This document shows positions 1 through 64,000 of a DNA stretch of 64,000 nt, one piece after another; within the stretch, counting starts at the first letter, position 1, and each line of letters starts with the position of its first letter. Made by a program: the position numbers and the translations under genes. The notes below the pieces were generated by a model. It ran no database searches, was not told the origin of the DNA, and saw only the letters and a program-made list of their open reading frames with translations. This DNA is from Ruania halotolerans (lineage in GTDB: Bacteria > Actinomycetota > Actinomycetes > Actinomycetales > Beutenbergiaceae): positions 558,001 through 622,000 of the forward strand of contig NZ_CP088017.1 in NCBI RefSeq assembly GCF_021049285.1, written 5' to 3'.

Positions 1-540
1 CGGTTCGGGTTGCGCCGGCACTTCCGGGTCGCTCCGTGGACCGATCTCGTTGAAGTGCACTGGGGCCGTGACGTGGAGGCATATGTGACACCGGTTGGCG
101 AGAACGTCGTCGGGGTGGCACTGCTCGGCGCCCGGGGCATCGACTACGGCGCCAGGCTCGCCGAGTTCGGTGACCTCTGGGGCCGGCTGACCGGCGCGGA
201 GCCACTCGGCCCGATCCGTGGGGCAGGTCCGTTGCGGCAAAGATCCCGACGGCGGGTGTCCGGCCGGGTCCGGCTGATCGGGGACGCGTCCGGCTACGTG
301 GACGCGCTCACTGGCGAGGGCCTCAGCGTGGGTCTTGCGCAGGCCAGGGCGGCGGTGCACACCCTCGATGCGGGCCCACAGGCGTATGAACGGGCGTGGG
401 CCCGGGCCACCCGGGACTACCGGGTGCTCACCAGCGGGCTCGTCCGCTGGGCCACCTCGCCGGCGCGGGCAGCGATCGTCCCGGTCGCAGCAGGCGTCCC
501 TCCGCTCTATGGGGCCATCGTGGAACGGATCGCCCAGTAA
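1..540 (+). CDS. NAD(P)/FAD-dependent oxidoreductase, C-terminal part (5' end outside window)
   Basis: The reading frame is open from the first base, so the N-terminal FAD-binding Rossmann half lies upstream of the window. The visible 179 or so residues hold the substrate-domain beta strands and then the motif GDASGYVDALTGEGLSVGL (about residues 96-114 of the visible part). This is the second FAD-contacting GD motif of the geranylgeranyl-reductase/PHBH-like monooxygenase group, followed by the long helix typical of the family. The substrate cannot be told from this part. No downstream partner is close: nearly 400 bases separate it from the next gene. Confidence 0.8.
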   Translation, partial: RFGLRRHFRVAPWTDLVEVHWGRDVEAYVTPVGENVVGVALLGARGIDYGARLAEFGDLWGRLTGAEPLGPIRGAGPLRQRSRRRVSGRVRLIGDASGYVDALTGEGLSVGLAQARAAVHTLDAGPQAYERAWARATRDYRVLTSGLVRWATSPARAAIVPVAAGVPPLYGAIVERIAQ

Positions 541-932
541 GGCAGGCACGTCACCCGGACGTGCACATCGCTGGCCCCGAGGACCTGGCCAATCGGTCTG
601 CCGCCTGCTCCGTCAATCAGACAACGCCGTCTGCGTTTCCCGGTGCGAATCGGCCAGCGGGAATTGAACATTTGGTCAAAATCAGGCGCCGTTTTGTGGA
701 CTTGGTCACGCCCGGCGCGACGTTCACGTGAGCGTACATTTGGCGCCCGCAGCGTGATCGCGCCGAATCGGCGCGCGAAGGGCCGGGGCGCGGTCCTGGA
801 GACGAATTGGCAGCCTTGCCCCGATTGTCGACGCTCTGTTAAGGATTGCAGAGCTGTGCGCGGGAAAATGGGCCCTTCCGCGCTGAACGGTGCTGGGCGA
901 GGGTCCGACATTGCATGTGAAAGGAACCAATC
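541..932. other. Intergenic region, no gene seen
   Basis: This 392-base gap has no convincing coding frame. It holds a small hairpin at 546-564 (6-bp arms GCACGT/ACGTGC), which may be a weak end for the upstream gene. A GC-rich hairpin at 759-775 (CGCGCCG, loop AAT, CGGCGCG) lies in what should be the leader of the large surface protein. A purine-rich ribosome binding site (AAAGGA, about 920-925) precedes the GTG start at 933. No promoter could be picked with confidence. Confidence 0.5.
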
Positions 933-3900
933 GTGCTGAGCGCGACCAACCCATTGCCACGCAGCGTCCGAAGGGCGTTGGCGGGTTTCCTCGCCCTCCT
1001 CCTCACTGCCGGGGCGGTGCTCGCCGGCACGCTACCGGCCGGCGCGGATCCGGGCGACCCGCAGTATCTCTCCGTGGACAAGCGGGTCAGCTCCGAGTCG
1101 ATCTCGGTGGACGAGCCGTTCACGTACACCATCGTGGTCGACTGCTCCGAGGCGACCTGCCTTGAGGCGCATCTGCAGGACCAGTTCCCGCCGGAGCTCG
1201 AGGGCTATGCGCTGCAGAACCTGTCCATCACTCCCTCGGCCACCGACGTCCCGCGTGAGGTCACGTGGACGGTTGACGGCGTCGAGACCGCGCAGCCCAG
1301 CGTGGTCACCGCCGACACTGTGCTCGATGTCAGCTTCCAAGAGCCCGGCACCAACCCGGAAGGGACCGGACTGGAGTTCGGCACCCGGGTGACTGTCAGC
1401 ATCACTCTGCAGGCCCCGGAGAAGAACCCCGGCAGCTATGAGTTCACCAACACCGCGACCACGGAAGCGTCCAACTCCAACCCGGACTCCTCCGAGGCCA
1501 CCACGACCCTGATCGTCCCCTCCGTGCTCGACGTCGACGTCAGCAAGGACTGGGCGCCCGCCGAGGAGGCCTTCGCGCCCGGTGCGGAGTCCGTGATCAG
1601 TCTCGGCGTGACGAACACCTCCAACGGGCCGGTGGAGACGCTCACCATCCAGGAGCCGCAGATCGCCGAGGACGGCGCCACGTCGCTCGACGCGAGCAAC
1701 CCGTTCACCCTCACCGACCTGTCCGACTTCTCGGCGACCATGCCCTCCGGTGCCGAGCAGGCGCAGGTGGACGTCTACCTGCTGCAGTCGGACGGCAGCT
1801 ATGGCTGGGAGCAGGGCACCCCGGATGCCACCCCGGCCCTCCCGGTCGGCGTCGACCCCGGAGACATCGCCGGTATCCGTATCACCTACACCGGTGCAGC
1901 CATAGAACGGCAGGCGAGCTCCGCCGTCGAACTCGGCCTGGCACTGCGCGAGACCCACCGGGACACCGATGAGGACCTCTCCCTTGCCACGCACACGGTC
2001 GAGAACACGACCGTCGGCAGCGCCGCCGTCGCCGACCGCGACCCGGCCACCGCCACCGCCGACGCCACCTACACCGTGACCCCGCCGGCGCTCGGCGTGG
2101 AGACCAGCAAGTCCATCACCCCGGGTCGGATCGCTGCCGGCGACAGCGCCGAGGCTACTCTCACCGGCACGAACGCCTCCGACGTACCGGTCGCCGAACT
2201 GTGCCTGGCCGACCTCGACTACTTCACTGCCGATCTCACCTTCGACGGATTCACCGCCGCTCCCAGCTGGCCGGCAGGCGCCACCACCGCCGAGGTGGTC
2301 TACTACCCGCTGGACGGCTCAGACCCCGTCACGGTCGCGTTTGCCGACGGCGAGACCCCAGCCGACCCGGCCACGGCGATCTCCGGTTTCGAACTGGTAT
2401 TCACCGCAGACGCCCCCGGGATCGAGACGGGCGCGAGCACGAGCGCCGACTTCACCATCGGCTCCACCGAGGCCGCCGTGGCCACCGGTCAGACGCTGCC
2501 CACCACGAACACCGTGGATGCCGCCATCACCACCTTCAATGAGCGCACCGCCGAGGCCACTGACGACGCCGACCTGATCCTGGTGGCGCCCGCCGTGGAG
2601 GTCGAGCTCACCAAGACGATCCGCCCGGCGGCCACTGTGGCACCCGGTGAGGACGTCGTCACCGAACTGCGCTCGAACCTGACCACCACCTCGGACTACA
2701 TCACGGCCACCCAGATCGTGGTGGAGGACTCCTTCACCGATGACGGCGGGTTCTGGGACGCCTTCAATGTCAGCTCAATGGCGCCCACCCAGGTGCCGAG
2801 CAACACCGACTTGACCGTCGAGGTGCAGTTGCCGGACGGCAGCTGGACCTCCGTGGCCGTCTTTGACGCCCAGGCCGGTCCGTTCCTCGCCTCGCTCACC
2901 GCCGCCGAGATCGCCGCGGAACTCCCCGGCGGTGTGACCGCCGAGGACCTCACCGGCATCCGGTTCACCTTCGACAACGCCGACGGCTTCGCCGCCGACA
3001 CGACGGTGACCCCCTACGTGGTCTCCACGGCCCGCGAGGAGTTGCGTTCCGGTGGAGCGATCACCGAGGACGGTAGGGAGGTGGAGAACCTCGCCAGCAC
3101 CACCGGCACCGGTGAGACCGAGGCAGGGACCCCGCTCACCGACACCGAGACGGACGTCGACTCGGCCACTGTGGCCCCGGACCCGGGTGGTCCGGGACCG
3201 GGCGTTGGCATCGACAAGCGCTGGGACCGGGCCACTATCCCGGCCCAGACCGATCAGCAGGCCGGCACCACCCTCGCCTGGCGGGTCTCGCCGGGCTACG
3301 AGGACGTCGTCATCAGCGATCCCGCAACCCCGGTCCCGGGCGATGTCGCCGAGACCGTGTATGACGCGTTCGACCTGGTGCAGCTCGACCCGATTGCCGG
3401 TGACGACGAGCCGTACAGCAACGGGTGGTTCCTGACATACGACACGATCGCCGCCGTCGAGCTCTACGACGGCACCAGCTGGCAAACGGTCACCGAACCG
3501 GCTGAGGGCTGGCAGTCCAACGGCGCCTTCGTGGGCTACACCCTCACGGCCGATCAGCAGGCCACCACGGTGGCGATGCGGATCACCCTGGAGGAGAATA
3601 CCGCCGCCCGCGAGGCCGCGGCCACCTCCGGTGACGCCTACGATCCGTATGCCCCGGCCCCGGGCACCGGCGTGGCCACCAGCAGCGCCGACCGTTCCTT
3701 CGACCTGACCTGGCAGCTGCGGGACACGCTCCGCTCCGACGACGGCTCCTGGGTGACTGACGACGCCGTCTACAACACGGGTGAGGCCGGCGTGGTGAAC
3801 AACACCACCAGCGTGACTGGCACACCGATCGGCGGCGGCGACCCCGCCACCGACACCGATGACGCGGTGATCACCATCACCACCACCCCGCCCGGGGTGC

Positions 3901-6900
3901 AGGTGAACAAGAGCGTGGACCCGACCAGCGAGCTCTACGTGCCGATGGAAGGCACGGTCGAGCCTGGTGACTACCCGACGGCGACGTTCACCCTCACCGC
4001 CCGCAACGACTCCGTAACGCCCGCCTCCTACGTGCGGATGATGGACCCACCGGCATGCACCGACGCCGAGGACATCTCCGTCTGCCAGAGTGCCGGGACC
4101 GAAGCCGGCGCCCTTGAGGATCCGTTCACCGCAGACATCGACTGGTTGCGGGAGGGGAGCCCGTTCGACCGGTTCGACCTCACCGGTCTGACCATCTCCG
4201 CGAGCATCGCGGACCAGGTGGATCTCGGGGAGAGCATCGTCTGGTTGCTGCATGAGGACGGTGGTGCGTACAGCACCTCGCAGCTGACTGCGGACGAAGC
4301 GAACGCGCTCAGCGCAGACGATCTGGCAGATGTGGTCGGCATCAGCGTGACCTACACGGGTTCGGACCTGGCGACGATCACCTCCGATAACGCCCTGACC
4401 GTGGAGCTCGGCACTCAGCTGCGCCCCACCCTGCGGTCAACGGGTGAGGCGCAGGTGCTCGCCGCCAACGACCACCAGCAGGTTCCGAACCGGGTGTTCG
4501 CCCAGTCCTACGACCCGTTGATGAATGACGGCGCACTCACCGGTGCGAACGCCAGCGCGGCCGTGGGCATCACCGGCGGGGACATCAACGTGAGCCCGGC
4601 CAAGTCCGTCTCGCCGGACGCACTCACCGAGCCCACCCGGAACGAGGAGATCACGGTCACCCTGGGTGCCGATCAGGGCACCGATCCGGTGAGCACACTC
4701 GCCCCGGCCGAGGTGCGGCTGACCGACGACGTGACCGGCTCGCCCGACTTCTGGAACACCTTCGATCTGACTGGACTCGGTGAGATCACCGCACCGGAGG
4801 GCGCGGACCAGGTGCGCATCGACCTGTACGGGCCGTTCGGCACCGACGGTGAACTCGCCTGGACCACCAGCGAGTTCACCAGCATCGACGCCGCCGCGCT
4901 GCCGGATGTGGACCTCGCCCAGGTGCAAGGCGTCCAGTTCGCCTTCTCGCGCGCCGACGGGGAGTTCTTCTCCGACGAGGTGCCGGCGCCGGGCTGGTCG
5001 GCCGACGCGGCCATCACCGTGCAACTGCGGGACACCTACCGCGACTCCGGTGAACCCGTACTCCTTGAGGGCGAGGTGACCAACACCGTCACCGTGATCA
5101 GTGATCGACTGAACGGGGAGAGCTCGGAGGCCAAGGCGACGGCCGCCGTCATCAGCCTGAGTGAGGGGACCGCCGAACTCGAGGTGAACAAGCTCGCCAA
5201 CGACGGTAACCGCACGGCGACTGTGGGCGATCTGGTGCCATGGGATCTGACGCTGCACAACTCCGGCAGCGGCTATCTGGACCTGACCCACGTGCGGGAT
5301 GTTCTCCCGGTGCATCTCGCCTACCTCGGTGATGACCCGGAGTACACCGCCGACGCCGACGGTTCGCTCAGCGACGACGTCACCCTCACCCAGGACGGCC
5401 AGGACCTGGTCTTCACCTGGCCCGAGGGCGAGAACCGGATGCTGCCGGGGGAGACGTTCACCATCCGGGTACTCCTGGAGCTGCAGCCAGGCCTGAGTGA
5501 GGGCGAACGGGCCACGAACACGATGATCGCGCACACGGTACAGACCCTGGAGCGGTGCGAGAACGTGAACTCCGGCGGTTCCACCACCGGCGACTGGGCG
5601 GAGGATGCCACCACCTGTGGCGCCACCGACTACGTTCAGCCGGCGCAGGGGACCAACCTGTACACCGTCAAGGGAGTACGGGGCGCGCTCGAGGGAGCCC
5701 ACCACAGCTCCTCGGTGGACCGCCTCTGCACGCCGACCCTGACGGCCACCGGTGGTGACTACTACCGGGCGCCGTGCGCGGCGAACAGCGTGATCGGCGG
5801 CACGGACGACTGGGTGCTGCGCACAGTGAATGCCGGTACCACGGACATCACCGAGATGGTCGTCTTCGACCAGCTGCCGGTGCCCGGGGACAGTTCACTG
5901 GTGGCCGGGACCGACCGCGGCTCGGTGTACCGGCCGCAGTTGCTCGAGGACCTCCTGGTGACTGCACCTGAAGGGACCGAGACGGTCATCGAGGTGACCA
6001 CCAGTGACGACGTGTGCGTCGGCACCTGGTCCGAGGTCACCACGACTGACCCGTGCACCGCCAACGGTGAAGAGTGGACCGAGTTGACCGAAGGCACCGA
6101 CCTCTCCCAGGTCAGCGGACTGCGGATCTGGCTGGACTTCAGCGCCACGGCCGATGGTGCGCTCGTCCCCGGCCAGGGCGTGGACGTGACCTACTCCAGC
6201 GAGAACCTCCCGGCCAGCGATGCTGACGCATCGGGTGCCCCGGTGGATGTGCCCGTATCCGACACCTACGCCTGGAATCAGTTCGGTGTGAAGTACCAGG
6301 TGGCAGGGGAGAGCCGTTACGAGCGGCTCGCTCCGTCCAACGTGGGCGTGCATCTGCGGACCGGCTCATTGGAGGTACTCAAGGACGTGACCGGCCCAGC
6401 CGCCGGCTATGCCGCGCAGGAGTTCCTCGCCGATCTGGTCTGCACGGTCGAGGGAGTCGAGCTGAACATGGACGAGTACGCCACGTTCACCCTGGTCGAC
6501 GGCGAGTCCGTGCGGGTGGACGGGATCCCGCTGGGATCGGAGTGCACCGTGACCGAACAGGGTGACGTGGGCGAGTTCGGTGAGACCAGCCGTGACCCGG
6601 GTTCAGTCACACTCGACATCACCGAGGTGACCGGTACGGAGGGCGAGGTTCCCGCCGCTCAGCTGGCGCAGCTGGGCAACGACTACCAGTTCGCCGGCCT
6701 CAGCGTGACCAAACAGGTGGACACCGAGGCCACTACCGGTGAGCTCGGGCCGTTCGACTTCACCCTGACCTGCACCACGGCGTTGGGTGCTCCCGTTACC
6801 TTCGGTGACGACGAGAACGAGCTGACCTTCACCCTCGCCGACGGCGACACATACGTGGCGCCGGAGAACACCATCCCGGTCGGGGCCGAGTGCCTGCTCA

Positions 6901-8156
6901 CCGAGACCGACGCCGCCCAGGATGAGGTGGTGATCGTGGGCACCAATGTCACCGACAACGGCGACGGTTCAGCCACCATTGCGGTGGACACCACCGGTGC
7001 CGAGGTGCAGGTGACCAACGGATACGACGCCGGTGTGCTCACCGTGGCCAAGGTGGCCGACGGTGCGGGAGCCGAGATGTACGGCGCCGGGCCGTTCGGC
7101 TTCGACGCGGTCTGCACCTACGACGGGCAGAGCTTGCTGGAGGAATCCTTCGAGCTGGCAGCCGGTGCGGAGCGCTCGTTCGGCACGTTCCCGGCCGGCA
7201 CCGAGTGCATCGTGACCGAGACCGCTACCGGTGGGGCGAACGCCACGGCGCTCGAGCCTGCCGACGGCGTGGTCACCATTGTGGGGCCGGAGTCCGAGGA
7301 GGAGAACGTGGGCACCGTGGGCGTGAGCGCCACGAACACGTTCGAACTCGGTGAACTCGCCATTGAGAAGGTGGTGGACGGACCGGGTGCTGAGCTCTAC
7401 GGTGCGGGCCCGTTCACCGCGCAGGCCGTGTGCACCTGGGACCGTGACGGTGAGACTGTGACGGTGGACCTGCCGAACGAGGGCCTGGTGCAGCTCAGCG
7501 CCGCCAACGGTTACGCCTCCACCGTGGGCGATCTCCCGGTCGGTGCCAGCTGTGTGGTCACCGAGGTGGCCGACGGCGGAGCCACCGCTACGCAGATCGT
7601 CCCGGCTGATGGTGTGGTCACCGTGGGTGACGAGCCCGCAGTCGTCACGCTGACCAACACCTTCGAGGTCACGTCATTGACGGTGACCAAGCAGATCGAG
7701 GGTGAGGCGGACGCGGAGGCGAGGTTCGCCGTCGGGCTGGTGTGCACGTGGATGGCCGATGGTGAGCAGCGTGAGGTGAACATCCCTGGAGGTGCGGTGC
7801 GTGAGCTCGTGGCGCCGGACCAGTTGACGGTGACCTTCGAGGACCTGCCAATCGACGCCGACTGTGTGCTGACCGAGTCCGAGACCGGTGGTGCGGATTC
7901 GACCGCGATCACCGTGACCAGCGCTGGTGAGGAGGTCACCACTGAGGGCACCTCGGCGGAGTTGACCGCGCTCGCAGATGCGGGCGCGGCGGCGACCGTG
8001 ACGAACGTGTTCGACCCGGCGCCGGACACCGATCCAGGTGACAGTGACGATCTGCCGGGCACCGGCACCACTGTGTTGTGGCTGGTGGGCGCTGCTGTGC
8101 TGCTGCTCCTGATCGGTGGCCTCCTGCTGATGCTGCGCCGCCGACGAAACGCCTGA
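933..8156 (+). CDS. Giant LPXTG-anchored, repeat-rich surface protein (DUF11/DUF5979-type)
   Basis: This 2407-residue protein starts at GTG 933, eight bases after AAAGGA. Residues 1-36 form a signal peptide (Arg/Lys start, hydrophobic core, AGA-like cleavage region). Residues 40-1500 are about seven repeats of roughly 200 residues. Each begins with a 'DVSK..W/ELTK.I/VNKSV' strand and ends in a threonine-rich strand, and one copy near 1415-1520 looks like a DUF11 domain. Residues about 1810-2365 are five DUF5979-like modules of about 110 residues, each with a conserved pair of cysteines (for example VCTVEG ... SECTVTE). LPGTG at 2374 is followed by a hydrophobic helix and RRRR, a classic sortase signal. 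The protein is probably a wall-anchored stalk or adhesin. The ligand is unknown and no sortase gene is in the window. Confidence 0.88.
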   Translation: MLSATNPLPRSVRRALAGFLALLLTAGAVLAGTLPAGADPGDPQYLSVDKRVSSESISVDEPFTYTIVVDCSEATCLEAHLQDQFPPELEGYALQNLSITPSATDVPREVTWTVDGVETAQPSVVTADTVLDVSFQEPGTNPEGTGLEFGTRVTVSITLQAPEKNPGSYEFTNTATTEASNSNPDSSEATTTLIVPSVLDVDVSKDWAPAEEAFAPGAESVISLGVTNTSNGPVETLTIQEPQIAEDGATSLDASNPFTLTDLSDFSATMPSGAEQAQVDVYLLQSDGSYGWEQGTPDATPALPVGVDPGDIAGIRITYTGAAIERQASSAVELGLALRETHRDTDEDLSLATHTVENTTVGSAAVADRDPATATADATYTVTPPALGVETSKSITPGRIAAGDSAEATLTGTNASDVPVAELCLADLDYFTADLTFDGFTAAPSWPAGATTAEVVYYPLDGSDPVTVAFADGETPADPATAISGFELVFTADAPGIETGASTSADFTIGSTEAAVATGQTLPTTNTVDAAITTFNERTAEATDDADLILVAPAVEVELTKTIRPAATVAPGEDVVTELRSNLTTTSDYITATQIVVEDSFTDDGGFWDAFNVSSMAPTQVPSNTDLTVEVQLPDGSWTSVAVFDAQAGPFLASLTAAEIAAELPGGVTAEDLTGIRFTFDNADGFAADTTVTPYVVSTAREELRSGGAITEDGREVENLASTTGTGETEAGTPLTDTETDVDSATVAPDPGGPGPGVGIDKRWDRATIPAQTDQQAGTTLAWRVSPGYEDVVISDPATPVPGDVAETVYDAFDLVQLDPIAGDDEPYSNGWFLTYDTIAAVELYDGTSWQTVTEPAEGWQSNGAFVGYTLTADQQATTVAMRITLEENTAAREAAATSGDAYDPYAPAPGTGVATSSADRSFDLTWQLRDTLRSDDGSWVTDDAVYNTGEAGVVNNTTSVTGTPIGGGDPATDTDDAVITITTTPPGVQVNKSVDPTSELYVPMEGTVEPGDYPTATFTLTARNDSVTPASYVRMMDPPACTDAEDISVCQSAGTEAGALEDPFTADIDWLREGSPFDRFDLTGLTISASIADQVDLGESIVWLLHEDGGAYSTSQLTADEANALSADDLADVVGISVTYTGSDLATITSDNALTVELGTQLRPTLRSTGEAQVLAANDHQQVPNRVFAQSYDPLMNDGALTGANASAAVGITGGDINVSPAKSVSPDALTEPTRNEEITVTLGADQGTDPVSTLAPAEVRLTDDVTGSPDFWNTFDLTGLGEITAPEGADQVRIDLYGPFGTDGELAWTTSEFTSIDAAALPDVDLAQVQGVQFAFSRADGEFFSDEVPAPGWSADAAITVQLRDTYRDSGEPVLLEGEVTNTVTVISDRLNGESSEAKATAAVISLSEGTAELEVNKLANDGNRTATVGDLVPWDLTLHNSGSGYLDLTHVRDVLPVHLAYLGDDPEYTADADGSLSDDVTLTQDGQDLVFTWPEGENRMLPGETFTIRVLLELQPGLSEGERATNTMIAHTVQTLERCENVNSGGSTTGDWAEDATTCGATDYVQPAQGTNLYTVKGVRGALEGAHHSSSVDRLCTPTLTATGGDYYRAPCAANSVIGGTDDWVLRTVNAGTTDITEMVVFDQLPVPGDSSLVAGTDRGSVYRPQLLEDLLVTAPEGTETVIEVTTSDDVCVGTWSEVTTTDPCTANGEEWTELTEGTDLSQVSGLRIWLDFSATADGALVPGQGVDVTYSSENLPASDADASGAPVDVPVSDTYAWNQFGVKYQVAGESRYERLAPSNVGVHLRTGSLEVLKDVTGPAAGYAAQEFLADLVCTVEGVELNMDEYATFTLVDGESVRVDGIPLGSECTVTEQGDVGEFGETSRDPGSVTLDITEVTGTEGEVPAAQLAQLGNDYQFAGLSVTKQVDTEATTGELGPFDFTLTCTTALGAPVTFGDDENELTFTLADGDTYVAPENTIPVGAECLLTETDAAQDEVVIVGTNVTDNGDGSATIAVDTTGAEVQVTNGYDAGVLTVAKVADGAGAEMYGAGPFGFDAVCTYDGQSLLEESFELAAGAERSFGTFPAGTECIVTETATGGANATALEPADGVVTIVGPESEEENVGTVGVSATNTFELGELAIEKVVDGPGAELYGAGPFTAQAVCTWDRDGETVTVDLPNEGLVQLSAANGYASTVGDLPVGASCVVTEVADGGATATQIVPADGVVTVGDEPAVVTLTNTFEVTSLTVTKQIEGEADAEARFAVGLVCTWMADGEQREVNIPGGAVRELVAPDQLTVTFEDLPIDADCVLTESETGGADSTAITVTSAGEEVTTEGTSAELTALADAGAAATVTNVFDPAPDTDPGDSDDLPGTGTTVLWLVGAAVLLLLIGGLLLMLRRRRNA

Positions 8157-8211
8157 TCCGCACTCTCCCCCGAGCCGGACCAGGAGTTGCACCTGTGCGG
8201 GTGTAACCGAT

Positions 8212-8248
8212 GAGGCGTGCCCCACCCTTCCCGGGTGGGGCACGCCTC
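8212..8248 (+). terminator. Perfect 16-bp hairpin after the giant surface protein
   Basis: Arms at 8212-8227 and 8233-8248 are fully complementary (GAGGCGTGCCCCACCC with its reverse complement), with a 5-base loop TTCCC. It lies 55 bases after the stop codon. There is no long T-run, as is usual in actinobacteria. Confidence 0.85.
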
Positions 8249-8378
8249 TGCCGTTGCTGGGCACGTGCGTCATTCCCTTCCCGGACCATGACGGCGTTCG
8301 AGCCCACGGCCAAGACAGCGCACCCTCAGGGCTGACCAGTCATGAGCGTCGCGTTTCGCGGATCCTCATGAAGCATAG

Positions 8379-8393
8379 TGAAAGTTAGTTTCA
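8379..8393. promoter_or_regulatory. Candidate RpiR-type operator TGAAA-N5-TTTCA
   Basis: The imperfect palindrome TGAAAGTTAGTTTCA lies 87 bases before the start of the anchored hydrolase-like gene. TGAAA/TTTCA half sites with a short spacer are the usual form of RpiR/MurR-family operators, and an RpiR regulator gene lies just beyond that gene (11202-12149). The link between site and regulator is an inference. Confidence 0.4.
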
Positions 8394-8479
8394 TGATGTT
8401 GACACTGCTGTGGAACAGTCACTAACGTCGTGGCTACAGTGGCAGAGGCGCCACGAGGCCAGAGAAAGAGGAATGACTC

Positions 8480-11260
8480 ATGCGGGAGCGAACCCGACGG
8501 GTGTCCGGATCGAGGAGAGCGGCAGGAGCAGGGGTGATCCTTGCCCTCATGGGCTCCCTGCTCACGGCTGTGGCTGCGCCCGCGTTCGCCGCCGACCCGA
8601 CCTCGGTGGAGTCCTATGCGCTCGAAGGGACAGTCAACCTCGCCCCGGAGGGCCTCGTGACGGTGAGCAGCTCCCAGGGCGGGGCCTCGCCGGACGTCCT
8701 CAACGACGGCGCCTCGGGCCACCCGGAACTGGGTGTCTGGGTCGCCGACGACACCGGCGTCGACGCCGGTGGATGGGTCCAGATCGACCTGCCGCGCGAG
8801 TCCGAGCTCTCCCGCGTCGTCGTCTTCCCGCGGGGCGACCCAGGGTTCTACGGCGTCTACTACCCGATCGACTTCACCGTCAGCGTGCTCGACGCCGAAG
8901 GTGAGACCGTCGCTGAGCAGCGCGTCGTCCACGATGACAGCCCGGAGGCGGTCGTCACCGAGCCCGACGTCGTCGACTTCGACGAGCCGGTCACCGGTGT
9001 CGCGGTCCGTATCGATGTGACGACCAGGCAGTCCCGGGAGGGCGGGATCCTGCAGTTCTCCGAGATCGCCGCCTTCGGCGTCGCACAGGAAGGGCCCGAC
9101 TACCAGCCGGCGGGCACCGACAACCTCTCGGTGACCTCCTCGGTGATCGCCTCCTCCAGCTATGAGCAGCCGGGGGAGTCCTGGGCGGCACGCTTCGCCA
9201 TCGACGGTGACACCGGCCGGACCAGCGGGTGGAGCACCGACCCCTACGCGCGCGTCCAGGACCCGAGCACCAGCGCCAGCCTGCAGCTGCAGTTGCAGTG
9301 CGAGTCGGATCTGTCCCGCGTGGTCGTCTTCCCCCGGGAGAAGTCCTTCCCCCGCGACTACCGCATCGAGATCTCCGACGATGCCTCCACCTGGACGACC
9401 GTGGCCGAGAGCCTGGAGAACGCGCCGGACGAGTCCGAGCCGCAGGTCTTCGATCTGGCGGAGGAGCCCTCGGCCCGCTACGTGCGGCTGTTCGTGGACA
9501 CCCGCAACGGCCCCGCCGGCGTGGACGGCTACCTCGTCCAGCTCGCCGAGATCGCCGTCTACGGCCAGGGCGCGAGCTGCGTGAACCAGGTCAAGCCGGC
9601 GCTGCTGCTGGAGCCGGGAACGAGCGACGACACCTGGTTCGCCGACACCACCGAGGACGCGGTGTACGAGGTCTCCTCCTCGGCGCCGGAGGTCGCCACG
9701 GTCGCTGCCGATGGCACGATCACCGCGGTCGCGCCGGGGCAGGCGACTATCACGCTGGTGGCCGGTGAGGCCACGCTGACCGTGCCGGTCGAAGTCGCAG
9801 CCGACGTCGAACGCATCGGCGACGACTTCGCCATCACCGTCTTCTGGGCGCCGCTACCCGAGTACGTCAACGACGAGCAGTACGACTACCTGGCCGAGGC
9901 CGGGATCGACATCGTGCAGGCCTCGCAGCTGACCGCCACCCGGGAGGTCAACCTGGAGATGGCTCGCCTCTCGCACGAGCGGGGGATGCAGACCATCGTC
10001 CAGGACCAGGCCGCCACCGGATCGTTCACCACCTGGTCGGAGCAGGAGGCGGGGGAGTGGGCGCAGAGCTACACCAACGTGCCCGGTGTGGGTGGCTTCT
10101 ACCTCATCGACGAACCGGCGGACGCGACGCAATACGCCACCGCGTTCAATGGGATCCGCGATGCGGCACCCGAGTACTACCCCCACCTCAACTTCTTTCC
10201 CTACGGCTACTACGGCGGCGCCGATCAGAGTGACGCCGCGATGCGGGCGTGGCTCGATGCCACCGCGCCGCACGCGATCGACGAGCCGGACTACCTGATG
10301 TACGACCTCTATCCCTTCCTGATCGAGGGAACGAACTTCGAGGGCCTGTTCACCAACCTCGACACCGTGCGCGAGGTGGGCCTCGAGTACGACATCAAGA
10401 CCGCCATGTACCTGCAGAGCGTCGGAATTCCGGGCGCCTACCGGCGCACCAATCCCACCGAGATCACCTACGAGGCGAACCTCGCCATGGCGTACGGGTA
10501 CAAGCAACTGTCCTACTTCACCTGGTGGACGCCGACCGACCGAGGAGAGCCGTTCACCGACGCGATCATGACCGCGGACGGGCAGCCGACCGACCTGTAT
10601 GCGCCGGTCCAGGAGCTGAACGCGCAGATCCATGCCCTCGGCCCGACACTGATGCGGTTGGACGCCCTGGAGGTGTACCTGGCGGGGAACACCCACGGCC
10701 AGCGGCCCGTGCCGGAGGACTTCTTCGTCCAGCCACAGAGCGAGGGTGACATGGTGCTCTCGCACATGGTCGACCGCACGAACGGCGACGACTACCTCTT
10801 CGTGGTCAACAACAGCTTCACCGAGAGCCACGCGGCGGAACTCGCATTCACGGACCCGCAGACGCGACTGCAGGAGGTGAGCAGGATCGACGGCTCGCTG
10901 GGCGCGAGGGTCACCCTCGCTCCCGATGCCGATGCTCCGGCCGTGCTGGAGCGTGACCTGCAGCCCGGGGAAGGGGTGCTCTTCCGGATCGCCAGTGACG
11001 ACCCCGTCGATCCGGTCGACCCCACCGATCCGCCGACCGAGGAGCCCACTGATCCCCCGGCCGAGGACCCGACCGCCGTGCCCACCGACCCGCCGGGCGA
11101 GGAGGACACCCCCGGCGGCGTCGCGGGCGACGGGCCGAACGGCGAGCTGCCGGCCACGGGTGCTGACGATTCGTGGAGCCTGGTCGCTCTTGCCGCGATG
11201 GTCATGGCCGGTGGCGTGCTGCTGGTCCGCCGGGAGCAGGTTTTCCGCCGAGCCGGGTGA
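8480..11260 (+). CDS. LPXTG-anchored protein with two discoidin-like domains, a BIG2 domain and a hydrolase-like TIM barrel
   Basis: 926 residues; ATG 8480 follows AAAGAGGA by about 7 bases. A signal peptide (1-35, ending APAFAA) leads into two F5/8 type C-like beta domains at about 45-210 and 215-365 (the second shares 'ARYVRLFVDT...GYLVQLAEIAVYG'). An Ig-like BIG2 domain follows at about 370-440 ('YEVSSSAPEVATVAADGTITAVAPGQATITL'). Residues about 450-790 look like a glycoside-hydrolase TIM barrel, with strands ending in 'GFYLIDEPAD' (candidate acid Glu), 'PHLNFFPYGYYG' and 'YLMYDLYPF'. A Pro/Thr/Asp/Glu-rich linker (about 835-885) precedes LPATG at 890, a membrane helix and a basic tail. 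It is probably a wall-bound glycan-degrading enzyme of unknown substrate. Its end overlaps the convergent RpiR gene by 59 bases. Confidence 0.82.
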   Translation: MRERTRRVSGSRRAAGAGVILALMGSLLTAVAAPAFAADPTSVESYALEGTVNLAPEGLVTVSSSQGGASPDVLNDGASGHPELGVWVADDTGVDAGGWVQIDLPRESELSRVVVFPRGDPGFYGVYYPIDFTVSVLDAEGETVAEQRVVHDDSPEAVVTEPDVVDFDEPVTGVAVRIDVTTRQSREGGILQFSEIAAFGVAQEGPDYQPAGTDNLSVTSSVIASSSYEQPGESWAARFAIDGDTGRTSGWSTDPYARVQDPSTSASLQLQLQCESDLSRVVVFPREKSFPRDYRIEISDDASTWTTVAESLENAPDESEPQVFDLAEEPSARYVRLFVDTRNGPAGVDGYLVQLAEIAVYGQGASCVNQVKPALLLEPGTSDDTWFADTTEDAVYEVSSSAPEVATVAADGTITAVAPGQATITLVAGEATLTVPVEVAADVERIGDDFAITVFWAPLPEYVNDEQYDYLAEAGIDIVQASQLTATREVNLEMARLSHERGMQTIVQDQAATGSFTTWSEQEAGEWAQSYTNVPGVGGFYLIDEPADATQYATAFNGIRDAAPEYYPHLNFFPYGYYGGADQSDAAMRAWLDATAPHAIDEPDYLMYDLYPFLIEGTNFEGLFTNLDTVREVGLEYDIKTAMYLQSVGIPGAYRRTNPTEITYEANLAMAYGYKQLSYFTWWTPTDRGEPFTDAIMTADGQPTDLYAPVQELNAQIHALGPTLMRLDALEVYLAGNTHGQRPVPEDFFVQPQSEGDMVLSHMVDRTNGDDYLFVVNNSFTESHAAELAFTDPQTRLQEVSRIDGSLGARVTLAPDADAPAVLERDLQPGEGVLFRIASDDPVDPVDPTDPPTEEPTDPPAEDPTAVPTDPPGEEDTPGGVAGDGPNGELPATGADDSWSLVALAAMVMAGGVLLVRREQVFRRAG

Positions 11261-12149
11261 CTGCGTCGCGAGCCCGGCCGGCGAGCTCCTGCGAGCGTTC
11301 CTGGTCATGCCAGGAGACGAGGAGGTACAGCAGGTCGGCGGCGAAGACCTGAGTGTGGGATGCGGTCAACTGCCCCAGGTCCCGGTAGTCGTCCGGTGGT
11401 GCGGTGCGGATGAGCAGATCGGCCAGTTCAGCCAGGGGCGAGCGGTGATCGCTGGTGATCGCGATCGTCGCCGCACCGGCGTCGCGAGCCATGGTGAGCA
11501 TCTCGATCGTCTCCGACGTCGCGCCCGAGTTGGAGACCCCGACGGCCACATCCGAGTTCTCCAGGCAGGCGGCGCTCATCACGCCCATGTGAAGGTCCGA
11601 CCATCCGCGGGCGTTGATGCCGACCTGGTAGAGGCGCTCCACGAGCCCGCCGGCCACCGACCCTGACCCGCCGACTCCGTAGACATCTACCCGCGAGCTC
11701 TCGGCGATCAGCCGCGCGGCCTCGCGAACCTGGTGCAGATCGGTGAGGTCCGCCGAGGCCTGTAGTGCCTGGACGTGTGTCGACAGGAACGTCCGTAGGA
11801 GCTCGTGATCATCCATATCCGGATGGACCATCGCGCCGGGCTCGCCGGCGAGCCCGTCCTGTGCGACCGAACGCCCGACGTCGGCCGCGGCTCCGACCCG
11901 CAGTTGCAGGTAGCCACCGTAGCCGAGGACCTTGCAGAACCGGCTCAAGGTGGGTGGCGAGACCCCGGCGCGCGCGGCCAGGCCCGCACTGGAAAGATTG
12001 ATCGGTAGCTCCGGGTTCTCGAGCAGTAATGTGGCGAGGCTGGCCATGCCGCGGGTCAGGCGCGGTCTGGCGGCCTGCAGACGTGCTCGTAGTCCGAAAT
12101 CGGCCGGAAAGGCCGAAGCGTCGTCACCCGAATCCCTTGGAAGCCCCAT
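11202..12149 (-). CDS. MurR/RpiR-family transcriptional regulator
   Basis: 315 residues from ATG 12149. The N-terminal HTH_6 domain is clear at about 40-95 ('LSSAGLAARAGVSPPTLSRFCKVLGYGGYLQL'). A SIS sugar-phosphate-binding domain follows at about 140-280 ('RVDVYGVGGSGSVAGGLVERLYQVG', then 'VGVSNSGATSETIEMLTMARDAGAATIAITS', then 'DHRSPLAELAD'). RpiR proteins sense phosphosugars and control sugar catabolic genes. The gene faces the anchored hydrolase-like gene and overlaps its 3' end, so the two may form a regulatory pair through the TGAAA-N5-TTTCA site at 8379. Confidence 0.9.
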   Translation of the reverse strand: MGLPRDSGDDASAFPADFGLRARLQAARPRLTRGMASLATLLLENPELPINLSSAGLAARAGVSPPTLSRFCKVLGYGGYLQLRVGAAADVGRSVAQDGLAGEPGAMVHPDMDDHELLRTFLSTHVQALQASADLTDLHQVREAARLIAESSRVDVYGVGGSGSVAGGLVERLYQVGINARGWSDLHMGVMSAACLENSDVAVGVSNSGATSETIEMLTMARDAGAATIAITSDHRSPLAELADLLIRTAPPDDYRDLGQLTASHTQVFAADLLYLLVSWHDQERSQELAGRARDAVTRLGGKPAPGGPAARHRP

Positions 12150-12200
12150 TCTCCGGAGTCTCGCACCCCTGAAATGAATTTTCAAGATCTCTGGCGTGCG

Positions 12201-12206
12201 TACGAT
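12201..12206 (+). promoter_or_regulatory. -10 hexamer TACGAT of a leaderless transcript
   Basis: TACGAT ends seven bases before ATG 12213 with no ribosome binding site in between. This is the actinobacterial pattern in which transcription starts on the A of the start codon. It decides the start of the polymerase gene. The -35 region is not convincing. Confidence 0.5.
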
Positions 12207-12212
12207 GTGACC

Positions 12213-13139
12213 ATGGCCGATGACGCCGTCGAGCTGACCGTCGGAGACCGCACGATCAGGATCTCCCACCCGGACCGGGTGATGTTCCCCGCCCGGGGTG
12301 AGACCAAACTCGACCTTGCCCACTACTACGCCGCGGTTGGCGAGGGCATTACCCGGGCGCTCCGGGAGCGGCCGTGCATGTTGCACCGGTTCCCCACCGG
12401 GGTGACCGGCGAGAAGGTGCACCAGAAGCGGCTGCCGCGAGGGGCGCCGTCGTGGGTGGAGACCGTGGAGGTGTACTTCCCCCGTTACAAGCGCACCGCC
12501 GACGAACTGTGCGTGACCGAGCCGGCGAGCGTGGTCTGGGCCGTGCAGATGGGCACGGTGGAGTTCCACCCCTGGAACTCCCGCCGCGGCCACGTCGAGG
12601 AGCCCGACGAGTGGCGCATCGACCTCGACCCGATGCCGGACTGCCCGTTCGATCGGGTGCGGCGGGTGGCTGGGGTGGCTCAGGAGATCCTCGATGAGCT
12701 CGGTATCACCGGCTATCCGAAGACTTCCGGCGGGTCCGGCCTGCACATCTATGTGCGGATCGAGCCCCGGTGGGGTTTTGACGAGGTGCGGACGGCGGCC
12801 CTCGCCTTCGCGCGCGAGGTCGCCCACCGTGCACCGAAGGATGTGACGACCGAGTGGTGGCGCAAGGACAGGGACCCGGCCGCCGTCTTCGTGGATTTCA
12901 ACCAGAATGCGCGCGATCACACGATCGCGGCCGCGTACTCGGTGCGTGGGAACCCTGAAGCGACGGTGTCCACGCCGATCAGTTGGGAGGAGATCGCGGA
13001 TGTCGAACCCCGCGAGCTGACCATCGCCACGGTGCCGGACCGGTTCGCCCACCTCGGGGACCTGCATGCCGGCATCGACGAGGTCGCCCACTCGATCGAA
13101 CAGTTGCTGGAGTGGGCCGCGCGCGACGAGGAGTCCTGA
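12213..13139 (+). CDS. Stand-alone LigD-type (AEP) DNA polymerase/primase domain protein
   Basis: 308 residues. The protein is the polymerase domain of LigD with no ligase or nuclease domain fused. Recognisable parts are 'ISHPDRVMFP' near the start, 'MLHRFPTGVTGEKVHQKRLP', 'VWAVQMGTVEFHPWNSRR', the metal-binding 'WRIDLDPMP' and 'KTSGGSGLHIYV', then 'FVDFNQNARDHTIAAAYSVR'. In mycobacteria the matching proteins work with Ku and ligase in non-homologous end joining or in gap filling. No ku or ligase gene is in the window. I chose ATG 12213 because of the leaderless promoter; an in-frame ATG at 12174 would add 13 residues but has no ribosome binding site. Confidence 0.9.
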   Translation: MADDAVELTVGDRTIRISHPDRVMFPARGETKLDLAHYYAAVGEGITRALRERPCMLHRFPTGVTGEKVHQKRLPRGAPSWVETVEVYFPRYKRTADELCVTEPASVVWAVQMGTVEFHPWNSRRGHVEEPDEWRIDLDPMPDCPFDRVRRVAGVAQEILDELGITGYPKTSGGSGLHIYVRIEPRWGFDEVRTAALAFAREVAHRAPKDVTTEWWRKDRDPAAVFVDFNQNARDHTIAAAYSVRGNPEATVSTPISWEEIADVEPRELTIATVPDRFAHLGDLHAGIDEVAHSIEQLLEWAARDEES

Positions 13140-13177
13140 CACACGCCCGTCATCTGCGCCGGGCTACCCTGACGCTC

Positions 13178-13225
13178 ATGCCTGCACCCGCGCCCTCCGA
13201 TCCATGCGCCGAGGCGGCCCGATGA
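13178..13225 (+). CDS. Possible 15-residue leader peptide overlapping the transporter start
   Basis: ATG 13178 opens MPAPAPSDPCAEAAR and stops in TGA 13223-13225, which overlaps ATG 13222 of the next gene as ATGA. TACCCT at 13165-13170 is 7 bases upstream and could be the -10 of a leaderless transcript. The transporter has no ribosome binding site of its own, so translation of this peptide could load it by coupling. This is seen in the sequence only. Confidence 0.3.
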   Translation: MPAPAPSDPCAEAAR

Positions 13226-14175
13226 AGCGGGTGATTCGATGGGTCGACCCGTTCGTGCTGCTCATCCTCAGCGCACTGGTGCTCGGCCTAGTGCTGCCGG
13301 TGTCGCGGCCCGTGCTGGACGGCGTGGAAAGCGTGGGGGATGTGGCGATCTTCCTGCTCTTCGGTGTCTACGGCATGCGGCTGCGCACCACGGAGGTTCT
13401 CGGCTCACTGCGCAACTGGCGCCTCCAAGGCGGGATCCTCGCCTCGACCTACGTGCTCTTCCCGGCGTTCGGGCTGATGATCTCCTGGGCTGTCTCACCG
13501 ATCGTCGGCACGGCACTGGCGGCGGGTGTGTTGTACCTGAGCCTGCTGCCCTCCACGGTGCAGTCCTCGGTGGCATTCGTCTCGGTGGCACGCGGGAATG
13601 TGGCCGGGGCGATCAGTGCGGCCACGATCTCCAATGTGGTCGGGATGGTCGCGACACCGCTGCTGGTGCTATGGCTGATGGGCGCCTCCGGGGCCACCGG
13701 GATGGGCGGGATCCGCTCAGTGCTGTTGCAGTTGTTGCTGCCGTTCGTGATCGGTCAGCTCCTCCAGCCGTTCGTGGGGAACTGGGTCCGTGCCCACAAG
13801 CCGATCACCATGGTGCTGGATCGCGGCACAGTGACCCTTTTGGTGTTCAGTGCGGTCGCCTCAGCCACTGCCGACGGCGTCTGGCAGGAGGTCTCCGCCG
13901 TCATGCTGGTGGGGCTGCTCGGGGTGAGTGGACTGCTGCTCGCTGTGATGCTCGCGATCACCTGGTGGGGCGGGAAGGGGCTCGGGCTCGACGTCGCGGA
14001 CCGGATCGCCCTGCTGATGTGCGGGTCGAAGAAGTCGCTGGCGACGGGTCTGCCGATGGCACTGGTGCTGTTCCCCGCGGCGGCCGCGGCCACGATCGCG
14101 GTGCCCGTGATCATCTTCCACCAGCTGCAACTCCTGGTGTGCGCGGCGATCGCCCGGCGGCTTGCCTCCCGCTGA
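13222..14175 (+). CDS. Bile acid:sodium symporter (SBF-like, BASS) family transporter
   Basis: 317 residues, almost entirely hydrophobic, with about ten predicted membrane helices. It begins MKRVIRWVDPFVLLILSALVLGLVLP. The family's discontinuous-helix region is recognisable ('LYLSLLPSTVQSSVAFVSVARGNVAGAISAATISNVVGM'), as is the late 'CGSKKSLATGLPMALVLF' segment. It belongs to the PF13593 branch of bacterial SBF-like carriers (YfeH-like), whose substrates are mostly unknown organic anions. The start overlaps a small upstream reading frame as ATGA. It converges on the ABC/FtsX genes across a long hairpin. Confidence 0.88.
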   Translation: MKRVIRWVDPFVLLILSALVLGLVLPVSRPVLDGVESVGDVAIFLLFGVYGMRLRTTEVLGSLRNWRLQGGILASTYVLFPAFGLMISWAVSPIVGTALAAGVLYLSLLPSTVQSSVAFVSVARGNVAGAISAATISNVVGMVATPLLVLWLMGASGATGMGGIRSVLLQLLLPFVIGQLLQPFVGNWVRAHKPITMVLDRGTVTLLVFSAVASATADGVWQEVSAVMLVGLLGVSGLLLAVMLAITWWGGKGLGLDVADRIALLMCGSKKSLATGLPMALVLFPAAAAATIAVPVIIFHQLQLLVCAAIARRLASR

Positions 14176-14184
14176 TCGAAGACG

Positions 14185-14244
14185 GACATACCTTTCACGC
14201 ACCGACACAAGTTGGATCCTGTGTCGGTGCGTGGAAGGTATGTC
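14185..14244. terminator. Bidirectional hairpin with 25-bp arms
   Basis: Arms at 14185-14209 and 14220-14244 match over 25 bp with a single G-T wobble, around a 10-base loop (14210-14219). It fills the whole gap between the convergent SBF transporter and FtsX permease genes, 10 bases from one stop and 7 from the other, so it can end both transcripts. Confidence 0.8.
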
Positions 14245-14251
14245 GGGTGCT

Positions 14252-15562
14252 CTAGGCGAGCACCGTGCGCACGACGCGACCGGAGGCGACGGTGCCGATC
14301 AGCACCAGAGCGCAGGCACCGGCCACGCTGAGTGCGAACTGGATCAGCACCGAGCCGGCGCCGAGGAACCCGAATCCGAGTGCGGGGATCATGAACAGCA
14401 GGGCACACGCCGTCGCCAGGCCCACAGCGGCCGCGAGGGGCACCAGGGTTTCTCGCATCCGCGCTGCGTTGAGTACCCGCAGGTCGGTGCCGGCCAGCCG
14501 CAGCGCGCGATACTCCGCTCCCTGATCGATCACCCGGCCCGCTTGCATCACGCCGGTGGACACAGCCGCCACCACACCGGCGATGGCGAGGGTGAGGAAC
14601 CCGCCGGTGGACATGTCCGTGATGACCTGGTCGCCGCCGTCGGTCGTGTCATACATCGCGATCGCGGCGGTCAGGCCAGCGATGAAGGTGGCCAGCGCCA
14701 CGCCGCCGACGCTGCGCCAGGCGGTGCGCGGGGAGTCGATGATGCGGCGCGCGGCGATGAGGGAGGCGGCATCCTTACTCCGCTTCGCCGCGATCCGGCC
14801 GATCAGTCCCATCACCCACGGGCCGATCACGTTCATCATCGCGAACCCGCCGGCCACCAACAGCACCAGAACCACAATGCCTGCCTGCCCCGTGTTCAAC
14901 AGGATCATGAAGACGAGCGCGAACAGGACCACGGGCAGCACCCGGGACCAGTGCAGTGCCTTCGGCTTGGTCCGCGCGGCTACCCCGAGCGGGGTGATCG
15001 CGACCTTGCGCAGACTCGCCCCGGCTGAGATCAGCGCCACCACGGTGACACCTGCGATCGCGGCGGCGAACACCCACCAGGGTGCCACCAACTCGCCGTA
15101 GCTGAACGGGTTGCCCTGGAACGGGATCGGCATCACCAGCGGGATCAGGGCGAACGTTCCGACGGCGCCGATCGCCGCGCCGGCGAGGGCCTGAGCGGCG
15201 GAGTCCAGCACTGTGAGGAGTGAGACCTGGCCGGTGGTGGCCCCCGCGAGCCGGAGTGCCGCGAGCCGTTCGTCGCGCCGCGCCACGGCCAGCCGCGCCG
15301 CAGCGCCGCCGAGGGTCACCAGCGGCACCGTGAGCAGAGTGGTGGCGGTAGCCGCGAGGATGACGTAGATCCCGCCGTCGGACTCCATGCCCAGATACTG
15401 GGCACGGTCGATGAACGCGAACAGCCCGCCGAGGACCACCAGTAGCACCGCCGTCGTGACGGCGAATGCTGTGACGGCCAGCACACTCGTGAGGCGTTGC
15501 GGGTCGTTCGAGCCAGCGCTGCGGCGGCGCAACAGCAGCCACATGTCCCACGCTGCCTTCAT
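14252..15562 (-). CDS. FtsX-like ABC transporter permease
   Basis: 436 residues from ATG 15562, preceded by a strong AGGGGGG site. About ten membrane helices are arranged as two FtsX-like blocks ('LLTVPLVTLGGAAARLAVARRDERLAALRLAGATTGQV' and 'GVMQAGRVIDQGAEYRALRLAGTDLRVLNAARMRETLVPL'). The repeated 'R.ALRLAG' coupling motif is typical of MacB/FtsX-type permeases. Its start overlaps the stop of the ATPase gene as ATGA, so the two form one exporter unit. Such pairs export peptides, antibiotics or lipids in actinobacteria. The substrate is unknown. Confidence 0.9.
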   Translation of the reverse strand: MKAAWDMWLLLRRRSAGSNDPQRLTSVLAVTAFAVTTAVLLVVLGGLFAFIDRAQYLGMESDGGIYVILAATATTLLTVPLVTLGGAAARLAVARRDERLAALRLAGATTGQVSLLTVLDSAAQALAGAAIGAVGTFALIPLVMPIPFQGNPFSYGELVAPWWVFAAAIAGVTVVALISAGASLRKVAITPLGVAARTKPKALHWSRVLPVVLFALVFMILLNTGQAGIVVLVLLVAGGFAMMNVIGPWVMGLIGRIAAKRSKDAASLIAARRIIDSPRTAWRSVGGVALATFIAGLTAAIAMYDTTDGGDQVITDMSTGGFLTLAIAGVVAAVSTGVMQAGRVIDQGAEYRALRLAGTDLRVLNAARMRETLVPLAAAVGLATACALLFMIPALGFGFLGAGSVLIQFALSVAGACALVLIGTVASGRVVRTVLA

Positions 15563-16338
15563 CGCAGGCCCCCCTGATCGACTGGGCGGGCCGCCGGCTG
15601 GAGCTGTCGGGTGGGCTGGGCAGGGCCAGGATGTTGCATAGGCGCGCCGGGCCGGTGCTCGGCGACGATCCGCCCGTCCTGCATCTGCACGGTGCGCGAG
15701 CACCACCGGGCCACCTGGGGATCATGGGTGACGATCACCAGTGCGGCTCCGGTGGCGCGGGTGGCCTCGGTGAGTACCTGCAGCACCTCGTGCCCGGTCT
15801 CCTGATCGAGTGCGCCGGTGGGCTCGTCGGCGAAGATCACGCCGGGGGAGCCGACCAGGGCGCGAGCGATTGCTACCCGCTGGGCCTGCCCGCCGGAGAG
15901 TTCGCCGGGGCGACGGCTGGCCATACCCGCCAGACCCAGGTACTCCAGCCAACGCTGCGCCGTCTGGGTGGCGGCCTGGCGCGGCGTACCACCGAGCATC
16001 AGCGGAAGCGCGGCGTTCTCATCGGCCGGCAACTCGGGCAGCAGCTGGCCGGACTGGAACACGAACCCGAAGTCGGTGCGCCGCAGCGCGGTCCGCGCCG
16101 AGTCCGCGAGCGAGGCAAGATTCTGTCCGGCCCAGAGCACCTCGCCCTGGGTGGGGGTGAGGACGCCCGCGAGGCAATGCAGCAGCGTGGTCTTGCCGGA
16201 GCCTGATGGACCCATGACGGCGATCGACTCGCCCGGGGCAATGGTCAGGTCGACGCCGGCCAGGGCGGTCGTGGTGACGCCATCGGTGCCGTAGGTCTTC
16301 ACCAGGCGGTGGGCGGAGAGCGGAGATCGTGTGGTCAT
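15559..16338 (-). CDS. ABC transporter ATP-binding protein (MacB/LolD type)
   Basis: 259 residues. Walker A is 'MGPSGSGKTTLL' (about 43-54), the Q-loop is 'FGFVFQSGQLLPEL', the signature is 'LSGGQAQRVAIARAL', Walker B is 'VIFADEPTGALD' and the H-loop is 'VIVTHDPQVA'. The 'DEPTGALD' form and the FtsX partner place it in the MacB/LolD/BceA-like class. I chose ATG 16338 (GAGAG upstream); an in-frame GTG at 16347 is possible. A regulator is not adjacent. Confidence 0.92.
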   Translation of the reverse strand: MTTRSPLSAHRLVKTYGTDGVTTTALAGVDLTIAPGESIAVMGPSGSGKTTLLHCLAGVLTPTQGEVLWAGQNLASLADSARTALRRTDFGFVFQSGQLLPELPADENAALPLMLGGTPRQAATQTAQRWLEYLGLAGMASRRPGELSGGQAQRVAIARALVGSPGVIFADEPTGALDQETGHEVLQVLTEATRATGAALVIVTHDPQVARWCSRTVQMQDGRIVAEHRPGAPMQHPGPAQPTRQLQPAARPVDQGGLR

Positions 16339-16568
16339 GGTGTCCACTCTCGCGGTGCGCGGCGCGGCGCAGCATCGGTCCGGGGGATCGACGTGGAGGT
16401 GGGGGCATCAGCCCGTAGGTGGCGCGGGTGTCCCCCTGAGGGTGGAGGCGACCTCTCGGATGGTTCGACGGTTTCGACGTCATGCTCATGCTGTGATCGG
16501 GCCTACATCCCCTTGATTGGTCACCGGAGCGAGTGACCGGTACAGTGATAGGCGGCCATGAGCCAGGA

Positions 16569-16641
16569 GCGCCCGTAGCTTAATGGATAGAGCATCTGAC
16601 TACGGATCAGAAGGTTGGGGGTTCGAGTCCCTCCGGGCGCG
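16569..16641 (+). tRNA. tRNA-Arg (anticodon ACG)
   Basis: A complete cloverleaf. The acceptor arms GCGCCCG (16569-16575) and CGGGCGC (16634-16640) pair fully, with G as discriminator and no encoded CCA. The anticodon stem CTGA/TCAG surrounds loop CTACGGA, giving anticodon ACG. The T arm carries GTTCGAGTC. The 3' half from 16600 onward is part of the 59-bp repeat used as attachment site by the element to its right. Confidence 0.97.
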
Positions 16642-16658
16642 CTCGTTGAGACAGCGAC
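16600..16658. repeat. attL: 59-bp direct repeat in the tRNA-Arg 3' half
   Basis: Bases 16600-16658 are identical to 22011-22069. The copy runs from the anticodon loop through the tRNA 3' end and 17 bases beyond. Because integration restores the tRNA, the tRNA-Arg gene stays intact on this side. Confidence 0.93.
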
Positions 16659-16661
16659 GAA

Positions 16662-16700
16662 AACGGCTCCACCACTGGGGAAACCCGGGGTGGAGCCGTT
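16662..16700. terminator. Hairpin after tRNA-Arg and integrase
   Basis: Arms at 16662-16672 and 16690-16700 pair over 11 bp (AACGGCTCCAC with GTGGAGCCGTT). It sits just past the attL repeat. It can end the tRNA transcript on the plus strand and the integrase transcript on the minus strand, and it was probably brought by the element. Confidence 0.7.
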
Positions 16701-16738
16701 CTCGTTGGTGGTGGCAGGACGGTGCGGGCAGTGCCGCC

Positions 16739-16756
16739 TCTCACGGATCTCTCACG
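16739..16756. repeat. Candidate integrase arm-type site, left copy
   Basis: TCTCACGGATCTCTCACG occurs here, 81 bases inside attL, and again perfectly at 21885-21902, 109 bases inside attR, in the same orientation. Each copy contains two CTCACG units. In the excised circle the two would flank the attachment core, as arm-type integrase or excisionase sites do. Confidence 0.55.
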
Positions 16757-16775
16757 AGATGCACCGGGAACGCGC

Positions 16776-17954
16776 TCAGATCGCCTCTGAGAGCAGCCGT
16801 CCGATGCTGCCCGCCGCTGCTCGCGCTCCCGCCTCCGTGGCTGGCACGTACGTTGAGAGATGTACGGCCACTGAGTGACCGAGTAGCGCGGCCATGCTGG
16901 CGGGTGCCTGCCCGGCTTCGTGAGCCATGAGAGCCAGGGAGTGCCGGACGTTGTGCATGCGGATCTTCGGCACTCCGGCCTCCGCACACACCGCCGCGAA
17001 CCGGTCTGAGAATGCCTCAGGGCGCACCGGCGAGCCCAGGGCGTCCACGAGCACGTATCCGCTGCCCTGGTATGCCGGACCGGCTGCCAGACGTTCGCGG
17101 GCCTGCTGCGTGGACAACGCCCGGAAGATGGCGACCGTTCCGGGGTGCATCGACTCGACAGGGACCGTGCGGTGCGAGGCGTCCGACTTCGGGGAGTCGG
17201 TGACCGTCTGCTTCCCGTCGATCGACACGCGAGCCTGACGAATCTCCACCGTGCCCGCGTCCAGGTCCACCGCTGCCCAGGTCATCCCGAGCACCTCCGA
17301 GCGACGGAGCCCACAGAGCACCAGCCGCCAGCCCGCCGCCCAGTCGTCAACGTCGGCTGCATCGCGAAACCGTAGGAACTCGGCACGCGTCCACACCTCC
17401 GCTACGCGTGTGTCGCCCAGGGCCTTCCGTGGCGGCTTCACGTGCTGAGCCGCATTCGACCTCAACAGCCCCTCACTCACCCCGTGGTCGAGCACCTGCC
17501 GCAACGTCTGCAGCGTGTAGACGATCGTTCGCCTGCTGACTCCCTTGCCGCGCTGCCCGCCTTCGTCGCTCGCGAGCCAGTCCACTAGGCCCTCAATATC
17601 GGCGCGGGTGAGATCCTGAGCCTTGCGGTGGCCCATCCTGCCACGAACGGGCTTCAGGACCGTCTCATAACCGCGCCGGGTGATCTCCCGGACATCCCGC
17701 TTGGACGCTAGCCACCGCGTGCACAGACCATCGAGAGTCAGGGCGTCCGGTGCTTGGTAGGTTCCCAAGTTGACGGCTGCCCGTGTGTCCGTCACCCAGT
17801 CTCGGGCCTCACCGAGCGTCCGGAGTGTCTTGGTCGCCTGGCGGCGCGTCCCGTCAGGACGGGTGCCAGTGTCGACCACGGCCCGGTAGCGGTGCCCGGT
17901 CTTCGTCGTCACAAGCCGGATGGGCTCACCAGGCTTCGGCTTCGAGATCCTCAC
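16776..17954 (-). CDS. int: Tyrosine recombinase, element integrase
   Basis: 392 residues from GTG 17954. The N-terminal arm-binding region is at 1-60 ('TTKTGHRYRAVVDTGTRPDGTRRQATKTLRTLGEA'), the core-binding SAM-like domain at about 70-160, and the catalytic domain after 170. Catalytic residues visible are Arg in 'LCGLRRSEVLGMTWA', then 'HNVRHSLALMAHEAG' (HxxRH), 'LLGHS' and the nucleophile Tyr in 'VHLSTYVPAT'. It is read toward the tRNA attachment site, the usual layout of tRNA-targeting integrases. Its start overlaps the stop of the neighbouring HTH gene as GTGA, so the two are co-translated. Confidence 0.95.
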   Translation of the reverse strand: MRISKPKPGEPIRLVTTKTGHRYRAVVDTGTRPDGTRRQATKTLRTLGEARDWVTDTRAAVNLGTYQAPDALTLDGLCTRWLASKRDVREITRRGYETVLKPVRGRMGHRKAQDLTRADIEGLVDWLASDEGGQRGKGVSRRTIVYTLQTLRQVLDHGVSEGLLRSNAAQHVKPPRKALGDTRVAEVWTRAEFLRFRDAADVDDWAAGWRLVLCGLRRSEVLGMTWAAVDLDAGTVEIRQARVSIDGKQTVTDSPKSDASHRTVPVESMHPGTVAIFRALSTQQARERLAAGPAYQGSGYVLVDALGSPVRPEAFSDRFAAVCAEAGVPKIRMHNVRHSLALMAHEAGQAPASMAALLGHSVAVHLSTYVPATEAGARAAAGSIGRLLSEAI

Positions 17955-18478
17955 TGGTCGGTCTCCTTGCTGTCATCGGCGGCGAGGAGGCCCATCGCCT
18001 TCGCCTGCTTCTTGTAACGGTCGAATGTCCGGGTCGAGATGTTCAACTTCTCGCAGACGAAGGCACGCGGTGCGAGCCCGGCTGCCCGTGCGCGCGTGTA
18101 GAGGTGCGCCACGGCCTGCGGTGTGGTGATGGCCCGTGGTCCCTTCTCGGCACTCAACTCGCGCGCTGCACGCTCCAGAGCCTCCAGGGCATCCGTGAGG
18201 CCACTGGGGCGCAGGTGGGTGACGTGGTAGACCGCTGCGGCGAGCGCGGCCAGCGGGAACGTCCGTATCCGGTTCGCGGTGAGCACCACCTCATCCAGGC
18301 TGGCGCCCGGGCGAGGTTCCAGCCTGAGGCCGACCACACGGGGCGCTCCGTCGACCAGCGCCGCGCGTAGGTCGATCTCGTAGGCCTCCCATCCGGGCAG
18401 CGGGTCCACGAGCCGCACCCAGTCGTCTTCGAGGAAGTCCATCTGCAGGCTGTCCACCCGGGTTCCACCTTTCGCCAC
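17951..18478 (-). CDS. HTH protein upstream of and overlapping int
   Basis: 175 residues. The first 90 residues are an unrecognised alpha/beta region ('VVGLRLEPRPGASLDEVVLTANRIRTFPLAALAAAVYHVT'). The C-terminal third looks like a helix-turn-helix ('PQAVAHLYTRARAAGLAPRAFVCEKLNISTRTFDRYKKQAKAMGLL'). Similar proteins often sit next to integrases in actinobacterial elements, but I cannot name its role; it may control int. Start choice is uncertain: GTG 18478 is the longest, while GTG 18457 has a better site (AAAGGTGG, 7 bases upstream). Confidence 0.7.
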   Translation of the reverse strand: MAKGGTRVDSLQMDFLEDDWVRLVDPLPGWEAYEIDLRAALVDGAPRVVGLRLEPRPGASLDEVVLTANRIRTFPLAALAAAVYHVTHLRPSGLTDALEALERAARELSAEKGPRAITTPQAVAHLYTRARAAGLAPRAFVCEKLNISTRTFDRYKKQAKAMGLLAADDSKETDQ

Positions 18479-18543
18479 CTAGCGGCCAATGTGGCGCGCT
18501 GTAGGACTAGCGTACGCCATGAATGGCACGCGACACTGGATGA

Positions 18544-18846
18544 ATGAAGACGACATACGGCGAATCGCAGATCGACGGTCCTCTGACCGTCGATGAGATC
18601 CGGACGCGTCCGACCCTCTCGGTAGAGGAGGCAGCGCAGGTGCTCGGCATCGGGCGCACGACGGCCTACGCGGCAGTGAAGAGCGGACAGGTCCCCACCA
18701 TCCGACTAGGGCGGCGAGTGCGGGTGCCAGTCCGGGCGCTTCTCCGGCTGCTCGGTGACGATGACGTGCAGCCCACCGTTCTGCCGGTGCAGACGGCTGG
18801 TCAGATCGATGCTGAGGCACTCGGGCGTGCGAGCAACGGACGGTGA
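18544..18846 (+). CDS. Excisionase/AlpA-like MerR-type HTH DNA-binding protein
   Basis: 100 residues. Residues about 25-70 are a clear HTH_17 domain ('TLSVEEAAQVLGIGRTTAYAAVKSGQVPTIRLGRRVRVPVRALLRLLG'). This is the winged-helix form used by excisionases and by activators of island excision. It is divergent from the int operon, and its stop lies inside the start region of the initiator gene, so it heads the rightward operon. The ribosome binding site is poor; an alternative later start would leave the HTH intact. Confidence 0.8.
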   Translation: MKTTYGESQIDGPLTVDEIRTRPTLSVEEAAQVLGIGRTTAYAAVKSGQVPTIRLGRRVRVPVRALLRLLGDDDVQPTVLPVQTAGQIDAEALGRASNGR

Positions 18847-19492
18847 GGCAGCCGGGCGTTTCATGTGGGAGCGGCACCTCAGGACTGTCAGGTTGACCGG
18901 TGAGCGCGTCTCTCCCGTGGCGATCAAGGCAACGGCGTTCGCTATGGCGTCCTTCGCTGCTGCTGACGGTTCCGAGATCCATCCTGGCGTGCCACGGCTC
19001 GCGGCTGCTGCGGGCACGTCACCGGACACGGTGAAGCGTGCGCTGCGTGCACTGCGCGCCGCTGGATGGGTGCAGCGGGTCAGGTACGGGGACCGCCGTA
19101 ACGGGAAGGCGGACGAGTACCAGTTGGCGCTTCCGCGAGACGTGGTGCTCGGCACCGTTGAGCCGCCATCTGGAGAGCACCAGGTGCACTTTGGGGCCGA
19201 TGTATCTGGGGAGCACCAGGTGCACTCTGGACGGTTGCCCAAATCGAGGTCTGGGGTGCACCAGGTGCCACTTGGGGACGATGGGGCCACGACTGCTTCC
19301 CAGGGTGCCCAGGTGGCACCTGGCGGGGATCTGGAGTGCACGGGTGCACTACCACCAGACCCTCACCAGACCAGGGAACTACCTAGCAGGGACCAGGTGA
19401 AGGTCTGCCGCTACTGCGGGCGCGCGCTCCATCCGTTCTACCTGCAGATCAACCGGGCTCACTGCCCGGGTTGTGGTCCGGGGTACGGGTGA
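18827..19492 (+). CDS. Replication initiator-like HTH protein with zinc ribbon (lambda-O-like plan)
   Basis: 221 residues from GTG 18827 (GAGG 9 bases upstream, overlapping the previous gene); ATG 18863 is an alternative. The N-terminal winged HTH is at about 20-105 ('RVSPVAIKATAFAMASFAAADGSEIHPGVPRLAAAAGTSPDTVKRALRALRAAGWVQRVRYG'), like phage replication organiser/DnaD-type N-domains. The central part (about 115-180) is low in complexity and repeats 'GEHQVHFG', 'GEHQVHSG', 'GVHQVPLG'. It ends in a CxxC...CxxC zinc ribbon ('CRYCGRAL...HCPGCG'). Iteron-like DNA repeats are encoded within the centre of the gene, as in lambda O. The role in replication is an inference. Confidence 0.7.
   Translation: MRATDGEAAGRFMWERHLRTVRLTGERVSPVAIKATAFAMASFAAADGSEIHPGVPRLAAAAGTSPDTVKRALRALRAAGWVQRVRYGDRRNGKADEYQLALPRDVVLGTVEPPSGEHQVHFGADVSGEHQVHSGRLPKSRSGVHQVPLGDDGATTASQGAQVAPGGDLECTGALPPDPHQTRELPSRDQVKVCRYCGRALHPFYLQINRAHCPGCGPGYG
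19170..19355 (+). repeat. Iteron-like repeats inside the initiator gene (candidate replication origin)
   Basis: Three 25-base units lie at 19170-19194, 19206-19230 and 19251-19275. The first two agree at 23 of 25 bases; the third shares the core CACCAGGTGC. Two more degenerate copies follow at about 19299-19325 and 19331-19350. Each core is itself a small palindrome (CACCAGGTG). The unit starts are 36 and 45 bases apart, so the reading frame is kept. Confidence 0.6.
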
Positions 19493-19582
19493 TGACTCCC
19501 GGGCTGGTCGTGTTCTCCACCACTGCGCGATTGGCCCGGGCTCGAAATCGTTGGCAGTGGTGGAGTGCAGGAGTTGGGATCG

Positions 19583-19690
19583 ATGAGTAGACGGAAGCGA
19601 GCGGCGTTGGTTCGTCGTGCGGCGGCAGTTCGTGTCGGGCGTGTGGCTCGGGATCGTAGGGGCCGGTTCGTGAAGGATGGTGTGAAGTGA
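19583..19690 (+). CDS. 35-residue very basic peptide of the element
   Basis: ATG 19583 follows CAGGAG by about 9 bases and encodes MSRRKRAALVRRAAAVRVGR..., ending RRGRFVKDGVK. About 14 of the 35 residues are Arg or Lys. The stop overlaps the next start (GTG 19687) as GTGA, which supports it being translated. The function is unknown; its charge suggests nucleic-acid binding. Confidence 0.5.
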   Translation: MSRRKRAALVRRAAAVRVGRVARDRRGRFVKDGVK

Positions 19691-19878
19691 GCGCGGGTGA
19701 TGTGGCAGAGGCTCGCCTGTCGGCTCTGGAGCGGCTGGTGACGATGGGCAGCCGATTGACGGAGTACGACCACGGTGCGCTCGCGGCCCTTCGTCGCACG
19801 GGTGATGCGACGATCACCGCTCGCGTGGACGGGGTGCTCCGTGCAGACGCGGCGCTAGATCAGGGGCGGAAGCGGTGA
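19687..19878 (+). CDS. 63-residue protein of the element, unknown
   Basis: GTG 19687 overlaps the stop of the basic peptide, and its own stop overlaps the next start (GTG 19875), so it sits in a tightly coupled run. The sequence is helical and mostly charged ('AEARLSALERLVTMGSRLTEYDHGALAALRRTGDATITARVDGVL'). I recognise no domain. Confidence 0.55.
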   Translation: MSAGDVAEARLSALERLVTMGSRLTEYDHGALAALRRTGDATITARVDGVLRADAALDQGRKR

Positions 19879-20510
19879 GCGTGGAGGCGTTGCGCGATCA
19901 GATCCTTGCCGGGTGCTCTGCGGAGTTGGCGGAGATCGAGCGTGAAGAGCGGCTCACACGGGAGGCGTTGGCACAGGTTCGTGAGGAGAACGCTGCAGCG
20001 ACGGCAGAGCACGCGGCTGCCGTGGAGGCAGCACGGGCTGAGGGCAGGGCCGGGCCGGTCGCTCCGGTGCTTCGGGACGGTGCGAGCCTGCAGAGCGCCC
20101 TGTACCGGCTCGTGGATCGGCGCGGTCGCGTTGCTGAGGCCCGGCGTTCAGCTTTGGCTGCTGCGTTGCCCGAGATCGAGCAGGAGTGGCAGGCGGTGCG
20201 GGGCTCGCTGGAGGACCGTGCCCGCCAGGTGCTGGACCTGTGCGAGCCGCTGCTACGTGAAGCGGTCGGATGGCAGGGGCTGCTGCGGGAGGCTCGCCAG
20301 GCGGAAGAGTCCAACCCAAATGCCGTGCGCCACGACGGCCCGGCTTCACGAATGCGCGCCCGCCTGGACGTCACGGCTGTTCTGGAGGACATGGCTGCCG
20401 GTGTGGACGTGCTCGCTCCGGCACCTCTACCGCCACGTGGCGCACCCTTCCCAGAGGGTCCGGACACCTTCGGATTGCAGCACCGGGCGCGAAAGCCGGG
20501 CAGGTGGTGA
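19875..20510 (+). CDS. 211-residue coiled-coil protein of the element, unknown
   Basis: GTG 19875 overlaps the preceding stop. Residues about 5-65 are a long charged helix rich in Glu, Arg and Ala, likely coiled coil ('ELAEIEREERLTREALAQVREENAAATAEHAAAVEAARAEG'). Residues 80-165 are helical ('EARRSALAAALPEIEQEWQAVRGSLEDRARQVLDLCEPLLREAV'). The tail is Pro-rich. I recognise no family. Its position just before the terminase-like gene suggests a phage-type scaffold-like or packaging-related role, but this is only a guess from context. Confidence 0.65.
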   Translation: MSVEALRDQILAGCSAELAEIEREERLTREALAQVREENAAATAEHAAAVEAARAEGRAGPVAPVLRDGASLQSALYRLVDRRGRVAEARRSALAAALPEIEQEWQAVRGSLEDRARQVLDLCEPLLREAVGWQGLLREARQAEESNPNAVRHDGPASRMRARLDVTAVLEDMAAGVDVLAPAPLPPRGAPFPEGPDTFGLQHRARKPGRW

Positions 20511-20516
20511 CCGGCC

Positions 20517-20927
20517 ATGGCCCGTGGTGACCGGCCTACCCGGATCCAGGAGCGGGCCATAGCCGCGCTGCTGGCATGCCGCACCCTGGAGGAGGCCGCG
20601 CACGAGTCGGGCGTCTCAGTACGGACGTTGAGGCGCTGGCTCGACTCGGAGCCGTTCGCGTCGCTATACCGAGACCAGGCCCGGCGAGCCGCACGAGAGG
20701 CAGTCAGCGCGTTGCTCTCCGGGCAGCGTGAGGCCGTGGAGGTGCTGCGGGGCGCGCTGCACACCGGCACACCGGCAACCCAGGTCCGGGCCGCACGCGC
20801 CCTGCTGGAGTTGGGCGTACGTGCCAGGGAAGACGACGTAGACGAACGGCTGGACGCGCTACAGGAGGAGGTCAACCGATGGCACATGACGACCGCGCGC
20901 GGCGCGATCTACGGCTCGATCAGTTGA
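20517..20927 (+). CDS. Terminase-small-subunit-like HTH protein
   Basis: 136 residues. Residues about 8-45 are a homeodomain-like HTH ('RIQERAIAALLACRTLEEAAHESGVSVRTLRRWLDSEPFASLYRDQARR'). A helical oligomerisation-like part follows ('AVEVLRGALHTGTPATQVRAARALLELGVRAREDDVDERLDALQEE'). This plan is that of phage terminase small subunits and phBC6A51-type homeodomain proteins, which choose the DNA to be packaged. No large subunit follows. In PICIs such a lone TerS redirects helper packaging to the satellite genome. A general HTH regulator is the main alternative. Confidence 0.6.
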   Translation: MARGDRPTRIQERAIAALLACRTLEEAAHESGVSVRTLRRWLDSEPFASLYRDQARRAAREAVSALLSGQREAVEVLRGALHTGTPATQVRAARALLELGVRAREDDVDERLDALQEEVNRWHMTTARGAIYGSIS

Positions 20928-21178
20928 GCCGACAGATCCAAGAGCAGCGTGACATGCACACCGGCTCACGGGTGGCTGACCTGCCCAACGGTGCCGAGAT
21001 CGTCCAGCATCTGCCCGAGTTGCTCTCAGACGATCCCCGGGTGGCCGAACTAGCCGCGCTCCGGGTCCACGCCCTGATGCCCCTGCCCGGATCGCCCGAG
21101 CACCCATCCAGCGCACTGCTAGACCACATTGAGCACCGCGAGGCGGCGTTGAGATCCGTGACCAAACGTGGCGACTGA
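20879..21178 (+). CDS. 99-residue protein overlapping the TerS-like gene, unknown
   Basis: ATG 20879 lies 49 bases inside the end of the TerS-like gene in another frame, with GGAGG just upstream (about 20866-20870). The sequence begins MAHDDRARRDLRLDQLSRQIQEQRD, helical and charged, and continues with 'IVQHLPELLSDDPRVAELAALRVHALMPLPG'. No family is recognised. The good ribosome site and coding-like composition make it more likely real than its partner's tail frame alone. Confidence 0.6.
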   Translation: MAHDDRARRDLRLDQLSRQIQEQRDMHTGSRVADLPNGAEIVQHLPELLSDDPRVAELAALRVHALMPLPGSPEHPSSALLDHIEHREAALRSVTKRGD

Positions 21179-21192
21179 GGCAGACTCGCCTC

Positions 21193-21867
21193 GTGGAAAC
21201 GTATCTGTCGGAGATTGGCCCGGGGACGTGGCCTGAATGGGTTGCGGCAATCGGGACCAGCGCGGCTTTCATCATCGCGGCGCTCGCGTATCGCCGCGAT
21301 GCAGCCTTCCGGCGTGGACGCCAAGCCTCACTCGTGTACTGCAAAGTCGTAGACATCGACTGGTACCCAGCGGGCGTGGTGGTACCGATACTCGCCAACG
21401 GTGCCACTGTGGGTTTCGGCGATGCGTCCACCGGCATAACTCGGATCGACGCCGCGACCTCTGGCTACGTCGTCCATGCGCCGATGGGACGCGCGACGGT
21501 GGAGGTTCACAACGGAAGCGATCAACTCATTAGCCCTGCCTACGTCTACGGGTTCAACCCGGGCAACGATGAGCGTTGGCCCTTTACCGTCGGCACTGGG
21601 CACGTCGATCCTCACGGTGTCGGTATCGTGGAGTTGACTTGCTCGAATCCGCGACATCCAGGACAGCCCTCGTTCGCTGCTGCGGTGGTCTTTCGCGATG
21701 CGAACGGCAAATGGTGGGCAAGGCGTAGCACGGGTGCTGTGGAGCCTGCCCATGACGATCCGGTCAATCGACCCTCCCGGCTTGACCGTTCGAGCGAGTC
21801 CGTGCCCTTGGGGGTGCGGTGGCGGCGTTTCTGGCGCCGTGTTAGGCGTCGGCGCCCGATCCCATGA
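21193..21867 (+). CDS. Membrane-anchored 224-residue cargo protein, unknown
   Basis: GTG 21193 starts a protein with one N-terminal membrane helix (about 11-32, 'GTWPEWVAAIGTSAAFIIAALAY') and then a beta-rich domain ('ASLVYCKVVDIDWYPAGVVVPILANGATVGFG...ATVEVHNGSDQLISPAYVYGF'). The tail is strongly basic ('RWRRFWRRVRRRRP'). Its codon and base use is less GC-biased than the host genes. It is the last gene before attR, where satellites and prophages often carry cargo such as immunity genes. I cannot assign a function. Confidence 0.7.
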   Translation: METYLSEIGPGTWPEWVAAIGTSAAFIIAALAYRRDAAFRRGRQASLVYCKVVDIDWYPAGVVVPILANGATVGFGDASTGITRIDAATSGYVVHAPMGRATVEVHNGSDQLISPAYVYGFNPGNDERWPFTVGTGHVDPHGVGIVELTCSNPRHPGQPSFAAAVVFRDANGKWWARRSTGAVEPAHDDPVNRPSRLDRSSESVPLGVRWRRFWRRVRRRRPIP

Positions 21868-21884
21868 GGTATGCCTGCGGGATG

Positions 21885-21902
21885 TCTCACGGATCTCTCA
21901 CG
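21885..21902. repeat. Candidate integrase arm-type site, right copy
   Basis: An 18-base perfect copy of the motif at 16739-16756, in the same orientation, between the cargo gene and attR. Confidence 0.55.
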
Positions 21903-22010
21903 GACGGCCCGTAACACGACAGCACAGACTGGCATGGCGGCACGGTCAATTCGGGACGCTTCCGGACGAGACGACACGAGCGCGAACGGGGCAATATCAA
22001 CGCAAAGTGC

Positions 22011-22069
22011 CTACGGATCAGAAGGTTGGGGGTTCGAGTCCCTCCGGGCGCGCTCGTTGAGACAGCGAC
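22011..22069. repeat. attR: 59-bp direct repeat, tRNA-Arg 3' fragment
   Basis: This is identical to 16600-16658. It has the T arm and 3' acceptor strand but no 5' half, so it is not a tRNA gene. It marks the right end of the element. The original chromosomal sequence resumes at 22070. Confidence 0.93.
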
Positions 22070-22070
22070 A

Positions 22071-22108
22071 CAGAAGCCCCTTCCCGGTTCGCCGGGGAGG
22101 GGCTTCTG
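22071..22108 (+). terminator. Hairpin after attR (original tRNA-Arg terminator)
   Basis: Arms at 22071-22085 and 22094-22108 pair over 15 bp with one G-T pair, around GGTTCGCC. It follows the attR repeat directly, so before integration it lay 30 bases past the tRNA-Arg gene. Confidence 0.75.
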
Positions 22109-22141
22109 CGTGTCGCGGCACCCGGGCGCCGCGTGGGCCCG

Positions 22142-22358
22142 CGTCGACAACGCCCAGCCCGTCGTAGAGCGCGCCGACACTGACGTCGAAGAACTCCGCG
22201 ATCGCAGCGACCTCCCTCGCCTTCCACAGCGAGGAGCCGTTGAGCTTGCGAAAAGCGTGTGCTCGCCCTCGTGTCGGTGACCTCGCAGCGCGTCAAGGCG
22301 AGTAGCCGCGACCAGAGAGCAGCGCACGCACGGCGCCAGAGATCGTGTGGTCGGGCAC
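22142..22358 (-). pseudogene. Broken XRE-type HTH gene next to attR
   Basis: Read on the minus strand from GTG 22358, the frame gives 'PDHTISGAVRALLSGRGYSP' and then a stop. The homology carries on in a second frame ('EVTDTRAST') and returns as 'FRKLNGSSLWKAREVAAIAEF' then 'FDVSVGALYDGLGVVD'. Together they read as one Cro/C1-type helix-turn-helix domain with two frameshifts. It is likely an old phage or island regulator left beside the attachment site. Confidence 0.55.
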
Positions 22359-23265
22359 GTCCTGCGCCTCGTGCATCGGGACTCAACTCAACAGCGCGAA
22401 ATGCCCCGCAGTGCGACGCACCACGTGGCCACCCGAGTGGGCATCATTATCGAACTGGTTGCGCCGCGTCCTTCATATCCGGTAATCTCTATCGGAGCAG
22501 CCATGCCGATCAAAGGAGATGACATTGGAGCTGACCTTCATGGCACAGGCAGGTGGACCGAGTACAGGGCGGCACGTGCGCAGAGCCCCAGAGAATCATG
22601 CGAGTCGGGGTGAGACTCCGCGTCAGGCCGGCAAGCGGCAAAGAGCTCGGGCAGGTTGGTGACGGTGCGTTCTGCCTGCCGCGGTGACCGCGCGGGGGAG
22701 TCGCTTTCAATGCAAAGCGCTCAGGCTGGGACGACGGGACCACCGTCAGCGCGAGCTGACAACTGATCCATTAGAAGTGAGGAGCTCTGACGAGTCCGGG
22801 CCTCCAGGGAACTGTGTGGTCTGGTGAACCGGCTCGACCCTCGCCTGGAGAATACCGCCCAAGGTGGGACTTGCCAGTTAGTGTTCGCGAAGCGACTGCA
22901 TTTTGATAGCGGCGGTCACGAACGTCTCACGAATGGTGGCCATCACCGCGCTTAGTTTGACGAACTGCCGAGCCTCGTGCGCGACTGTTGACTTGAAGTG
23001 TCGTGAGCCGATGAGTATTGACAACGGCCGCGACATCCTTAGCAATCGGACGGCAGGGCGGAACCTATCGCTATCGATGTGTCAGTGATAAACGTAGAGT
23101 TTCCGACTGTATGTCGCTGCGAAAATTAGTAGCGTTTCCCAGGCGCTCGTAGTCGCACTACGCGCCCATCGAAATCGGACGGGGGTAGCTGGAATATCCT
23201 TTCGGCCAACGCCTTGAAAGTGAATTTGTGCATAGCCCATGCAGGACTATTGACGAGGAAATGAG
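22359..23265. other. Gene-poor region before the polysaccharide locus
   Basis: Over 900 bases of visibly lower GC content with no well-supported gene. Contents worth noting: a possible promoter (TTGCGC 22459-22464, 18 bases, TAATCT 22483-22488) in front of a small reading frame at 22525, and a TTGACA hexamer at 23018-23023 that could be a -35 for the lyase gene, though its -10 is unclear. The lyase ribosome binding site GAGGAAAT lies just before 23266. The rest looks like decayed DNA at an integration hot spot. Confidence 0.45.
22525..22662 (+). CDS. Possible 45-residue small protein
   Basis: TTG 22525 sits 6 bases after AAAGGAG (22512-22518) and downstream of a plausible promoter at 22459-22488. 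It encodes a very basic peptide containing 'ELTFMAQAGGPSTGRHVRR'. There is no recognised family and no neighbour. It is listed because promoter, ribosome site and frame line up, but chance is quite possible. Confidence 0.22.
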   Translation: MELTFMAQAGGPSTGRHVRRAPENHASRGETPRQAGKRQRARAGW

Positions 23266-25848
23266 ATGTCAAAGATGATGGCTCGCTGGCGCTTGTTGCC
23301 TGTGCTGCTCGTAGCCCTCCTGGCGGGCGCGGTGGTGCCGACCGCCGCCAGCGCCACCCCCGGAGAGGAACTATCCGACAGCTTCGAAACCTTGCACGAC
23401 CACTGGTTGCCTGTCTCCGGCAACTGGCGCACCGCAGACGGTGCGGTCGTATCGAACGCAGTGAACGACGAGCATGGCCACAAGCTGGCACTTTTCGGCC
23501 ACCGATTGGCTGGGGATGGCGGTGTCACAGCTACTTTCGAGTTGACGGGCCAGGCGGCCGCTTCAACATGGGGTGGAGTCAGCGTGCATCGAGCTGGCGT
23601 TCAGGACGGGTACACGACATCCGGATATACGGCGCTGGTTCGCCGCAACGGCGAGTTGGCAATTATCAAGGCCGACGGTGGTAACGGCGTCACATATCTG
23701 GCCCGGGCTAACACAGCTGCACGTCCTGGAGAGGGGCCGATCAGCCTGACCTTCGAGGTCACAGGCGAGGCACTGAGCGCTAGCGTCGCCGGTACCACGA
23801 TCACAGCCACGGACTCTGCCTTTCGCGACGGGGGAGTATCGATCTTTGCTCATCGGGACACCGCCGTATCAGTCGCGCAATTCGAGGCCCAGGGACTGGT
23901 CCAGGCTGATGACACGGTGCCGCTCCCGGAAGATTGCCTCCCGCCCACTGAGGACACCACGGAGACTGGTCGGGGGGACGTACTGATCTCTGATGACCGC
24001 CTCGACATGATGCGCCAGCGTCTTGCCCAGGAGACGGAACCCCAGACGACGGCTTTCGCACAACTGATGGACGACGTCGCTGCAGACGTGGAAAGAGAAC
24101 CGTTCGCGCCCTCGGTCTGGTTCGTTCCGTTCTTCTACAACGACCCTGATGCTCACCGTGAAGCGCGTGATGGGCTGCAAGCGGACGCAAATGCCGCCTA
24201 TCGCCTGGCCTTGGCCTACCGACTAACCGGTGATGCGAGCTATGGAGTGAGTGCCGCCGGCTTCGTCGAAGCGTGGACATATGAGGTGGAGTGCTTTCGT
24301 ACCTCGCAAGACTCCGCGCTGGCCTTCAGTTACCACTTCCCGGCGATGGTCTTCGCTGCTGATCTCCTGCGCGACACGCAGGTCTGGAGTGCCGAGGTTG
24401 AGGCGGATTTCGCCTCGATGCTGCGTCAGCAGGCGCTCGAGATCTCTTCGTCGATCTCCAGCCGTGGAAACAACTGGGGCAACTGGGGTGTCAGCCTGTC
24501 CACGGCTATCGCTGCCTACCTCGGCGATGACGACCTGATGGGTGAGCAGATCGAGCGCGCCCGAGAGCTTGTCGACCACCAGATCGACGCCGACGGCCAC
24601 TTGGCCGAGGAAGTGACTCGCAACAGCGGGGTCGGCGACTATGGAATCTGGTACTCGCATTTCTCTCTCCTGCCAGCTTTGCTCACTGCTGAAATTGCTG
24701 AGCTGCACGGCTTCGATCTGTTCTCCTACGAGAACTCCCACGGATTCACCCTCGGTGACGCTGTGGAAGTCCTAGCGGGATGGGTCGAGACCCCTGAGTC
24801 GTTTCCATACTTCGACGGGCCCGTTGAAGACCTGGCAAACGTGCGTACGATCGACTACCTGAGTGAAGATGGCGTGATGGCGCACAGCATGAGCTACTTT
24901 GAGATTGCAGGAAGTCGCTACGATCTTCCTGCCGTGAATCGCCTTCTCGCCGTAGAACGGCCTATGACCACCATCCACGCGGCTCCGCACCTTACTTTGA
25001 CTCATGGTGATCTGAGCGACGAGCCGCCAGTGTTCCACCCACAGGTGCTGGTTTCTCCTGCGGAGGTCACCGAGTCCGCTATAGAGAGCGGTGAGGTGAC
25101 GGTGACGGCCTCTGGTTTCGCTCCTGATTCGGAGGTCGCGCTGTTCATCGGTGGAATCGAAACCGATTCCGCTCGTGCTGATAGCGGTGGTGCGGTGGTG
25201 TTCGTGCTCTCTGAAGCCGTAGCCGTGGGCGTGCACGTGGTGACTGTTTCGGCTGCGGAAGGTAGCGCCGAAGCTCAGTTGGTCGTTGTACCTGGCCTGG
25301 ATCCTGATTCTCAGATTCCAGACGACGTGCCTAGCGAGGATGACCTCACGCCCGGAACTGAGGGTGGCATCGCCGCCCCCGCAACGGCGAGCGAGCGAGC
25401 AGTGATCCTCGTGTCTATGAGTTCTGACTTCGCCGGAGAACGTGTCGGGCTCTGGATCTTCAGCCAGCCGACCTACATGGGCACGTACACAGTTGGTACG
25501 AACGGCACAGTCTCCGTCGCCCTACCTGCAGGCATGGTTGGTGAGCGCAGGATCGCTGCCTATAGCGCAGACCAGAGTCTGATCGGATGGGATCAGATCA
25601 ACGTTCGAGCCGCTGGTGGCACCGATGGAGACCCGGGCGATGGCGGTTCGGACATCGACGCCGACGACTCGAGCACGGATGGACTCGGCGTCGATGGCAG
25701 CACCCCCGAGGTTGATGGGGTCGACGACCGCGGGGCCCTTGCGGAGACGGGATTCGCCTGGATCGGTGCTGCGGTCGCGGCTATCGCGGCCATGCTAGTT
25801 GGCGCGTCTCTGCTGCGGTCCCGGCGGCGGGCCGATAACGCCTACTGA
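23266..25848 (+). CDS. Wall-anchored (LAETG) alginate-lyase-like polysaccharide lyase
   Basis: 860 residues; ATG 23266 follows GAGGAAA. A signal peptide (1-32, ASA cleavage) leads to a LamG/concanavalin-like beta domain at about 35-205. Residues about 225-560 resemble the alpha/alpha toroid of alginate lyases (PF05426), with the 'SSRGNNWGNWGVSLSTAIAAYLG' stretch near 398-420 and 'SGVGDYGIWYSHFSLLPALL'. Two Ig-like beta regions follow (600-670, 700-790). LAETG at 825, a helix and RSRRR form a sorting signal; the LAxTG form is that of class E sortases in actinobacteria. It likely cuts a uronic-acid polymer at the surface for the importer encoded next. The exact polymer is unknown. Confidence 0.78.
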   Translation: MSKMMARWRLLPVLLVALLAGAVVPTAASATPGEELSDSFETLHDHWLPVSGNWRTADGAVVSNAVNDEHGHKLALFGHRLAGDGGVTATFELTGQAAASTWGGVSVHRAGVQDGYTTSGYTALVRRNGELAIIKADGGNGVTYLARANTAARPGEGPISLTFEVTGEALSASVAGTTITATDSAFRDGGVSIFAHRDTAVSVAQFEAQGLVQADDTVPLPEDCLPPTEDTTETGRGDVLISDDRLDMMRQRLAQETEPQTTAFAQLMDDVAADVEREPFAPSVWFVPFFYNDPDAHREARDGLQADANAAYRLALAYRLTGDASYGVSAAGFVEAWTYEVECFRTSQDSALAFSYHFPAMVFAADLLRDTQVWSAEVEADFASMLRQQALEISSSISSRGNNWGNWGVSLSTAIAAYLGDDDLMGEQIERARELVDHQIDADGHLAEEVTRNSGVGDYGIWYSHFSLLPALLTAEIAELHGFDLFSYENSHGFTLGDAVEVLAGWVETPESFPYFDGPVEDLANVRTIDYLSEDGVMAHSMSYFEIAGSRYDLPAVNRLLAVERPMTTIHAAPHLTLTHGDLSDEPPVFHPQVLVSPAEVTESAIESGEVTVTASGFAPDSEVALFIGGIETDSARADSGGAVVFVLSEAVAVGVHVVTVSAAEGSAEAQLVVVPGLDPDSQIPDDVPSEDDLTPGTEGGIAAPATASERAVILVSMSSDFAGERVGLWIFSQPTYMGTYTVGTNGTVSVALPAGMVGERRIAAYSADQSLIGWDQINVRAAGGTDGDPGDGGSDIDADDSSTDGLGVDGSTPEVDGVDDRGALAETGFAWIGAAVAAIAAMLVGASLLRSRRRADNAY

Positions 25849-26209
25849 TTCTTCGAGTGCCGGAGCTGCCCCGTGGACTTCCATGTGCGCGAGCCGGCTC
25901 CGGCGCTCAACCAGGCGGGTGTTGGCGCACCGCACTCTTGTTGTTCTGGCTCACGACGTTGGTGACGCCTGGCGGTCGGTGTGCGCGGGACGGTGGCGAG
26001 GAATCCGTGATGCGCGACGAGCTCCTCGCTGGCATCGGCCACCGAGCTGAGGTGCGCTCGGGGTGGGTGTGACGCCCCCGTCGTGGCTCATTCGCTTGAA
26101 CAGCTTTCTCGAAATTGTTGCTTGTGAGACGCCAAAGCGATAATGTCTGTCGTATTGGTGTCGGATCGAAGGAGATCGCAGTGGAGTGGGCAGCCTCGAG
26201 GCACGGATC
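25849..26209. other. Intergenic region with promoter of the sugar ABC operon
   Basis: This 361-base gap has no convincing gene up to about 26100. It then contains a small inverted repeat TTTCTCGAAA (26105-26114) directly before a good promoter at 26118-26146, and AAGGAG at 26169-26174. A short frame from GTG 26181 (VEWAASRHGS) ends in a TGA that overlaps ATG 26210 as ATGA. Confidence 0.5.
26118..26146 (+). promoter_or_regulatory. Promoter of the lyase-linked sugar ABC operon
   Basis: The -35 is TTGCTT (26118-26123), then a 17-base spacer, then -10 TAATGT (26141-26146). The inverted repeat TTTC-TC-GAAA lies 3 bases upstream of the -35 and is a possible operator for the RpiR regulator at 29548. 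Confidence 0.55.
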
Positions 26210-27157
26210 ATGACCACGACGAAGAATGCGCGACCGCAATGGGACCTATCCGGATCGACTTTCCGCGACTCCCAGCGGTCAGCTCGACGTATCAGCGATC
26301 TGCGCTTCGCGTGGCTGTTGATCCTGCCTGGTGTGGCAATGCTGCTTGCAGTGGTTCTGTACCCACTCGTGCGTTCGCTGAGTTCGGCCTTCTTCAGCGA
26401 GAGTCTGCTCTACCCAGGCAGAGAGTTCGTCGGTCTGGCCAATATCCAGGCAGCGCTCGGAGATGACTTCGTCCGGTTGTTGTGGCAGACCGGGATCTTC
26501 ACTGTCGGCGCGACTGTTCTACCCTTCATCGTCGGGCTCGGTGTCGCGCTCGCGCTGAATGCACGCCTGCCCGGACGCAGCATCCTGCGCGGTGCCTTCC
26601 TGTTCCCCTGGCTCCTGCCCGCCGTCGTGGTCTCCTTCCTGTGGATGTGGATCTTCGATGCCAGTTATGGGGCTCTTAACGGTCTGTTGGAGCAGTTGTC
26701 CTTGATTGACGGACCGCGTGCCTGGCTGTTCGACACCACCACCGCTCGGGGTGCTCTAATCGTGGCCAAGTCCTGGAACGCGTTCCCGTGGATCATGGTC
26801 ATGCTCCTTGCCGCCCTGCAGACCGTTCCGGAGGACCTGCACGAAGCGGCCTCGCTCGATGGTGCCGGCAAGATCCGACGGTTCTGGACGGTGACCTGGC
26901 CGCACATCAGCGGCGTTGCCGGAATCGTCGTCCTCCTCGAGTTCATCTGGAACTTCCAGCACTTCGACCTGATCTTCGTCATGACCGGCGGTGGGCCAGC
27001 ACAGACCACCCAGACCCTAGCCACTGCCCTCTACGACTCAGCGTTCCGTTCCTACGACCTCGGGCAGGCGGGCGCTATTGGGATTCTGTGGATGATCGTC
27101 CTGCTCGTCCTCGTGGTCTTCTACGTCCGGTTTTCCGAGCGCAAAGAGGCGAACTGA
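26210..27157 (+). CDS. Carbohydrate ABC transporter permease (MalF/UgpA type)
   Basis: 315 residues with six membrane helices and the inner-membrane coupling loop 'EDLHEAASLDGAGKIRRFWTVTWPHISG' (EAA motif). The first helix starts near 35 ('FAWLLILPGVAMLLAVVLYPLV'). ATG 26210 has GAGG 8 bases upstream; GTG 26186 is an in-frame alternative. The stop overlaps the next start as TGATG. With its partner permease and lipoprotein it imports oligosaccharides, probably products of the anchored lyase encoded upstream. Confidence 0.93.
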   Translation: MTTTKNARPQWDLSGSTFRDSQRSARRISDLRFAWLLILPGVAMLLAVVLYPLVRSLSSAFFSESLLYPGREFVGLANIQAALGDDFVRLLWQTGIFTVGATVLPFIVGLGVALALNARLPGRSILRGAFLFPWLLPAVVVSFLWMWIFDASYGALNGLLEQLSLIDGPRAWLFDTTTARGALIVAKSWNAFPWIMVMLLAALQTVPEDLHEAASLDGAGKIRRFWTVTWPHISGVAGIVVLLEFIWNFQHFDLIFVMTGGGPAQTTQTLATALYDSAFRSYDLGQAGAIGILWMIVLLVLVVFYVRFSERKEAN

Positions 27158-28044
27158 TGGTTGTGACCACCGAAACGCGTTCGGCACCTCGCCAGCGGGC
27201 CGTGGCGCGCACGCACAGAAGCAGGCGCACCTTCCCGTTGGGGCCGTGGGCCGCCGTCGTGGGATTCGGGCTGTTCGCCTTCGCTCCCGTGTACTGGCTG
27301 CTGATCACCTCGATCACCCCGGACAGCCTGGTGTACCGCTATCCGGTGACCTTCTTCCCGGAGTCGGTCACCTTCGACAACTATCGCAGCGTCTTCACCG
27401 ATCCGGAGATCTTCGGTTGGCTGGCGAACTCGGTGATCGTCTCGGTGATCACTGCCGTGCTCAGTGTCGTGACGTCGATGTACATGGGCTACTCCATCTC
27501 GAAGTTCCGCTACCGCGGGCGGCGCACCCTCCTGTACTTCGTCCTGTCTAGCCAGATGCTGCCCTCGGCACTGCTGCTGGTGACGCTCTACGGGATCTTC
27601 GCGACGTTCGGGCTTCTCAACACGTACTTCGTGCTGATCATCTCGTTCACGACCTTCACGCTGCCGCTGTGCGTGTGGATGCTCAAAGGATTCTTCGACA
27701 ACCTCCCCGACGACATCATCGAGGCGTCGAAGATCGACGGAGCCTCCAACTGGCGCACGCTGCACGCGATCGTGCTTCCCCTGGCCGCGCCCGGCCTAGT
27801 CGCATCCGGGCTGTTCGCCTTCATGCGCGGTTGGAACGACTTCATCTTCGCATTGACGCTGACCGGTCCGGAGCGCCAGACGCTTCCACCCGCCCTGGTC
27901 AACCGCTACATCGGAGAAGCTGCGACCGACTGGCCTGAGCTTATGGCCGCCTCTGTCCTCGTTGCGCTCCCCGTGGCGGTGGCGTTCGTTGCGCTCCAAC
28001 GCCACCTGGTTGGCGGCATCACTGCTGGCGCCGTCAAGGGCTAA
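27157..28044 (+). CDS. Carbohydrate ABC transporter permease (MalG/UgpE type)
   Basis: 295 residues, six membrane helices, coupling loop 'DDIIEASKIDGASNWRTLHAIVLPLAAPG'. It ends 'HLVGGITAGAVKG', the usual C-terminus of MalG-type permeases. ATG 27157 overlaps the upstream stop and has AAAGAGG before it. No ATPase gene is in the cluster, so a shared MsiK-like ATPase encoded elsewhere probably powers it, as is common in actinobacteria. Confidence 0.93.
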   Translation: MVVTTETRSAPRQRAVARTHRSRRTFPLGPWAAVVGFGLFAFAPVYWLLITSITPDSLVYRYPVTFFPESVTFDNYRSVFTDPEIFGWLANSVIVSVITAVLSVVTSMYMGYSISKFRYRGRRTLLYFVLSSQMLPSALLLVTLYGIFATFGLLNTYFVLIISFTTFTLPLCVWMLKGFFDNLPDDIIEASKIDGASNWRTLHAIVLPLAAPGLVASGLFAFMRGWNDFIFALTLTGPERQTLPPALVNRYIGEAATDWPELMAASVLVALPVAVAFVALQRHLVGGITAGAVKG

Positions 28045-28100
28045 CCACTTCCACCATCAACGCCGATGAGTCCTCACGCATGTCACGAAGGAGAACTGCA

Positions 28101-29423
28101 ATGAACCGTACGACCAGCACGAACCACAACCGCCGCGGAGTGACCGACCTGAGCCGCCGGAACCTGCTCAGCCTCGGGGGTGCCCTCGGCCTGGGTGGGC
28201 TCGGCCTGGCAGCCTGCTCCGATTCAGGGTCGGGCACGGCCAACGCGCCCTCTGGTGAGGCCGGCCAGGGCTTCACCTTCACCTCGTTCGCATTGTCCGA
28301 GGACCCGCCGAAGGAATGGCTGGAGCAGACCGTCTCCGACTACGCCTCCGGCGAAGGCATCAGTATTAGCGAGTCGAGCTATGCCTACAACGAGGCTCTG
28401 AACCAGATGGTCCTGCAGAGCCGGGGCGGCGAGCTCTCCGGCGTGGCTCACCTGGACATCGCCTGGCTGGCACCCATGGTGGCCACCGGCACGCTGGCCG
28501 ACCTGTCCGAGTACACCAGCGATGCCGGGTACACCGAAGCGGCGTTGGGGACCGGCCAGTTCGACGGTGTGCAATACGGGATCCCGTGGACCACGGCAGC
28601 GATCGGACTGATCGGCAACGCCGAACTCCTGGAGCAGGCCGGCATCGACTTCGTACCGAGCACCGTGACCGAGTTCGAGGACGTGCTGCGGGAGGTGAAA
28701 AGCCTGGGCAGCGATGTCGTCCCGTACGCGGCCTCGACCGAAGTGGCGCAGCTCAAGGACTTCATCGTCTGGATGCAGACCTTCGGATCGGCCGTGGTCG
28801 AGGACGGGCGCTGCACGGTGGGCGACGAGGCCTCCATCGAGGCAATGACCTGGTACAAGAAGCTCTACACCGACGGCCTCATCGCGCCCGACATCGAGCG
28901 CAGTGCCGCCCGTAACCTGTTCAGCCAGGGCCGGACCGCCTACTACGACGACGCGCCAATCGGCTCGGCGATCGTGGTGACCAACTCGCCCGACGCCGAG
29001 ATCCGCTCGAAGATGATCCCGTTGGCGCGCCCGGTGCGCAACGCCGGCGACGTCCCGCAAGCATTGGCATGGGGACACATCCTCGTCGTGACCGACGGCG
29101 AGGAGTCCATCTCAGGGACCGAGTTCGCGCGGTGGCTGACATCGGACCTGGACACGGTCCTCGGCTACTTCGATGCCTCGAGCAACCCGCCCACCACGTC
29201 CGAGGGGCTCGAGAGCCCGGAAGTGCAGGAGGATGAGTTCCTCACGGCCTTCACCGACAACATCACAGCCACCGCCACCCCCAGCCCCTTCTGGGAGTTC
29301 ACCGAGTATGCGCAGATGGAGACCGCGGTAGCCGACAGTGTCCAGGCCGTTCTGCTCGGCAACCAGACACCCGAGGAAGGGATGCGGGCGGCTGGCGAAG
29401 CGGTGAACGGTTTGATCTCCTAA
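28101..29423 (+). CDS. Sugar ABC transporter substrate-binding lipoprotein (Tat type)
   Basis: 440 residues from ATG 28101 (AAGGAG 7 bases upstream). The N-terminus has a twin-arginine motif 'LSRRNLLSLGG' and a lipobox 'LAAC' (Cys about 37), so it is a Tat-exported lipoprotein. The mature part is a family 1 extracellular solute-binding protein ('GVQYGIPWTTAAIGLIGNAELLEQAGID', 'EFARWLTSDLDTVLGYFDASSNPPTTSEG'). It would catch the glycans released by the anchored lyase. Confidence 0.92.
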   Translation: MNRTTSTNHNRRGVTDLSRRNLLSLGGALGLGGLGLAACSDSGSGTANAPSGEAGQGFTFTSFALSEDPPKEWLEQTVSDYASGEGISISESSYAYNEALNQMVLQSRGGELSGVAHLDIAWLAPMVATGTLADLSEYTSDAGYTEAALGTGQFDGVQYGIPWTTAAIGLIGNAELLEQAGIDFVPSTVTEFEDVLREVKSLGSDVVPYAASTEVAQLKDFIVWMQTFGSAVVEDGRCTVGDEASIEAMTWYKKLYTDGLIAPDIERSAARNLFSQGRTAYYDDAPIGSAIVVTNSPDAEIRSKMIPLARPVRNAGDVPQALAWGHILVVTDGEESISGTEFARWLTSDLDTVLGYFDASSNPPTTSEGLESPEVQEDEFLTAFTDNITATATPSPFWEFTEYAQMETAVADSVQAVLLGNQTPEEGMRAAGEAVNGLIS

Positions 29424-29434
29424 TGGCTAACAGG

Positions 29435-29458
29435 CTCATCCGCCGTGGAGCGGGTGAG
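29435..29458 (+). terminator. Intercistronic hairpin after the binding-protein gene
   Basis: Arms CTCATCCGC (29435-29443) and GCGGGTGAG (29450-29458) pair over 9 bp with one G-T pair. It lies between the binding protein and the RpiR gene and may give partial termination. Confidence 0.4.
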
Positions 29459-29547
29459 CGGAGCGTTGAGCGGCAGCCACGGGTGCTGCTGCACACACAA
29501 CAGGCTCCGGCGATCTCCGGTTCGTCGAGGCGAGAAGGAGTAGGCAA

Positions 29548-30480
29548 GTGAGAGACTCGGAGGCTCGCGATAGTGGCCCGCAGAGAGATGGCGCGGATCA
29601 CGGTGCGGACGTCGACTACGGACCCAGCCCGCTACAAGCGTTGCGCGAAGCGTTGCCGCGACTGAAGCGGACGATGGCCCGCAGCGCGCAGTACATCGTG
29701 GACCATCCGGGTGAGGTCGGCGAGTCGTCTATCACCGGTCTCGCACGGTCGGCTGATGTCTCGCCCGCGAGCTTGAGCCGCTTGGCGGCCTATCTCGGCT
29801 TCGTCGGCTTCCCCGCGATGCGCGCCGCGATCGCCACCGAGCACGGGCGCGAGATGGAGGCGGGCTGGCACCGCGACATCGGCGACGAGATCCTGCCCGA
29901 AGACGGTCCGAAGGCCGTCCTGGAAGTACTGGCCGCCAATCAGCAACGCGCGGCACGCACGGCCATGGGGGCCATCGACGTCGACCTGGTGGTCCAGGCA
30001 GCGGACTGGATCGCTTCCGCTCGACGCATCCACCTGCACGGCGAGTGGGCCGACTCGGTGGCCGTGTCCGAGCTGTACATGCGCCTGCTCCGGATTGGCC
30101 TGCCGGTCTGGTTCCACGACGGCGCCGTCACCTCGCAGGTACTGGCCAGCATGATGGGGCCTGGCGACGTGGCGCTCATTCTCTCGCGCAGCGGAAACGA
30201 TGAGGTCGGTCTCGAGTTCTGTGACCGTGCGCGAAAAAACTCCGCTCACACGGTGGCCATCACCGGTGATCCGGACTCGGTTCTCGCCGATCGCTCAGAG
30301 ATCAGTATCTTCACCGGGATCCGGGAGGGGCTGACGTGGACCGACTTCTTCGCCGGGCGCGCGAGCGACACCTTGACGACCTCGCTGCTGTGGGTGCTCG
30401 TCGCCCAGCGCGTGCCGGGTGGTCTCGGGTTGGCGGCGAGCCTGTTCGACAAGATTCCTACTGCTCATGGAGATCGATAA
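29548..30480 (+). CDS. MurR/RpiR-family transcriptional regulator of the lyase/ABC locus
   Basis: 310 residues from GTG 29548 (AAGGAG upstream). The HTH_6 domain is at about 38-100 ('GESSITGLARSADVSPASLSRLAAYLGFVGFPAMRAAIA'). A SIS domain is at about 145-280 ('ARRIHLHGEWADSVAVSELYMRLLRIGLPVWFHD', 'DVALILSRSGNDEVGLEFCDRARKNSAHTVAITGDPDS'). It has only 3 bases between its stop and the FAD oxidoreductase gene, so it is in the operon it probably controls. Confidence 0.9.
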   Translation: MRDSEARDSGPQRDGADHGADVDYGPSPLQALREALPRLKRTMARSAQYIVDHPGEVGESSITGLARSADVSPASLSRLAAYLGFVGFPAMRAAIATEHGREMEAGWHRDIGDEILPEDGPKAVLEVLAANQQRAARTAMGAIDVDLVVQAADWIASARRIHLHGEWADSVAVSELYMRLLRIGLPVWFHDGAVTSQVLASMMGPGDVALILSRSGNDEVGLEFCDRARKNSAHTVAITGDPDSVLADRSEISIFTGIREGLTWTDFFAGRASDTLTTSLLWVLVAQRVPGGLGLAASLFDKIPTAHGDR

Positions 30481-30483
30481 CAC

Positions 30484-32748
30484 GTGACGTCCTACGACGT
30501 TGACCTCATTCCGCTGGAAACGGTGCACAGCGACATCACCGTGGTCGGTGGCGGGCTGGCCGGGGTCTGTGCGGCGCTTGCCGCCGCACGGCAGGGGATG
30601 CGGGTATCCCTGGTCCAAAACCGACCCGTCCTCGGGGGAAATTCATCGAGCGAGGTTCGGGTCTGGGTGTGCGGCGCCACAGCGCACGGGGTCCAGCACT
30701 ATGCACGCGAGACCGGGATCATGGGTGAGTTGTTCGTCGAGAATCAGTTCACCAATCCGGAGGGCAACCCCTACTACTGGGATCTGGTGCTGCTCGAGGC
30801 AGTCCGCGCCGAGTCCGGAATCGAGCTGTTCCTCAACACCGACGTCCGGGACGTCGAGGCCGAGGGTCCGCTCGAGAATCGGCAGATCAGGTCGGTTTCC
30901 GGCTGGCAGATGGGTTCGGAGCGACGTCTGCAGTTCCGCTCGACGATGTACATCGACGCCAGCGGCGACGGACTCGTCGGCTTTCTCGCCGGTGCGCGGT
31001 ACAGGACTGGTCGCGAGTCCCGCGAGGAGTACCAGGAATCGTGGGCGCCGGTTTCCGCGGACGCCGAGACACTGGGGTCGACGATCCTCTTCTATGTCAA
31101 AGACGTCGGCTACCCGGTGAAGTATGTGCCACCGTCCTTCGCTCGGGACATCACCGAGACGTCGATTCCGACCCTGCGTGACATCCACAAGGGGGCGAAC
31201 GGCTGCGACTACTGGTGGATCGAGTGGGGTGGAGACCGCGACGTCGTGGCTCACAACGAGGAGATCCGGGATGAGTTGCAAGCGGCCATCTACGGGATCT
31301 GGGACTACCTCAAGAACTCTGGCAAGTTCGACGCCGACAACCTGACGTTGGAATGGATCGGCGCGGTGCCAGGAAAGCGGGAGTATCGACGATTCCTCGG
31401 CGATCACGTCCTCACCCAGCATGATGTGCTGGACCAGACGCCGTTCGAGGATCGGGTGGCCTTCGGGGGATGGTCGATCGACTTGCACCCGCCGGGCGGG
31501 ATGTATGCCACGGAGAAGGGATCGAGGCATTGGCACCCCGACGGTAACTATCACATCCCCTTGCGATCGTTGTACTCCCAGAACGTCTCCAACATGTGGA
31601 TGGCCGGCCGGAACATATCGGCCACTCACGTCGCATTCGGTAGTACCCGGGTGATGGCCACCTGCGGGGTGATCGGAGAGGCTGCGGGTCTCGGCGCGGC
31701 ATTGAGTGCACAGCAGGGATGCACTCCGCGCGAACTGGCGTCGGAACATCTGGACGAGGTACGCCGGGCGATCGTGCGCACCGACGCCTCGGTCCTCGGC
31801 GTCCGCCACGACGATCCCACGGACCATGCGCTAGCAGCCCGGATCACCGCGACCTCGCAGCTCACCGGCCTCGGTGCGAGCGCGTCGTCGGGCCGGTGGG
31901 AGCTCATCTCTTCACTAGGTGTGGTGGTACCGGTGGATCCGGCGCTTGAGGGTATTGAGCTGCTGATCGACGCCGAGCGAGACACCGAACTTACCGTCGA
32001 TGTGCACGAGGTGGGACGTCCTCAGAACTATGTCCCGCACGCACAGGTGGCCGGTGTTTGCGTGCAGGTCACCGCTGGAACAGCACAGTGGATCACCGTG
32101 CCGGTGCGTTGGCAGCCGAGCACACCGCAGAACGCCTTCCTCGTGCTGCACGCCAATTCGCACATAGCCGTGCACACGTCCCCGGGGCCGCTGCCAGGTG
32201 TGGTTGCGCTGACCTATCGCGAACTCTCCAACGAGGAGCCGTACACCGAGCAGTGGCGCGCGTGGAAGCAAGTTCTGCACCGCACGGCTCCGTGCCTGCG
32301 GCTCGCGACGGCCACTGGTGCCTTTGCCGCCGAGAAGGCCGTCGGAGGCTATTCGCGGCCGTGGGCGGGGCCTCAGATGTGGATCTCAGAGCCATTGACT
32401 GAGGACCCCGAGCCGCAACTGCATCTTGCCTGGGATCCTGTTGTCTCGATCGGAGAAGTCGCCGTGATTTTCGATGACGACCTGGACGAGGACCTCATCA
32501 ACCTCCATCATCATCGGACCCCGTTCGACGTGCTGCCGACGCTGGTCAGCGATTATCGGATCGAGGTGGTCGACGAGGCCGGCACTTCTACGGTGATCGC
32601 CGACGTCACCGCCAACCGGATGCGGCACCGGCGCCACCGACTGCCGCAGCCCGTCGCTGCGACGTCTCTACGACTGGTGGTGACCGGCACGAACGGGGTT
32701 CCGCAGGCGCGTGTGGTGTCGCTGCGGGCGTGGGCTGCCGAAGAGTAG
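30484..32748 (+). CDS. FAD-dependent oxidoreductase with C-terminal beta domain
   Basis: 754 residues from GTG 30484. The N-terminal FAD_oxidored domain (PF12831 type) shows 'ITVVGGGLAGVCAALAAARQGMRVSLVQNRPVLGGNSSSEVR' (about 18-58), 'DASGDGLVGFLAGA', and the closing FAD motif 'NMWMAGRNISATHVAFGSTRVMATCGVIGEAAG' near 370. Residues about 475-754 are beta-rich and contain two sandwich-like parts, an uncommon extension. Family members with sugar ABC systems are thought to oxidise sugars or modify unsaturated products, but the reaction here is unknown. It is co-transcribed with the RpiR regulator. Confidence 0.82.
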   Translation: MTSYDVDLIPLETVHSDITVVGGGLAGVCAALAAARQGMRVSLVQNRPVLGGNSSSEVRVWVCGATAHGVQHYARETGIMGELFVENQFTNPEGNPYYWDLVLLEAVRAESGIELFLNTDVRDVEAEGPLENRQIRSVSGWQMGSERRLQFRSTMYIDASGDGLVGFLAGARYRTGRESREEYQESWAPVSADAETLGSTILFYVKDVGYPVKYVPPSFARDITETSIPTLRDIHKGANGCDYWWIEWGGDRDVVAHNEEIRDELQAAIYGIWDYLKNSGKFDADNLTLEWIGAVPGKREYRRFLGDHVLTQHDVLDQTPFEDRVAFGGWSIDLHPPGGMYATEKGSRHWHPDGNYHIPLRSLYSQNVSNMWMAGRNISATHVAFGSTRVMATCGVIGEAAGLGAALSAQQGCTPRELASEHLDEVRRAIVRTDASVLGVRHDDPTDHALAARITATSQLTGLGASASSGRWELISSLGVVVPVDPALEGIELLIDAERDTELTVDVHEVGRPQNYVPHAQVAGVCVQVTAGTAQWITVPVRWQPSTPQNAFLVLHANSHIAVHTSPGPLPGVVALTYRELSNEEPYTEQWRAWKQVLHRTAPCLRLATATGAFAAEKAVGGYSRPWAGPQMWISEPLTEDPEPQLHLAWDPVVSIGEVAVIFDDDLDEDLINLHHHRTPFDVLPTLVSDYRIEVVDEAGTSTVIADVTANRMRHRRHRLPQPVAATSLRLVVTGTNGVPQARVVSLRAWAAEE

Positions 32749-33139
32749 CTGCGCTCGGTGACGTACCGGTCCGGCATCACGGTCACGATGGCCGTCGAGC
32801 TCAACGCTCGCTCAAATTCGCCGTATCGAGCACCTGGTGCGATTGCGCTCCAACAGCCAGCGTGCCTGCCGGTACGCAACGCCAGCGCAAGACCAGGGAC
32901 AGGGGATCGCTCCATCGCCGGGAATCCCAGCGGTATGACCGAAGTCACAAGGCTCCAGCGTGACGCTTTCTCGTTACTGGTGTCTTACCAGGTGAGCGTG
33001 CCGAGTGTGGATTCTCCCCCGGGCCTGCACGTGCACACGCTCTCCGGGCGGGTCGTGCTGAGAAGCCGACCCGCCCGGGTTCGACCCGGGCTCAGATGAA
33101 GCTCCGGCGCTGCGCCCGCGTGATCTACTGGCGGCTCGT
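32749..33139. other. Intergenic region between convergent operons
   Basis: There is no supported gene. A frame on the minus strand from 32948 runs into the end of the oxidoreductase gene but has no domain and no ribosome site. The only clear structure is the hairpin at 33044-33078. Confidence 0.5.
33044..33078. terminator. Bidirectional hairpin between convergent operons
   Basis: Arms CCGGGCGGGTCG (33044-33055) and CGACCCGCCCGG (33067-33078) are fully complementary, with an 11-base loop. It can close the oxidoreductase operon on the plus strand and the amidohydrolase operon on the minus strand. Confidence 0.7.
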
Positions 33140-34225
33140 TCAGTGGGCGCGACCGATCCCGGCGTCCGCCTTCTCCCCGGGGTGTCCGTGGCCGAGATCC
33201 TGGAGCAGGAGACCTAGCCGGCCGTGCGTGAGGCGGTCCACGTTTCCTGAGTAGATCTGGTCCCGGACGCCTTCATCGATCTCGAGGGAGTCGATCACGC
33301 GGATCATCTCGCGGATGTACATCGGCCCGCCCTCTGGGTCGAACGGGCAGTCGGAGGCGAATACCACGTGCTCGCTGCCGAAGAAGTCCAGTCCGCACCG
33401 GGTGCCGATCGCAGACCCGGATAGGGAGGTATCGGCATAGAAGGACCGGAAGTACTCGATCGGTTCCCGCGAGAGCCGGGCCAGTGCCGATCGCGCCTCT
33501 TCTCCATGGGTCCGGCTCCCGAACTGGTCCGCCCAGCCGAGACGGATGCGTCCTTCGAGGAACGGGATCATCGCCCCCATGTGATGGGTGATGATCGCTA
33601 GATCCGGGTAGCGCTCAAGCACGCCCGAGAAGACCAAGCGGGACATCGCCACACTGCTCTCATAGGGCCAGCCCAGCGCCCACCAGATCTCATACTGGGA
33701 CGTCTCCTCGGTCCGGTAATCCGCAGTGGTGGCCGACCGCGTCGGGTGCAACCAGATCGGCAGATCGCGCCGGGCCATCGCCGCGTAGATCGGCTCGAAC
33801 TGCGGATCGTCGATCGGCACCCCGTTGACGTTGGTGAACATCTGCACACCGACGGCGCCGAGCTCGTCGATTGCGTACTCGATCTCAGCCAACGATGCCG
33901 CCACGTTGTTCAGCGGCAGCGACGCGACGAATGCCGGGAAGCGGCGCGGATGCTGGGTGACCAGCTCAGCAAGGGTCTCGTTGGCGAGCCGAGCCAGCGC
34001 CCCGGAGGAGTCCGGTTCCGCCAGCAGCTCGATCGGCGGTGAGGACAGCGTCAAGATCTGGCTGAAGTCCGGCCCGAACTCTTCCATCATCGCCAGACGA
34101 GCATCGACGTCGTATAAGGCAGGAAGGGTGAGCCACCGCTTCAGTGCACGAGGATCGCGCACCATTCCTTGCATCACCTCGAAGTATCGAGGAGGCAGGA
34201 TGTGACTGAACGCATCGATCTTCAT
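33140..34225 (-). CDS. Amidohydrolase_2 family protein (ACMSD/resorcylate-decarboxylase-like)
   Basis: 361 residues, last gene of the LacI-controlled operon; ATG 34225 overlaps the permease stop as ATGA. The TIM-barrel fold of PF04909 is clear: 'MKIDAFSHILPPRYFE' at the start, 'VGVQMFTNVNGVPIDDPQFEPIYAAM', 'LPIWLHPTRS', 'LAIITHHMGAMIPFLEGRI', 'FFGSEHVVFASDCPFDPEGG'. In the usual HxH metal motif the first His is Phe here (DAFSH), while the second His, the later His residues and the final Asp are kept. Members are decarboxylases or hydrolases of aromatic acids. Together with a TauABC-like importer it suggests use of an imported aromatic or heterocyclic acid. Confidence 0.85.
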   Translation of the reverse strand: MKIDAFSHILPPRYFEVMQGMVRDPRALKRWLTLPALYDVDARLAMMEEFGPDFSQILTLSSPPIELLAEPDSSGALARLANETLAELVTQHPRRFPAFVASLPLNNVAASLAEIEYAIDELGAVGVQMFTNVNGVPIDDPQFEPIYAAMARRDLPIWLHPTRSATTADYRTEETSQYEIWWALGWPYESSVAMSRLVFSGVLERYPDLAIITHHMGAMIPFLEGRIRLGWADQFGSRTHGEEARSALARLSREPIEYFRSFYADTSLSGSAIGTRCGLDFFGSEHVVFASDCPFDPEGGPMYIREMIRVIDSLEIDEGVRDQIYSGNVDRLTHGRLGLLLQDLGHGHPGEKADAGIGRAH

Positions 34226-35040
34226 GACTTCTCCCTGCTCGTCTCCGGCACCCAGCTGGTGAGCTTGCGGTCGACGAGTTGAACCAGCCCGACCGCGCCG
34301 AGCGCGACCACGATGATGACCATCAGCACTGCCAGGACTGCTGCGCCGTCGAACGACTTCCCGGCCTGCGTGACCAGCCGGCCCAGACCGATCACAGCGA
34401 TGAACATCTCGCCGTTGATCATGCCGAGCACAGCGCGACCGGTGCCTAGGCGGATACCCGCCATCATCGTTGGAAGTGCAGCGGGAAGAACGATCCGCCA
34501 GAGGATCTGCCACTCGGACGCGCCGTAGGAACGCGCCATCTCCGTCAGTGACGTCGGAACGTTCTCCACGGCGGAGGCGGTGTTGATGATCATCACGAAG
34601 GCGGAGTACATGACTACGACGGCCACGATCGATCCTTGGCCCGCCCCGAAGATCGAGAAGAAGATCGGTGCGAACACTAGCGACGGCGCCGTCAGCAACG
34701 CATAGACGTACACACCGAGCGCCGCCTTCACTCGCCAGTAGCGGCCCATCGCCGTACCCACGACGATCCCGAGAGTAAGGGAGATACCGAAGCCGAGCAC
34801 GAGGTTGCTGAGGCTGATCGCGAGGTTGCCGAGGATGTCGCCCTGGATGACCATCTGGACGAGCGTCGCGACGACGTCGGTGAACGGAGGAAAGAACGGG
34901 ACGGCGAACACGCGGCCGAGAAGTTCCCAGACCAGCACGCCCACGGTGAGCGAGAGGGCGGCGGTGCCGGCGTTGCCGAGCCGGAACGTTGGCCAGGTAC
35001 GAGCGCTTGCGGCGCTGACGCGTTGGGCCACCGCGCTCAT
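34222..35040 (-). CDS. ABC transporter permease, SsuC/TauC family (second permease)
   Basis: 272 residues with six membrane helices and the coupling loop 'TEMARSYGASEWQILWRIVLPAALPTMMAGIRLGTGRAV'. ATG 35040 overlaps the ATPase stop as TGATG. It differs from the other permease of the operon, so the importer probably uses a heterodimeric channel. Confidence 0.92.
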   Translation of the reverse strand: MSAVAQRVSAASARTWPTFRLGNAGTAALSLTVGVLVWELLGRVFAVPFFPPFTDVVATLVQMVIQGDILGNLAISLSNLVLGFGISLTLGIVVGTAMGRYWRVKAALGVYVYALLTAPSLVFAPIFFSIFGAGQGSIVAVVVMYSAFVMIINTASAVENVPTSLTEMARSYGASEWQILWRIVLPAALPTMMAGIRLGTGRAVLGMINGEMFIAVIGLGRLVTQAGKSFDGAAVLAVLMVIIVVALGAVGLVQLVDRKLTSWVPETSREKS

Positions 35041-35834
35041 CAGGAGGCCTTCCCGTTCGCTCGATGCTCGGTGTGCATCGAGCGCAGCCGGTCCCAGAGG
35101 TGGGCAGTGATCTCGACGTACTCGCGAGAGCGTTCCAGACCGCCGACGTCGCTCGACCGCGGGCGCTCGAGCGGAACATCCACGATCTCTGCGATCTGCC
35201 CGGGCCGAGCGCTCATCAGCACCACTCGATCTCCGAGCAGGACGGCCTCTTCCATCGAGTGCGTGACGAAGACGACGGTGAGCCGGTTGCGCTCCCAGAT
35301 ATCAAGCAGCTCTTCCTGAAGGAGCCGCCGGGTCTGTTCGTCCACGGCGCCGAACGGCTCGTCCATGAGCAGGATCTGAGGATCGACAGCGAGCGCACGA
35401 GCAATGCCGACCCGCTGCTGCATTCCGCCGGAGAGTTCCCCGGGGCGTTTTGATTCGAACCCGGTCAGGCCGACCATCTCGATGAGCTCACGGGCGCGCT
35501 CTTCGCGCTTGCGGCGCTCAGCCCCACGCAGTCTCAGACCGAAGGCCACATTGTCGAGCACGGTGGCCCAAGGCAACAGGGCGAAGTTCTGGAAGACCAT
35601 GCTGCGGTCGGGCCCGGGCCCGGTCACCGGGGTGCCGTCGATGGTGATCGTGCCTTCGTCCCAAGACTGCAGGCCGGCCACCATTTTCAGCATGGTGGTC
35701 TTCCCGCACCCGCTGGGGCCGAGCACGGTCACGAACTCGTTGTCTCGGATAGTCAGGTCGACACCACCGAGAGCGTGCACGGAACTGCCGTCCTGGCCGA
35801 TGAAGGTTTTCGTGAGTTCACGGATCTCGATCAT
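35040..35834 (-). CDS. ABC transporter ATP-binding protein, SsuB/TauB family
   Basis: 264 residues from ATG 35834, overlapping the first permease stop as ATGA. Walker A is 'LGPSGCGKTTMLK', the Q-loop is 'MVFQNFALLPWATVLDNVAFGL', the signature is 'LSGGMQQRVGIARAL', Walker B is 'ILLMDEPFGAVDEQTR' and the H-loop is 'VVFVTHSMEEAVLLGDRVVLMSARPG'. This is the full pattern of nitrate/sulfonate/taurine-type importer ATPases. Confidence 0.95.
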   Translation of the reverse strand: MIEIRELTKTFIGQDGSSVHALGGVDLTIRDNEFVTVLGPSGCGKTTMLKMVAGLQSWDEGTITIDGTPVTGPGPDRSMVFQNFALLPWATVLDNVAFGLRLRGAERRKREERARELIEMVGLTGFESKRPGELSGGMQQRVGIARALAVDPQILLMDEPFGAVDEQTRRLLQEELLDIWERNRLTVVFVTHSMEEAVLLGDRVVLMSARPGQIAEIVDVPLERPRSSDVGGLERSREYVEITAHLWDRLRSMHTEHRANGKAS

Positions 35835-36661
35835 GGGCGTGCCTTTCCGGGTCCAGGTGCCCAGGGCGCGATCTTGCGTTCGAGCCATTGGGCGAGCGAG
35901 ATGAGAATGAGTGCTTCGGCGAGAATGGCGACGATCACCGAGTACAGTGCCGGCCCGTCGAAAGCGCCTCGATACTCGAGAATGAGTCCGCCGAGGGCGA
36001 GCGAGACCATCAGCAGTTCCACGATGACCATGCCGGTGACGGCGCGGCCCAGGCCGAGGCGGATCCCGGTCATGATGGACGGCAGCGCTGCGGGCAGCAG
36101 GACGGCCCGCCAGATCTGCGCTTCGTTCGCTCCGAAGGTGCGTGCCATCTGAATGAGGCTCGGATCGACCTGGCGAATACCTGCCCGGACATTCACGATG
36201 ATCATCACCACAGCGAAGAGCGTCACGAGGATCACTCGAGAAACCAGGCCGAAGCCCACGGACATGATCAGCAGGGGGATGATCGCGGCCATCGGGGTGA
36301 CGAGCAGGATGTTCAGATAGACATTGCTGAGGCGCTCCAAGGTGCGGAATCGTCCGAGCAGGATTCCGGCGGGGAGACCGATCGTCACGGCGGCTGCGAA
36401 CCCGAGGACCAATGCTTGGTTCGATACGGCGAACGCGCTCCAGAAGTCGGCAGTGCCGATCGTGGACCAGAACGCTCCCACGGTCTCGGTGAAGGTGGGC
36501 ACCAGCAGGCCGCCGAAGTGGGTGCCGTACACCTGCCAGCCGATCGCGAACACGGCGAAGGTGAGCACTTGGTAGGTGCGTACCGAGTCGAGCCGGTCCC
36601 GAGTAGTTCGTCGCCGTTGCGGGGCAGGCACCGTCCGGGACGACGTGTCGGTGGTAGCCAT
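35831..36661 (-). CDS. ABC transporter permease, SsuC/TauC family (first permease)
   Basis: 276 residues, six membrane helices, coupling loop 'IQMARTFGANEAQIWRAVLLPAALPSIMTGIRLGLGRAV'. ATG 36661 overlaps the binding-protein stop as TGATG. It ends in 'LERKIAPWAPG', like other family members. Confidence 0.92.
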   Translation of the reverse strand: MATTDTSSRTVPAPQRRRTTRDRLDSVRTYQVLTFAVFAIGWQVYGTHFGGLLVPTFTETVGAFWSTIGTADFWSAFAVSNQALVLGFAAAVTIGLPAGILLGRFRTLERLSNVYLNILLVTPMAAIIPLLIMSVGFGLVSRVILVTLFAVVMIIVNVRAGIRQVDPSLIQMARTFGANEAQIWRAVLLPAALPSIMTGIRLGLGRAVTGMVIVELLMVSLALGGLILEYRGAFDGPALYSVIVAILAEALILISLAQWLERKIAPWAPGPGKARP

Positions 36662-37701
36662 CAGTTGTTCGTGAGGAAGGACAGGTCGGCCGCGTCCTCC
36701 ACGGCTAGGTCGTCGATGACGCCAGCTTCTGCGAAGAAGTCGATCGTGCCCTGCACGTTCTCCGGAGTGAGCGCCGCAGCGTCAAAGAGGCCACGGTCGG
36801 CGTACTCCTGGGCGATGGCACTCAGCGTCTCGTCGGCCTCGACGCCGAGGTGTTCCTCCGCGAGGGAGGCCAGGACCTCCGGGTCCTCATTGATCTGCCC
36901 GTGGATATCGATCAAGGAATCGATGAACGCCTGAGCGAGCTCCGGCTGGTCGCCAAGGAAGTCGGAATTGGCGTAGACGGTCTGCGGATGCAGATCGGGC
37001 AGACTCGCGCCGAAATCGGCGAGCTCGTAGAGGTCCGCGTCAGAGGTTGTCGCGAGTGTGACCGCATCGGCCACCTCCAGTGCGGTGCCGTCGATCTCGC
37101 CAGCGAGCAGGGCCTGCGCGCGGACGTCCGAACCGCCGATCACGAGATACTCCGGCTCACCGGATGTGCACTCGTCGGCAACCCAGTTGCGGACCATGGC
37201 AGTCGCGACGGCACCCTCGGAGAAGATCCCCACGGGCCGGTCGACCAGGCTGTCACACGTCGTCAGATCGGGCTGGCTGTAGATCGCCCACTGATTGCCG
37301 ATGACATCGGCGACGATCCGGATGGGCGCACCGCGCTCGATTGCGATGAGGGCGGGGCTCGTAGCTTCGGCGGAGATCTGGTAATCACCCTGGGCGAGCC
37401 CCTCGATCGCGAGCTCGGGCTCGGCGAGTTCGACGACCTCCACATCGATGCCGTCTTCCCGAAGTTCAGCCGCGGCGGCCATGAGGGGAACAGTGGTCAG
37501 GTCCGGCTCGATCAGGGCCAGGGTGAACGAGTCCTCGGTCGCCCCGCTGGCGCTACAGGCGGTGAGAGCGGCAGCGCCGAGGAACGCGGCGGCCAGGCTG
37601 ATCCGATGAGGCGCTCGGGATCGATCCCGACGAGCTTCGTTGGCCGGCAGGGCAGCGTTTCGATGCGCAGAATGGCTAGAGGTGTATGTAGAAGACATCA
37701 T
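36661..37701 (-). CDS. ABC transporter substrate-binding lipoprotein (TauA/NMT1-like)
   Basis: 346 residues. AAGGA lies 5 bases before ATG 37701 and 8 before ATG 37698, so either may be used. The signal has a basic start, a hydrophobic core and lipobox 'LTAC'. The mature part is of the periplasmic-binding type for sulfonate/thiamine-precursor-like ligands ('GLAQGDYQISAEATSPALIAIERGAPIRIVADVIG', 'VGIFSEGAVATAMVRNWV', 'LLAGEIDGTALEVADAVTL'). An operator-like palindrome lies within its first codons (37615-37630) and another just upstream. Confidence 0.9.
   Translation of the reverse strand: MMSSTYTSSHSAHRNAALPANEARRDRSRAPHRISLAAAFLGAAALTACSASGATEDSFTLALIEPDLTTVPLMAAAAELREDGIDVEVVELAEPELAIEGLAQGDYQISAEATSPALIAIERGAPIRIVADVIGNQWAIYSQPDLTTCDSLVDRPVGIFSEGAVATAMVRNWVADECTSGEPEYLVIGGSDVRAQALLAGEIDGTALEVADAVTLATTSDADLYELADFGASLPDLHPQTVYANSDFLGDQPELAQAFIDSLIDIHGQINEDPEVLASLAEEHLGVEADETLSAIAQEYADRGLFDAAALTPENVQGTIDFFAEAGVIDDLAVEDAADLSFLTNN
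37615..37630. promoter_or_regulatory. LacI-type operator O2, inside the binding-protein gene
   Basis: TCGGGATCGATCCCGA is a perfect 16-base palindrome sharing the core CGGGATCGATCCCG with the sites at 37737 and 38806. It lies about 24-29 codons into the coding sequence. Confidence 0.65.
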
Positions 37702-37736
37702 CGTCGTCCTTCGTTGTGGGTGGACGACGATCACGT

Positions 37737-37756
37737 TAGCGGGATCGATCCCGCTA
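37737..37756. promoter_or_regulatory. LacI-type operator O1, before the importer genes
   Basis: TAGCGGGATCGATCCCGCTA is a perfect 20-base palindrome, 36 bases upstream of the binding-protein start and directly after the LacI stop (37759). Confidence 0.8.
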
Positions 37757-37758
37757 GG

Positions 37759-38787
37759 TCAACCCTCGGTCCCGCGAAGGTGCACAGACCCACGTGGGAC
37801 GAGCCGCGGAGCGCGGCGCAGCACTGGTCCGGATGAAGCGTCCGGGCCATCCAGGAGGAGTGAGACAGCGTCGGCAGCGATCTCGTGGAAGGGGACCGCG
37901 AGCGAGGTGAGCGGTGTCGCTAGGTGCGCCGCGATCGGGGTGTCGTTGTACCCCACCAGGGAGAGGTCCTCCGGTACCCGCAGGCCGGCTCGTAGCGCGG
38001 CTGAGATGAGGCCGACGGCGAGGCTGTCGTTCGCGGTGAAGACCGCCGTGGGGGGGTCGGCAAGGGCGAGCAACAGATTGCCGGTGCGCACGCCGGCGCG
38101 CATGCTGAAGTCCGTCTCGTGAACGAGTTCCGGCGACACCGTGAGGCCGGCGTCCGTCATCGCCCGTAGATACCCGGCGTGACGACCTTGGGAGGAGGAC
38201 GCGTACGGGGCTCCGCCGACAAAGGCGATCCGTTCGTGCCCGGCTTCGATGAGGTGGCCGGTGGCGAGGTATCCGCCGAGTTCGTCATCCCCCAGCGCCG
38301 AAGGGCTCTCACCGTCGGTGCGCAGTGCGAGTGCGTACGGGATGCCGCGATCTCGCAGTTCGAGCAGGAAGGGATCGGCGCCATCGGTACGAGCCGTCGT
38401 GACGATGAAACCGTCAACGCGCTGGTCCAGGAGTGCGCGGCCGCGCTCGAGCTCGGCGCGTGGATCATCGTCCGTGGTCACCACGGTTGCCTGGCAACCG
38501 CGCGTGGTGCACTCGTCGACGATCGCTTCGTACAACATGGCCATGACGGTGTCCGTGAGTCGCGGTACCACGACGCCGATCAGCCCTGTGCGTTGACGAC
38601 GAAGGTTGGCTGCCCGTGAGTTTGGGACGTAGCCGTGCGCCGCAGCGATCGCACGCACGCGGTCGGCTCGTTCCCCGCCCACCGGGGAGCGTCGATCCAG
38701 CGCTCGAGAGGCGGCGGATCGACTCACCCCGGCGAGCTTGGCGATATCGGCGAGAGTGAGTGGCTTGGCATCGTTGGTCGTGGGCAC
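37759..38787 (-). CDS. LacI-family transcriptional regulator
   Basis: 342 residues from GTG 38787. The HTH is at 9-60 ('LTLADIAKLAGVSRSAASRALDRRSPVGGERADRVRAIAAAHGYVPNSRAANLRRQRT'). The sugar-binding-like effector domain follows ('TGLIGVVVPRLTDTVMAMLYEAIVDECTTRG', 'TAVFTANDSLAVGLISAALRAGLRVPEDLSLVGYNDTPIAAHLATPLTSL'). It heads the importer/amidohydrolase operon on the same strand. Perfect palindromes with one core occur upstream of itself, between it and the importer, and inside the next gene, so it probably represses itself and the importer. Confidence 0.93.
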   Translation of the reverse strand: MPTTNDAKPLTLADIAKLAGVSRSAASRALDRRSPVGGERADRVRAIAAAHGYVPNSRAANLRRQRTGLIGVVVPRLTDTVMAMLYEAIVDECTTRGCQATVVTTDDDPRAELERGRALLDQRVDGFIVTTARTDGADPFLLELRDRGIPYALALRTDGESPSALGDDELGGYLATGHLIEAGHERIAFVGGAPYASSSQGRHAGYLRAMTDAGLTVSPELVHETDFSMRAGVRTGNLLLALADPPTAVFTANDSLAVGLISAALRAGLRVPEDLSLVGYNDTPIAAHLATPLTSLAVPFHEIAADAVSLLLDGPDASSGPVLRRAPRLVPRGSVHLRGTEG

Positions 38788-38805
38788 CTCGGGTCTTCCC
38801 TCCTG

Positions 38806-38821
38806 CCGGGATCGATCCCGG
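38806..38821. promoter_or_regulatory. LacI-type operator O3, autoregulatory
   Basis: CCGGGATCGATCCCGG is a perfect 16-base palindrome lying just upstream of the LacI gene's AGGAGG and GTG 38787, a position where a bound repressor would block its own expression. Confidence 0.7.
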
Positions 38822-38877
38822 TCGGCGTCCAGTCTGTCACCTCGGTGCGTCCCTGGCGCGAGGCCCACGACCGCCGC

Positions 38878-39357
38878 TCAGGTTCCCGTCGTGAGGAGAT
38901 CGGCGCCTAGGGTCGCGAGCGTCCCGAATGCGACGCCCCACAGGATGATCGAGACGATCTGCCAGCGGATCACCGCGTCCTTGGATGCGCCGAACGAGAC
39001 CATCGCGACCGACGTGATCTGACTGGGCAGCACGGTCTGGCCGAGGAGGCTCACCCCTGCTACGCCGTACTTGTCGAACATGCGCTTCAGCTTGGCCCGT
39101 TTCGGCGAGGTGGTCTGCTCGCGATTGCGAGTGGCGGCATCGCGGGCCTTTGCTGCCCCCAGCACCAGGATCAGCATCGAGGCCACATTCCCGACGATCG
39201 CTGCCGGGACTGCGACGAACGGACTCATTCCGGCCAGGACGCCAATGACGGAACCGGAGTAGGACTCGATGAAAGGGATGGCGCCGGCCAGCAGGATGCC
39301 GAGCCACTGCACGATGGTTGGCAGACTCTCGGTGAACTCACGCAGGGCCTCGATCAT
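38878..39357 (-). CDS. Small membrane protein (Sm_multidrug_ex-like)
   Basis: 159 residues with about four membrane helices. It contains 'GILLAGAIPFIESYSGSVIGVLAGMSPFVAVPAAIVGNVASM', a basic loop 'SPKRAKLKRMFDKYGVAGVSLLGQTVLPSQITSVAMVSFGAS' and a last helix. This is the pattern of PF06695 'small multidrug export' proteins, which are DedA-like and of poorly known function. It is divergent from the 134-residue hypothetical gene. Confidence 0.8.
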   Translation of the reverse strand: MIEALREFTESLPTIVQWLGILLAGAIPFIESYSGSVIGVLAGMSPFVAVPAAIVGNVASMLILVLGAAKARDAATRNREQTTSPKRAKLKRMFDKYGVAGVSLLGQTVLPSQITSVAMVSFGASKDAVIRWQIVSIILWGVAFGTLATLGADLLTTGT

Positions 39358-39507
39358 TTCTCACTCTTTCGGTCGGCCGCCTGGTTGGCGGGTGGTGGAC
39401 TCCCTCCAGTCTTGTGCGCCCCCAGCGCCGGCGGCAGTGCGCCCACGCACCTTCTTCTGGCCCTCGTGTCATGGTCCGGTCATGACGAGTGTCATGGCCC
39501 AGGTGAA

Positions 39508-39523
39508 CGTGACGCATGTCACA
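39508..39523. promoter_or_regulatory. Candidate CRP/GlxR-type site
   Basis: CGTGACGCATGTCACA has GTGA-N6-TCAC spacing, close to the CRP/GlxR consensus TGTGA-N6-TCACA with one mismatch. It lies in the divergent gap, 46 bases before ATG 39569. Confidence 0.3.
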
Positions 39524-39568
39524 TGGCCCCTTTCGTGATCGGGAGCACATTCGCCCGTCGTACCAGGC

Positions 39569-39973
39569 ATGCGCAGAGATCGGCACACGCAGGGAGCCCA
39601 GCCGGTCACCGATCGGGCTGAGGTGGAGGCACTGGTGCAGTGGCTCAACGCTGAGGTGCGCACCGCTCCGACCGTGCTGATCAGCGTGCCGCGCCTGCCG
39701 CCCCGCTCATTCGTCAACGTCGAGCAGATCGTGGCCGACGTGGGCTCAGGGGCGGACGTGTTCGTGATCTCCACGCCACTCGCGGTGGCGACACTTCGAG
39801 CACGGTATGGACCCGCACGGCATCTGTACGCCGGAGCGGCCCGGGTGATCCCGCCACCACGCTCGCACGCCAGCGCACCGCCGCTGCGTGTGCCGTTCGG
39901 CCCAGCCGACGGCGTCCGCGTGAGCAGGACATTACTGGCGGATGTGCGCCGCGTGCTCGCGGGAAGTGGGTGA
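39569..39973 (+). CDS. Hypothetical protein, 134 residues
   Basis: Small soluble alpha/beta protein ('VEALVQWLNAEVRTAPTVLISVPRLPPRSFVNVEQIVADVGSGADVFVISTPLAVATLRARYGPARHLYAGAARVIPP'). ATG 39569 has no clear ribosome site; GTG 39605 (VTDRAEVEAL) is another possible start. I recognise no family and its neighbours give no hint. Confidence 0.6.
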   Translation: MRRDRHTQGAQPVTDRAEVEALVQWLNAEVRTAPTVLISVPRLPPRSFVNVEQIVADVGSGADVFVISTPLAVATLRARYGPARHLYAGAARVIPPPRSHASAPPLRVPFGPADGVRVSRTLLADVRRVLAGSG

Positions 39974-39999
39974 ATTCCTGACGTTCAGGCGACTCGAGC

Positions 40000-40011
40000 C
40001 GAAACGTTTCG
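40000..40011. promoter_or_regulatory. Palindromic operator CGAAACGTTTCG
   Basis: A perfect 12-base palindrome of the LacI/GalR half-site kind lies 70 bases before the isomerase/dehydrogenase pair. It differs from the operators of the nearby LacI gene, so another regulator would use it. Confidence 0.5.
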
Positions 40012-40081
40012 TTTTTCCGAAGAACTGGGTATCGTGGCGCGTGCCCACAGATTCAGCAGTCTCATCGAGGAGCCCCCTGAC

Positions 40082-40819
40082 ATGACCGGAGCGCCGATCT
40101 CCGTCCAGCTGTACTCCGTCCGTGACGCCATGAGCACGGATATGACCGCCACCCTGCGCAGACTCGCCGAGATCGGCTTTCAGTCTGTGGAGGCATTTGG
40201 ATTCGTCGACCGGGTCGACGAGTACCTGGCTGCCAAGCAGGCGTCGGGTCTGGAGATTCCCTCCGGGCATGCCAAGTTGGTCGAGGTGGACGATCCCAGC
40301 GCCACGTTCGACGCTGCCAAGGCGCTCGGAATCGGCACGGTGATCGATCCCGCGATCCACGCCGACAAGTGGAGCGACCGCCAGAGCGTCGAGGGTCTCG
40401 CTGCGCGCCTGAACTCCCTCGCCGGGCAGGCAGCGGATCGAGGCCTTCAGGTGGGCTATCACAACCACTGGTGGGAGCTCGCCGAGATTGACGGCACCCC
40501 AGCGCTGGAGATCTTCGCAGCCGCTCTCGACGAGCGGGTCGTCCTCGAAGTGGACACCTACTGGGCGGAAGTCGGCGGGCAATCGGCTCCGGCACTGCAG
40601 GAGCGACTCGGCGACCAGGTTGGATTCCTGCACATCAAGGACGGCCCTCTTACTCGCGACAACAAGGCGCAGCTTCCCGCCGGGGCAGGCCAGGCGCCGA
40701 TCGAGGCGATCCTGGCGGCCTCACCGAGCGCCGTGCGCGTGGTGGAGTTCGACGACTACGACGGCGACGTGTTCGAGGGCGTTGCGACGAGCCTCGCCTA
40801 CCTGGTCGGCCGCGCATGA
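40082..40819 (+). CDS. Sugar phosphate isomerase/epimerase (xylose-isomerase-like TIM barrel)
   Basis: 245 residues from ATG 40082, 9 bases after GAGGAG. The AP_endonuc_2 fold is recognisable from 'ISVQLYSVRDAMSTDMTATLRRLAEIGFQSVEAFGF', 'LQVGYHNHWWEL', 'VVLEVDTYWAEVGG' and 'VGFLHIKDGPLT'. The metal-binding residues expected at the barrel mouth (His in HNH, Glu/Asp in LEVDTYW, His in LHIKD) are present. Its stop overlaps the start of the Gfo/Idh gene. Such pairs interconvert and oxidise inositols or rare sugars. Confidence 0.9.
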   Translation: MTGAPISVQLYSVRDAMSTDMTATLRRLAEIGFQSVEAFGFVDRVDEYLAAKQASGLEIPSGHAKLVEVDDPSATFDAAKALGIGTVIDPAIHADKWSDRQSVEGLAARLNSLAGQAADRGLQVGYHNHWWELAEIDGTPALEIFAAALDERVVLEVDTYWAEVGGQSAPALQERLGDQVGFLHIKDGPLTRDNKAQLPAGAGQAPIEAILAASPSAVRVVEFDDYDGDVFEGVATSLAYLVGRA

Positions 40820-41913
40820 GCGCGAAGGTGGGTGTCGGCGTCATCGGCGCCGGGGTGATCAGCTCCCAGTACTTGAAGAACCTCACCGCCTTCAGCGATC
40901 TCGAGGTCCTTTTCATTGCTGATCTGGACGTCGACCGGGCGCGCGCCCAGGCCGCAGAGTTCGGTGTGCCCGGGCACGGCACGGTCGCAGAACTGCTCGC
41001 CGTCGACGATGTCGAGATCGTCGTCAACCTGACCATCCCTGCCGTCCATGCAGAGGTGGGCCAGCTGATCATTGCTGCGGGCAAGCATCAATGGAGCGAG
41101 AAGCCGCTCGCTCTCGATCGGACATCCGCGCGGGGCCTGCTCGACTCGGCCGCGGCCGCAGGACTACGTGTGGCATGTGCTCCGGATACCATTCTCGGTG
41201 CCGGATTTCAGACCACGCTTCGCCAGATCCGGTCCGGTCGCATCGGCACGCCGTTGAACGCGCTCGTGCTGTTCCAGGCTCCGGGCCCAGAGTCGTGGCA
41301 CCCGAGCCCAGAGTTCCTCTTCGATGTGGGGGGCGGTCCGTTGTTCGACATCGGGCCGTATTACCTGACGGCGTTGGTGCACCTGCTCGGGCCCATCACC
41401 CGGGTGAGCGCCACACACTCCACAGCGCGGCCGGTCCGTACGATCGGTTCAGGGCCCAAGGCAGGCACCGAGTTCGGCGTTCATGTGCCCACACATCACA
41501 GTGCGCTCATCGAGTTCGAATCCGGGGCCGCCGCTCAAGCCGTGTTCAGTTTTGAGTCCGACATCAGGCGCACCCTGCTCGAGGTCACGGGAAGTGCTGG
41601 AGCGTTCGTGGTCCCGGACCCGAACACATTCGAGGGCAGCACCGTGTTCTGGTCCCCAGGGGCGAAGGACGCTGAGGAAATCGCAGCCGTCGGCGCCACC
41701 ACCACTCGCGGGACGGGCGTGCTCGAACTCGCCAGAGCCATTCGGTCCGGCGAGCCCGAGCGTGCGTCCGGTGAGATCGCCTTCCACGTGCTCGACGTGA
41801 TGATCTCCATCACCGAGGCGGCCGCCTCCGGTGCGTCGGTGGACGTGACGAGTACCGTCACTGTTCCGGCCGCGCTCGCGGAGACGTGGGACCCCACTGC
41901 CGCCACGCTCTGA
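40816..41913 (+). CDS. Gfo/Idh/MocA-family oxidoreductase
   Basis: 365 residues; ATG 40816 overlaps the isomerase stop as ATGA. The Rossmann start is 'VGVGVIGAGVISSQYLKNLTAFSDLEVLFIADLD'; then 'NLTIPAVHAEVGQLIIAAGKHQWSEKPLALD' carries the conserved EKP motif, and 'FLFDVGGGPLFDIGPYYLTALVHLLGPITRVSA' carries the conserved DxGxxYL stretch. Members oxidise or reduce sugars and cyclitols with NAD(P). The substrate is not given by the sequence. Confidence 0.93.
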   Translation: MSAKVGVGVIGAGVISSQYLKNLTAFSDLEVLFIADLDVDRARAQAAEFGVPGHGTVAELLAVDDVEIVVNLTIPAVHAEVGQLIIAAGKHQWSEKPLALDRTSARGLLDSAAAAGLRVACAPDTILGAGFQTTLRQIRSGRIGTPLNALVLFQAPGPESWHPSPEFLFDVGGGPLFDIGPYYLTALVHLLGPITRVSATHSTARPVRTIGSGPKAGTEFGVHVPTHHSALIEFESGAAAQAVFSFESDIRRTLLEVTGSAGAFVVPDPNTFEGSTVFWSPGAKDAEEIAAVGATTTRGTGVLELARAIRSGEPERASGEIAFHVLDVMISITEAAASGASVDVTSTVTVPAALAETWDPTAATL

Positions 41914-41935
41914 GCCGGGGCCTGGAACCAGCCCC

Positions 41936-41972
41936 ACGAGCCCTCGATCCCCACCGGGAATCGAGGGCTCGT
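41936..41972 (+). terminator. Hairpin after the Gfo/Idh gene
   Basis: Arms at 41936-41948 and 41960-41972 pair over 13 bp, with a loop of 11 bases. It ends the isomerase/dehydrogenase operon 22 bases after the stop. Confidence 0.8.
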
Positions 41973-42083
41973 TCGTTCAGGCGCGCTGACGCGTCTCAGG
42001 ATGCGACTAGCGGAGCCGTCCGCCATGCGGACGCGATCGGGTCTCGGTCGTGCCGATCCGCACGCGGGGTGAGGATGGGCGGC

Positions 42084-42126
42084 GGCCTCGGACAAGCGCG
42101 CCCCGTCGAGGGGCGCGGCCGAGGCC
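42084..42126 (+). promoter_or_regulatory. Strong two-part hairpin in the symporter leader
   Basis: An outer stem GGCCTCGG/CCGAGGCC (42084-42091, 42119-42126) encloses an inner stem CGCGCCCC/GGGGCGCG (42097-42104, 42110-42117). It ends 34 bases before GTG 42161, so it is probably transcribed with the symporter as a leader structure or attenuator. Confidence 0.45.
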
Positions 42127-42160
42127 CAGCACCATCCCGCCACCGTGAAAGGTTCCGCCC

Positions 42161-43564
42161 GTGTCTACCGGCACCACTCCAGAGAAGTCCACCAGGCGCC
42201 GTCTGCGGCTGCCCTCCTTCAGCATTCAGATCGTCCTCGGGCTGGTGCTGGGTGCCGTGCTCGGCTGGGTCGCCCTGCAGATGGGCACCGTTGGCCCGGA
42301 GGAGGACCCGAACTGGCTCACCGAGACCCTCGCCACGATCGGCGGTTCCTTTGTGACACTGCTGCGCGCGATCGTGCCGCCGCTGGTGTTCCTTGCGATC
42401 GTCGCCTCCATCGCCAACCTCCGCAAGGTCTCCAACGCCGCCCGGCTGGCCGGCCAGACGTTGCTCTGGTTCGCCATCACCGCCGGTATCTCGGTGGCGA
42501 TCGGTATGGCGCTCGGGCTCATCACCCGCCCGGGCGAGAACACCTCCATCAGCGCTGACCTCGCCGAGGCGCCGGATCGCACCGGCAGTTGGGTGGACTT
42601 CCTGACCGGCCTGATCCCGAGCAACTTCCTCGGGTTGGACGTCGGGCTGCGCGGTGAGTCGGTATCCCTGAACTTCAGCGTGCTCCAGATCGTGGTGATC
42701 GCCCTCGTGGTTGGCATTGCGGCGCTGCGCTCGGGTCCGAAGGCCGATGCCTTCCTCAGCTTCAACGCCTCGGCACTCGCGGTGATCCAGAAGGTGCTCT
42801 GGTGGATCATCCGCCTCGCCCCGCTCGGCACCCTCGGGCTGATCGGCCGCGCGGTGGCCACCTACGGCACCGAACTCTTCGCACCGTTGGCCACGTTCGC
42901 CGTCGCCATCTACGTGGGTCTGGCGATCGTGCTGTTCGCGCTCTACCCGATCCTGCTGCGGGCCAACGGCCTGCCGGTACTGTCCTACTTCCGCGGTGCC
43001 TGGCCGGCCATCCAGCTCGGGTTCGTCTCCCGCTCCTCGATCGGAACCCTCCCGGTGACCGAACGGGTGACCGAGCGCAACCTCGGCGTGCCCCGCGAGT
43101 ACGCCTCGTTCGCGGTGCCGCTCGGCGCCACCACCAAGATGGACGGCTGCGCCGCCATCTACCCGGCGATCGCCGCGATCTTCGTGGCACAGTTCTACGG
43201 GATCCAGCTCACCGTCACCGACTACCTGTTGATCGCCTTCGTCTCCGTGGTGGGATCGGCCGCGACGGCAGGGCTCACCGGCGCGCTGGTCATGCTCACG
43301 CTGACCCTCTCCACCCTCGGACTGCCCCTGGAGGGTGTCGGTCTGCTGCTCGCGGTGGACCCGATCCTGGACATGGGCCGCACCGCCGTGAATGTGGCCG
43401 GGCAGGCGCTGGTGCCAACGATCGTGGCCAAGCGCGAGGGCATCCTCGACGAGGAGAAGTACCGTTCGGGCAACGCCGAGGGTCTGTTCGACGACGAGGG
43501 CGGTGACGATGCCGCCGACAGCGCATCGCTCGGTGCCCGCGAGAAGGCATCCACGTCGGCTTGA
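42161..43564 (+). CDS. Dicarboxylate/amino acid:cation symporter (DAACS family)
   Basis: 467 residues from GTG 42161, 8 bases after AAAGG. There are about eight membrane helices. Family marks are 'LLRAIVPPLVFLAIVASIANL', the serine-rich re-entrant 'FVSRSSIGTLPVTERVTERNLGVPREYASFAVPLGATTKMDGCAAIYPAIAAIFVAQ' and the second re-entrant 'VSVVGSAATAGLTGALVMLTLTLSTLGLPLEGVGLLLAVDPILDMGRTAVNVAGQALVPTIVA'. It imports glutamate or C4-dicarboxylates with Na+ or H+. The C-terminal tail is acidic (EGLFDDEGGDDAAD). Confidence 0.95.
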   Translation: MSTGTTPEKSTRRRLRLPSFSIQIVLGLVLGAVLGWVALQMGTVGPEEDPNWLTETLATIGGSFVTLLRAIVPPLVFLAIVASIANLRKVSNAARLAGQTLLWFAITAGISVAIGMALGLITRPGENTSISADLAEAPDRTGSWVDFLTGLIPSNFLGLDVGLRGESVSLNFSVLQIVVIALVVGIAALRSGPKADAFLSFNASALAVIQKVLWWIIRLAPLGTLGLIGRAVATYGTELFAPLATFAVAIYVGLAIVLFALYPILLRANGLPVLSYFRGAWPAIQLGFVSRSSIGTLPVTERVTERNLGVPREYASFAVPLGATTKMDGCAAIYPAIAAIFVAQFYGIQLTVTDYLLIAFVSVVGSAATAGLTGALVMLTLTLSTLGLPLEGVGLLLAVDPILDMGRTAVNVAGQALVPTIVAKREGILDEEKYRSGNAEGLFDDEGGDDAADSASLGAREKASTSA

Positions 43565-43634
43565 CCGCTGGGAATCGTCGCGGGCCGCTTGGGGGAACTC
43601 CCGAGCGGCCCGAGGCGTTGGGAGGGGTGTGAGC

Positions 43635-44177
43635 ATGATCGACGAGGGCCTCGGTTCCCGAAGCCTGACCGCCAATGAACCCGCCACCAACGCCGCGTTG
43701 TCCACGGTCAACGTGCGGGACGCCGTACCCGCAGCAGGGGTGACTGAGATCCTCTCCCTGGCTGAGGAGCTCAGCAGGATCGGCGCGGCTGGTTCCCAGA
43801 TTGCGCGTGCGATCGAGTCTGTGACCGGACTACGCGCGGGGGAGGTGCAGGTGCTGGCCGCCGTGGCCGGTGGAGCCAGCCACCCGCGTGCCATCGCCGA
43901 TGTCACCGGCCAGGTGCCTGAAGCGGCTGAAGTGACGGTGGAGGGCCTCGAGGAGCGCGGTCTGATCGGCCGGCACGCCCACGATGCCGATCCCGCGGGC
44001 GAACCTGCGCTCATGCATGTCTCCGTGGCCGGTCAGGCCGTACTCGAACAGGTGGAGGCGGTTCGGATCCGACTCGCTGACGCATTGGTGAGTTCACTCG
44101 GCACTGAGCGGGCCAGGGAGCTGCGGTCCACGTTGACGGCGGTGGCCGATCTCGTGGAGCAGCCGGCGCTGCCCTGA
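43635..44177 (+). CDS. MarR-like winged-helix protein
   Basis: 180 residues; ATG 43635 lies 7 bases after GGGAGGGG (an in-frame GTG at 43629 is too close). After a 35-residue tail comes a helical winged-HTH fold ('ILSLAEELSRIGAAGSQIARAIESVTGLRAGEVQVLAAVAGGASHPRAIADVTGQVPEAAEVTVEGLEERGLIGRHAHDADP', then 'HVSVAGQAVLEQVEAVRIRLADALVSSLG'). It fits the MarR family, though the recognition helix is weak. It may control the symporter before it or the rhamnogalacturonan operon after it. Confidence 0.7.
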   Translation: MIDEGLGSRSLTANEPATNAALSTVNVRDAVPAAGVTEILSLAEELSRIGAAGSQIARAIESVTGLRAGEVQVLAAVAGGASHPRAIADVTGQVPEAAEVTVEGLEERGLIGRHAHDADPAGEPALMHVSVAGQAVLEQVEAVRIRLADALVSSLGTERARELRSTLTAVADLVEQPALP

Positions 44178-44232
44178 GGCCCCAGCTTCGCCCGCACCAG
44201 AGCTCAAAGACTCTGCTGCCGCGGGTTCTTGG

Positions 44233-44266
44233 TGTGATCCTGCGCGTTGCGCAGTGACCGATCACA
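44233..44266. promoter_or_regulatory. Inverted repeat before the rhamnogalacturonan operon
   Basis: TGTGATC (44233-44239) and GATCACA (44260-44266) flank a hairpin CTGCGC-GTT-GCGCAG (44240-44254). It may be the end of the MarR-like gene or an operator; the next promoter lies 18 bases on. Confidence 0.4.
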
Positions 44267-44284
44267 AAATTATGGCGTGGACTG

Positions 44285-44313
44285 TTGACGACGCCCAGAT
44301 GTGCACTTAGTGT
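44285..44313 (+). promoter_or_regulatory. Promoter of the rhamnogalacturonan operon
   Basis: -35 TTGACG (44285-44290), a 17-base spacer, -10 TAGTGT (44308-44313). This is the clearest promoter in the window. It leaves a leader of about 90 bases before the DUF624 gene. Confidence 0.65.
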
Positions 44314-44411
44314 GAATCCATTCAAAGCGGGGAAAGCTCTTTCCTGAGCATCGTGGCTGAGGTCTGCCACAACGGCTCCGGTGCCGGTGCTGCCCCGTCG
44401 GATCGAAGGCG

Positions 44412-45170
44412 ATGCGGAGCGTGATGGTGGCGAGTGGAGTCGGGTTTCAGACGTCGGCACCGACCACCGGGGGCACCCGGACTGGACCGGCCGCGGCGGG
44501 GGCCGGTAGCACCTCGGGCATGCTCGATCGCCCGGTTCCCACCGGGAATGTCAGCGGCACCGCCCGGCTGCACTCCTGGGCGGAGGCAGTGGCCTTCGCT
44601 GCCCTGATGAATGCGCTCATCCTCGCCTTCACTCTGGCAGGCGGTGTCCTCCTCGGCTGGTCGCCCGCGGTGGCCGCTGCGGCCGCGTGCAGCAGGCGCC
44701 GAATCCGTGGCGAGGTACACCCGTGGATCCGCCTGTTCGCTGCCTCCTGGCGCCGCGAGCTACGCCGCGCCAACCTCCTCCAGTTGCCGGGCAACCTGGT
44801 GATCGCACTGCTGACAATCAACATGGTCACCTTCTACGACGGCACCGGTGCCACCACGCTCATGGTGGCGCTGGCGGTGGCCACCGCGATCGCTGTGGTG
44901 CTCCAGGTCCTCGTGATCACGATGGATGCCCACTACAACCTGCACATCGGTGAGTGTCTGCGCCTGGCCAGTGCGTTCGCCGTCAGATTCCCCGGTGCTC
45001 CCCTCCTGCTGGCGGCCACCACGGCGCTCGCCGCGGCTCTCACCGCCTGGATCCCCGGTCTGCTCCCCGTGATCTCCGTGGGCGCCTGGCTCTACCTGTG
45101 CACGGCCCTGTGCCTGTCCTTCTTCGCTGCCAACGATCGCTCCCTGAGGGGTGCGGGCGGCGACATCTGA
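44412..45170 (+). CDS. DUF624 (YesL-like) membrane protein
   Basis: 252 residues. After a low-complexity N-terminal 50 residues come about five membrane helices ('AFAALMNALILAFTLAGGVLLGWSPAVAAAAACSRR', 'LPGNLVIALLTINMVTFYDG', 'LAVATAIAVVLQVLVITMDAHYN', 'GAPLLLAATTALAAALTAWIPGLLPVISVGAWLYLCTAL'). YesL-type DUF624 proteins accompany LplABC-type importers and rhamnogalacturonan enzymes in Bacillus and actinobacteria; their role is unknown. The start is uncertain: 44412, 44424 or 44520. Confidence 0.8.
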   Translation: MRSVMVASGVGFQTSAPTTGGTRTGPAAAGAGSTSGMLDRPVPTGNVSGTARLHSWAEAVAFAALMNALILAFTLAGGVLLGWSPAVAAAAACSRRRIRGEVHPWIRLFAASWRRELRRANLLQLPGNLVIALLTINMVTFYDGTGATTLMVALAVATAIAVVLQVLVITMDAHYNLHIGECLRLASAFAVRFPGAPLLLAATTALAAALTAWIPGLLPVISVGAWLYLCTALCLSFFAANDRSLRGAGGDI

Positions 45171-45230
45171 CCACCTCTCGATTGCACCCTCCGAGCAAGG
45201 CGACGACGCCACTCAATGAAAGGAACACCC

Positions 45231-46766
45231 ATGAAGAAGCGACTCCTTGGTCCCGTAGGCGCACTGGCGGCCGCGGGCCTGGCCCTCACTGCGTGCAGCG
45301 GCGGTGGCGATGACGGTGGTGGAGGTGAACAGGGTGAACTGGATTCCCTGACCATCATGGCGCCGTACTTTGCCGAAGTGCCGCCGGAGAGCGATGACCC
45401 GGTCGGATCCGGGCTCAGCGATCTGGCCGGCATGCCCCTGGAGGTGCAGTGGGTGCCGAACTCCTCCTATGGCGAGCGGGTCAACACAGTGCTCGCCGGC
45501 GACGACATCCCTGACGTCATGGTGATCACCGGTAAGGACCAGGGCTTCGTGGCCACGGCTGAGGCGGGCGGCTTCTGGGATCTGACGGAGCACCTCGCCT
45601 CGGGTGACTACCCGAATCTGGTCACCGAGAACCCAGATGTTCAGCAAGCTTCGAGCGTCAACGGCACGGTCTACGGCGTGTACCGGGCCCGCGATGTGAT
45701 CCGCGCGAGTGTGATCATTCGCGCCGACTGGCTCGAGAATCTCGGACTGGCCGAGCCGGAGACCACCGAGGACCTGGCCGAGATCGCTCGAGCCTTCACC
45801 GAAGACGATCCGGATGGCAACGGCGAAGATGACACCTACGGCATCATTGCACCGCAATGGCCCGGCGGTATCGGCACGAACAGCCCCTACGACACCATCG
45901 AGGTCTGGCACGGCTCGGGCAACATGTGGCGTGAGGACGGCGATGAACTGGTGCCCGCCTTCACCACCCCCGAGTGGCGCGAAGCCGTGGACTTCGAGCG
46001 TGACCTCGTCCAAAGCGGCTACATCAACGCCGACTACGCCACGATGGACCCGGCCACCTGGAACGAGCCGTTCCTCAACGGCGAAGGTGGAATCATCCTC
46101 GACGTCCAGTCGCGCGCCGCTCAGCTGCGCGAGCTGTTCAGCGACGGTGGAGAGAACCCGGATGAGCGGGTCGCTCTGGTAGGCCAGCTCGACGGGCCGA
46201 ACGGCACCTTCGCCCTGCCCACCACGGGATACGCCGGATTCCTCGCGATCCCGCGTTCGTCGGTGCAGACCGAGGAGCAGCTCGACCAGGTGCTCACCGT
46301 GCTGAACGAGCTGAACACCACCGAGGCGCAGATCCTGATGAACAACGGAATCGAGGGCGACAACTTCGAGGTGGTGGACGGCTACGCCCAGTACAACCCG
46401 GAGCGGCAGGACTTCACCGATCAGGTCACCGGCGCCTGGGCGCAGCTCGGGATGAACGTAGCCGGGTACGAGGGGTACTCCACCTTGCCGGAGACCGACG
46501 AAGATGTGGCGTTCGAGGAGTTGCGCCTGGAGTTGCAGGCCGAGGATGGAGCGAACGCCGTCTTCAACCCTGCCGCGGGACTCGTCTCGGACACCTACAC
46601 CACCAACGGCACCCAACTGGACAACATCATCGGCGACGCCCGCATCCAGTACCTCGCGGGGCAGATCGACGAGGCCGGCCTCGAGGATGCCATCGAGCGG
46701 TGGCGGACCAGCGGTGGCGACACGGTCACCGAGGAGATCAACGCGCTCTACGACGAGCTCGGCTGA
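45231..46766 (+). CDS. Oligosaccharide ABC substrate-binding lipoprotein (LplA/YtcQ type)
   Basis: 511 residues from ATG 45231 (AAAGGA upstream). Sec signal and lipobox 'LTAC' at about 22. The long mature part is of the LplA class ('YGERVNTVLAGDDIPDVMVITG', 'TYGIIAPQWPGGIGTNSPYDTIEVWHGSG', 'ILMNNGIEGDNFEVVDGY', 'YEGYSTLPETDEDVAFEELRLE'), the group that binds pectin-derived oligosaccharides. A hairpin separates it from the permease genes. Confidence 0.93.
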   Translation: MKKRLLGPVGALAAAGLALTACSGGGDDGGGGEQGELDSLTIMAPYFAEVPPESDDPVGSGLSDLAGMPLEVQWVPNSSYGERVNTVLAGDDIPDVMVITGKDQGFVATAEAGGFWDLTEHLASGDYPNLVTENPDVQQASSVNGTVYGVYRARDVIRASVIIRADWLENLGLAEPETTEDLAEIARAFTEDDPDGNGEDDTYGIIAPQWPGGIGTNSPYDTIEVWHGSGNMWREDGDELVPAFTTPEWREAVDFERDLVQSGYINADYATMDPATWNEPFLNGEGGIILDVQSRAAQLRELFSDGGENPDERVALVGQLDGPNGTFALPTTGYAGFLAIPRSSVQTEEQLDQVLTVLNELNTTEAQILMNNGIEGDNFEVVDGYAQYNPERQDFTDQVTGAWAQLGMNVAGYEGYSTLPETDEDVAFEELRLELQAEDGANAVFNPAAGLVSDTYTTNGTQLDNIIGDARIQYLAGQIDEAGLEDAIERWRTSGGDTVTEEINALYDELG

Positions 46767-46777
46767 CCGACCCCCTA

Positions 46778-46807
46778 GGTGGGGCGCACCGGCTGGTGCG
46801 CCCCACC
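46778..46807 (+). terminator. 13-bp hairpin between binding-protein and permease genes
   Basis: Arms GGTGGGGCGCACC (46778-46790) and GGTGCGCCCCACC (46795-46807) pair perfectly with loop GGCT. It lies 11 bases after the binding-protein stop and before the permease ribosome site (46818). Such hairpins usually keep binding protein mRNA more abundant than permease mRNA. Confidence 0.65.
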
Positions 46808-46832
46808 CCTCGACCTCGAGAGGAGAACGCGG

Positions 46833-47807
46833 ATGACCGCGACGGTCGAGACGGTGGTGACACCGCCGCCCCGGGAGCCACGTGGGCCGAGCCGGCCCTC
46901 ACGGCGCAACCTCGTGCAGGACATCGTGCGGTTCCGGTGGCTGTTCTTCCTGATGCTGCCCGGTATCGCCTACTTCCTGATCTTCCGGTTCTGGCCGATG
47001 TACGGTGCGCAGATCGCGTTCCGCAACTACGTGCCGTTCCTCGGTATCGAGGGCAGTGAATGGGTCGGCTGGGAGCACTTCGCCGACTTCTTCTCCAATC
47101 CAGATTTCCCACGACTGCTCGCCAACACCCTGATCATCGCGGGGTTGACGCTCTTCATCGCATTCCCCGCGACGATTGTGATGGCGCTGCTGCTGAACGA
47201 ACTGCGCCTGAACATCCTCAAGCGCACGGTGCAGACTCTCGTCTACATTCCGCATTTCCTGTCCTGGACCGTGGTGGTCTCGCTGACCGGGTTGCTGTTC
47301 GCCGTCGGGAATGGACCGTTGTGGACGTTCCTCAACGATCTGCTGGGCACTCAGACCAACTTCATGGCCGACCCCGCCTGGTTCCGGCCGTTGATCCTGC
47401 TGCAGGAGATCTGGAAGAACACCGGGTGGGGCACGATCATCTTCCTCGCGGCCCTCGCCGGAGTGGATCAGGAGCAGTACGAGGCGGCGATCATCGACGG
47501 TGCCGGCCGCTGGCAACGGGTCCGCTTCATCACGATCCCCTCGATCATGAGCACGATCATCGTGCTGCTCATCCTGCAGACGGGGCAGATCCTGAACACC
47601 GGGTTCGAGCAGATCTATCTGATGTCGAATGCGCTGAACCGATCGGTGGCCGATGTGTTCGACACCTACGTCTACTTCACCGGGATCCAGCAGGGGGCGT
47701 ACTCCTACTCCACCGCTGTGGGCCTGGCGAAAGCCATCGTGGGCCTCATCCTCATCTTCGGAACCAACTGGATCGCGAAGCGGTTCAACCAGGCAGGGAT
47801 CTTCTGA
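46833..47807 (+). CDS. ABC transporter permease (LplB/YesP type)
   Basis: 324 residues from ATG 46833, after GAGAGGAG. Six membrane helices and the coupling loop 'EQYEAAIIDGAGRWQRVRFITIPSIMSTIIVL'. The LplB-class marks 'FLMLPGIAYFLIFRFWPMYGAQIAFRNYVPF' and 'FDTYVYFTGIQQGAYSYSTAVGLAKAIVGLILIFGTNWIAKRF' are both present. The stop overlaps the next start as TGATG. Confidence 0.94.
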   Translation: MTATVETVVTPPPREPRGPSRPSRRNLVQDIVRFRWLFFLMLPGIAYFLIFRFWPMYGAQIAFRNYVPFLGIEGSEWVGWEHFADFFSNPDFPRLLANTLIIAGLTLFIAFPATIVMALLLNELRLNILKRTVQTLVYIPHFLSWTVVVSLTGLLFAVGNGPLWTFLNDLLGTQTNFMADPAWFRPLILLQEIWKNTGWGTIIFLAALAGVDQEQYEAAIIDGAGRWQRVRFITIPSIMSTIIVLLILQTGQILNTGFEQIYLMSNALNRSVADVFDTYVYFTGIQQGAYSYSTAVGLAKAIVGLILIFGTNWIAKRFNQAGIF

Positions 47808-48706
47808 TGGCGGCGATCCGCAAGAACAATCGCGTCAAGTACCGGTTCAACACCCCGGCCGGGAAAGTTTTCGACGTCGTCAACATCGTGCTGCTGGTGG
47901 GGATCGGCACCTTGGCGATCCTGCCGTTCCTGTACGTATTCGCGGGATCGCTGGCCACGGAGCTGGAGATCACCACCCGTCCGTTCTTCCTGTGGCCACG
48001 CGAGATCACGACGGCGGCCTATGAGTCGATCCTGACGTCCAGCGTGTTCGTGCGTGCGTTTGTGACCACGGTGGTGGTCACGTTGGTCGGCACTATGATC
48101 CAGTTGGCGCTGACCGCCCTGATGGCCTACCCGTTGGCGAAGGTGGATCTGCCCGGCCGGCGGACCATCATGGCGCTGGTGGTGTTCACGATGGTGTTCA
48201 GCGCGGGGATGATCCCCACTTTCCTCATCGTCAAGGAACTCGGCCTGCTGGACAGTTACTGGGCGCTGATCCTGCCGATGGCGATCAACCCGTTCAGTTT
48301 GATCATCATCAAGAACTTCTTCCAGGAGCTGCCGAAGGAGCTGGAGGAGTCCGCCCGGATCGACGGTGCGAACGAGTTGCGCATCCTGAGCAGTGTGGTG
48401 CTGCCGCTCTCGAAGCCGGTGCTGGCGACGTTCGCGTTGTTCTACGCGGTGGGGATCTGGAACGACTACATGTCACCGCTGCTCTACCTGAACGACCAGA
48501 ACAAATGGACGCTGCAGATGATCCTGCGGCAGGTGACGGCTTCGGCCTCCCTCTCGCCGGATGACCTGAACACGGAGGTGCCGCCACCGGCGCAGGGGAT
48601 CAAGTTTGCTGTGGTGATGGTGGCGACCATCCCGGTGTTGCTGGCGTACCCGTTCCTGCAGAAGCACTTCGCCAAGGGAATGCTGATCGGGAGTGTGAAG
48701 GGCTGA
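47807..48706 (+). CDS. ABC transporter permease (LplC/YesQ type)
   Basis: 299 residues, six membrane helices, coupling loop 'KELEESARIDGANELRILSSVVLPLSKPVLATFALFYAVGIWNDYMSPLLYLND'. The C-terminus 'YPFLQKHFAKGMLIGSVKG' is typical of LplC. Both ends overlap neighbours as TGATG, so it is translated with the LplB-type gene and the esterase. No ATPase gene is in the operon, so a shared ATPase elsewhere is likely. Confidence 0.94.
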   Translation: MAAIRKNNRVKYRFNTPAGKVFDVVNIVLLVGIGTLAILPFLYVFAGSLATELEITTRPFFLWPREITTAAYESILTSSVFVRAFVTTVVVTLVGTMIQLALTALMAYPLAKVDLPGRRTIMALVVFTMVFSAGMIPTFLIVKELGLLDSYWALILPMAINPFSLIIIKNFFQELPKELEESARIDGANELRILSSVVLPLSKPVLATFALFYAVGIWNDYMSPLLYLNDQNKWTLQMILRQVTASASLSPDDLNTEVPPPAQGIKFAVVMVATIPVLLAYPFLQKHFAKGMLIGSVKG

Positions 48707-49374
48707 TGACGATCCATCTGGCGGGTGACTCCACTGTCGCACCGGGACCGCTCGACGGGTCTGGGGTGATCGGGTGGGGCGGGGTCTTCCACGAGTTCAC
48801 GCAGGAGCCGGTGGTCAACCGCGCCATCGGCGGGGCGACCACTGATTCGTTCGTGGCGGAGGGGCGCTGGCAGGCAACGCTCGATGCGATCGAGGCGGGG
48901 GACGTCGTCGTGCTCGGGTTCGGACATAACGACCAGAAACTCGAGGAGCTGGCAGCGCAGGGGCGTTACACCGAGAATCTCGCGCGGTTCGTGGCGCAGG
49001 TGCGGGAGCGCGGCGGGTTGCCGGTGCTGACCACCAGTGTGGAGCGGCTGTTGCATGATGCAGGCGGTGCCCTGCGGGTCTCCCACGGCGGGTATCCCCG
49101 GGCGGTGCGCCGACTCGGGCATCGGGTGGATGTACCGGTGATCGAGCTGACCGCGTTCACCCGGTGGCTGTATGAGTGGCTCGGAGAGGAGGCCGGGCCC
49201 GTGCTGTTCCCGCACGGTAAGCCGGACCAGGCGCCTGAAGACGCGCGCGATACGACGCACTTCGGGCTCGCCGGAGCGCGCGCGGTGGCCTCTTTCGTGG
49301 CGCAGAACCTGCGGGCGATCCGCGGGCAGGATGATCACCACGAACCGCTGGGGAGATGGGTGATGCAGCCGTGA
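48706..49374 (+). CDS. SGNH-fold rhamnogalacturonan acetylesterase
   Basis: 222 residues, no signal peptide, so cytoplasmic. SGNH blocks are all present: 'LAGDST' (Ser 9), 'GGATTDSF' (Gly), 'LGFGHND' (Asn), 'DTTHFGLAGA' (Asp and His). The family (RhgT/YesT type) removes acetyl groups from rhamnogalacturonan fragments. Acting inside the cell, it would deacetylate imported oligosaccharides before the exolyase encoded by the last gene of the operon. Confidence 0.88.
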   Translation: MTIHLAGDSTVAPGPLDGSGVIGWGGVFHEFTQEPVVNRAIGGATTDSFVAEGRWQATLDAIEAGDVVVLGFGHNDQKLEELAAQGRYTENLARFVAQVRERGGLPVLTTSVERLLHDAGGALRVSHGGYPRAVRRLGHRVDVPVIELTAFTRWLYEWLGEEAGPVLFPHGKPDQAPEDARDTTHFGLAGARAVASFVAQNLRAIRGQDDHHEPLGRWVMQP

Positions 49375-50045
49375 CCTCGGTGAGCTATACCAACCCGCTG
49401 GCTTCGGCATCGGATCTGGCGGGGTGGGTGGCCGAGGGCCCGGTGGGCACTCGCGTGACCAACGATGGCGTGGAGTTGTTCAGCACCGCCGACGAGCCAG
49501 CCCTGGTGGCCGACGGCCGCGGCGACCACGCGCATTTCACCTACTGGTGCCCGCAGGTGTTCGGGCCGGACTTGGAGATCTCCTGGGACTTCCGGCCGGT
49601 CAGCGGGGATGGGCTGGCGATGGTGTTCTTCGCCGCCACCGGCGCGCGCGGCGAGGATCTGTTCGATCCGGCGTTGACCGAGCGCACCGGGTTCTACCCG
49701 CAGTACCACTCGGGGGACATCGCCACGCTGCACATCTCGTATCTGCGGCGGAAGTGGGCGTCCGAGAAGCGGTTCCGCACCTGCAATCTGCGCAAGAGCC
49801 CCGGCTTCCACCTGGTGGCCCAGGGGGCAGACCCGCTGCCCGGGCCGGAGGACGCTGACGGGTTTTATCGGATCCGGGTGACCAAGCAGGGCGCCGGTGT
49901 GGTGTTCGCGATCGACGACCTGGAACTCTTCACGTGGACCGACGACGGCGCAGTGGGCCCTCCGCTCGGGTCCGGCCGGATCGGCTTCCGGCAGATGGCC
50001 CCCCTGACCGCCCGCTACCGCAATCTCGAGGTCCGCCCCCTCTGA
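49371..50045 (+). CDS. DUF1961 (YesU-like) family protein
   Basis: 224 residues. GTG 49371 overlaps the esterase stop as GTGA; in-frame ATG 49356 is possible but has no spaced ribosome site. The fold is a beta-sandwich ('GRGDHAHFTYWCPQVFGPDLEISWDFRPVSGDGLAMVFFAATG', 'LHISYLRRKWASEKRFRTCNLRKSPGFHLVAQGADPLP', 'FAIDDLELFTWTDDG'), the pattern of DUF1961. YesU of Bacillus sits in the rhamnogalacturonan cluster. It is lectin- or lyase-like but of unproven activity, and has no signal peptide. Confidence 0.85.
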   Translation: MTSVSYTNPLASASDLAGWVAEGPVGTRVTNDGVELFSTADEPALVADGRGDHAHFTYWCPQVFGPDLEISWDFRPVSGDGLAMVFFAATGARGEDLFDPALTERTGFYPQYHSGDIATLHISYLRRKWASEKRFRTCNLRKSPGFHLVAQGADPLPGPEDADGFYRIRVTKQGAGVVFAIDDLELFTWTDDGAVGPPLGSGRIGFRQMAPLTARYRNLEVRPL

Positions 50046-50145
50046 CCCACCCGCTCCCTCACTCGCCCCGCCCCCCCTTTCCCGCCCTCCCTCTATACCT
50101 ACCCCCCTCACACGCCCTACCCCCTCACCCGCCCCCACCCCCTGC
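50046..50145 (+). promoter_or_regulatory. C-rich, G-poor tract: candidate Rho-loading (rut) site
   Basis: About 100 bases after the DUF1961 stop are almost free of purines on the plus strand, mostly C with some T and very few G. The RNA would be C-rich and unstructured, as in rut sites. It lies between DUF1961 and the exolyase gene, with no hairpin. Confidence 0.4.
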
Positions 50146-50240
50146 CGCGAGTACGGCCGATTTCGCTCACTTGTTGAGATTTAGCCGAGAAGTCGAGCAC
50201 TCGGCGCACACCGAGTGCCCTCTCACCCATTGGAGTGTTG

Positions 50241-52976
50241 ATGTCCGAGACCGCCGAGACAGCCGAGACCACTAAGACCGCCGGGACCGTTGAGGCGACC
50301 ATGAGCGATCGAGGCCGCCACGGGCGCAGCAGCCATGTAGACGTGCCGATCCGGTGGATCGACGACGCCACGCCCCAGCGCTTGCCGGCCGGCGCTACCT
50401 TCGGGGCCCCGGTCCCGCGTGGTGCGGTGGCCTCGCCTGAGGGACTCGCCCTGACCGACGAGGCCGGGGCGCCGGTGCCGGCACAGATCTGGCCACTAGC
50501 CACCTGGCCCGACGGGTCGGTGAAATGGGCGGGTATCGGCCTCGGGGTGCACCCGGAGCCCAGCCCGTCCTACCGGTTGGTCGCCGCAGCTTCGTCGGGG
50601 GCGGTGGAGGAGAGCGGGGCGGGCAGGAACACAGGGGGCGGGAACGTCGCCGTGGTCGTCGCTCAGGACCCCGACGGCGTCACGATCGAGACGGGAGCGC
50701 TCACCGCCCGCATCCCCGCCCGGGGCGGGGTTCTGGTCGATTCGCTGGCGATCGCCGGCCAGGAAGTCGCCCGGGGCGGAGTGCTGGTCTCCAGTGTGCA
50801 GGGCACGCCGGAACCGAATCATGCCGGGCGGGACCACGGCATCGGGCAGGTCGAGTCGGTGGAGGTGGAGCAGTCCGGTCCGGTGCGCGCGGTGGTGCGC
50901 ATCGAAGGAAGGCACCGCACCGAGTCCGGCCGCGAGTGGCTGCCGTTCACCGTGCGCCTGGTGGCCGTCGCTGGATCGACCCACCTGCGTCTGGTGCACT
51001 CCTTCATCTGGGACGGCGATTCCGGCTCCGACTTCCTCAGCTCGCTCGGGATCCGGTTCGATGTGCCGTTGCGGGCCGAGCCGCACGACCGGCACGTGCG
51101 CCTCGCCGGGGCCGACGGCGGCCTGTTGCGTGAGGCCGTCCGTGGCCTGACCGGTCTACGCCGTGACCCGGGTGAGGCGGTACGCAACGCCCAGATGGCG
51201 GGCGAGCCGACGCCGTCGGCGGATACCTGGGATCAGGACGTGGCGCGGCTAGCGGCATGGATCCCCACCTGGGACGACTGGAATCTGCGCCAGCACAATG
51301 CCAACGGGTACACGATCCGCAAGCGCACGAAGCCTGGGCACGCCTGGATCGGGGTGGCCGAGGGAACCCGTTCCGACGGGTTCGGCTACCTCGGGGACAC
51401 CGGCGGTGGCCTCGGCGTGGGGCTCACCGGGTTCTGGCAGTCCCACCCCACCGGGATCGACATCAGCGGGGCAGCCACGGCCGCGGGGTCGATCACGATG
51501 TGGCTGTGGTCTCCGGACGCCGAACCGATGGACCTGCGGTTCTACCACGATGGCCTCGGACAGGACACCTACGCCGACCAGCTCGATGCCCTCGACATCA
51601 CCTACGAGGACTACGAACCAGGCTTCGGGGACGCCGATGGCATCGCCCGCACCCACGAGCTCGATGTGGTCGCCTATGCGGCCACCCCGAGCGTGGAGGA
51701 GCTGGCCACGGATGTGGCACACACCGTGGAAGGCCCCCGACTCGCCCCCACCCCTGAGGCACTGCACGCTGCCGGGGTGTTCGGCGACTGGGACCTGCCC
51801 GACCGCAGCACCCCCGGCCGGGCCCGTCTGGAGGACCGGCTCGAGGCGCTGCTGGACTTCTACGTAGGGCAGGTCGACCAGCGATCCTGGTATGGATTCT
51901 GGAACTACGGCGACCTCATGCACGCCTACGACGCCGACCGGCACACCTGGCGTTACGACGTGGGCGGATACGCGTGGGACAACTCCGAGCTCTCCCCGGA
52001 CCTGTGGTTGTGGACGGCGTTCTGCCGCACCGGGCGAGCCGATGTGTTCCGCCTCGCGGAGCGGCTCACCCGGCACACCGGCGATGTGGACGTCTACCAC
52101 GCCGGGCAGTGGAAGGGCCTGGGCACCCGGCATAACGTGCAGCACTGGGGATGCAGCGCCAAGCAGTTGCGGATCTCCACCCCGGCCTACCGGCGGCATC
52201 ACTACTTCCTCACTGCGGATGAGCACACCCGCGACCTGATGCTCGAATTGCGGGACAGCGATCAGAGCTTCCTCGGCCTGGACCCGGTGCGTAAGGTCCG
52301 GCCCGATGCCGTGACCTACCGACCGCAGCGCCATGCTCTCGGGGTGGGGCTGGGCACGGACTGGAGCGCGCTCGCGGCCACCTGGCTCGCCGACTGGGAG
52401 ATCACCGGGAACACGCGCTCACGGGACCGGCTGCTCGGCACGATGACCGATATCGGTGCGCTGCCGCACGGCTTCTTCACCGGTGAGGCGCTCTATGACC
52501 TGGACACCGGGCGCTTCGACACCTCCCGGGACCGGGTGGGCGCCTCTCACCTGTCCATCATGTTCGGGCTGGTGGAGATCTGCAGCGAGCTGGTGGACCT
52601 GATCGGCGAGGAGGAGGCGCCCGGCTTCGGTGACGCGTGGCTGCAGTACTGCCGACTCTACCTGGGTACGCCCGAGGAGCAGGTGGCAGAGCTCGGCGCC
52701 GAGCACGGAGGCGCCCCGTTCGAGCAGCCGCATGCGCGGGTGCTCGCCTATGCGGCGAACCGGCTCGGGCGATCCGACCTCGCCGAGCGGGCGTGGCAGG
52801 CGTTCTTCGTGGGCGGGGAGCGGATGCGCGGCGATTTCGTCGCGAGCCGCACGGAACCGCCGTACGTGCTCGCCCCGGTGGACGACGCGCCCACGCTGTG
52901 GACCAATGACGCCGCCCAGGGCTCGCTGGCCACGATGCAGTGCCTCGCCCTGATCGGTGACCACCTCCCCGACTGA
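50241..52976 (+). CDS. Exo-rhamnogalacturonan lyase-like protein (PL26/YetA type)
   Basis: 911 residues; ATG 50241 lies 5 bases after TTGGAG. No signal peptide. The N-terminal beta domain has the 'ASPEGLALTDEAGAPVPAQIWPLATWPDGSVKWAG' segment typical of PcRGLX/YetA proteins (RIFT barrel, about 45-110), then more beta structure to about 430. An alpha/alpha barrel at about 530-900 includes 'WYGFWNYGDLMHAYDADRHTWRYDVGGYAWDNSE' and 'YHAGQWKGLGTRHNVQHWGCSAKQLRISTPAYRRHHYFL', His/Tyr/Arg-rich as expected for the active site. It would cut unsaturated or saturated rhamnogalacturonan fragments in the cytoplasm. Catalytic residues are not proven from sequence. Confidence 0.82.
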   Translation: MSETAETAETTKTAGTVEATMSDRGRHGRSSHVDVPIRWIDDATPQRLPAGATFGAPVPRGAVASPEGLALTDEAGAPVPAQIWPLATWPDGSVKWAGIGLGVHPEPSPSYRLVAAASSGAVEESGAGRNTGGGNVAVVVAQDPDGVTIETGALTARIPARGGVLVDSLAIAGQEVARGGVLVSSVQGTPEPNHAGRDHGIGQVESVEVEQSGPVRAVVRIEGRHRTESGREWLPFTVRLVAVAGSTHLRLVHSFIWDGDSGSDFLSSLGIRFDVPLRAEPHDRHVRLAGADGGLLREAVRGLTGLRRDPGEAVRNAQMAGEPTPSADTWDQDVARLAAWIPTWDDWNLRQHNANGYTIRKRTKPGHAWIGVAEGTRSDGFGYLGDTGGGLGVGLTGFWQSHPTGIDISGAATAAGSITMWLWSPDAEPMDLRFYHDGLGQDTYADQLDALDITYEDYEPGFGDADGIARTHELDVVAYAATPSVEELATDVAHTVEGPRLAPTPEALHAAGVFGDWDLPDRSTPGRARLEDRLEALLDFYVGQVDQRSWYGFWNYGDLMHAYDADRHTWRYDVGGYAWDNSELSPDLWLWTAFCRTGRADVFRLAERLTRHTGDVDVYHAGQWKGLGTRHNVQHWGCSAKQLRISTPAYRRHHYFLTADEHTRDLMLELRDSDQSFLGLDPVRKVRPDAVTYRPQRHALGVGLGTDWSALAATWLADWEITGNTRSRDRLLGTMTDIGALPHGFFTGEALYDLDTGRFDTSRDRVGASHLSIMFGLVEICSELVDLIGEEEAPGFGDAWLQYCRLYLGTPEEQVAELGAEHGGAPFEQPHARVLAYAANRLGRSDLAERAWQAFFVGGERMRGDFVASRTEPPYVLAPVDDAPTLWTNDAAQGSLATMQCLALIGDHLPD

Positions 52977-53024
52977 GATCCTCCTGCCCGGATGTGCCAC
53001 ACTGGTCGGGTCGAACTGAAGTTC

Positions 53025-53151
53025 GCGCACTCCGGGGTCGGTGTAATTCCGAACCGGCGGTGATAGTCCGCGACCCGGCCGCAGCCAGCGGCCGGTTGAT
53101 CAGGTGAAATTCCTGGACCGACGGTGAAAGTCCGGATGGGAGGAAGTGCGC
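53025..53151 (+). ncRNA. FMN riboswitch (RFN element)
   Basis: The closing stem is GCGCACT (53025-53031) with AGTGCGC (53145-53151). Conserved blocks of the RFN element are present in order: the CGGGGTCGGTGTAATTCC region, ACCGGCGGTGATAGTCCGCGA, a variable arm (53079-53094), GGTTGATCAGGTGAAATTCC, then GACCGACGGTGAAAGTCCGGAT and GGGAGGAAG. It precedes ribD by 110 bases and senses FMN. Confidence 0.95.
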
Positions 53152-53222
53152 GCGCGGCGGTCCTCGCCCGCGTTGGTGCATCTGTGCACCCGCTGGTGGT
53201 CCGCCGTCGCCGGCCCCGGGCT

Positions 53223-53255
53223 GCGCCTAGTTGTCACAACACCTAGCGCAGGAGG
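53223..53255 (+). promoter_or_regulatory. Candidate expression platform and ribosome site of ribD
   Basis: A bulged hairpin (GCGCCTAG 53223-53230 with CTAGCGC 53243-53249) ends directly against AGGAGG (53250-53255), which is 5 bases before GTG 53261. This placement suggests control of translation start by the riboswitch; a transcription terminator with T-run is not seen. Confidence 0.4.
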
Positions 53256-53260
53256 TACCG

Positions 53261-54562
53261 GTGGCACGCCCCGACGGCGGAACAGCCTCAGGATTCTTCG
53301 GTGACCCCGATCAGGTGGTCGCCGCGCTCCGGCACGCCATCGAGCTGAGCGTGCGGGGTCTGGGCCGGGTCAGTCCCAATCCGGCAGTGGGATGCGTGAT
53401 CCTCGACATCGAGGGGCACGTGGTCGGCGAAGGCTGGCATGCTCGCGCAGGCGGAGCACACGCGGAAGTCGCCGCGATCGCTGCGGCTCATGAGCGCGTC
53501 TTCGGGCCGGGCGATCCTGAGGTACCGGGCTTCCTCACCGGATGCACCGCCGTCGTGACTCTCGAACCGTGCCCCCACACCGGCCGGACCGGCCCCTGCA
53601 CCCAGGCGCTCCTTGACGCCGGTATCTCCCGGGTGATCTACGCCGTCGCTGACCCGTCGCATGGCGGGGGAGCGGAGGTGTTGCGCACCGCCGGCATCGA
53701 GGTGCACGGCCCCGGAAGCGCACTCGTTCCGGATGCGTTCGCCGCCGAGGCCGCCTCCGTGAACGAGGCGTGGCTGACGGCGGTGCGCACCTCCCGCCCG
53801 CACGTCACCTGGAAGTTCGCCGCCACCCTGGACGGCCGGTCCGCCGCGGCCGACGGCACCAGTCGCTGGATCACGGGGGAACAGGCCCGCGCTGACGTGC
53901 ACCGCCTGCGCGACAGCGTCGATGCGGTGCTCATCGGAGCGAGGACCCAGCGCACGGACGATCCGCAACTGACCGTACGGCCTGCGCCGCCGGACGGGCG
54001 GCAGCCGCTACGAGTGGTGCTCGACCCCTCCGGCGCCACGGCTTCTGGTGCCCGGGTGCTCGACGATGCGGCGCCCACGCTCCTCGTGATCGGCCCGGAC
54101 ACGCCGACTCCGGACCTGCCCGGGCACGTCGAGATCGCCCGCGCCCCCACAGCTCCGCCCCCGGCAGAGTTGCGGTCGGAATCGGGCCTGGAACGGACCA
54201 CGACGTGGCCCGATCGGGGCCACGAGCAGGACCTGACTGGCCCGGGCGAGGGCCGGTCAGATCACCGGTACCTGGACCTGGCCGCGGTGCTTGACCTGCT
54301 GTACCACCGTGGCTTCCGATCCGTGCTGCTCGAGGGTGGCCCGCGGCTCGCGGGCGCGTTCCTTGCTGCCGGGCTCGTGGACCAGGTCATCGCCTATCTC
54401 GCTCCCGCGTTACTCGGCGCCGGTCCGGCCGCGCTCGCCGACGCGGGCGTCGCCACGATCGACGCCGCCCACCGTCTGGAACCAGTTGACGTCACCTTCC
54501 TCGGCCCCGACATCCGCATCACTGCCCGCCCGATCCCACTCCCCGAATCCCTCCAGGAGTAG
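53261..54562 (+). CDS. ribD: Bifunctional pyrimidine deaminase/reductase RibD
   Basis: 433 residues from GTG 53261. The N-terminal deaminase domain has the zinc site 'GAHAEVAAI' and 'TLEPCPHTGRTGPCTQAL'. The C-terminal reductase domain begins near 180 ('PHVTWKFAATLDGRSAAADGTSRWITG') and has 'LIGARTQRTDDPQLTVR' and 'SVLLEGGPRLAGAFLAAGLVDQ'. It does the second and third steps of riboflavin synthesis from GTP. It is first in the operon, under the FMN riboswitch. An insertion of about 45 residues (PPPAELRSESG...GRSDHRY) interrupts the reductase domain. Confidence 0.96.
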   Translation: MARPDGGTASGFFGDPDQVVAALRHAIELSVRGLGRVSPNPAVGCVILDIEGHVVGEGWHARAGGAHAEVAAIAAAHERVFGPGDPEVPGFLTGCTAVVTLEPCPHTGRTGPCTQALLDAGISRVIYAVADPSHGGGAEVLRTAGIEVHGPGSALVPDAFAAEAASVNEAWLTAVRTSRPHVTWKFAATLDGRSAAADGTSRWITGEQARADVHRLRDSVDAVLIGARTQRTDDPQLTVRPAPPDGRQPLRVVLDPSGATASGARVLDDAAPTLLVIGPDTPTPDLPGHVEIARAPTAPPPAELRSESGLERTTTWPDRGHEQDLTGPGEGRSDHRYLDLAAVLDLLYHRGFRSVLLEGGPRLAGAFLAAGLVDQVIAYLAPALLGAGPAALADAGVATIDAAHRLEPVDVTFLGPDIRITARPIPLPESLQE

Positions 54563-54564
54563 CC

Positions 54565-55197
54565 ATGTTCACCGGAATCATCACCGATCTCGGCACCGTC
54601 GAGGCTTTCGACCCCACCCCGGGCGGTGCGCGCCTGACCGTCACCGGACACCTCCCGCATGACGTCGCCCTCGGCGACTCGATCAGCGTGGATGGCGTAT
54701 GCGTGACGGTGACCTCCCTCGATGACGGGCCGGACGCCGTCGCTCGCTTCACCGCAGACCTGATGCCGCCCACCCTGGAGCGCACCACCATCGGTGCCCG
54801 AGGGTCCGGCGATCGCGTGAACCTCGAACCCGCACTCGCCGCGACCGGGCGCTTCGGCGGGCACGTCGTGACCGGGCACGTCGATGCGATCGCCACCGTG
54901 GTTGCACGCGAACCGGGAGAAATGGCCGACCTGATGACCATCGCAGTGCCCGTCCACCTCGCCCGGTATGTGGTGCCGCAGGGATCGATCGCATTCGACG
55001 GGGTGAGCCTGACCGTGGCCGCGCTCGATGACGCCGAGCCGGGCGCAACTCTGCTGACGATCGGGCTGATCCCCGCCACGCTCGCCGCCACCACCCTTGG
55101 CCGCAAGGAGCCCGGGGACCGGGTGAACGTGGAGGTGGATGTGCTCGCCAAACACGTGGAGCGGTTGCTTGCTGTGAAGGAGACCGCGGATGCATGA
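54565..55197 (+). CDS. ribE: Riboflavin synthase, alpha chain
   Basis: 210 residues. Two lumazine-binding repeats are seen: 'MFTGIITDLGTVEAFDPTPGGARLTVTGHLPHDVALGDSISVDGVCVTVTSL' and 'GHVVTGHVDAIATVVAREPGEMADLMTIAVPVHLARYVVPQGSIAFDGVSLTVAAL'. It dismutates 6,7-dimethyl-8-ribityllumazine to riboflavin. It starts 2 bases after ribD and overlaps ribBA by 8 bases. Confidence 0.97.
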   Translation: MFTGIITDLGTVEAFDPTPGGARLTVTGHLPHDVALGDSISVDGVCVTVTSLDDGPDAVARFTADLMPPTLERTTIGARGSGDRVNLEPALAATGRFGGHVVTGHVDAIATVVAREPGEMADLMTIAVPVHLARYVVPQGSIAFDGVSLTVAALDDAEPGATLLTIGLIPATLAATTLGRKEPGDRVNVEVDVLAKHVERLLAVKETADA

Positions 55198-56518
55198 GGC
55201 CGTGGAGCACGCCATCGCAGAGATCGCGGCTGGTCGCACCGTGATCGTGGTCGACGACGCCGACCGGGAGAACGAGGGCGACCTGGTGGCCGCTGCGGAC
55301 GCCATCACCCCGGAGGCGGTGGCGTTCATGGCCACCTATGGGCGCGGATTGATCTGCGCACCGATCACCGCCGAGGACGCGGCCCGGCTGGAGCTGCCCC
55401 CGATGGTGTCGCGCAACACCGAGGCGCATGGCACCGCGTTCACCGTCAGCGTGGATGCCGCAGCGGGAATCACCACCGGGATCAGCGCCGCGGACCGCGC
55501 CCGCACGCTACGGCTGCTCGCTGATCCAGGAACGATGGCTGATCAGCTGGCCCGACCCGGGCACGTGTTCCCGCTGGTGGCGCACCCGGACGGGGTGCTC
55601 GGCCGGATCGGGCACACCGAGGCGGGGGTGGATCTCGCCCGGCTCGCCGGCCGCCGCCCTGCCGCCGTGATCTGCGAAATGCTCACGCCCGACGGCGTCC
55701 CTTGCCGTGGCGAGCAGCTGCGCGCCTTCGCCGCCGAGCACGGGATGGCCCTGGTGAGCGTGGCCGAGTTGGTGGCATACCGGCGCGGCCTTGCTCAGCA
55801 CGAGGCGGATCAGGGTGCTCACCCCGCGCGGCAGGATGGTCGGGTCCGGCGCCAGGCGGCAGCGATGCTGCCTACCGCAGCCGGGATCTTCCGGGCGATC
55901 ACCTATCTGGACTCCGCGACCGGAACCGAGCACATCGCGCTGTGCCTCGGCCTCGACGATGGCGATCGCTTCGCGGACGGGCGCCACTTCATGGATCAGG
56001 ACCTGCTGGTGCGAGTGCATTCAGAATGCCTGACCGGTGAGGCGTTCGGCTCATTGCGTTGCGACTGCGGGCATCAGCTCACGGAGGCGCTCGAAGCCAT
56101 CGCGGACGAAGGCCGCGGGGCGGTTGTCTATCTGCGTGGCCACGAGGGGCGCGGGACCGGGCTGAGCGCGAAGATCCGCGCCTATGCGCTGCAGGAGCAG
56201 GGCCGGGACACCGTGGAGGCGAACCTTGACCAGGGCCTGCCCGCCGATGCCCGGGACTATGCGGCCGCGGGGGCGATCCTGCTCGATCTCGGCGCACGAG
56301 AGGTGCGGCTGAAGTCGAACAACCCCGCGAAAGCGGCCGCACTGGCACGGGGTGGAGTGCTGGTTCGCGGTTTCGTCCCGGCACCGGCCCCGGTGGGTGC
56401 CGACAACGTGGCCTACCTGCGTACCAAGGCGAGCCGGATGGGGCATGTGCTGCCCTGGCTGCCAGAGCCGACGTCAGCACCGACCGAGCCACTCACTCAC
56501 GAAAGGACGATGGCATGA
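55190..56518 (+). CDS. ribBA: Bifunctional DHBP synthase/GTP cyclohydrolase II
   Basis: 442 residues. The N-terminal 3,4-dihydroxy-2-butanone-4-phosphate synthase domain has '[20 protein letters not shown]' and '[31 protein letters not shown]'. The C-terminal GTP cyclohydrolase II domain has the zinc site '[23 protein letters not shown]' and '[57 protein letters not shown]'. It supplies both precursors of the pathway. The stop overlaps ribH as ATGA. Confidence 0.97.
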
Positions 56519-57012
56519 CCACCGAAGCCACGCCCACCTCCCCGCACACCGGACCCGGGATCGAGGTGCCGCAGGTGCCCCACCTGCGGGCCGCCGTCGT
56601 GGCCGCCTGCTGGCACGAGGAGATCACCACCGGACTGCTCAACGGCGCGCTGCGCGCGTTTCGTGACGCCGGAATCACCGAGCCGATGGTGGTCCGGGTG
56701 CCCGGCAGCTTCGAGCTCCCGGTGGCCGCGGCCCGGCTCGCCCGCGGCGGATATGACGCCGTGGTGGCGCTCGGCATGGTGCTCCAGGGCACCACGGCGC
56801 ACTTCGAGTACGTGTGCCAGGGCGTGACGACGGGGCTCACCGAGGTGGCGACCTCCACCGGGGTCCCGGTGGGTTTCGGAGTGCTGACCTGCAGCACCGA
56901 GGACCAGGCGCGCGACCGCGCCGGGCTGCCTGGATCCCGGCAGGATGTCGGGTACGAGGCGGCCGTTGCGGCCCTGACCACTGCGGTGGCACTGGCCGAC
57001 GCCGGCGTGTAG
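56515..57012 (+). CDS. ribH: 6,7-dimethyl-8-ribityllumazine synthase
   Basis: 165 residues. Family marks are '[30 protein letters not shown]', '[52 protein letters not shown]' and '[21 protein letters not shown]'. The usual 'VVIRGETPHFDYVC' stretch reads '[14 protein letters not shown]', with the catalytic His kept. Last gene of the riboflavin operon. Confidence 0.97.
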
Positions 57013-57041
57013 CCCGCACCCTGGCTCCCGAACCCACCGAA

Positions 57042-57088
57042 CGCAAAGCCGTGCGGCGTTTCGGTCACAAATGCCGCACGACTTTGCG
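57042..57088 (+). terminator. Hairpin at the end of the riboflavin operon
   Basis: Arms at 57042-57057 and 57073-57088 pair over 16 positions with one mismatch, around a 15-base loop. It lies 30 bases after ribH and also faces the end of the convergent VOC gene. Confidence 0.75.
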
Positions 57089-57111
57089 GTCGGCAGGGTG
57101 GTGGGCGTGGG

Positions 57112-57879
57112 TCAGGAAGCGACCGTCCAGCGGAAGCCGTCCGGGTCGGTGAACTGCCCGGCGTAGCCGTCGTCGGTCGGTGCCGCTGGTGCGGCGATCT
57201 TCCCGCCGGCCGAGACCGCGGCAGCCAGCAGCGCATCGACGTCCTCGGGTGACCCTGTGCGGTGGACCAGGATCATCGCCGCGGAGCTCTCATCCTGCGG
57301 GTCGATGCCGGCGTCCTTGGCCAGAACGGGGCGTTGCATCAGGCTGAGCCTGGTGGCGCCGGCAGCGGGCCGGAAGTCGATGTACTTGGACCCGTAGTCC
57401 CGGTCTGTCGCCATGCCTAGTGTTTCGTAGAACGTCTTCGACTCTTTCGGGTCACCAACGCCCAGGATGAGAGTGGTCTCCGTAGGAACGGGGGTGGGCG
57501 TCGCTTCGCGCGAGTCCTTGCTGGTGCCCGCCGCGACCTTCCACACGGCGCCGTCCGTCGCGCGGAAGACACCGGAGTAGGCACCGAACAGCGCCTTCTT
57601 TGCCGGCTTCAACGCCTCCGCACCACCATCGAGGGCGGCATCCATCACCGTACGAACGTCGCAGGGTTGGTCCACGAGGTAGGTGAGGACGTACCCCCTG
57701 AATCCGGACGGTGTGGGATCGGCGCCGGTGGCCAGTTCGAACGCACCGTGACTGTGCAGATCCAGCTCGAACGAGCCGCCTCGGTCGGTGACAGCAGGCG
57801 CCAGCGCGCGAGAGTAGAAGTCAGCGGCACGGTGGGCATCAGGCGTGTTCAGTGTGATGGAGTTGAGAGCGAGTGGCAT
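57112..57879 (-). CDS. VOC family protein with two glyoxalase-like domains
   Basis: 255 residues from ATG 57879. The first domain is at 1-120 ('LNSITLNTPDAHRAADFYSRALAPAVTDRGGSFELDLHSHGAFELA') and the second at about 140-255 ('TTLILGVGDPKESKTFYETLGMATDRDYGSKYIDFRP', ending 'AGQFTDPDGFRWTVAS'). Such proteins include glyoxalases, dioxygenases and resistance proteins; the substrate is not clear. It follows the DUF1801 gene with a 2-base gap, so they share a transcript. Confidence 0.88.
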   Translation of the reverse strand: MPLALNSITLNTPDAHRAADFYSRALAPAVTDRGGSFELDLHSHGAFELATGADPTPSGFRGYVLTYLVDQPCDVRTVMDAALDGGAEALKPAKKALFGAYSGVFRATDGAVWKVAAGTSKDSREATPTPVPTETTLILGVGDPKESKTFYETLGMATDRDYGSKYIDFRPAAGATRLSLMQRPVLAKDAGIDPQDESSAAMILVHRTGSPEDVDALLAAAVSAGGKIAAPAAPTDDGYAGQFTDPDGFRWTVAS

Positions 57880-57881
57880 GG

Positions 57882-58355
57882 TCAGCTCACCGCCCGCTCG
57901 ACGAGTTCGGCGAGGTGCTTCCAGGCGGCTTCGGTGGGTTCGGTCAGGGCGTACGAGGTTGGCCACACCCCGGAGGCGTCGTCGACATTCGCTTCGGCAC
58001 TGAAGCCGAAGGTGGAGTAGCGCTCCTTGTCCATCTGCCCGCTCCGGAAGAAACACAGCATCTTCCCCTTCCGGGCGTACCCGGGCTGTCCGTAGTACAA
58101 CTTGGGCGCCAGTTCCGGCGCGGCGGTGGTGACGAGGGCGTGCACTCGTTCGGCCAGCACGCGATCAGACTCCGGCATCTCGGCGATCTTCGCCAAGACG
58201 TCGGCCTCGTTGGCTGCCGCCTTCCCTTCGCTGCCGCCACGGCGCGCCTGCGACTTCAGTTCGGCGGCCCGCTCCTTCATCGCCTGACGTTCCTGCTCGG
58301 AGAAGCTTGCAGCGGCCTCGGCGTTCTTGCCGCCGGACGTCGATGTGGAACCCAT
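57882..58355 (-). CDS. DUF1801-type protein (YdhG/iron-chaperone-like)
   Basis: 157 residues. The first 50 residues are charged and helical ('FSEQERQAMKERAAELKSQARRGG'). The DUF1801 core follows ('VLAKIAEMPESDRVLAERVHALVTTAAPELAPKLYYGQPGYARKGKMLCFFRSGQMDKERYSTFGFS', ending 'YALTEPTEAAWKHLAELVERAV'). The function of the family is poorly known. It is upstream of the VOC gene in a two-gene operon. Confidence 0.85.
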   Translation of the reverse strand: MGSTSTSGGKNAEAAASFSEQERQAMKERAAELKSQARRGGSEGKAAANEADVLAKIAEMPESDRVLAERVHALVTTAAPELAPKLYYGQPGYARKGKMLCFFRSGQMDKERYSTFGFSAEANVDDASGVWPTSYALTEPTEAAWKHLAELVERAVS

Positions 58356-58469
58356 GGTGGTTGCTCCCCTTCTCGTGTAGGTCGTGTGCCTTCACGCTAG
58401 AGGGGACCGGATCGCGGGTGCTTCTCGATTCCTGATCGACTGGTGTGGTCGATCTCCTGTGTGGTCGAA

Positions 58470-59198
58470 CTACTGTGTGGCGAGCCAGCCTGCCAAGCGG
58501 TCGGGTCGGTCGGTGATGATCCCGTCCACGCCGGCGGCAACCAGCGGTGCCCACTCGTCGGGGTCGTTCGAGGTCCAGGTGAAGATCTGCTGCCCGGCGT
58601 CGTGCACACGGGCCACGGCACTGGGCTCGGCGATCACACTGGCCGACGAGGGGTTGCAGGCCACGGCACCCAGTTCGGCACAGGTGGTGAGCGCCTCCCC
58701 GGTGATCTCCCGCACCAGCAGGGCACGAGGAAGGTCTGGCGCCAATGTCTGCAGCGTCCTCAGCATGTCCACCTCGAAGGACTGGGCGAGGACCCGCTCG
58801 GTCAGGCCCGCCTCCCGGATCTGGGTCAGCACCGCCATCGTCGGCTCAGGTCGCCACGCACCTTTGAGCTCGAGCAACAGGCCCACCTCGGGGAAACGTC
58901 CGAGGAGATCGACCACGTCGGCGAACAATGGGAGTGCGGTGCCCGCGAACGCCGGGTCGAACCACGATCCGGCGTCCAGGTATTTCATGTCCGTGGCGAG
59001 CATCTCGGCCACGATCCCCGCGCCGTCGGTGGTGCGGTCCACGGACGCATCGTGGATCACCACGGCTGAACCGTCTCCGCCCACCTGGAGGTCGATCTCA
59101 ATGAAGTCGGATCCACCGAATGCGGCAGCGGCGAACGCCGGCAGGGTGTTCTCCGGGGCCACGGCGGAATTGCCGCGATGGGCGATGATCTGGGTCAT
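58470..59198 (-). CDS. Glycerophosphodiester phosphodiesterase
   Basis: 242 residues, no signal peptide. GDPD catalytic marks are all visible: 'IIAHRGNSAVAPENTLPAF' (HR, E), 'DFIEIDLQVGGDGSAVVIHDASVDRTTDGAG' (ExD and HD), 'LLLELKGAWRP' and the closing 'TWTSNDPDEWAPLVAAGVDGIITDRPDRLAGWL'. It frees glycerol-3-phosphate from glycerophosphodiesters. It lies downstream of, and on the same strand as, the Ugp-like importer, which fits use of imported phosphodiesters, although a hairpin separates them. Confidence 0.94.
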   Translation of the reverse strand: MTQIIAHRGNSAVAPENTLPAFAAAAFGGSDFIEIDLQVGGDGSAVVIHDASVDRTTDGAGIVAEMLATDMKYLDAGSWFDPAFAGTALPLFADVVDLLGRFPEVGLLLELKGAWRPEPTMAVLTQIREAGLTERVLAQSFEVDMLRTLQTLAPDLPRALLVREITGEALTTCAELGAVACNPSSASVIAEPSAVARVHDAGQQIFTWTSNDPDEWAPLVAAGVDGIITDRPDRLAGWLATQ

Positions 59199-59312
59199 GG
59201 GTGTTCTCCTGTCTCAGGCTCTACCGCCACCGTACGGTGCGCCACCGACGCTCGCGGTGAGATCTCGCCGATGGTCCTCATGCGTTCCGCCACTATTCAC
59301 CTGGCGGATCAC

Positions 59313-59363
59313 CGTGACGACGCCGAACCTCAGGTGATGAGCCCGGGGTTCGGCGCCGTCACG
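59313..59363 (-). terminator. Hairpin between the Ugp-like operon and the phosphodiesterase gene
   Basis: Arms at 59313-59329 and 59347-59363 pair over 17 positions with one mismatch, with a 17-base loop. It lies 29 bases after the binding-protein stop on the minus strand and probably ends most of that transcript. Confidence 0.6.
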
Positions 59364-59391
59364 CGCGTTTCTACGAGTCAGCGCTCGCCTG

Positions 59392-60789
59392 TCACAGGTA
59401 GGGCTCCACATCGTCCTCGAATGCCCGCTGCAGGTTCGCGGTGACATCCGGGAAGACGTCCTCGGCGTTCTCTCCACCCAGGACCAGGCGCTCGATGCCG
59501 TCAGTGAGCATCTGGTCGCCACCGGGAGTGAACACGCGCACGAAGTCCTGCACCCTCGTCTTCTCCTGCAACTGGTCCACAGAGGTGCGGAACTGCGGCG
59601 TCTGCGCATAGACCTCCGCCATGATGTCGCCCTCGATGGCAGAGGTACGCACGGGCATGTAGCCGGTGCTCTCGGAGAACAGCGCCGTGTTGTCCTGCTC
59701 GGTGAGGAACTTCAGGAACATGGCAGCGGCGAGTTGTTGCTCCGGAGGCTTGGAAGCTGCGATCGCCAGTCCGGTCCCTCCGGTCGGCACGTTCGGGCCG
59801 GCCACCGGGCCATCCGGCAGGTAGGCCGTCCCCAGCTCGAAGTCCACGGCCTCCAGGTGTCCGGCGAGGGAGCCGGTCGATCCGATCAGGCATGCGTAGA
59901 TGCCTGCCTGGAAGTCGGCGTTGGTGTCGGCACCGAAGCTGGCGAAGGCGTCGTCTCCGTTGTACATGTCACGTACGAAGTTCCCCGCGGCCAGGGCCTC
60001 CTCGGTGTCCAGCGTGACCGTCCACTCATCGCTCATCGCGCCGCCCATACCCCAGATGATGTTGGAGAACCACCAGGCAGACCAGGACGGGCCGATTCCG
60101 TTGCCCAGCGGGGCGCCGTCGGCCGGGACCACCTCGCGCAGTGCGGGAGCCCACTCCTGCAGCTCGGCCCAGGTCTCCGGGCCACGGTCGGGCAGGCCGG
60201 CCTGCGCCCACAGGGCCTTGTTGTAGTAGAACAACGGTGTGGAGCGGGCGTACGGAGCGGCATAGTGCGCACCGTCGTACTCATAGTCGCTGTAGAAGGT
60301 CGGCACGAAGTCGCTGGTGTCCGATCCCAGGTGCGCGAACACGTCGTCGATGGGGATGATCTGGCCATTCACGAAGTACCGGAACCACCACACGTCCGAG
60401 GCGATCACCAGATCCGGGGTCTCGTCCGTGCCCGATGCGGCCTGAAAGCGCTGGGCGATCTCGTCATACCCTGCCCCGGCGGTGACGTGGTTGATCCGGA
60501 TGTCGGGGTACTCCTGGTTGAAGGCCTCGATGTAGGACTCTTCGAGCCCCTTGGTGTTGCCCGGGTGGTTGGACCACCAGGTGATCTCCGAGGCCGGCTC
60601 CACAGCGGACCAATCGATGGACTCGGAAGACTCCTCGCCGCCGTCGGTGACGCCGACGCTCGGGCCGCTGCATGCGGCCACCAGGCCACCGGTGAGTCCG
60701 AGCCCGCCGAGTGCGAGGACGTTGCGCCGAGAGGGGGCGCGTAGTGCCGAAGCCCAGGTGGGCCGGCCGGAGTGGTTCGTTGAGGGCAT
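59392..60789 (-). CDS. ABC substrate-binding lipoprotein, UgpB-like (Tat type)
   Basis: 465 residues from ATG 60789 (GAAGGA 7 bases upstream). Twin-arginine motif 'SRRNVLALGGLG' and lipobox 'VAAC' (about 40) mark a Tat lipoprotein. The mature domain resembles UgpB ('ITWWSNHPGNTKGLEESYIEAFNQEYPDIRINHVTAGAGYDEIAQRFQAA', 'TGYMPVRTSAIEGDIMAEVYAQTPQFRTSVDQL'). The GDPD gene downstream supports glycerol-3-phosphate or glycerophosphodiesters as ligand; a sugar remains possible. Confidence 0.9.
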   Translation of the reverse strand: MPSTNHSGRPTWASALRAPSRRNVLALGGLGLTGGLVAACSGPSVGVTDGGEESSESIDWSAVEPASEITWWSNHPGNTKGLEESYIEAFNQEYPDIRINHVTAGAGYDEIAQRFQAASGTDETPDLVIASDVWWFRYFVNGQIIPIDDVFAHLGSDTSDFVPTFYSDYEYDGAHYAAPYARSTPLFYYNKALWAQAGLPDRGPETWAELQEWAPALREVVPADGAPLGNGIGPSWSAWWFSNIIWGMGGAMSDEWTVTLDTEEALAAGNFVRDMYNGDDAFASFGADTNADFQAGIYACLIGSTGSLAGHLEAVDFELGTAYLPDGPVAGPNVPTGGTGLAIAASKPPEQQLAAAMFLKFLTEQDNTALFSESTGYMPVRTSAIEGDIMAEVYAQTPQFRTSVDQLQEKTRVQDFVRVFTPGGDQMLTDGIERLVLGGENAEDVFPDVTANLQRAFEDDVEPYL

Positions 60790-60860
60790 GGGAGCTTCCT
60801 TCAGGTAGGGAATCGGGGTGAGTGGGGTGTTGAGCGGGTGCCCATCCGTGGGCACGGTGA

Positions 60861-61793
60861 TCAGCCGGTGACTGCACCGGCGGTGAGACCTGCCACGAGC
60901 CGGCGCTGCAGGATCAGGAAGAAGAGCAGCATCGGGAGTGTGACGGCGACCGTGGCGGCCATCAGGACGCCCCAGTTCTGGATCCCGTCGACGTCCTGCA
61001 GCAGCGTCAGACCCACCGGCAACGTCATCGTGTCGGTGTTGTCGGTGACGAGCATGGGCCACAGATAGTCGTTCCACTCGTTCACCAGCGAGATGAGTCC
61101 CACGGCGGCCACGGTGGGCATGGACATCGGAACCACGAAACGCCACAGTCGGCGCCAGTGCCCGGCTCCGTCGAGTTCGGCCGCCTCGAGCACGGAGATC
61201 GGCAGGGACAAGAAGTGCTGCCTGAACAGGAACGTGCCGAATGCGCTCGCCAGGCCCGGCACGAGAATTCCCTGGTAGGTGTTCAGCCAGCCGAGGTCGG
61301 CGATCAGTGTGTAGTTCGGAATGATCGTGATCTGCCCGGGAATGAGTAGCGCAAAAAGCACCACAATGAAAACGGCATTGCGCAGTGGGATGGAAATGAA
61401 CACCACAGCGTAGGCGCAGCACAGGGCGAGGAAGACCTTCAGGCCGGCGCCGACGAGTGTCAAGCCCACACTGTTCGCGAACATGCGACCGATCGGAATG
61501 CTCGCGGCAACCTGCACGAAATTGTCCAGGTCCCAGGATCGCGGCAGCCACTGGAGCGGCAGGCTCACCAGCTCGGAGTTGTCTTTGAAGCTGGCGAGGA
61601 ACATCCAGATCAGCGGCACCGACATCACCAGGATGGCCACCAGCAGTGTCACGTAAAGGCTGGCATCGAGCACGACGGCGCCCGGTCGCCGTCGGCGTTC
61701 GCCTCTCGCCCGGGGCTCACGCACGTCGGCAGGGGGAGCGGGTGTCTCCGTGGCGGTCTGGTCAGGGGCGGGGCGCTCGAGTGCGGTGGTCAC
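60861..61793 (-). CDS. ABC transporter permease, UgpE/MalG type
   Basis: 310 residues from GTG 61793, overlapping the upstream permease stop as GTGA. A 35-residue Pro/Arg-rich cytoplasmic tail precedes six membrane helices. The coupling loop is 'ISVLEAAELDGAGHWRRLWRFVVPMSMPTVAAVGLISLVNEWNDYLWPML'. It ends 'RRLVAGLTAGAVTG', typical of UgpE. Confidence 0.93.
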   Translation of the reverse strand: MTTALERPAPDQTATETPAPPADVREPRARGERRRRPGAVVLDASLYVTLLVAILVMSVPLIWMFLASFKDNSELVSLPLQWLPRSWDLDNFVQVAASIPIGRMFANSVGLTLVGAGLKVFLALCCAYAVVFISIPLRNAVFIVVLFALLIPGQITIIPNYTLIADLGWLNTYQGILVPGLASAFGTFLFRQHFLSLPISVLEAAELDGAGHWRRLWRFVVPMSMPTVAAVGLISLVNEWNDYLWPMLVTDNTDTMTLPVGLTLLQDVDGIQNWGVLMAATVAVTLPMLLFFLILQRRLVAGLTAGAVTG

Positions 61794-62737
61794 GAGTAGT
61801 GCACCTTCCGTTCCATGTACTTCAGCTGCACTCCCGTGATCACCAGCAGGATGATGAACAGGATCGTGGCGCTGGCCGAGGCGTACCCGGCCCGACCGGT
61901 CTGGAATCCTTCGAGGTAGATCTGGTACATCAAGGTGGTGGTGCTGCCGAGCGGCCCGCCGTCGGTCATCGCCTTGATCAGGTCGAAGGACTGCAGCGAA
62001 CTGAGCATGGTGGTGATGAGCAGGAAGAACGTCACTGGGCCGAGCAGGGGCAGCACGATGGAGCGGAAGGTGCGCCACGCCGTCGCTCCGTCCAGTGAGG
62101 CGGCATCGCGCAGATCCTGGGGGATCGCCTGCAATCCGGCCAGGTAGATCAGCGCCACGTATCCGACGTGCTTCCACAGGTAGACGATGATGATCATCAG
62201 CAGAGCCCACGGCGCCGTGGTGTACCACTGTGGAGAGGCGAGACCGAGCCAGCCGAGCAGAGTGGACAGCAGACCGTAGCGTGGGTCGAAGATGTACAGC
62301 CAGAGCATGCCCACGGCGATCCCGGAGAGCACGTACGGCGCGAATGCCACGGTGCGCGCGATGCCCCGTCCGAACAGCTTGCGGTTCAGCAGCAACGCCA
62401 GCGCCAGCCCGAGCACGAGCGCGCCGCCGACTGTGGCGACCGCGAATATTGCCGTGGTGCCCATGATCTGGGGAGTCTGCGGGTCCGTGAACCACCGCTG
62501 GTAGTTCTCCAGTCCGACGAACCGGGCCACGCTGGAGCCCACATTCCACTGCAGCATCGAGTAGTAGAAGCTCAGGAGCAGCGGGCGGTAGACGAAGATC
62601 AGCAGCAACGCCACGTTCGGGCCGGCGAGCAGGAGGAAATAGCCGGCATTGCGCAGGCCCTTGCGCCGCCGGGCGCGCCGGCGCTGGGCCGCCGTCGACG
62701 AGGCCGGCGCCGGGGTGGAGATGGTGAGCGAACTCAT
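61790..62737 (-). CDS. ABC transporter permease, UgpA/MalF type
   Basis: 315 residues from ATG 62737. Basic N-terminus ('RRRARRRKGLRN'), six membrane helices, coupling loop 'QDLRDAASLDGATAWRTFRSIVLPLLGPVTFFLLITTMLSSLQSFDLIKAMTDGGP'. It is the first gene of the operon. No ATPase gene is present, as in the other sugar importers of this window. Confidence 0.93.
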   Translation of the reverse strand: MSSLTISTPAPASSTAAQRRRARRRKGLRNAGYFLLLAGPNVALLLIFVYRPLLLSFYYSMLQWNVGSSVARFVGLENYQRWFTDPQTPQIMGTTAIFAVATVGGALVLGLALALLLNRKLFGRGIARTVAFAPYVLSGIAVGMLWLYIFDPRYGLLSTLLGWLGLASPQWYTTAPWALLMIIIVYLWKHVGYVALIYLAGLQAIPQDLRDAASLDGATAWRTFRSIVLPLLGPVTFFLLITTMLSSLQSFDLIKAMTDGGPLGSTTTLMYQIYLEGFQTGRAGYASASATILFIILLVITGVQLKYMERKVHYS

Positions 62738-62819
62738 GAGTGGAATGTCCGATCTCGAGGAACCGAATCCACGCTAGGAGCACTCCGGCGGGGGTTTCGA
62801 CGAGATCGATGAATGCTCA

Positions 62820-62835
62820 TTTCTGGTTCCAGAAA
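62820..62835. promoter_or_regulatory. Candidate operator of the Ugp-like operon
   Basis: TTTCTGGTTCCAGAAA has 7-base inverted arms around TT and lies 83 bases upstream of ATG 62737. No regulator gene is adjacent, so which protein binds is unknown. Confidence 0.45.
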
Positions 62836-63062
62836 CGTTCACCTGTGTGTCGTTTTCACGCCAGTCGTTCACCATTCTTGATCAGTTGTGCTCACTGGCG
62901 ACCGGCGGGCGTCGCCCGTGAGCGATCCGTGGAGTGCTCGACGTTTCTGAATCTGGTTCTGTGCACGAGAACGAGACGATGAGCCGGCTCGAGCTGTTGG
63001 CGTCCGGGACGACTCGTGTTGATCACGCGTGTCCAGTAGTGGCACCACCCTGCACGCCCTCA

Positions 63063-63068
63063 TAGGGT
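63063..63068 (+). promoter_or_regulatory. -10 hexamer TAGGGT of a leaderless transcript
   Basis: TAGGGT ends six bases before ATG 63075 and there is no ribosome site, so the mRNA probably begins at the start codon. The -35 is weak (TGGCAC at 63040-63045, 17-base spacer). Confidence 0.5.
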
Positions 63069-63074
63069 GCCCGT

Positions 63075-63827
63075 ATGAAAATCGTTGCCGTGTACTCCAC
63101 CAAGGGTGGGGCTGGAAAGACGTCCGCAGCGGTCAACCTCGCCTGGGAAGCGAGCAGATCGGGCGCGGTGCTGCTGTGGGACCTGGATGCTCAGGGGGCG
63201 AGCACGTACCTGACCGGCGTGAAGCCCAAGCTGAAGGGCGGGGTCGCCAAGCTGGTCAAGGGGAGTAACACGATCTCCGACGTGGTCCGGGAAGCCGCCT
63301 TTCCCAGGCCCGAAGGGCACCACCGGATCGACGTCGTCCCAGCCGATGACTCCTACCGAGAGCTCGAACTGATGCTCGATTCCGTAAAGGGCTCGCGGCG
63401 CCGGCTCGAGAAGGCGCTCAAGGATGCCTCCGGTACCTATGACACGGTCATCCTGGACTGTCCTCCCGGCGCTTCGCTGGTGGCGGAGAACGCCGTGCGA
63501 TCTGCCGATGTGATCGTCACACCTGTAGCGCCGGCCGCACTCTCCCTTCGCTCGCTGGAGCAAGTGCGCGGCGTGGTGGCAGATTCCGCGAAGCCTGCTC
63601 CGATCCTGGCGTTTCTCTCCATGGTGGACCGGCGCAAGCTCTCACACCGGCGCGCGGTCGAGGACCTGCCCGTTGAGCACAAGGAGATCGTCGACGTCGT
63701 CGTACCCGCCAGTGTCGTGGTGGAACGCATGGGGTCCGAACGTGCGCCGGTGGCCGCGTTCGCGCCGCGCCATCAGGTGGCGCTGGCTTATACGGATCTG
63801 TGGGCGCTCGTCGTCAAGGCCGCCTGA
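63075..63827 (+). CDS. ParA/MinD-family ATPase (orphan)
   Basis: 250 residues. Deviant Walker A 'YSTKGGAGKTSAAVNLAW' (about 8-25), Walker A' 'LLWDLDAQGASTYLTG' and Walker B 'YDTVILDCPPGASLVAENAVRSADVIVTPVAPAALSLRSLEQV' are all present. The start follows a leaderless promoter. No parB or parS is visible, so it is an orphan of the chromosomal kind rather than a plasmid partition gene. It may position some other cell component. The cargo is unknown. Confidence 0.92.
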   Translation: MKIVAVYSTKGGAGKTSAAVNLAWEASRSGAVLLWDLDAQGASTYLTGVKPKLKGGVAKLVKGSNTISDVVREAAFPRPEGHHRIDVVPADDSYRELELMLDSVKGSRRRLEKALKDASGTYDTVILDCPPGASLVAENAVRSADVIVTPVAPAALSLRSLEQVRGVVADSAKPAPILAFLSMVDRRKLSHRRAVEDLPVEHKEIVDVVVPASVVVERMGSERAPVAAFAPRHQVALAYTDLWALVVKAA

Positions 63828-63965
63828 GTGCTGACGGCGCTTCGACGTACTGGATCGACGCCGTGGTCGAGTTCGATGGGAAGTTTCGCGGAGTCCGGCC
63901 TCGTCGCGCGGGTCGATCTGGACGTCGACGACGCCACGATGGTGCTTGTCACGCTCGGCGAATAG
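63828..63965 (+). CDS. Possible 45-residue protein directly after the ParA gene
   Basis: GTG 63828 follows the ParA stop without a gap. The second half reads as a plausible folded strand pair ('AESGLVARVDLDVDDATMVLVTLGE', then a stop). ATG 63876 could be an internal start. No ribosome site is seen; it would rely on coupling to the ParA gene. Alternatively the C-terminal part belongs to an as yet unseen frameshifted gene. Confidence 0.3.
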   Translation: MLTALRRTGSTPWSSSMGSFAESGLVARVDLDVDDATMVLVTLGE

Positions 63966-64000
63966 AACACGCCTCACGCAGGAGCGGACGGCAGTGGAAC

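Follow-up and report, generated by a model that had tools for sequence, protein, structure and literature searches.

The locus at positions 23,266 to 32,748 of the window, the 64,000-nucleotide stretch of Ruania halotolerans DNA analysed here, raises the question of how an imported oligosaccharide is processed when a polysaccharide lyase, a sugar importer and an FAD oxidoreductase are encoded together without a glycoside hydrolase. A textbook uronate utilisation locus combines a lyase with a GH88 or GH105 enzyme. The window locus shares with such loci a secreted lyase, an oligosaccharide importer and a regulator. However, it is devoid of GH88/GH105, and the FAD enzyme occupies the cytosolic position. 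We propose that it is a Gram-positive glycan-utilisation locus in which the flavoenzyme, the only cytosolic enzyme encoded, performs a flavin redox step on the imported oligosaccharide, a reading that we consider to have an even chance of being correct.

The window genome is a single contig of 4,270,413 bases. A reading-frame check of the window bore out the gene content and positions of a preliminary description, with six ORFs, all on the + strand. The first (23266..25848) encodes a LAETG-anchored, secreted polysaccharide lyase-like protein of 860 residues that matches PF05426 (E 3.9e-33; 115.5 bits against a cut-off of 22.2). It is followed by an intergenic region (25849..26206), a MalF-type ABC permease (26207..27157; PF00528, 5.3e-20), a MalG-type ABC permease (27157..28044; PF00528, 3e-20) and a sugar-binding lipoprotein (SBP; 28080..29423; PF13416 (SBP_bac_8), 1.1e-23), whose Tat signal and lipobox can be read in the sequence as SRRNLL ... 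LAAC. An RpiR-family regulator (29548..30480), with its HTH_6 domain (PF01418, 2.8e-9) above the Pfam cut-off and its SIS domain (PF01380, 1.9e-5) slightly below, precedes by exactly 3 bases the gene of the 754-residue FAD oxidoreductase (30484..32748; PF12831, 2.2e-97). The importer had been described as a Tat-lipoprotein system without an ATPase and the locus as free of glycoside hydrolases; in agreement, a Pfam search of the six proteins gave no match to an ABC ATPase or to glycoside hydrolase families, GH88/GH105 included. Two MalK-type ATPase domains are encoded elsewhere in the genome.

The lyase consists of a CBM66-like domain (approximately residues 39–212; VIA Z 19.2 to CBM66), an alpha/alpha toroid catalytic domain (approximately residues 234–590, with Asn402-Asn403-Trp404, Arg452, Tyr463, His465 and His580) and a C-terminal region in which the LAETG motif at residue 825 is followed by a hydrophobic stretch and an Arg-rich tail. 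A secretion signal is also apparent in the sequence. With its LAxTG signal, and with two sortases above the cut-off in the genome, the protein qualifies by sequence as a sortase-anchored surface protein. Lyases of the window, of a second species of the window genus (G020) and of four Microbacterium strains end in LAETG, LAATG or LAASG plus a membrane segment. The Isoptericola lyase has two CBM5/12 stretches at its C-terminus, and a sorting signal of the LAxTG kind is absent from the C-termini of the L117 and Virgibacillus lyases.

The predicted structure of the lyase (residues 32–590, pLDDT 88) has the alpha/alpha toroid fold of PL5/PL38 alginate lyases, matching A1-III (4f10) with a VIA Z of 31.7 (328 residues, 3.0 Å) and BoPL38 (8bdq) with a VIA Z of 30.1. 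PF05426 and the toroid fold are thus common to the window lyase and to members of PL5 (A1-III, AlgL, Smlt1473) and PL38 (BoPL38), to which it is 17–18% identical in structural alignment, and compared to which it has an extra CBM66-like domain and a sortase signal. The Asn402-Asn403 pair, Arg452 and Tyr463 align with PL38 site residues and are invariant in all 28 aligned lyase rows. In contrast, both PL38 histidines, one after the Asn pair and one before the Tyr, are replaced by tryptophan. Trp404, at the first of these positions, is found in 28 of 28 rows, a count biased by the use of NNWG as one of the two patterns in the genome_contigs scan (L054 and L062 were found without it); Trp462, at the second, is not invariant. 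A catalytic-site His beside the neutralising Asn, as in PL5/PL38, was not found in the window lyase.

Alginate lyases of PL5, 15, 17, 38 and 39 share a conserved pocket His, according to one report, which also describes that replacing the His of GAGase III abolished alginate activity and only partly abolished glycosaminoglycan activity, and that introducing a His into other GAGases conferred no alginate activity (PMC12088678). In GAGase III the His precedes the Asn, and because of this different residue order its role can be carried over to the window lyase only tentatively. Another report describes an Akkermansia PL38 enzyme that acts on glycosaminoglycans (PMC11790493). The enzyme had been called alginate-lyase-like, which stands as to family and fold; the hint at alginate does not, since the PL38 His is a Trp here, making alginate an unlikely substrate as judged from the alignment and by analogy. 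A search of the window genome for PF08787 (Alginate_lyase2) gave no match, and the controls likewise gave none.

PF12831 spans residues 17–425 of the FAD protein (327.4 bits against a cut-off of 27; profile positions 1–411 of 416), a near full-length match to the FAD_oxidored family. Compared to that family, FAD proteins of the window type add a large β-rich C-terminus and frequently have a sugar permease pair nearby. The match to PF00890 is confined to residues 17–54 and so does not cover a full flavin domain. In the predicted model (pLDDT 82), the flavin domain best matches a geranylgeranyl reductase-like protein (Z 17.0), flavocytochrome c3 fumarate reductase (16.5) and urocanate reductase (16.4). 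The FAD protein thus has the flavin-domain fold in common with these reductases, but its sequence similarity in the PDB is restricted to the dinucleotide-binding motif (profile positions 10–51), and no heme or quinone partner gene was noticed near the FAD gene. Searches of libraries and of the open-access literature found no role for PF12831. Four loops of the model (residues 65–73, 237–243, 295–299 and 379–388) have a pLDDT below 50 and may include the active site.

The β-rich extension of the FAD protein, already pointed out in the preliminary description, comprises residues 444–754 of the predicted structure. It is predicted to hold a CBM32-like, F5/8C-type β-sandwich, which matches the CBM32-type chitosan-binding module 4zz5 with a Z of 18.6 (128 residues, 1.9 Å), and a second β-domain is probably inserted in the region; Pfam F5/8C models gave no match in the protein at E 0.001. 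All 32 aligned FAD sequences have the β-rich region, and shorter forms exist (L140 and L141). Residues invariant among the 32 include Trp244, Trp245, Arg302, Arg303, Asp333, His335, Arg361, Arg376 and His382. As no secretion signal is seen in the sequence, we take the FAD protein to be cytosolic.

The lyase, importer and FAD genes occur together in nine strains, namely the window strain and G020, which are two species of the window genus, Isoptericola, five Microbacterium strains and Virgibacillus senegalensis, the last from another phylum. Their association is not due to chance, as it recurs in other genera and in another phylum, and the view that the three belong together is upheld by the four places that the combination occupies on the FAD tree, in two phyla. 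The further suggestion in the preliminary description, that the FAD enzyme alters the unsaturated sugar made by the lyase, goes beyond what this association demonstrates. The arrangement, previously called uncommon, is so relative to the known systems compared, but it is recurrent across genera and phyla.

Of the 24 genomes in the window family, 15 encode a FAD homologue with an E-value of 1e-60 or lower and four give a lyase match at E 1e-20, full-length only in the window genome (G000) and G020. Among 396 genomes of the order, searched with few candidates scored per genome, five were found to encode the lyase domain and 32 the FAD protein. Both are present in G000, G020 and G049, always less than 5 kb apart; a distant lyase without the FAD protein at the threshold used is encoded in two further genomes, G002 (35% identity) and G304 (32%), and the G002 frame contains a stop. 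When genome_contigs was scanned with the lyase alignment, 26 loci were returned, seven of which hold importer and FAD genes beside the lyase (Isoptericola chiayiensis, the five Microbacterium strains and V. senegalensis). The V. senegalensis proteins are 41% (lyase), 46% (FAD protein, partial sequence) and 39 and 45% (permeases) identical to those of the window. In the Microbacterium locus L097 the run is permF-permG-SBP-FAD-lyase, with 28, 91 and 29 bases before the SBP, FAD and lyase genes, respectively; the start position of permG in this locus is tentative. Between the FAD and lyase genes of L117 lies one for a secreted protein of 1299 residues. With a profile search, a weaker FAD relative was detected in L112 (E 5e-27), and L114 gave a marginal match (2e-6). 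In the remaining 17 of the 26 loci, no FAD gene was found in the DNA available; these loci come from one Actinomycetota isolate and from MAGs belonging to several phyla, and several of the contigs are short.

The importer permease was searched for in the 396 genomes independently of the FAD protein and the lyase, again with few candidates scored per genome (2 or 5 in this and the FAD search), giving 13 matches in 12 genomes. All nine homologues with at least 61% identity lie within 5 kb of a FAD gene, and the lyase is present in just three of the nine genomes with these close importers. The four matches at 41–54% identity have no FAD gene in the 16–19 kb around them. These sister importers adjoin homologues of MR_MLE (4/4), SDR (4/4) and DapA-type (3/4) proteins, with Pfam confirmation of MR_MLE in L142 and L144 and of DHDPS in L144, and such neighbours fit acid sugars. 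In the sister species G015 and G017, the importer, SBP, RpiR and FAD proteins are retained at 86–97% identity without the lyase. Since the close importers are invariably beside a FAD gene, the lyase accompanies a third of them and its distribution requires four changes on the FAD tree, the importer and the flavoenzyme form the core of the system, with the lyase as an optional front end.

The FAD tree comprises 48 proteins; L049 (cut by a contig end), L055, L140, L141 and FAD matches that were not fetched are outside it. This lyase is found in 9 of the 48 loci and is absent from the fetched stretch in the other 39. A permease pair lies within 8 kb of the FAD gene in 41 of 46 loci (the FAD-tree loci minus the window and L137) and within 5 kb in 34; L043, L044, L045 and L094 have no permease and L085 has a single one. 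FAD homologues at E 1e-100 are present in 6 of 299 Bacillota genomes, and at seven Bacillota FAD loci examined besides that of Virgibacillus, a sugar permease pair is found in five and this lyase in none. The Bacillota loci L140 and L141, on short contigs, have shorter FAD frames and no permease pair. Other FAD loci carry different enzymes or none that could be named. Neighbour proteins at the loci compared include PL8 (L046), a pectate-lyase-like RHGA domain with a sulfatase (L042), BNR_4 (L089), GH2 (L093), GH42 (L045) and GH16 (L143). A phmmer search gave no PDB match for the L037 c7 protein, the 1330-residue protein of L044 or the 539-residue protein of L085. Compared for a shared substrate, the neighbours proved too diverse to point to a single polymer. 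Because only nine of the 48 FAD loci have this lyase, the substrate class of the flavoenzyme is probably wider than the product of this lyase.

In the proposed pathway, the wall-anchored lyase would act by β-elimination on a uronate-containing polymer that is probably not alginate, as suggested by its family, fold and conserved Asn, Arg and Tyr residues. The lipoprotein and the two permeases, by family, would import the resulting oligosaccharides, powered by an unlinked MalK-type ATPase. The cytosolic FAD protein may then hold the oligosaccharide through its CBM32-like domain and perform a redox step with its flavin, most likely the oxidation of a sugar hydroxyl, whereupon the oxidised sugar or its glycosidic bond would become cleavable with no need for the locus to encode a dedicated hydrolase. 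The RpiR protein could sense a sugar phosphate via its SIS domain and control the importer and FAD genes. We infer this chain from polymer through lyase and importer to flavoenzyme; its first links are likely, and the type of flavin reaction is guessed from the fold and the genomic context. The minimal conserved locus, in which a PF12831 member is paired with a lyase and an importer, provides a defined substrate supply, which makes the reaction directly testable. The idea that oxidation of a sugar enables non-hydrolytic cleavage is shared with the GMC glycoside 3-oxidases and glycoside β-eliminases (PMC10646112, PMC10628242); those 3-oxidases belong to the GMC superfamily, whereas the window enzyme belongs to PF12831.

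More broadly, the CBM32-tailed PF12831 protein might use redox chemistry to open or prime the glycosidic bonds in imported (unsaturated) uronic oligosaccharides, replacing GH88/GH105 and working with exchangeable importers and extracellular enzymes in Actinomycetota and Bacillota. We regard this proposal as doubtful; if it were true that the flavoenzyme replaces the unsaturated-uronyl hydrolase, the annotation of sugar-acid catabolism would have missed a step. PF07470 (GH88/GH105) was sought in 10 genomes, eight carriers of lyase and FAD genes and the sisters G015 and G017. It was matched in six of the eight carriers, five of them above the cut-off, and was not detected in the carriers G020 and G049 or in the two sisters. 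The window genome has one PF07470 gene, approximately 440 kb from the locus; three Microbacterium genomes have matches of 52–58 bits and a fourth two matches below the cut-off, and the Virgibacillus match is strong.

The enzymes of sugar-acid breakdown in these genomes bear on a different reading, in which the FAD protein acts on a mono- or disaccharide that has been released, oxidising C1 or another carbon to yield an acid or lactone as a substrate for an MR_MLE dehydratase and for KDG-type aldolases whose genes lie elsewhere. It would agree with L043, where an MR_MLE gene adjoins the RpiR-FAD pair, and with the lyase locus of Virgibacillus, whose further genes encode an MR_MLE protein and a DapA-type aldolase, each with a homologue adjoining the sister importers, as well as a DGOK kinase and a KDPG aldolase. 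However, the two Virgibacillus gene groups are interrupted by a regulator-like gene on the opposite strand, and an MR_MLE homologue at E 1e-60 is found in only 4 of 14 genomes, G000 not being one of them. All 10 carriers and sisters searched have KDPG aldolase (PF01081), which is compatible with sugar-acid breakdown, but it is unspecific because 8 of 14 control genomes also have it. We consider oxidation to an acid or lactone unlikely. That the MR_MLE/DapA pathway constantly accompanies the FAD gene was rejected on the same MR_MLE count.

The unity of the window locus is qualified by the distance of approximately 360 bp between lyase and importer, by the missing lyase in G015 and G017 and by an upstream block of the importer's own. 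This block, AAAGCGATAAT ... GGATCGAAGGAGATCGC, is conserved in an alignment of four genomes and is a candidate for the importer unit's own promoter and leader. A consensus scan found no sigma-70 consensus site in 25849..26206; one consensus promoter and three terminators were found, compared to 1.6 and 4.3 in shuffled sequence. No regulatory motif common to the upstream regions of lyase and importer was found by alignment.

This separate upstream region, the sister loci that persist without the lyase and its presence beside only a third of the close importers would be expected if the adjacent lyase and FAD genes did not serve one pathway, with the importer-RpiR-FAD unit taking up another glycan and the lyase being a passenger. 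The trees and the tight gene run in Microbacterium speak against it, and we think it distinctly unlikely. The nine lyase-linked rows of the FAD tree fall in four places, so that the lyase label needs 4 changes compared to a mean of 8.4 for shuffled labels, with none of 500 shuffles as low as 4, a result to which near-copies such as the Microbacterium rows contribute. In the permease tree (35 rows; the window and 34 of the 36 loci tried, L043 and L044 having given no match), all seven lyase-linked permeases fall in one 13-row clade with an SH-aLRT of 100, in what is a quick tree without bootstrap and with long-branch warnings that include L119 (Virgibacillus). The repeated pairing of lyase, importer and FAD protein thus argues for a shared pathway, and says nothing on the type of reaction.

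That the FAD protein is instead an enoate reductase, reducing the carboxylate-conjugated C4=C5 bond of the unsaturated uronate to give a 4-deoxyuronate in the manner of fumarate and urocanate reductases, is the least probable reading: the solved flavin folds among its best matches (Z 16.4–17.0) are indeed known or named as C=C reductases, and such an activity would explain the pairing with this lyase, with PL8 in L046 and with BNR_4 in L089, but the flavin fold is common to many flavoenzymes, so the Z values do not tell the reaction, no conserved electron-donor gene was seen in the gene runs listed, and hydroxyl oxidation is favoured because 39 of the 48 FAD loci are without this lyase.

The two trees also suggest how the window locus was assembled. 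The window FAD protein lies in a starred clade with those of its own family and f12, many of them RpiR-linked, and the importers at the nearest same-family FAD loci are 26–34% identical to that of the window. The Isoptericola and Microbacterium FAD proteins form another starred clade, apart from the window protein. As the lyase-linked permeases fall in a single clade, two FAD clades go with the same importer and lyase set. In the window genus, a resident RpiR-FAD pair appears, from these sequence relationships, to have been joined to an importer and lyase type found with the other FAD clade.

Ahead of the lyase gene, in the region 16569–22069, a 5.4-kb element carrying an integrase-like gene is bounded by direct repeats. 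The two repeats, each 62 bp long and 98% alike, flank the element at 16597–16658 and 22008–22069, with the first overlapping a tRNA-Arg, and the putative integrase gene, so named from its sequence alone, is located inside at 16776–17912. The locus (L032) of G020, a second genome of the genus with lyase, importer and FAD genes, contains a single site upstream of its lyase gene that matches both repeats of the window.

A protein of 465 residues (c7) is encoded between the importer and the RpiR-FAD gene pair in four of the loci fetched from other genomes (L035, L037, L038 and L040; for example, L037:10720–12117), and the c7 group comprises six members in the locus comparison. The member tested, that of L037, has no match in Pfam or PDB. 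Golvesin_C domains were found in large proteins adjoining FAD genes (L138, L045 and L093), and large proteins with this domain also adjoin the sister importers (L142–L144), which are homologues of the window importer.

The window contains a second glycan cluster (40082–52976), consisting of a TIM-barrel isomerase, a Gfo/Idh protein, an SDF transporter, a GDSL esterase, a DUF1961 protein and a PcRGLX-type rhamnogalacturonan lyase, together with predicted ABC importer genes (45231–48706). The genes at 33140–37734 form a cluster on the opposite strand, whose products include a binding protein of the NMT1 type, one permease and a member of the Amidohydro_2 family, as well as a probable ATPase and second permease, both assigned by sequence alone. 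The region 978–11260 encodes two surface-type proteins of very large size, which carry DUF5979 or F5/8C domains; the second has an LPXTG-anchor match slightly under the cut-off. A GDPD gene adjoins ABC-importer-like genes at 58470–62737; a GDPD-like gene and an importer are also located near the FAD gene in L039 and L041.
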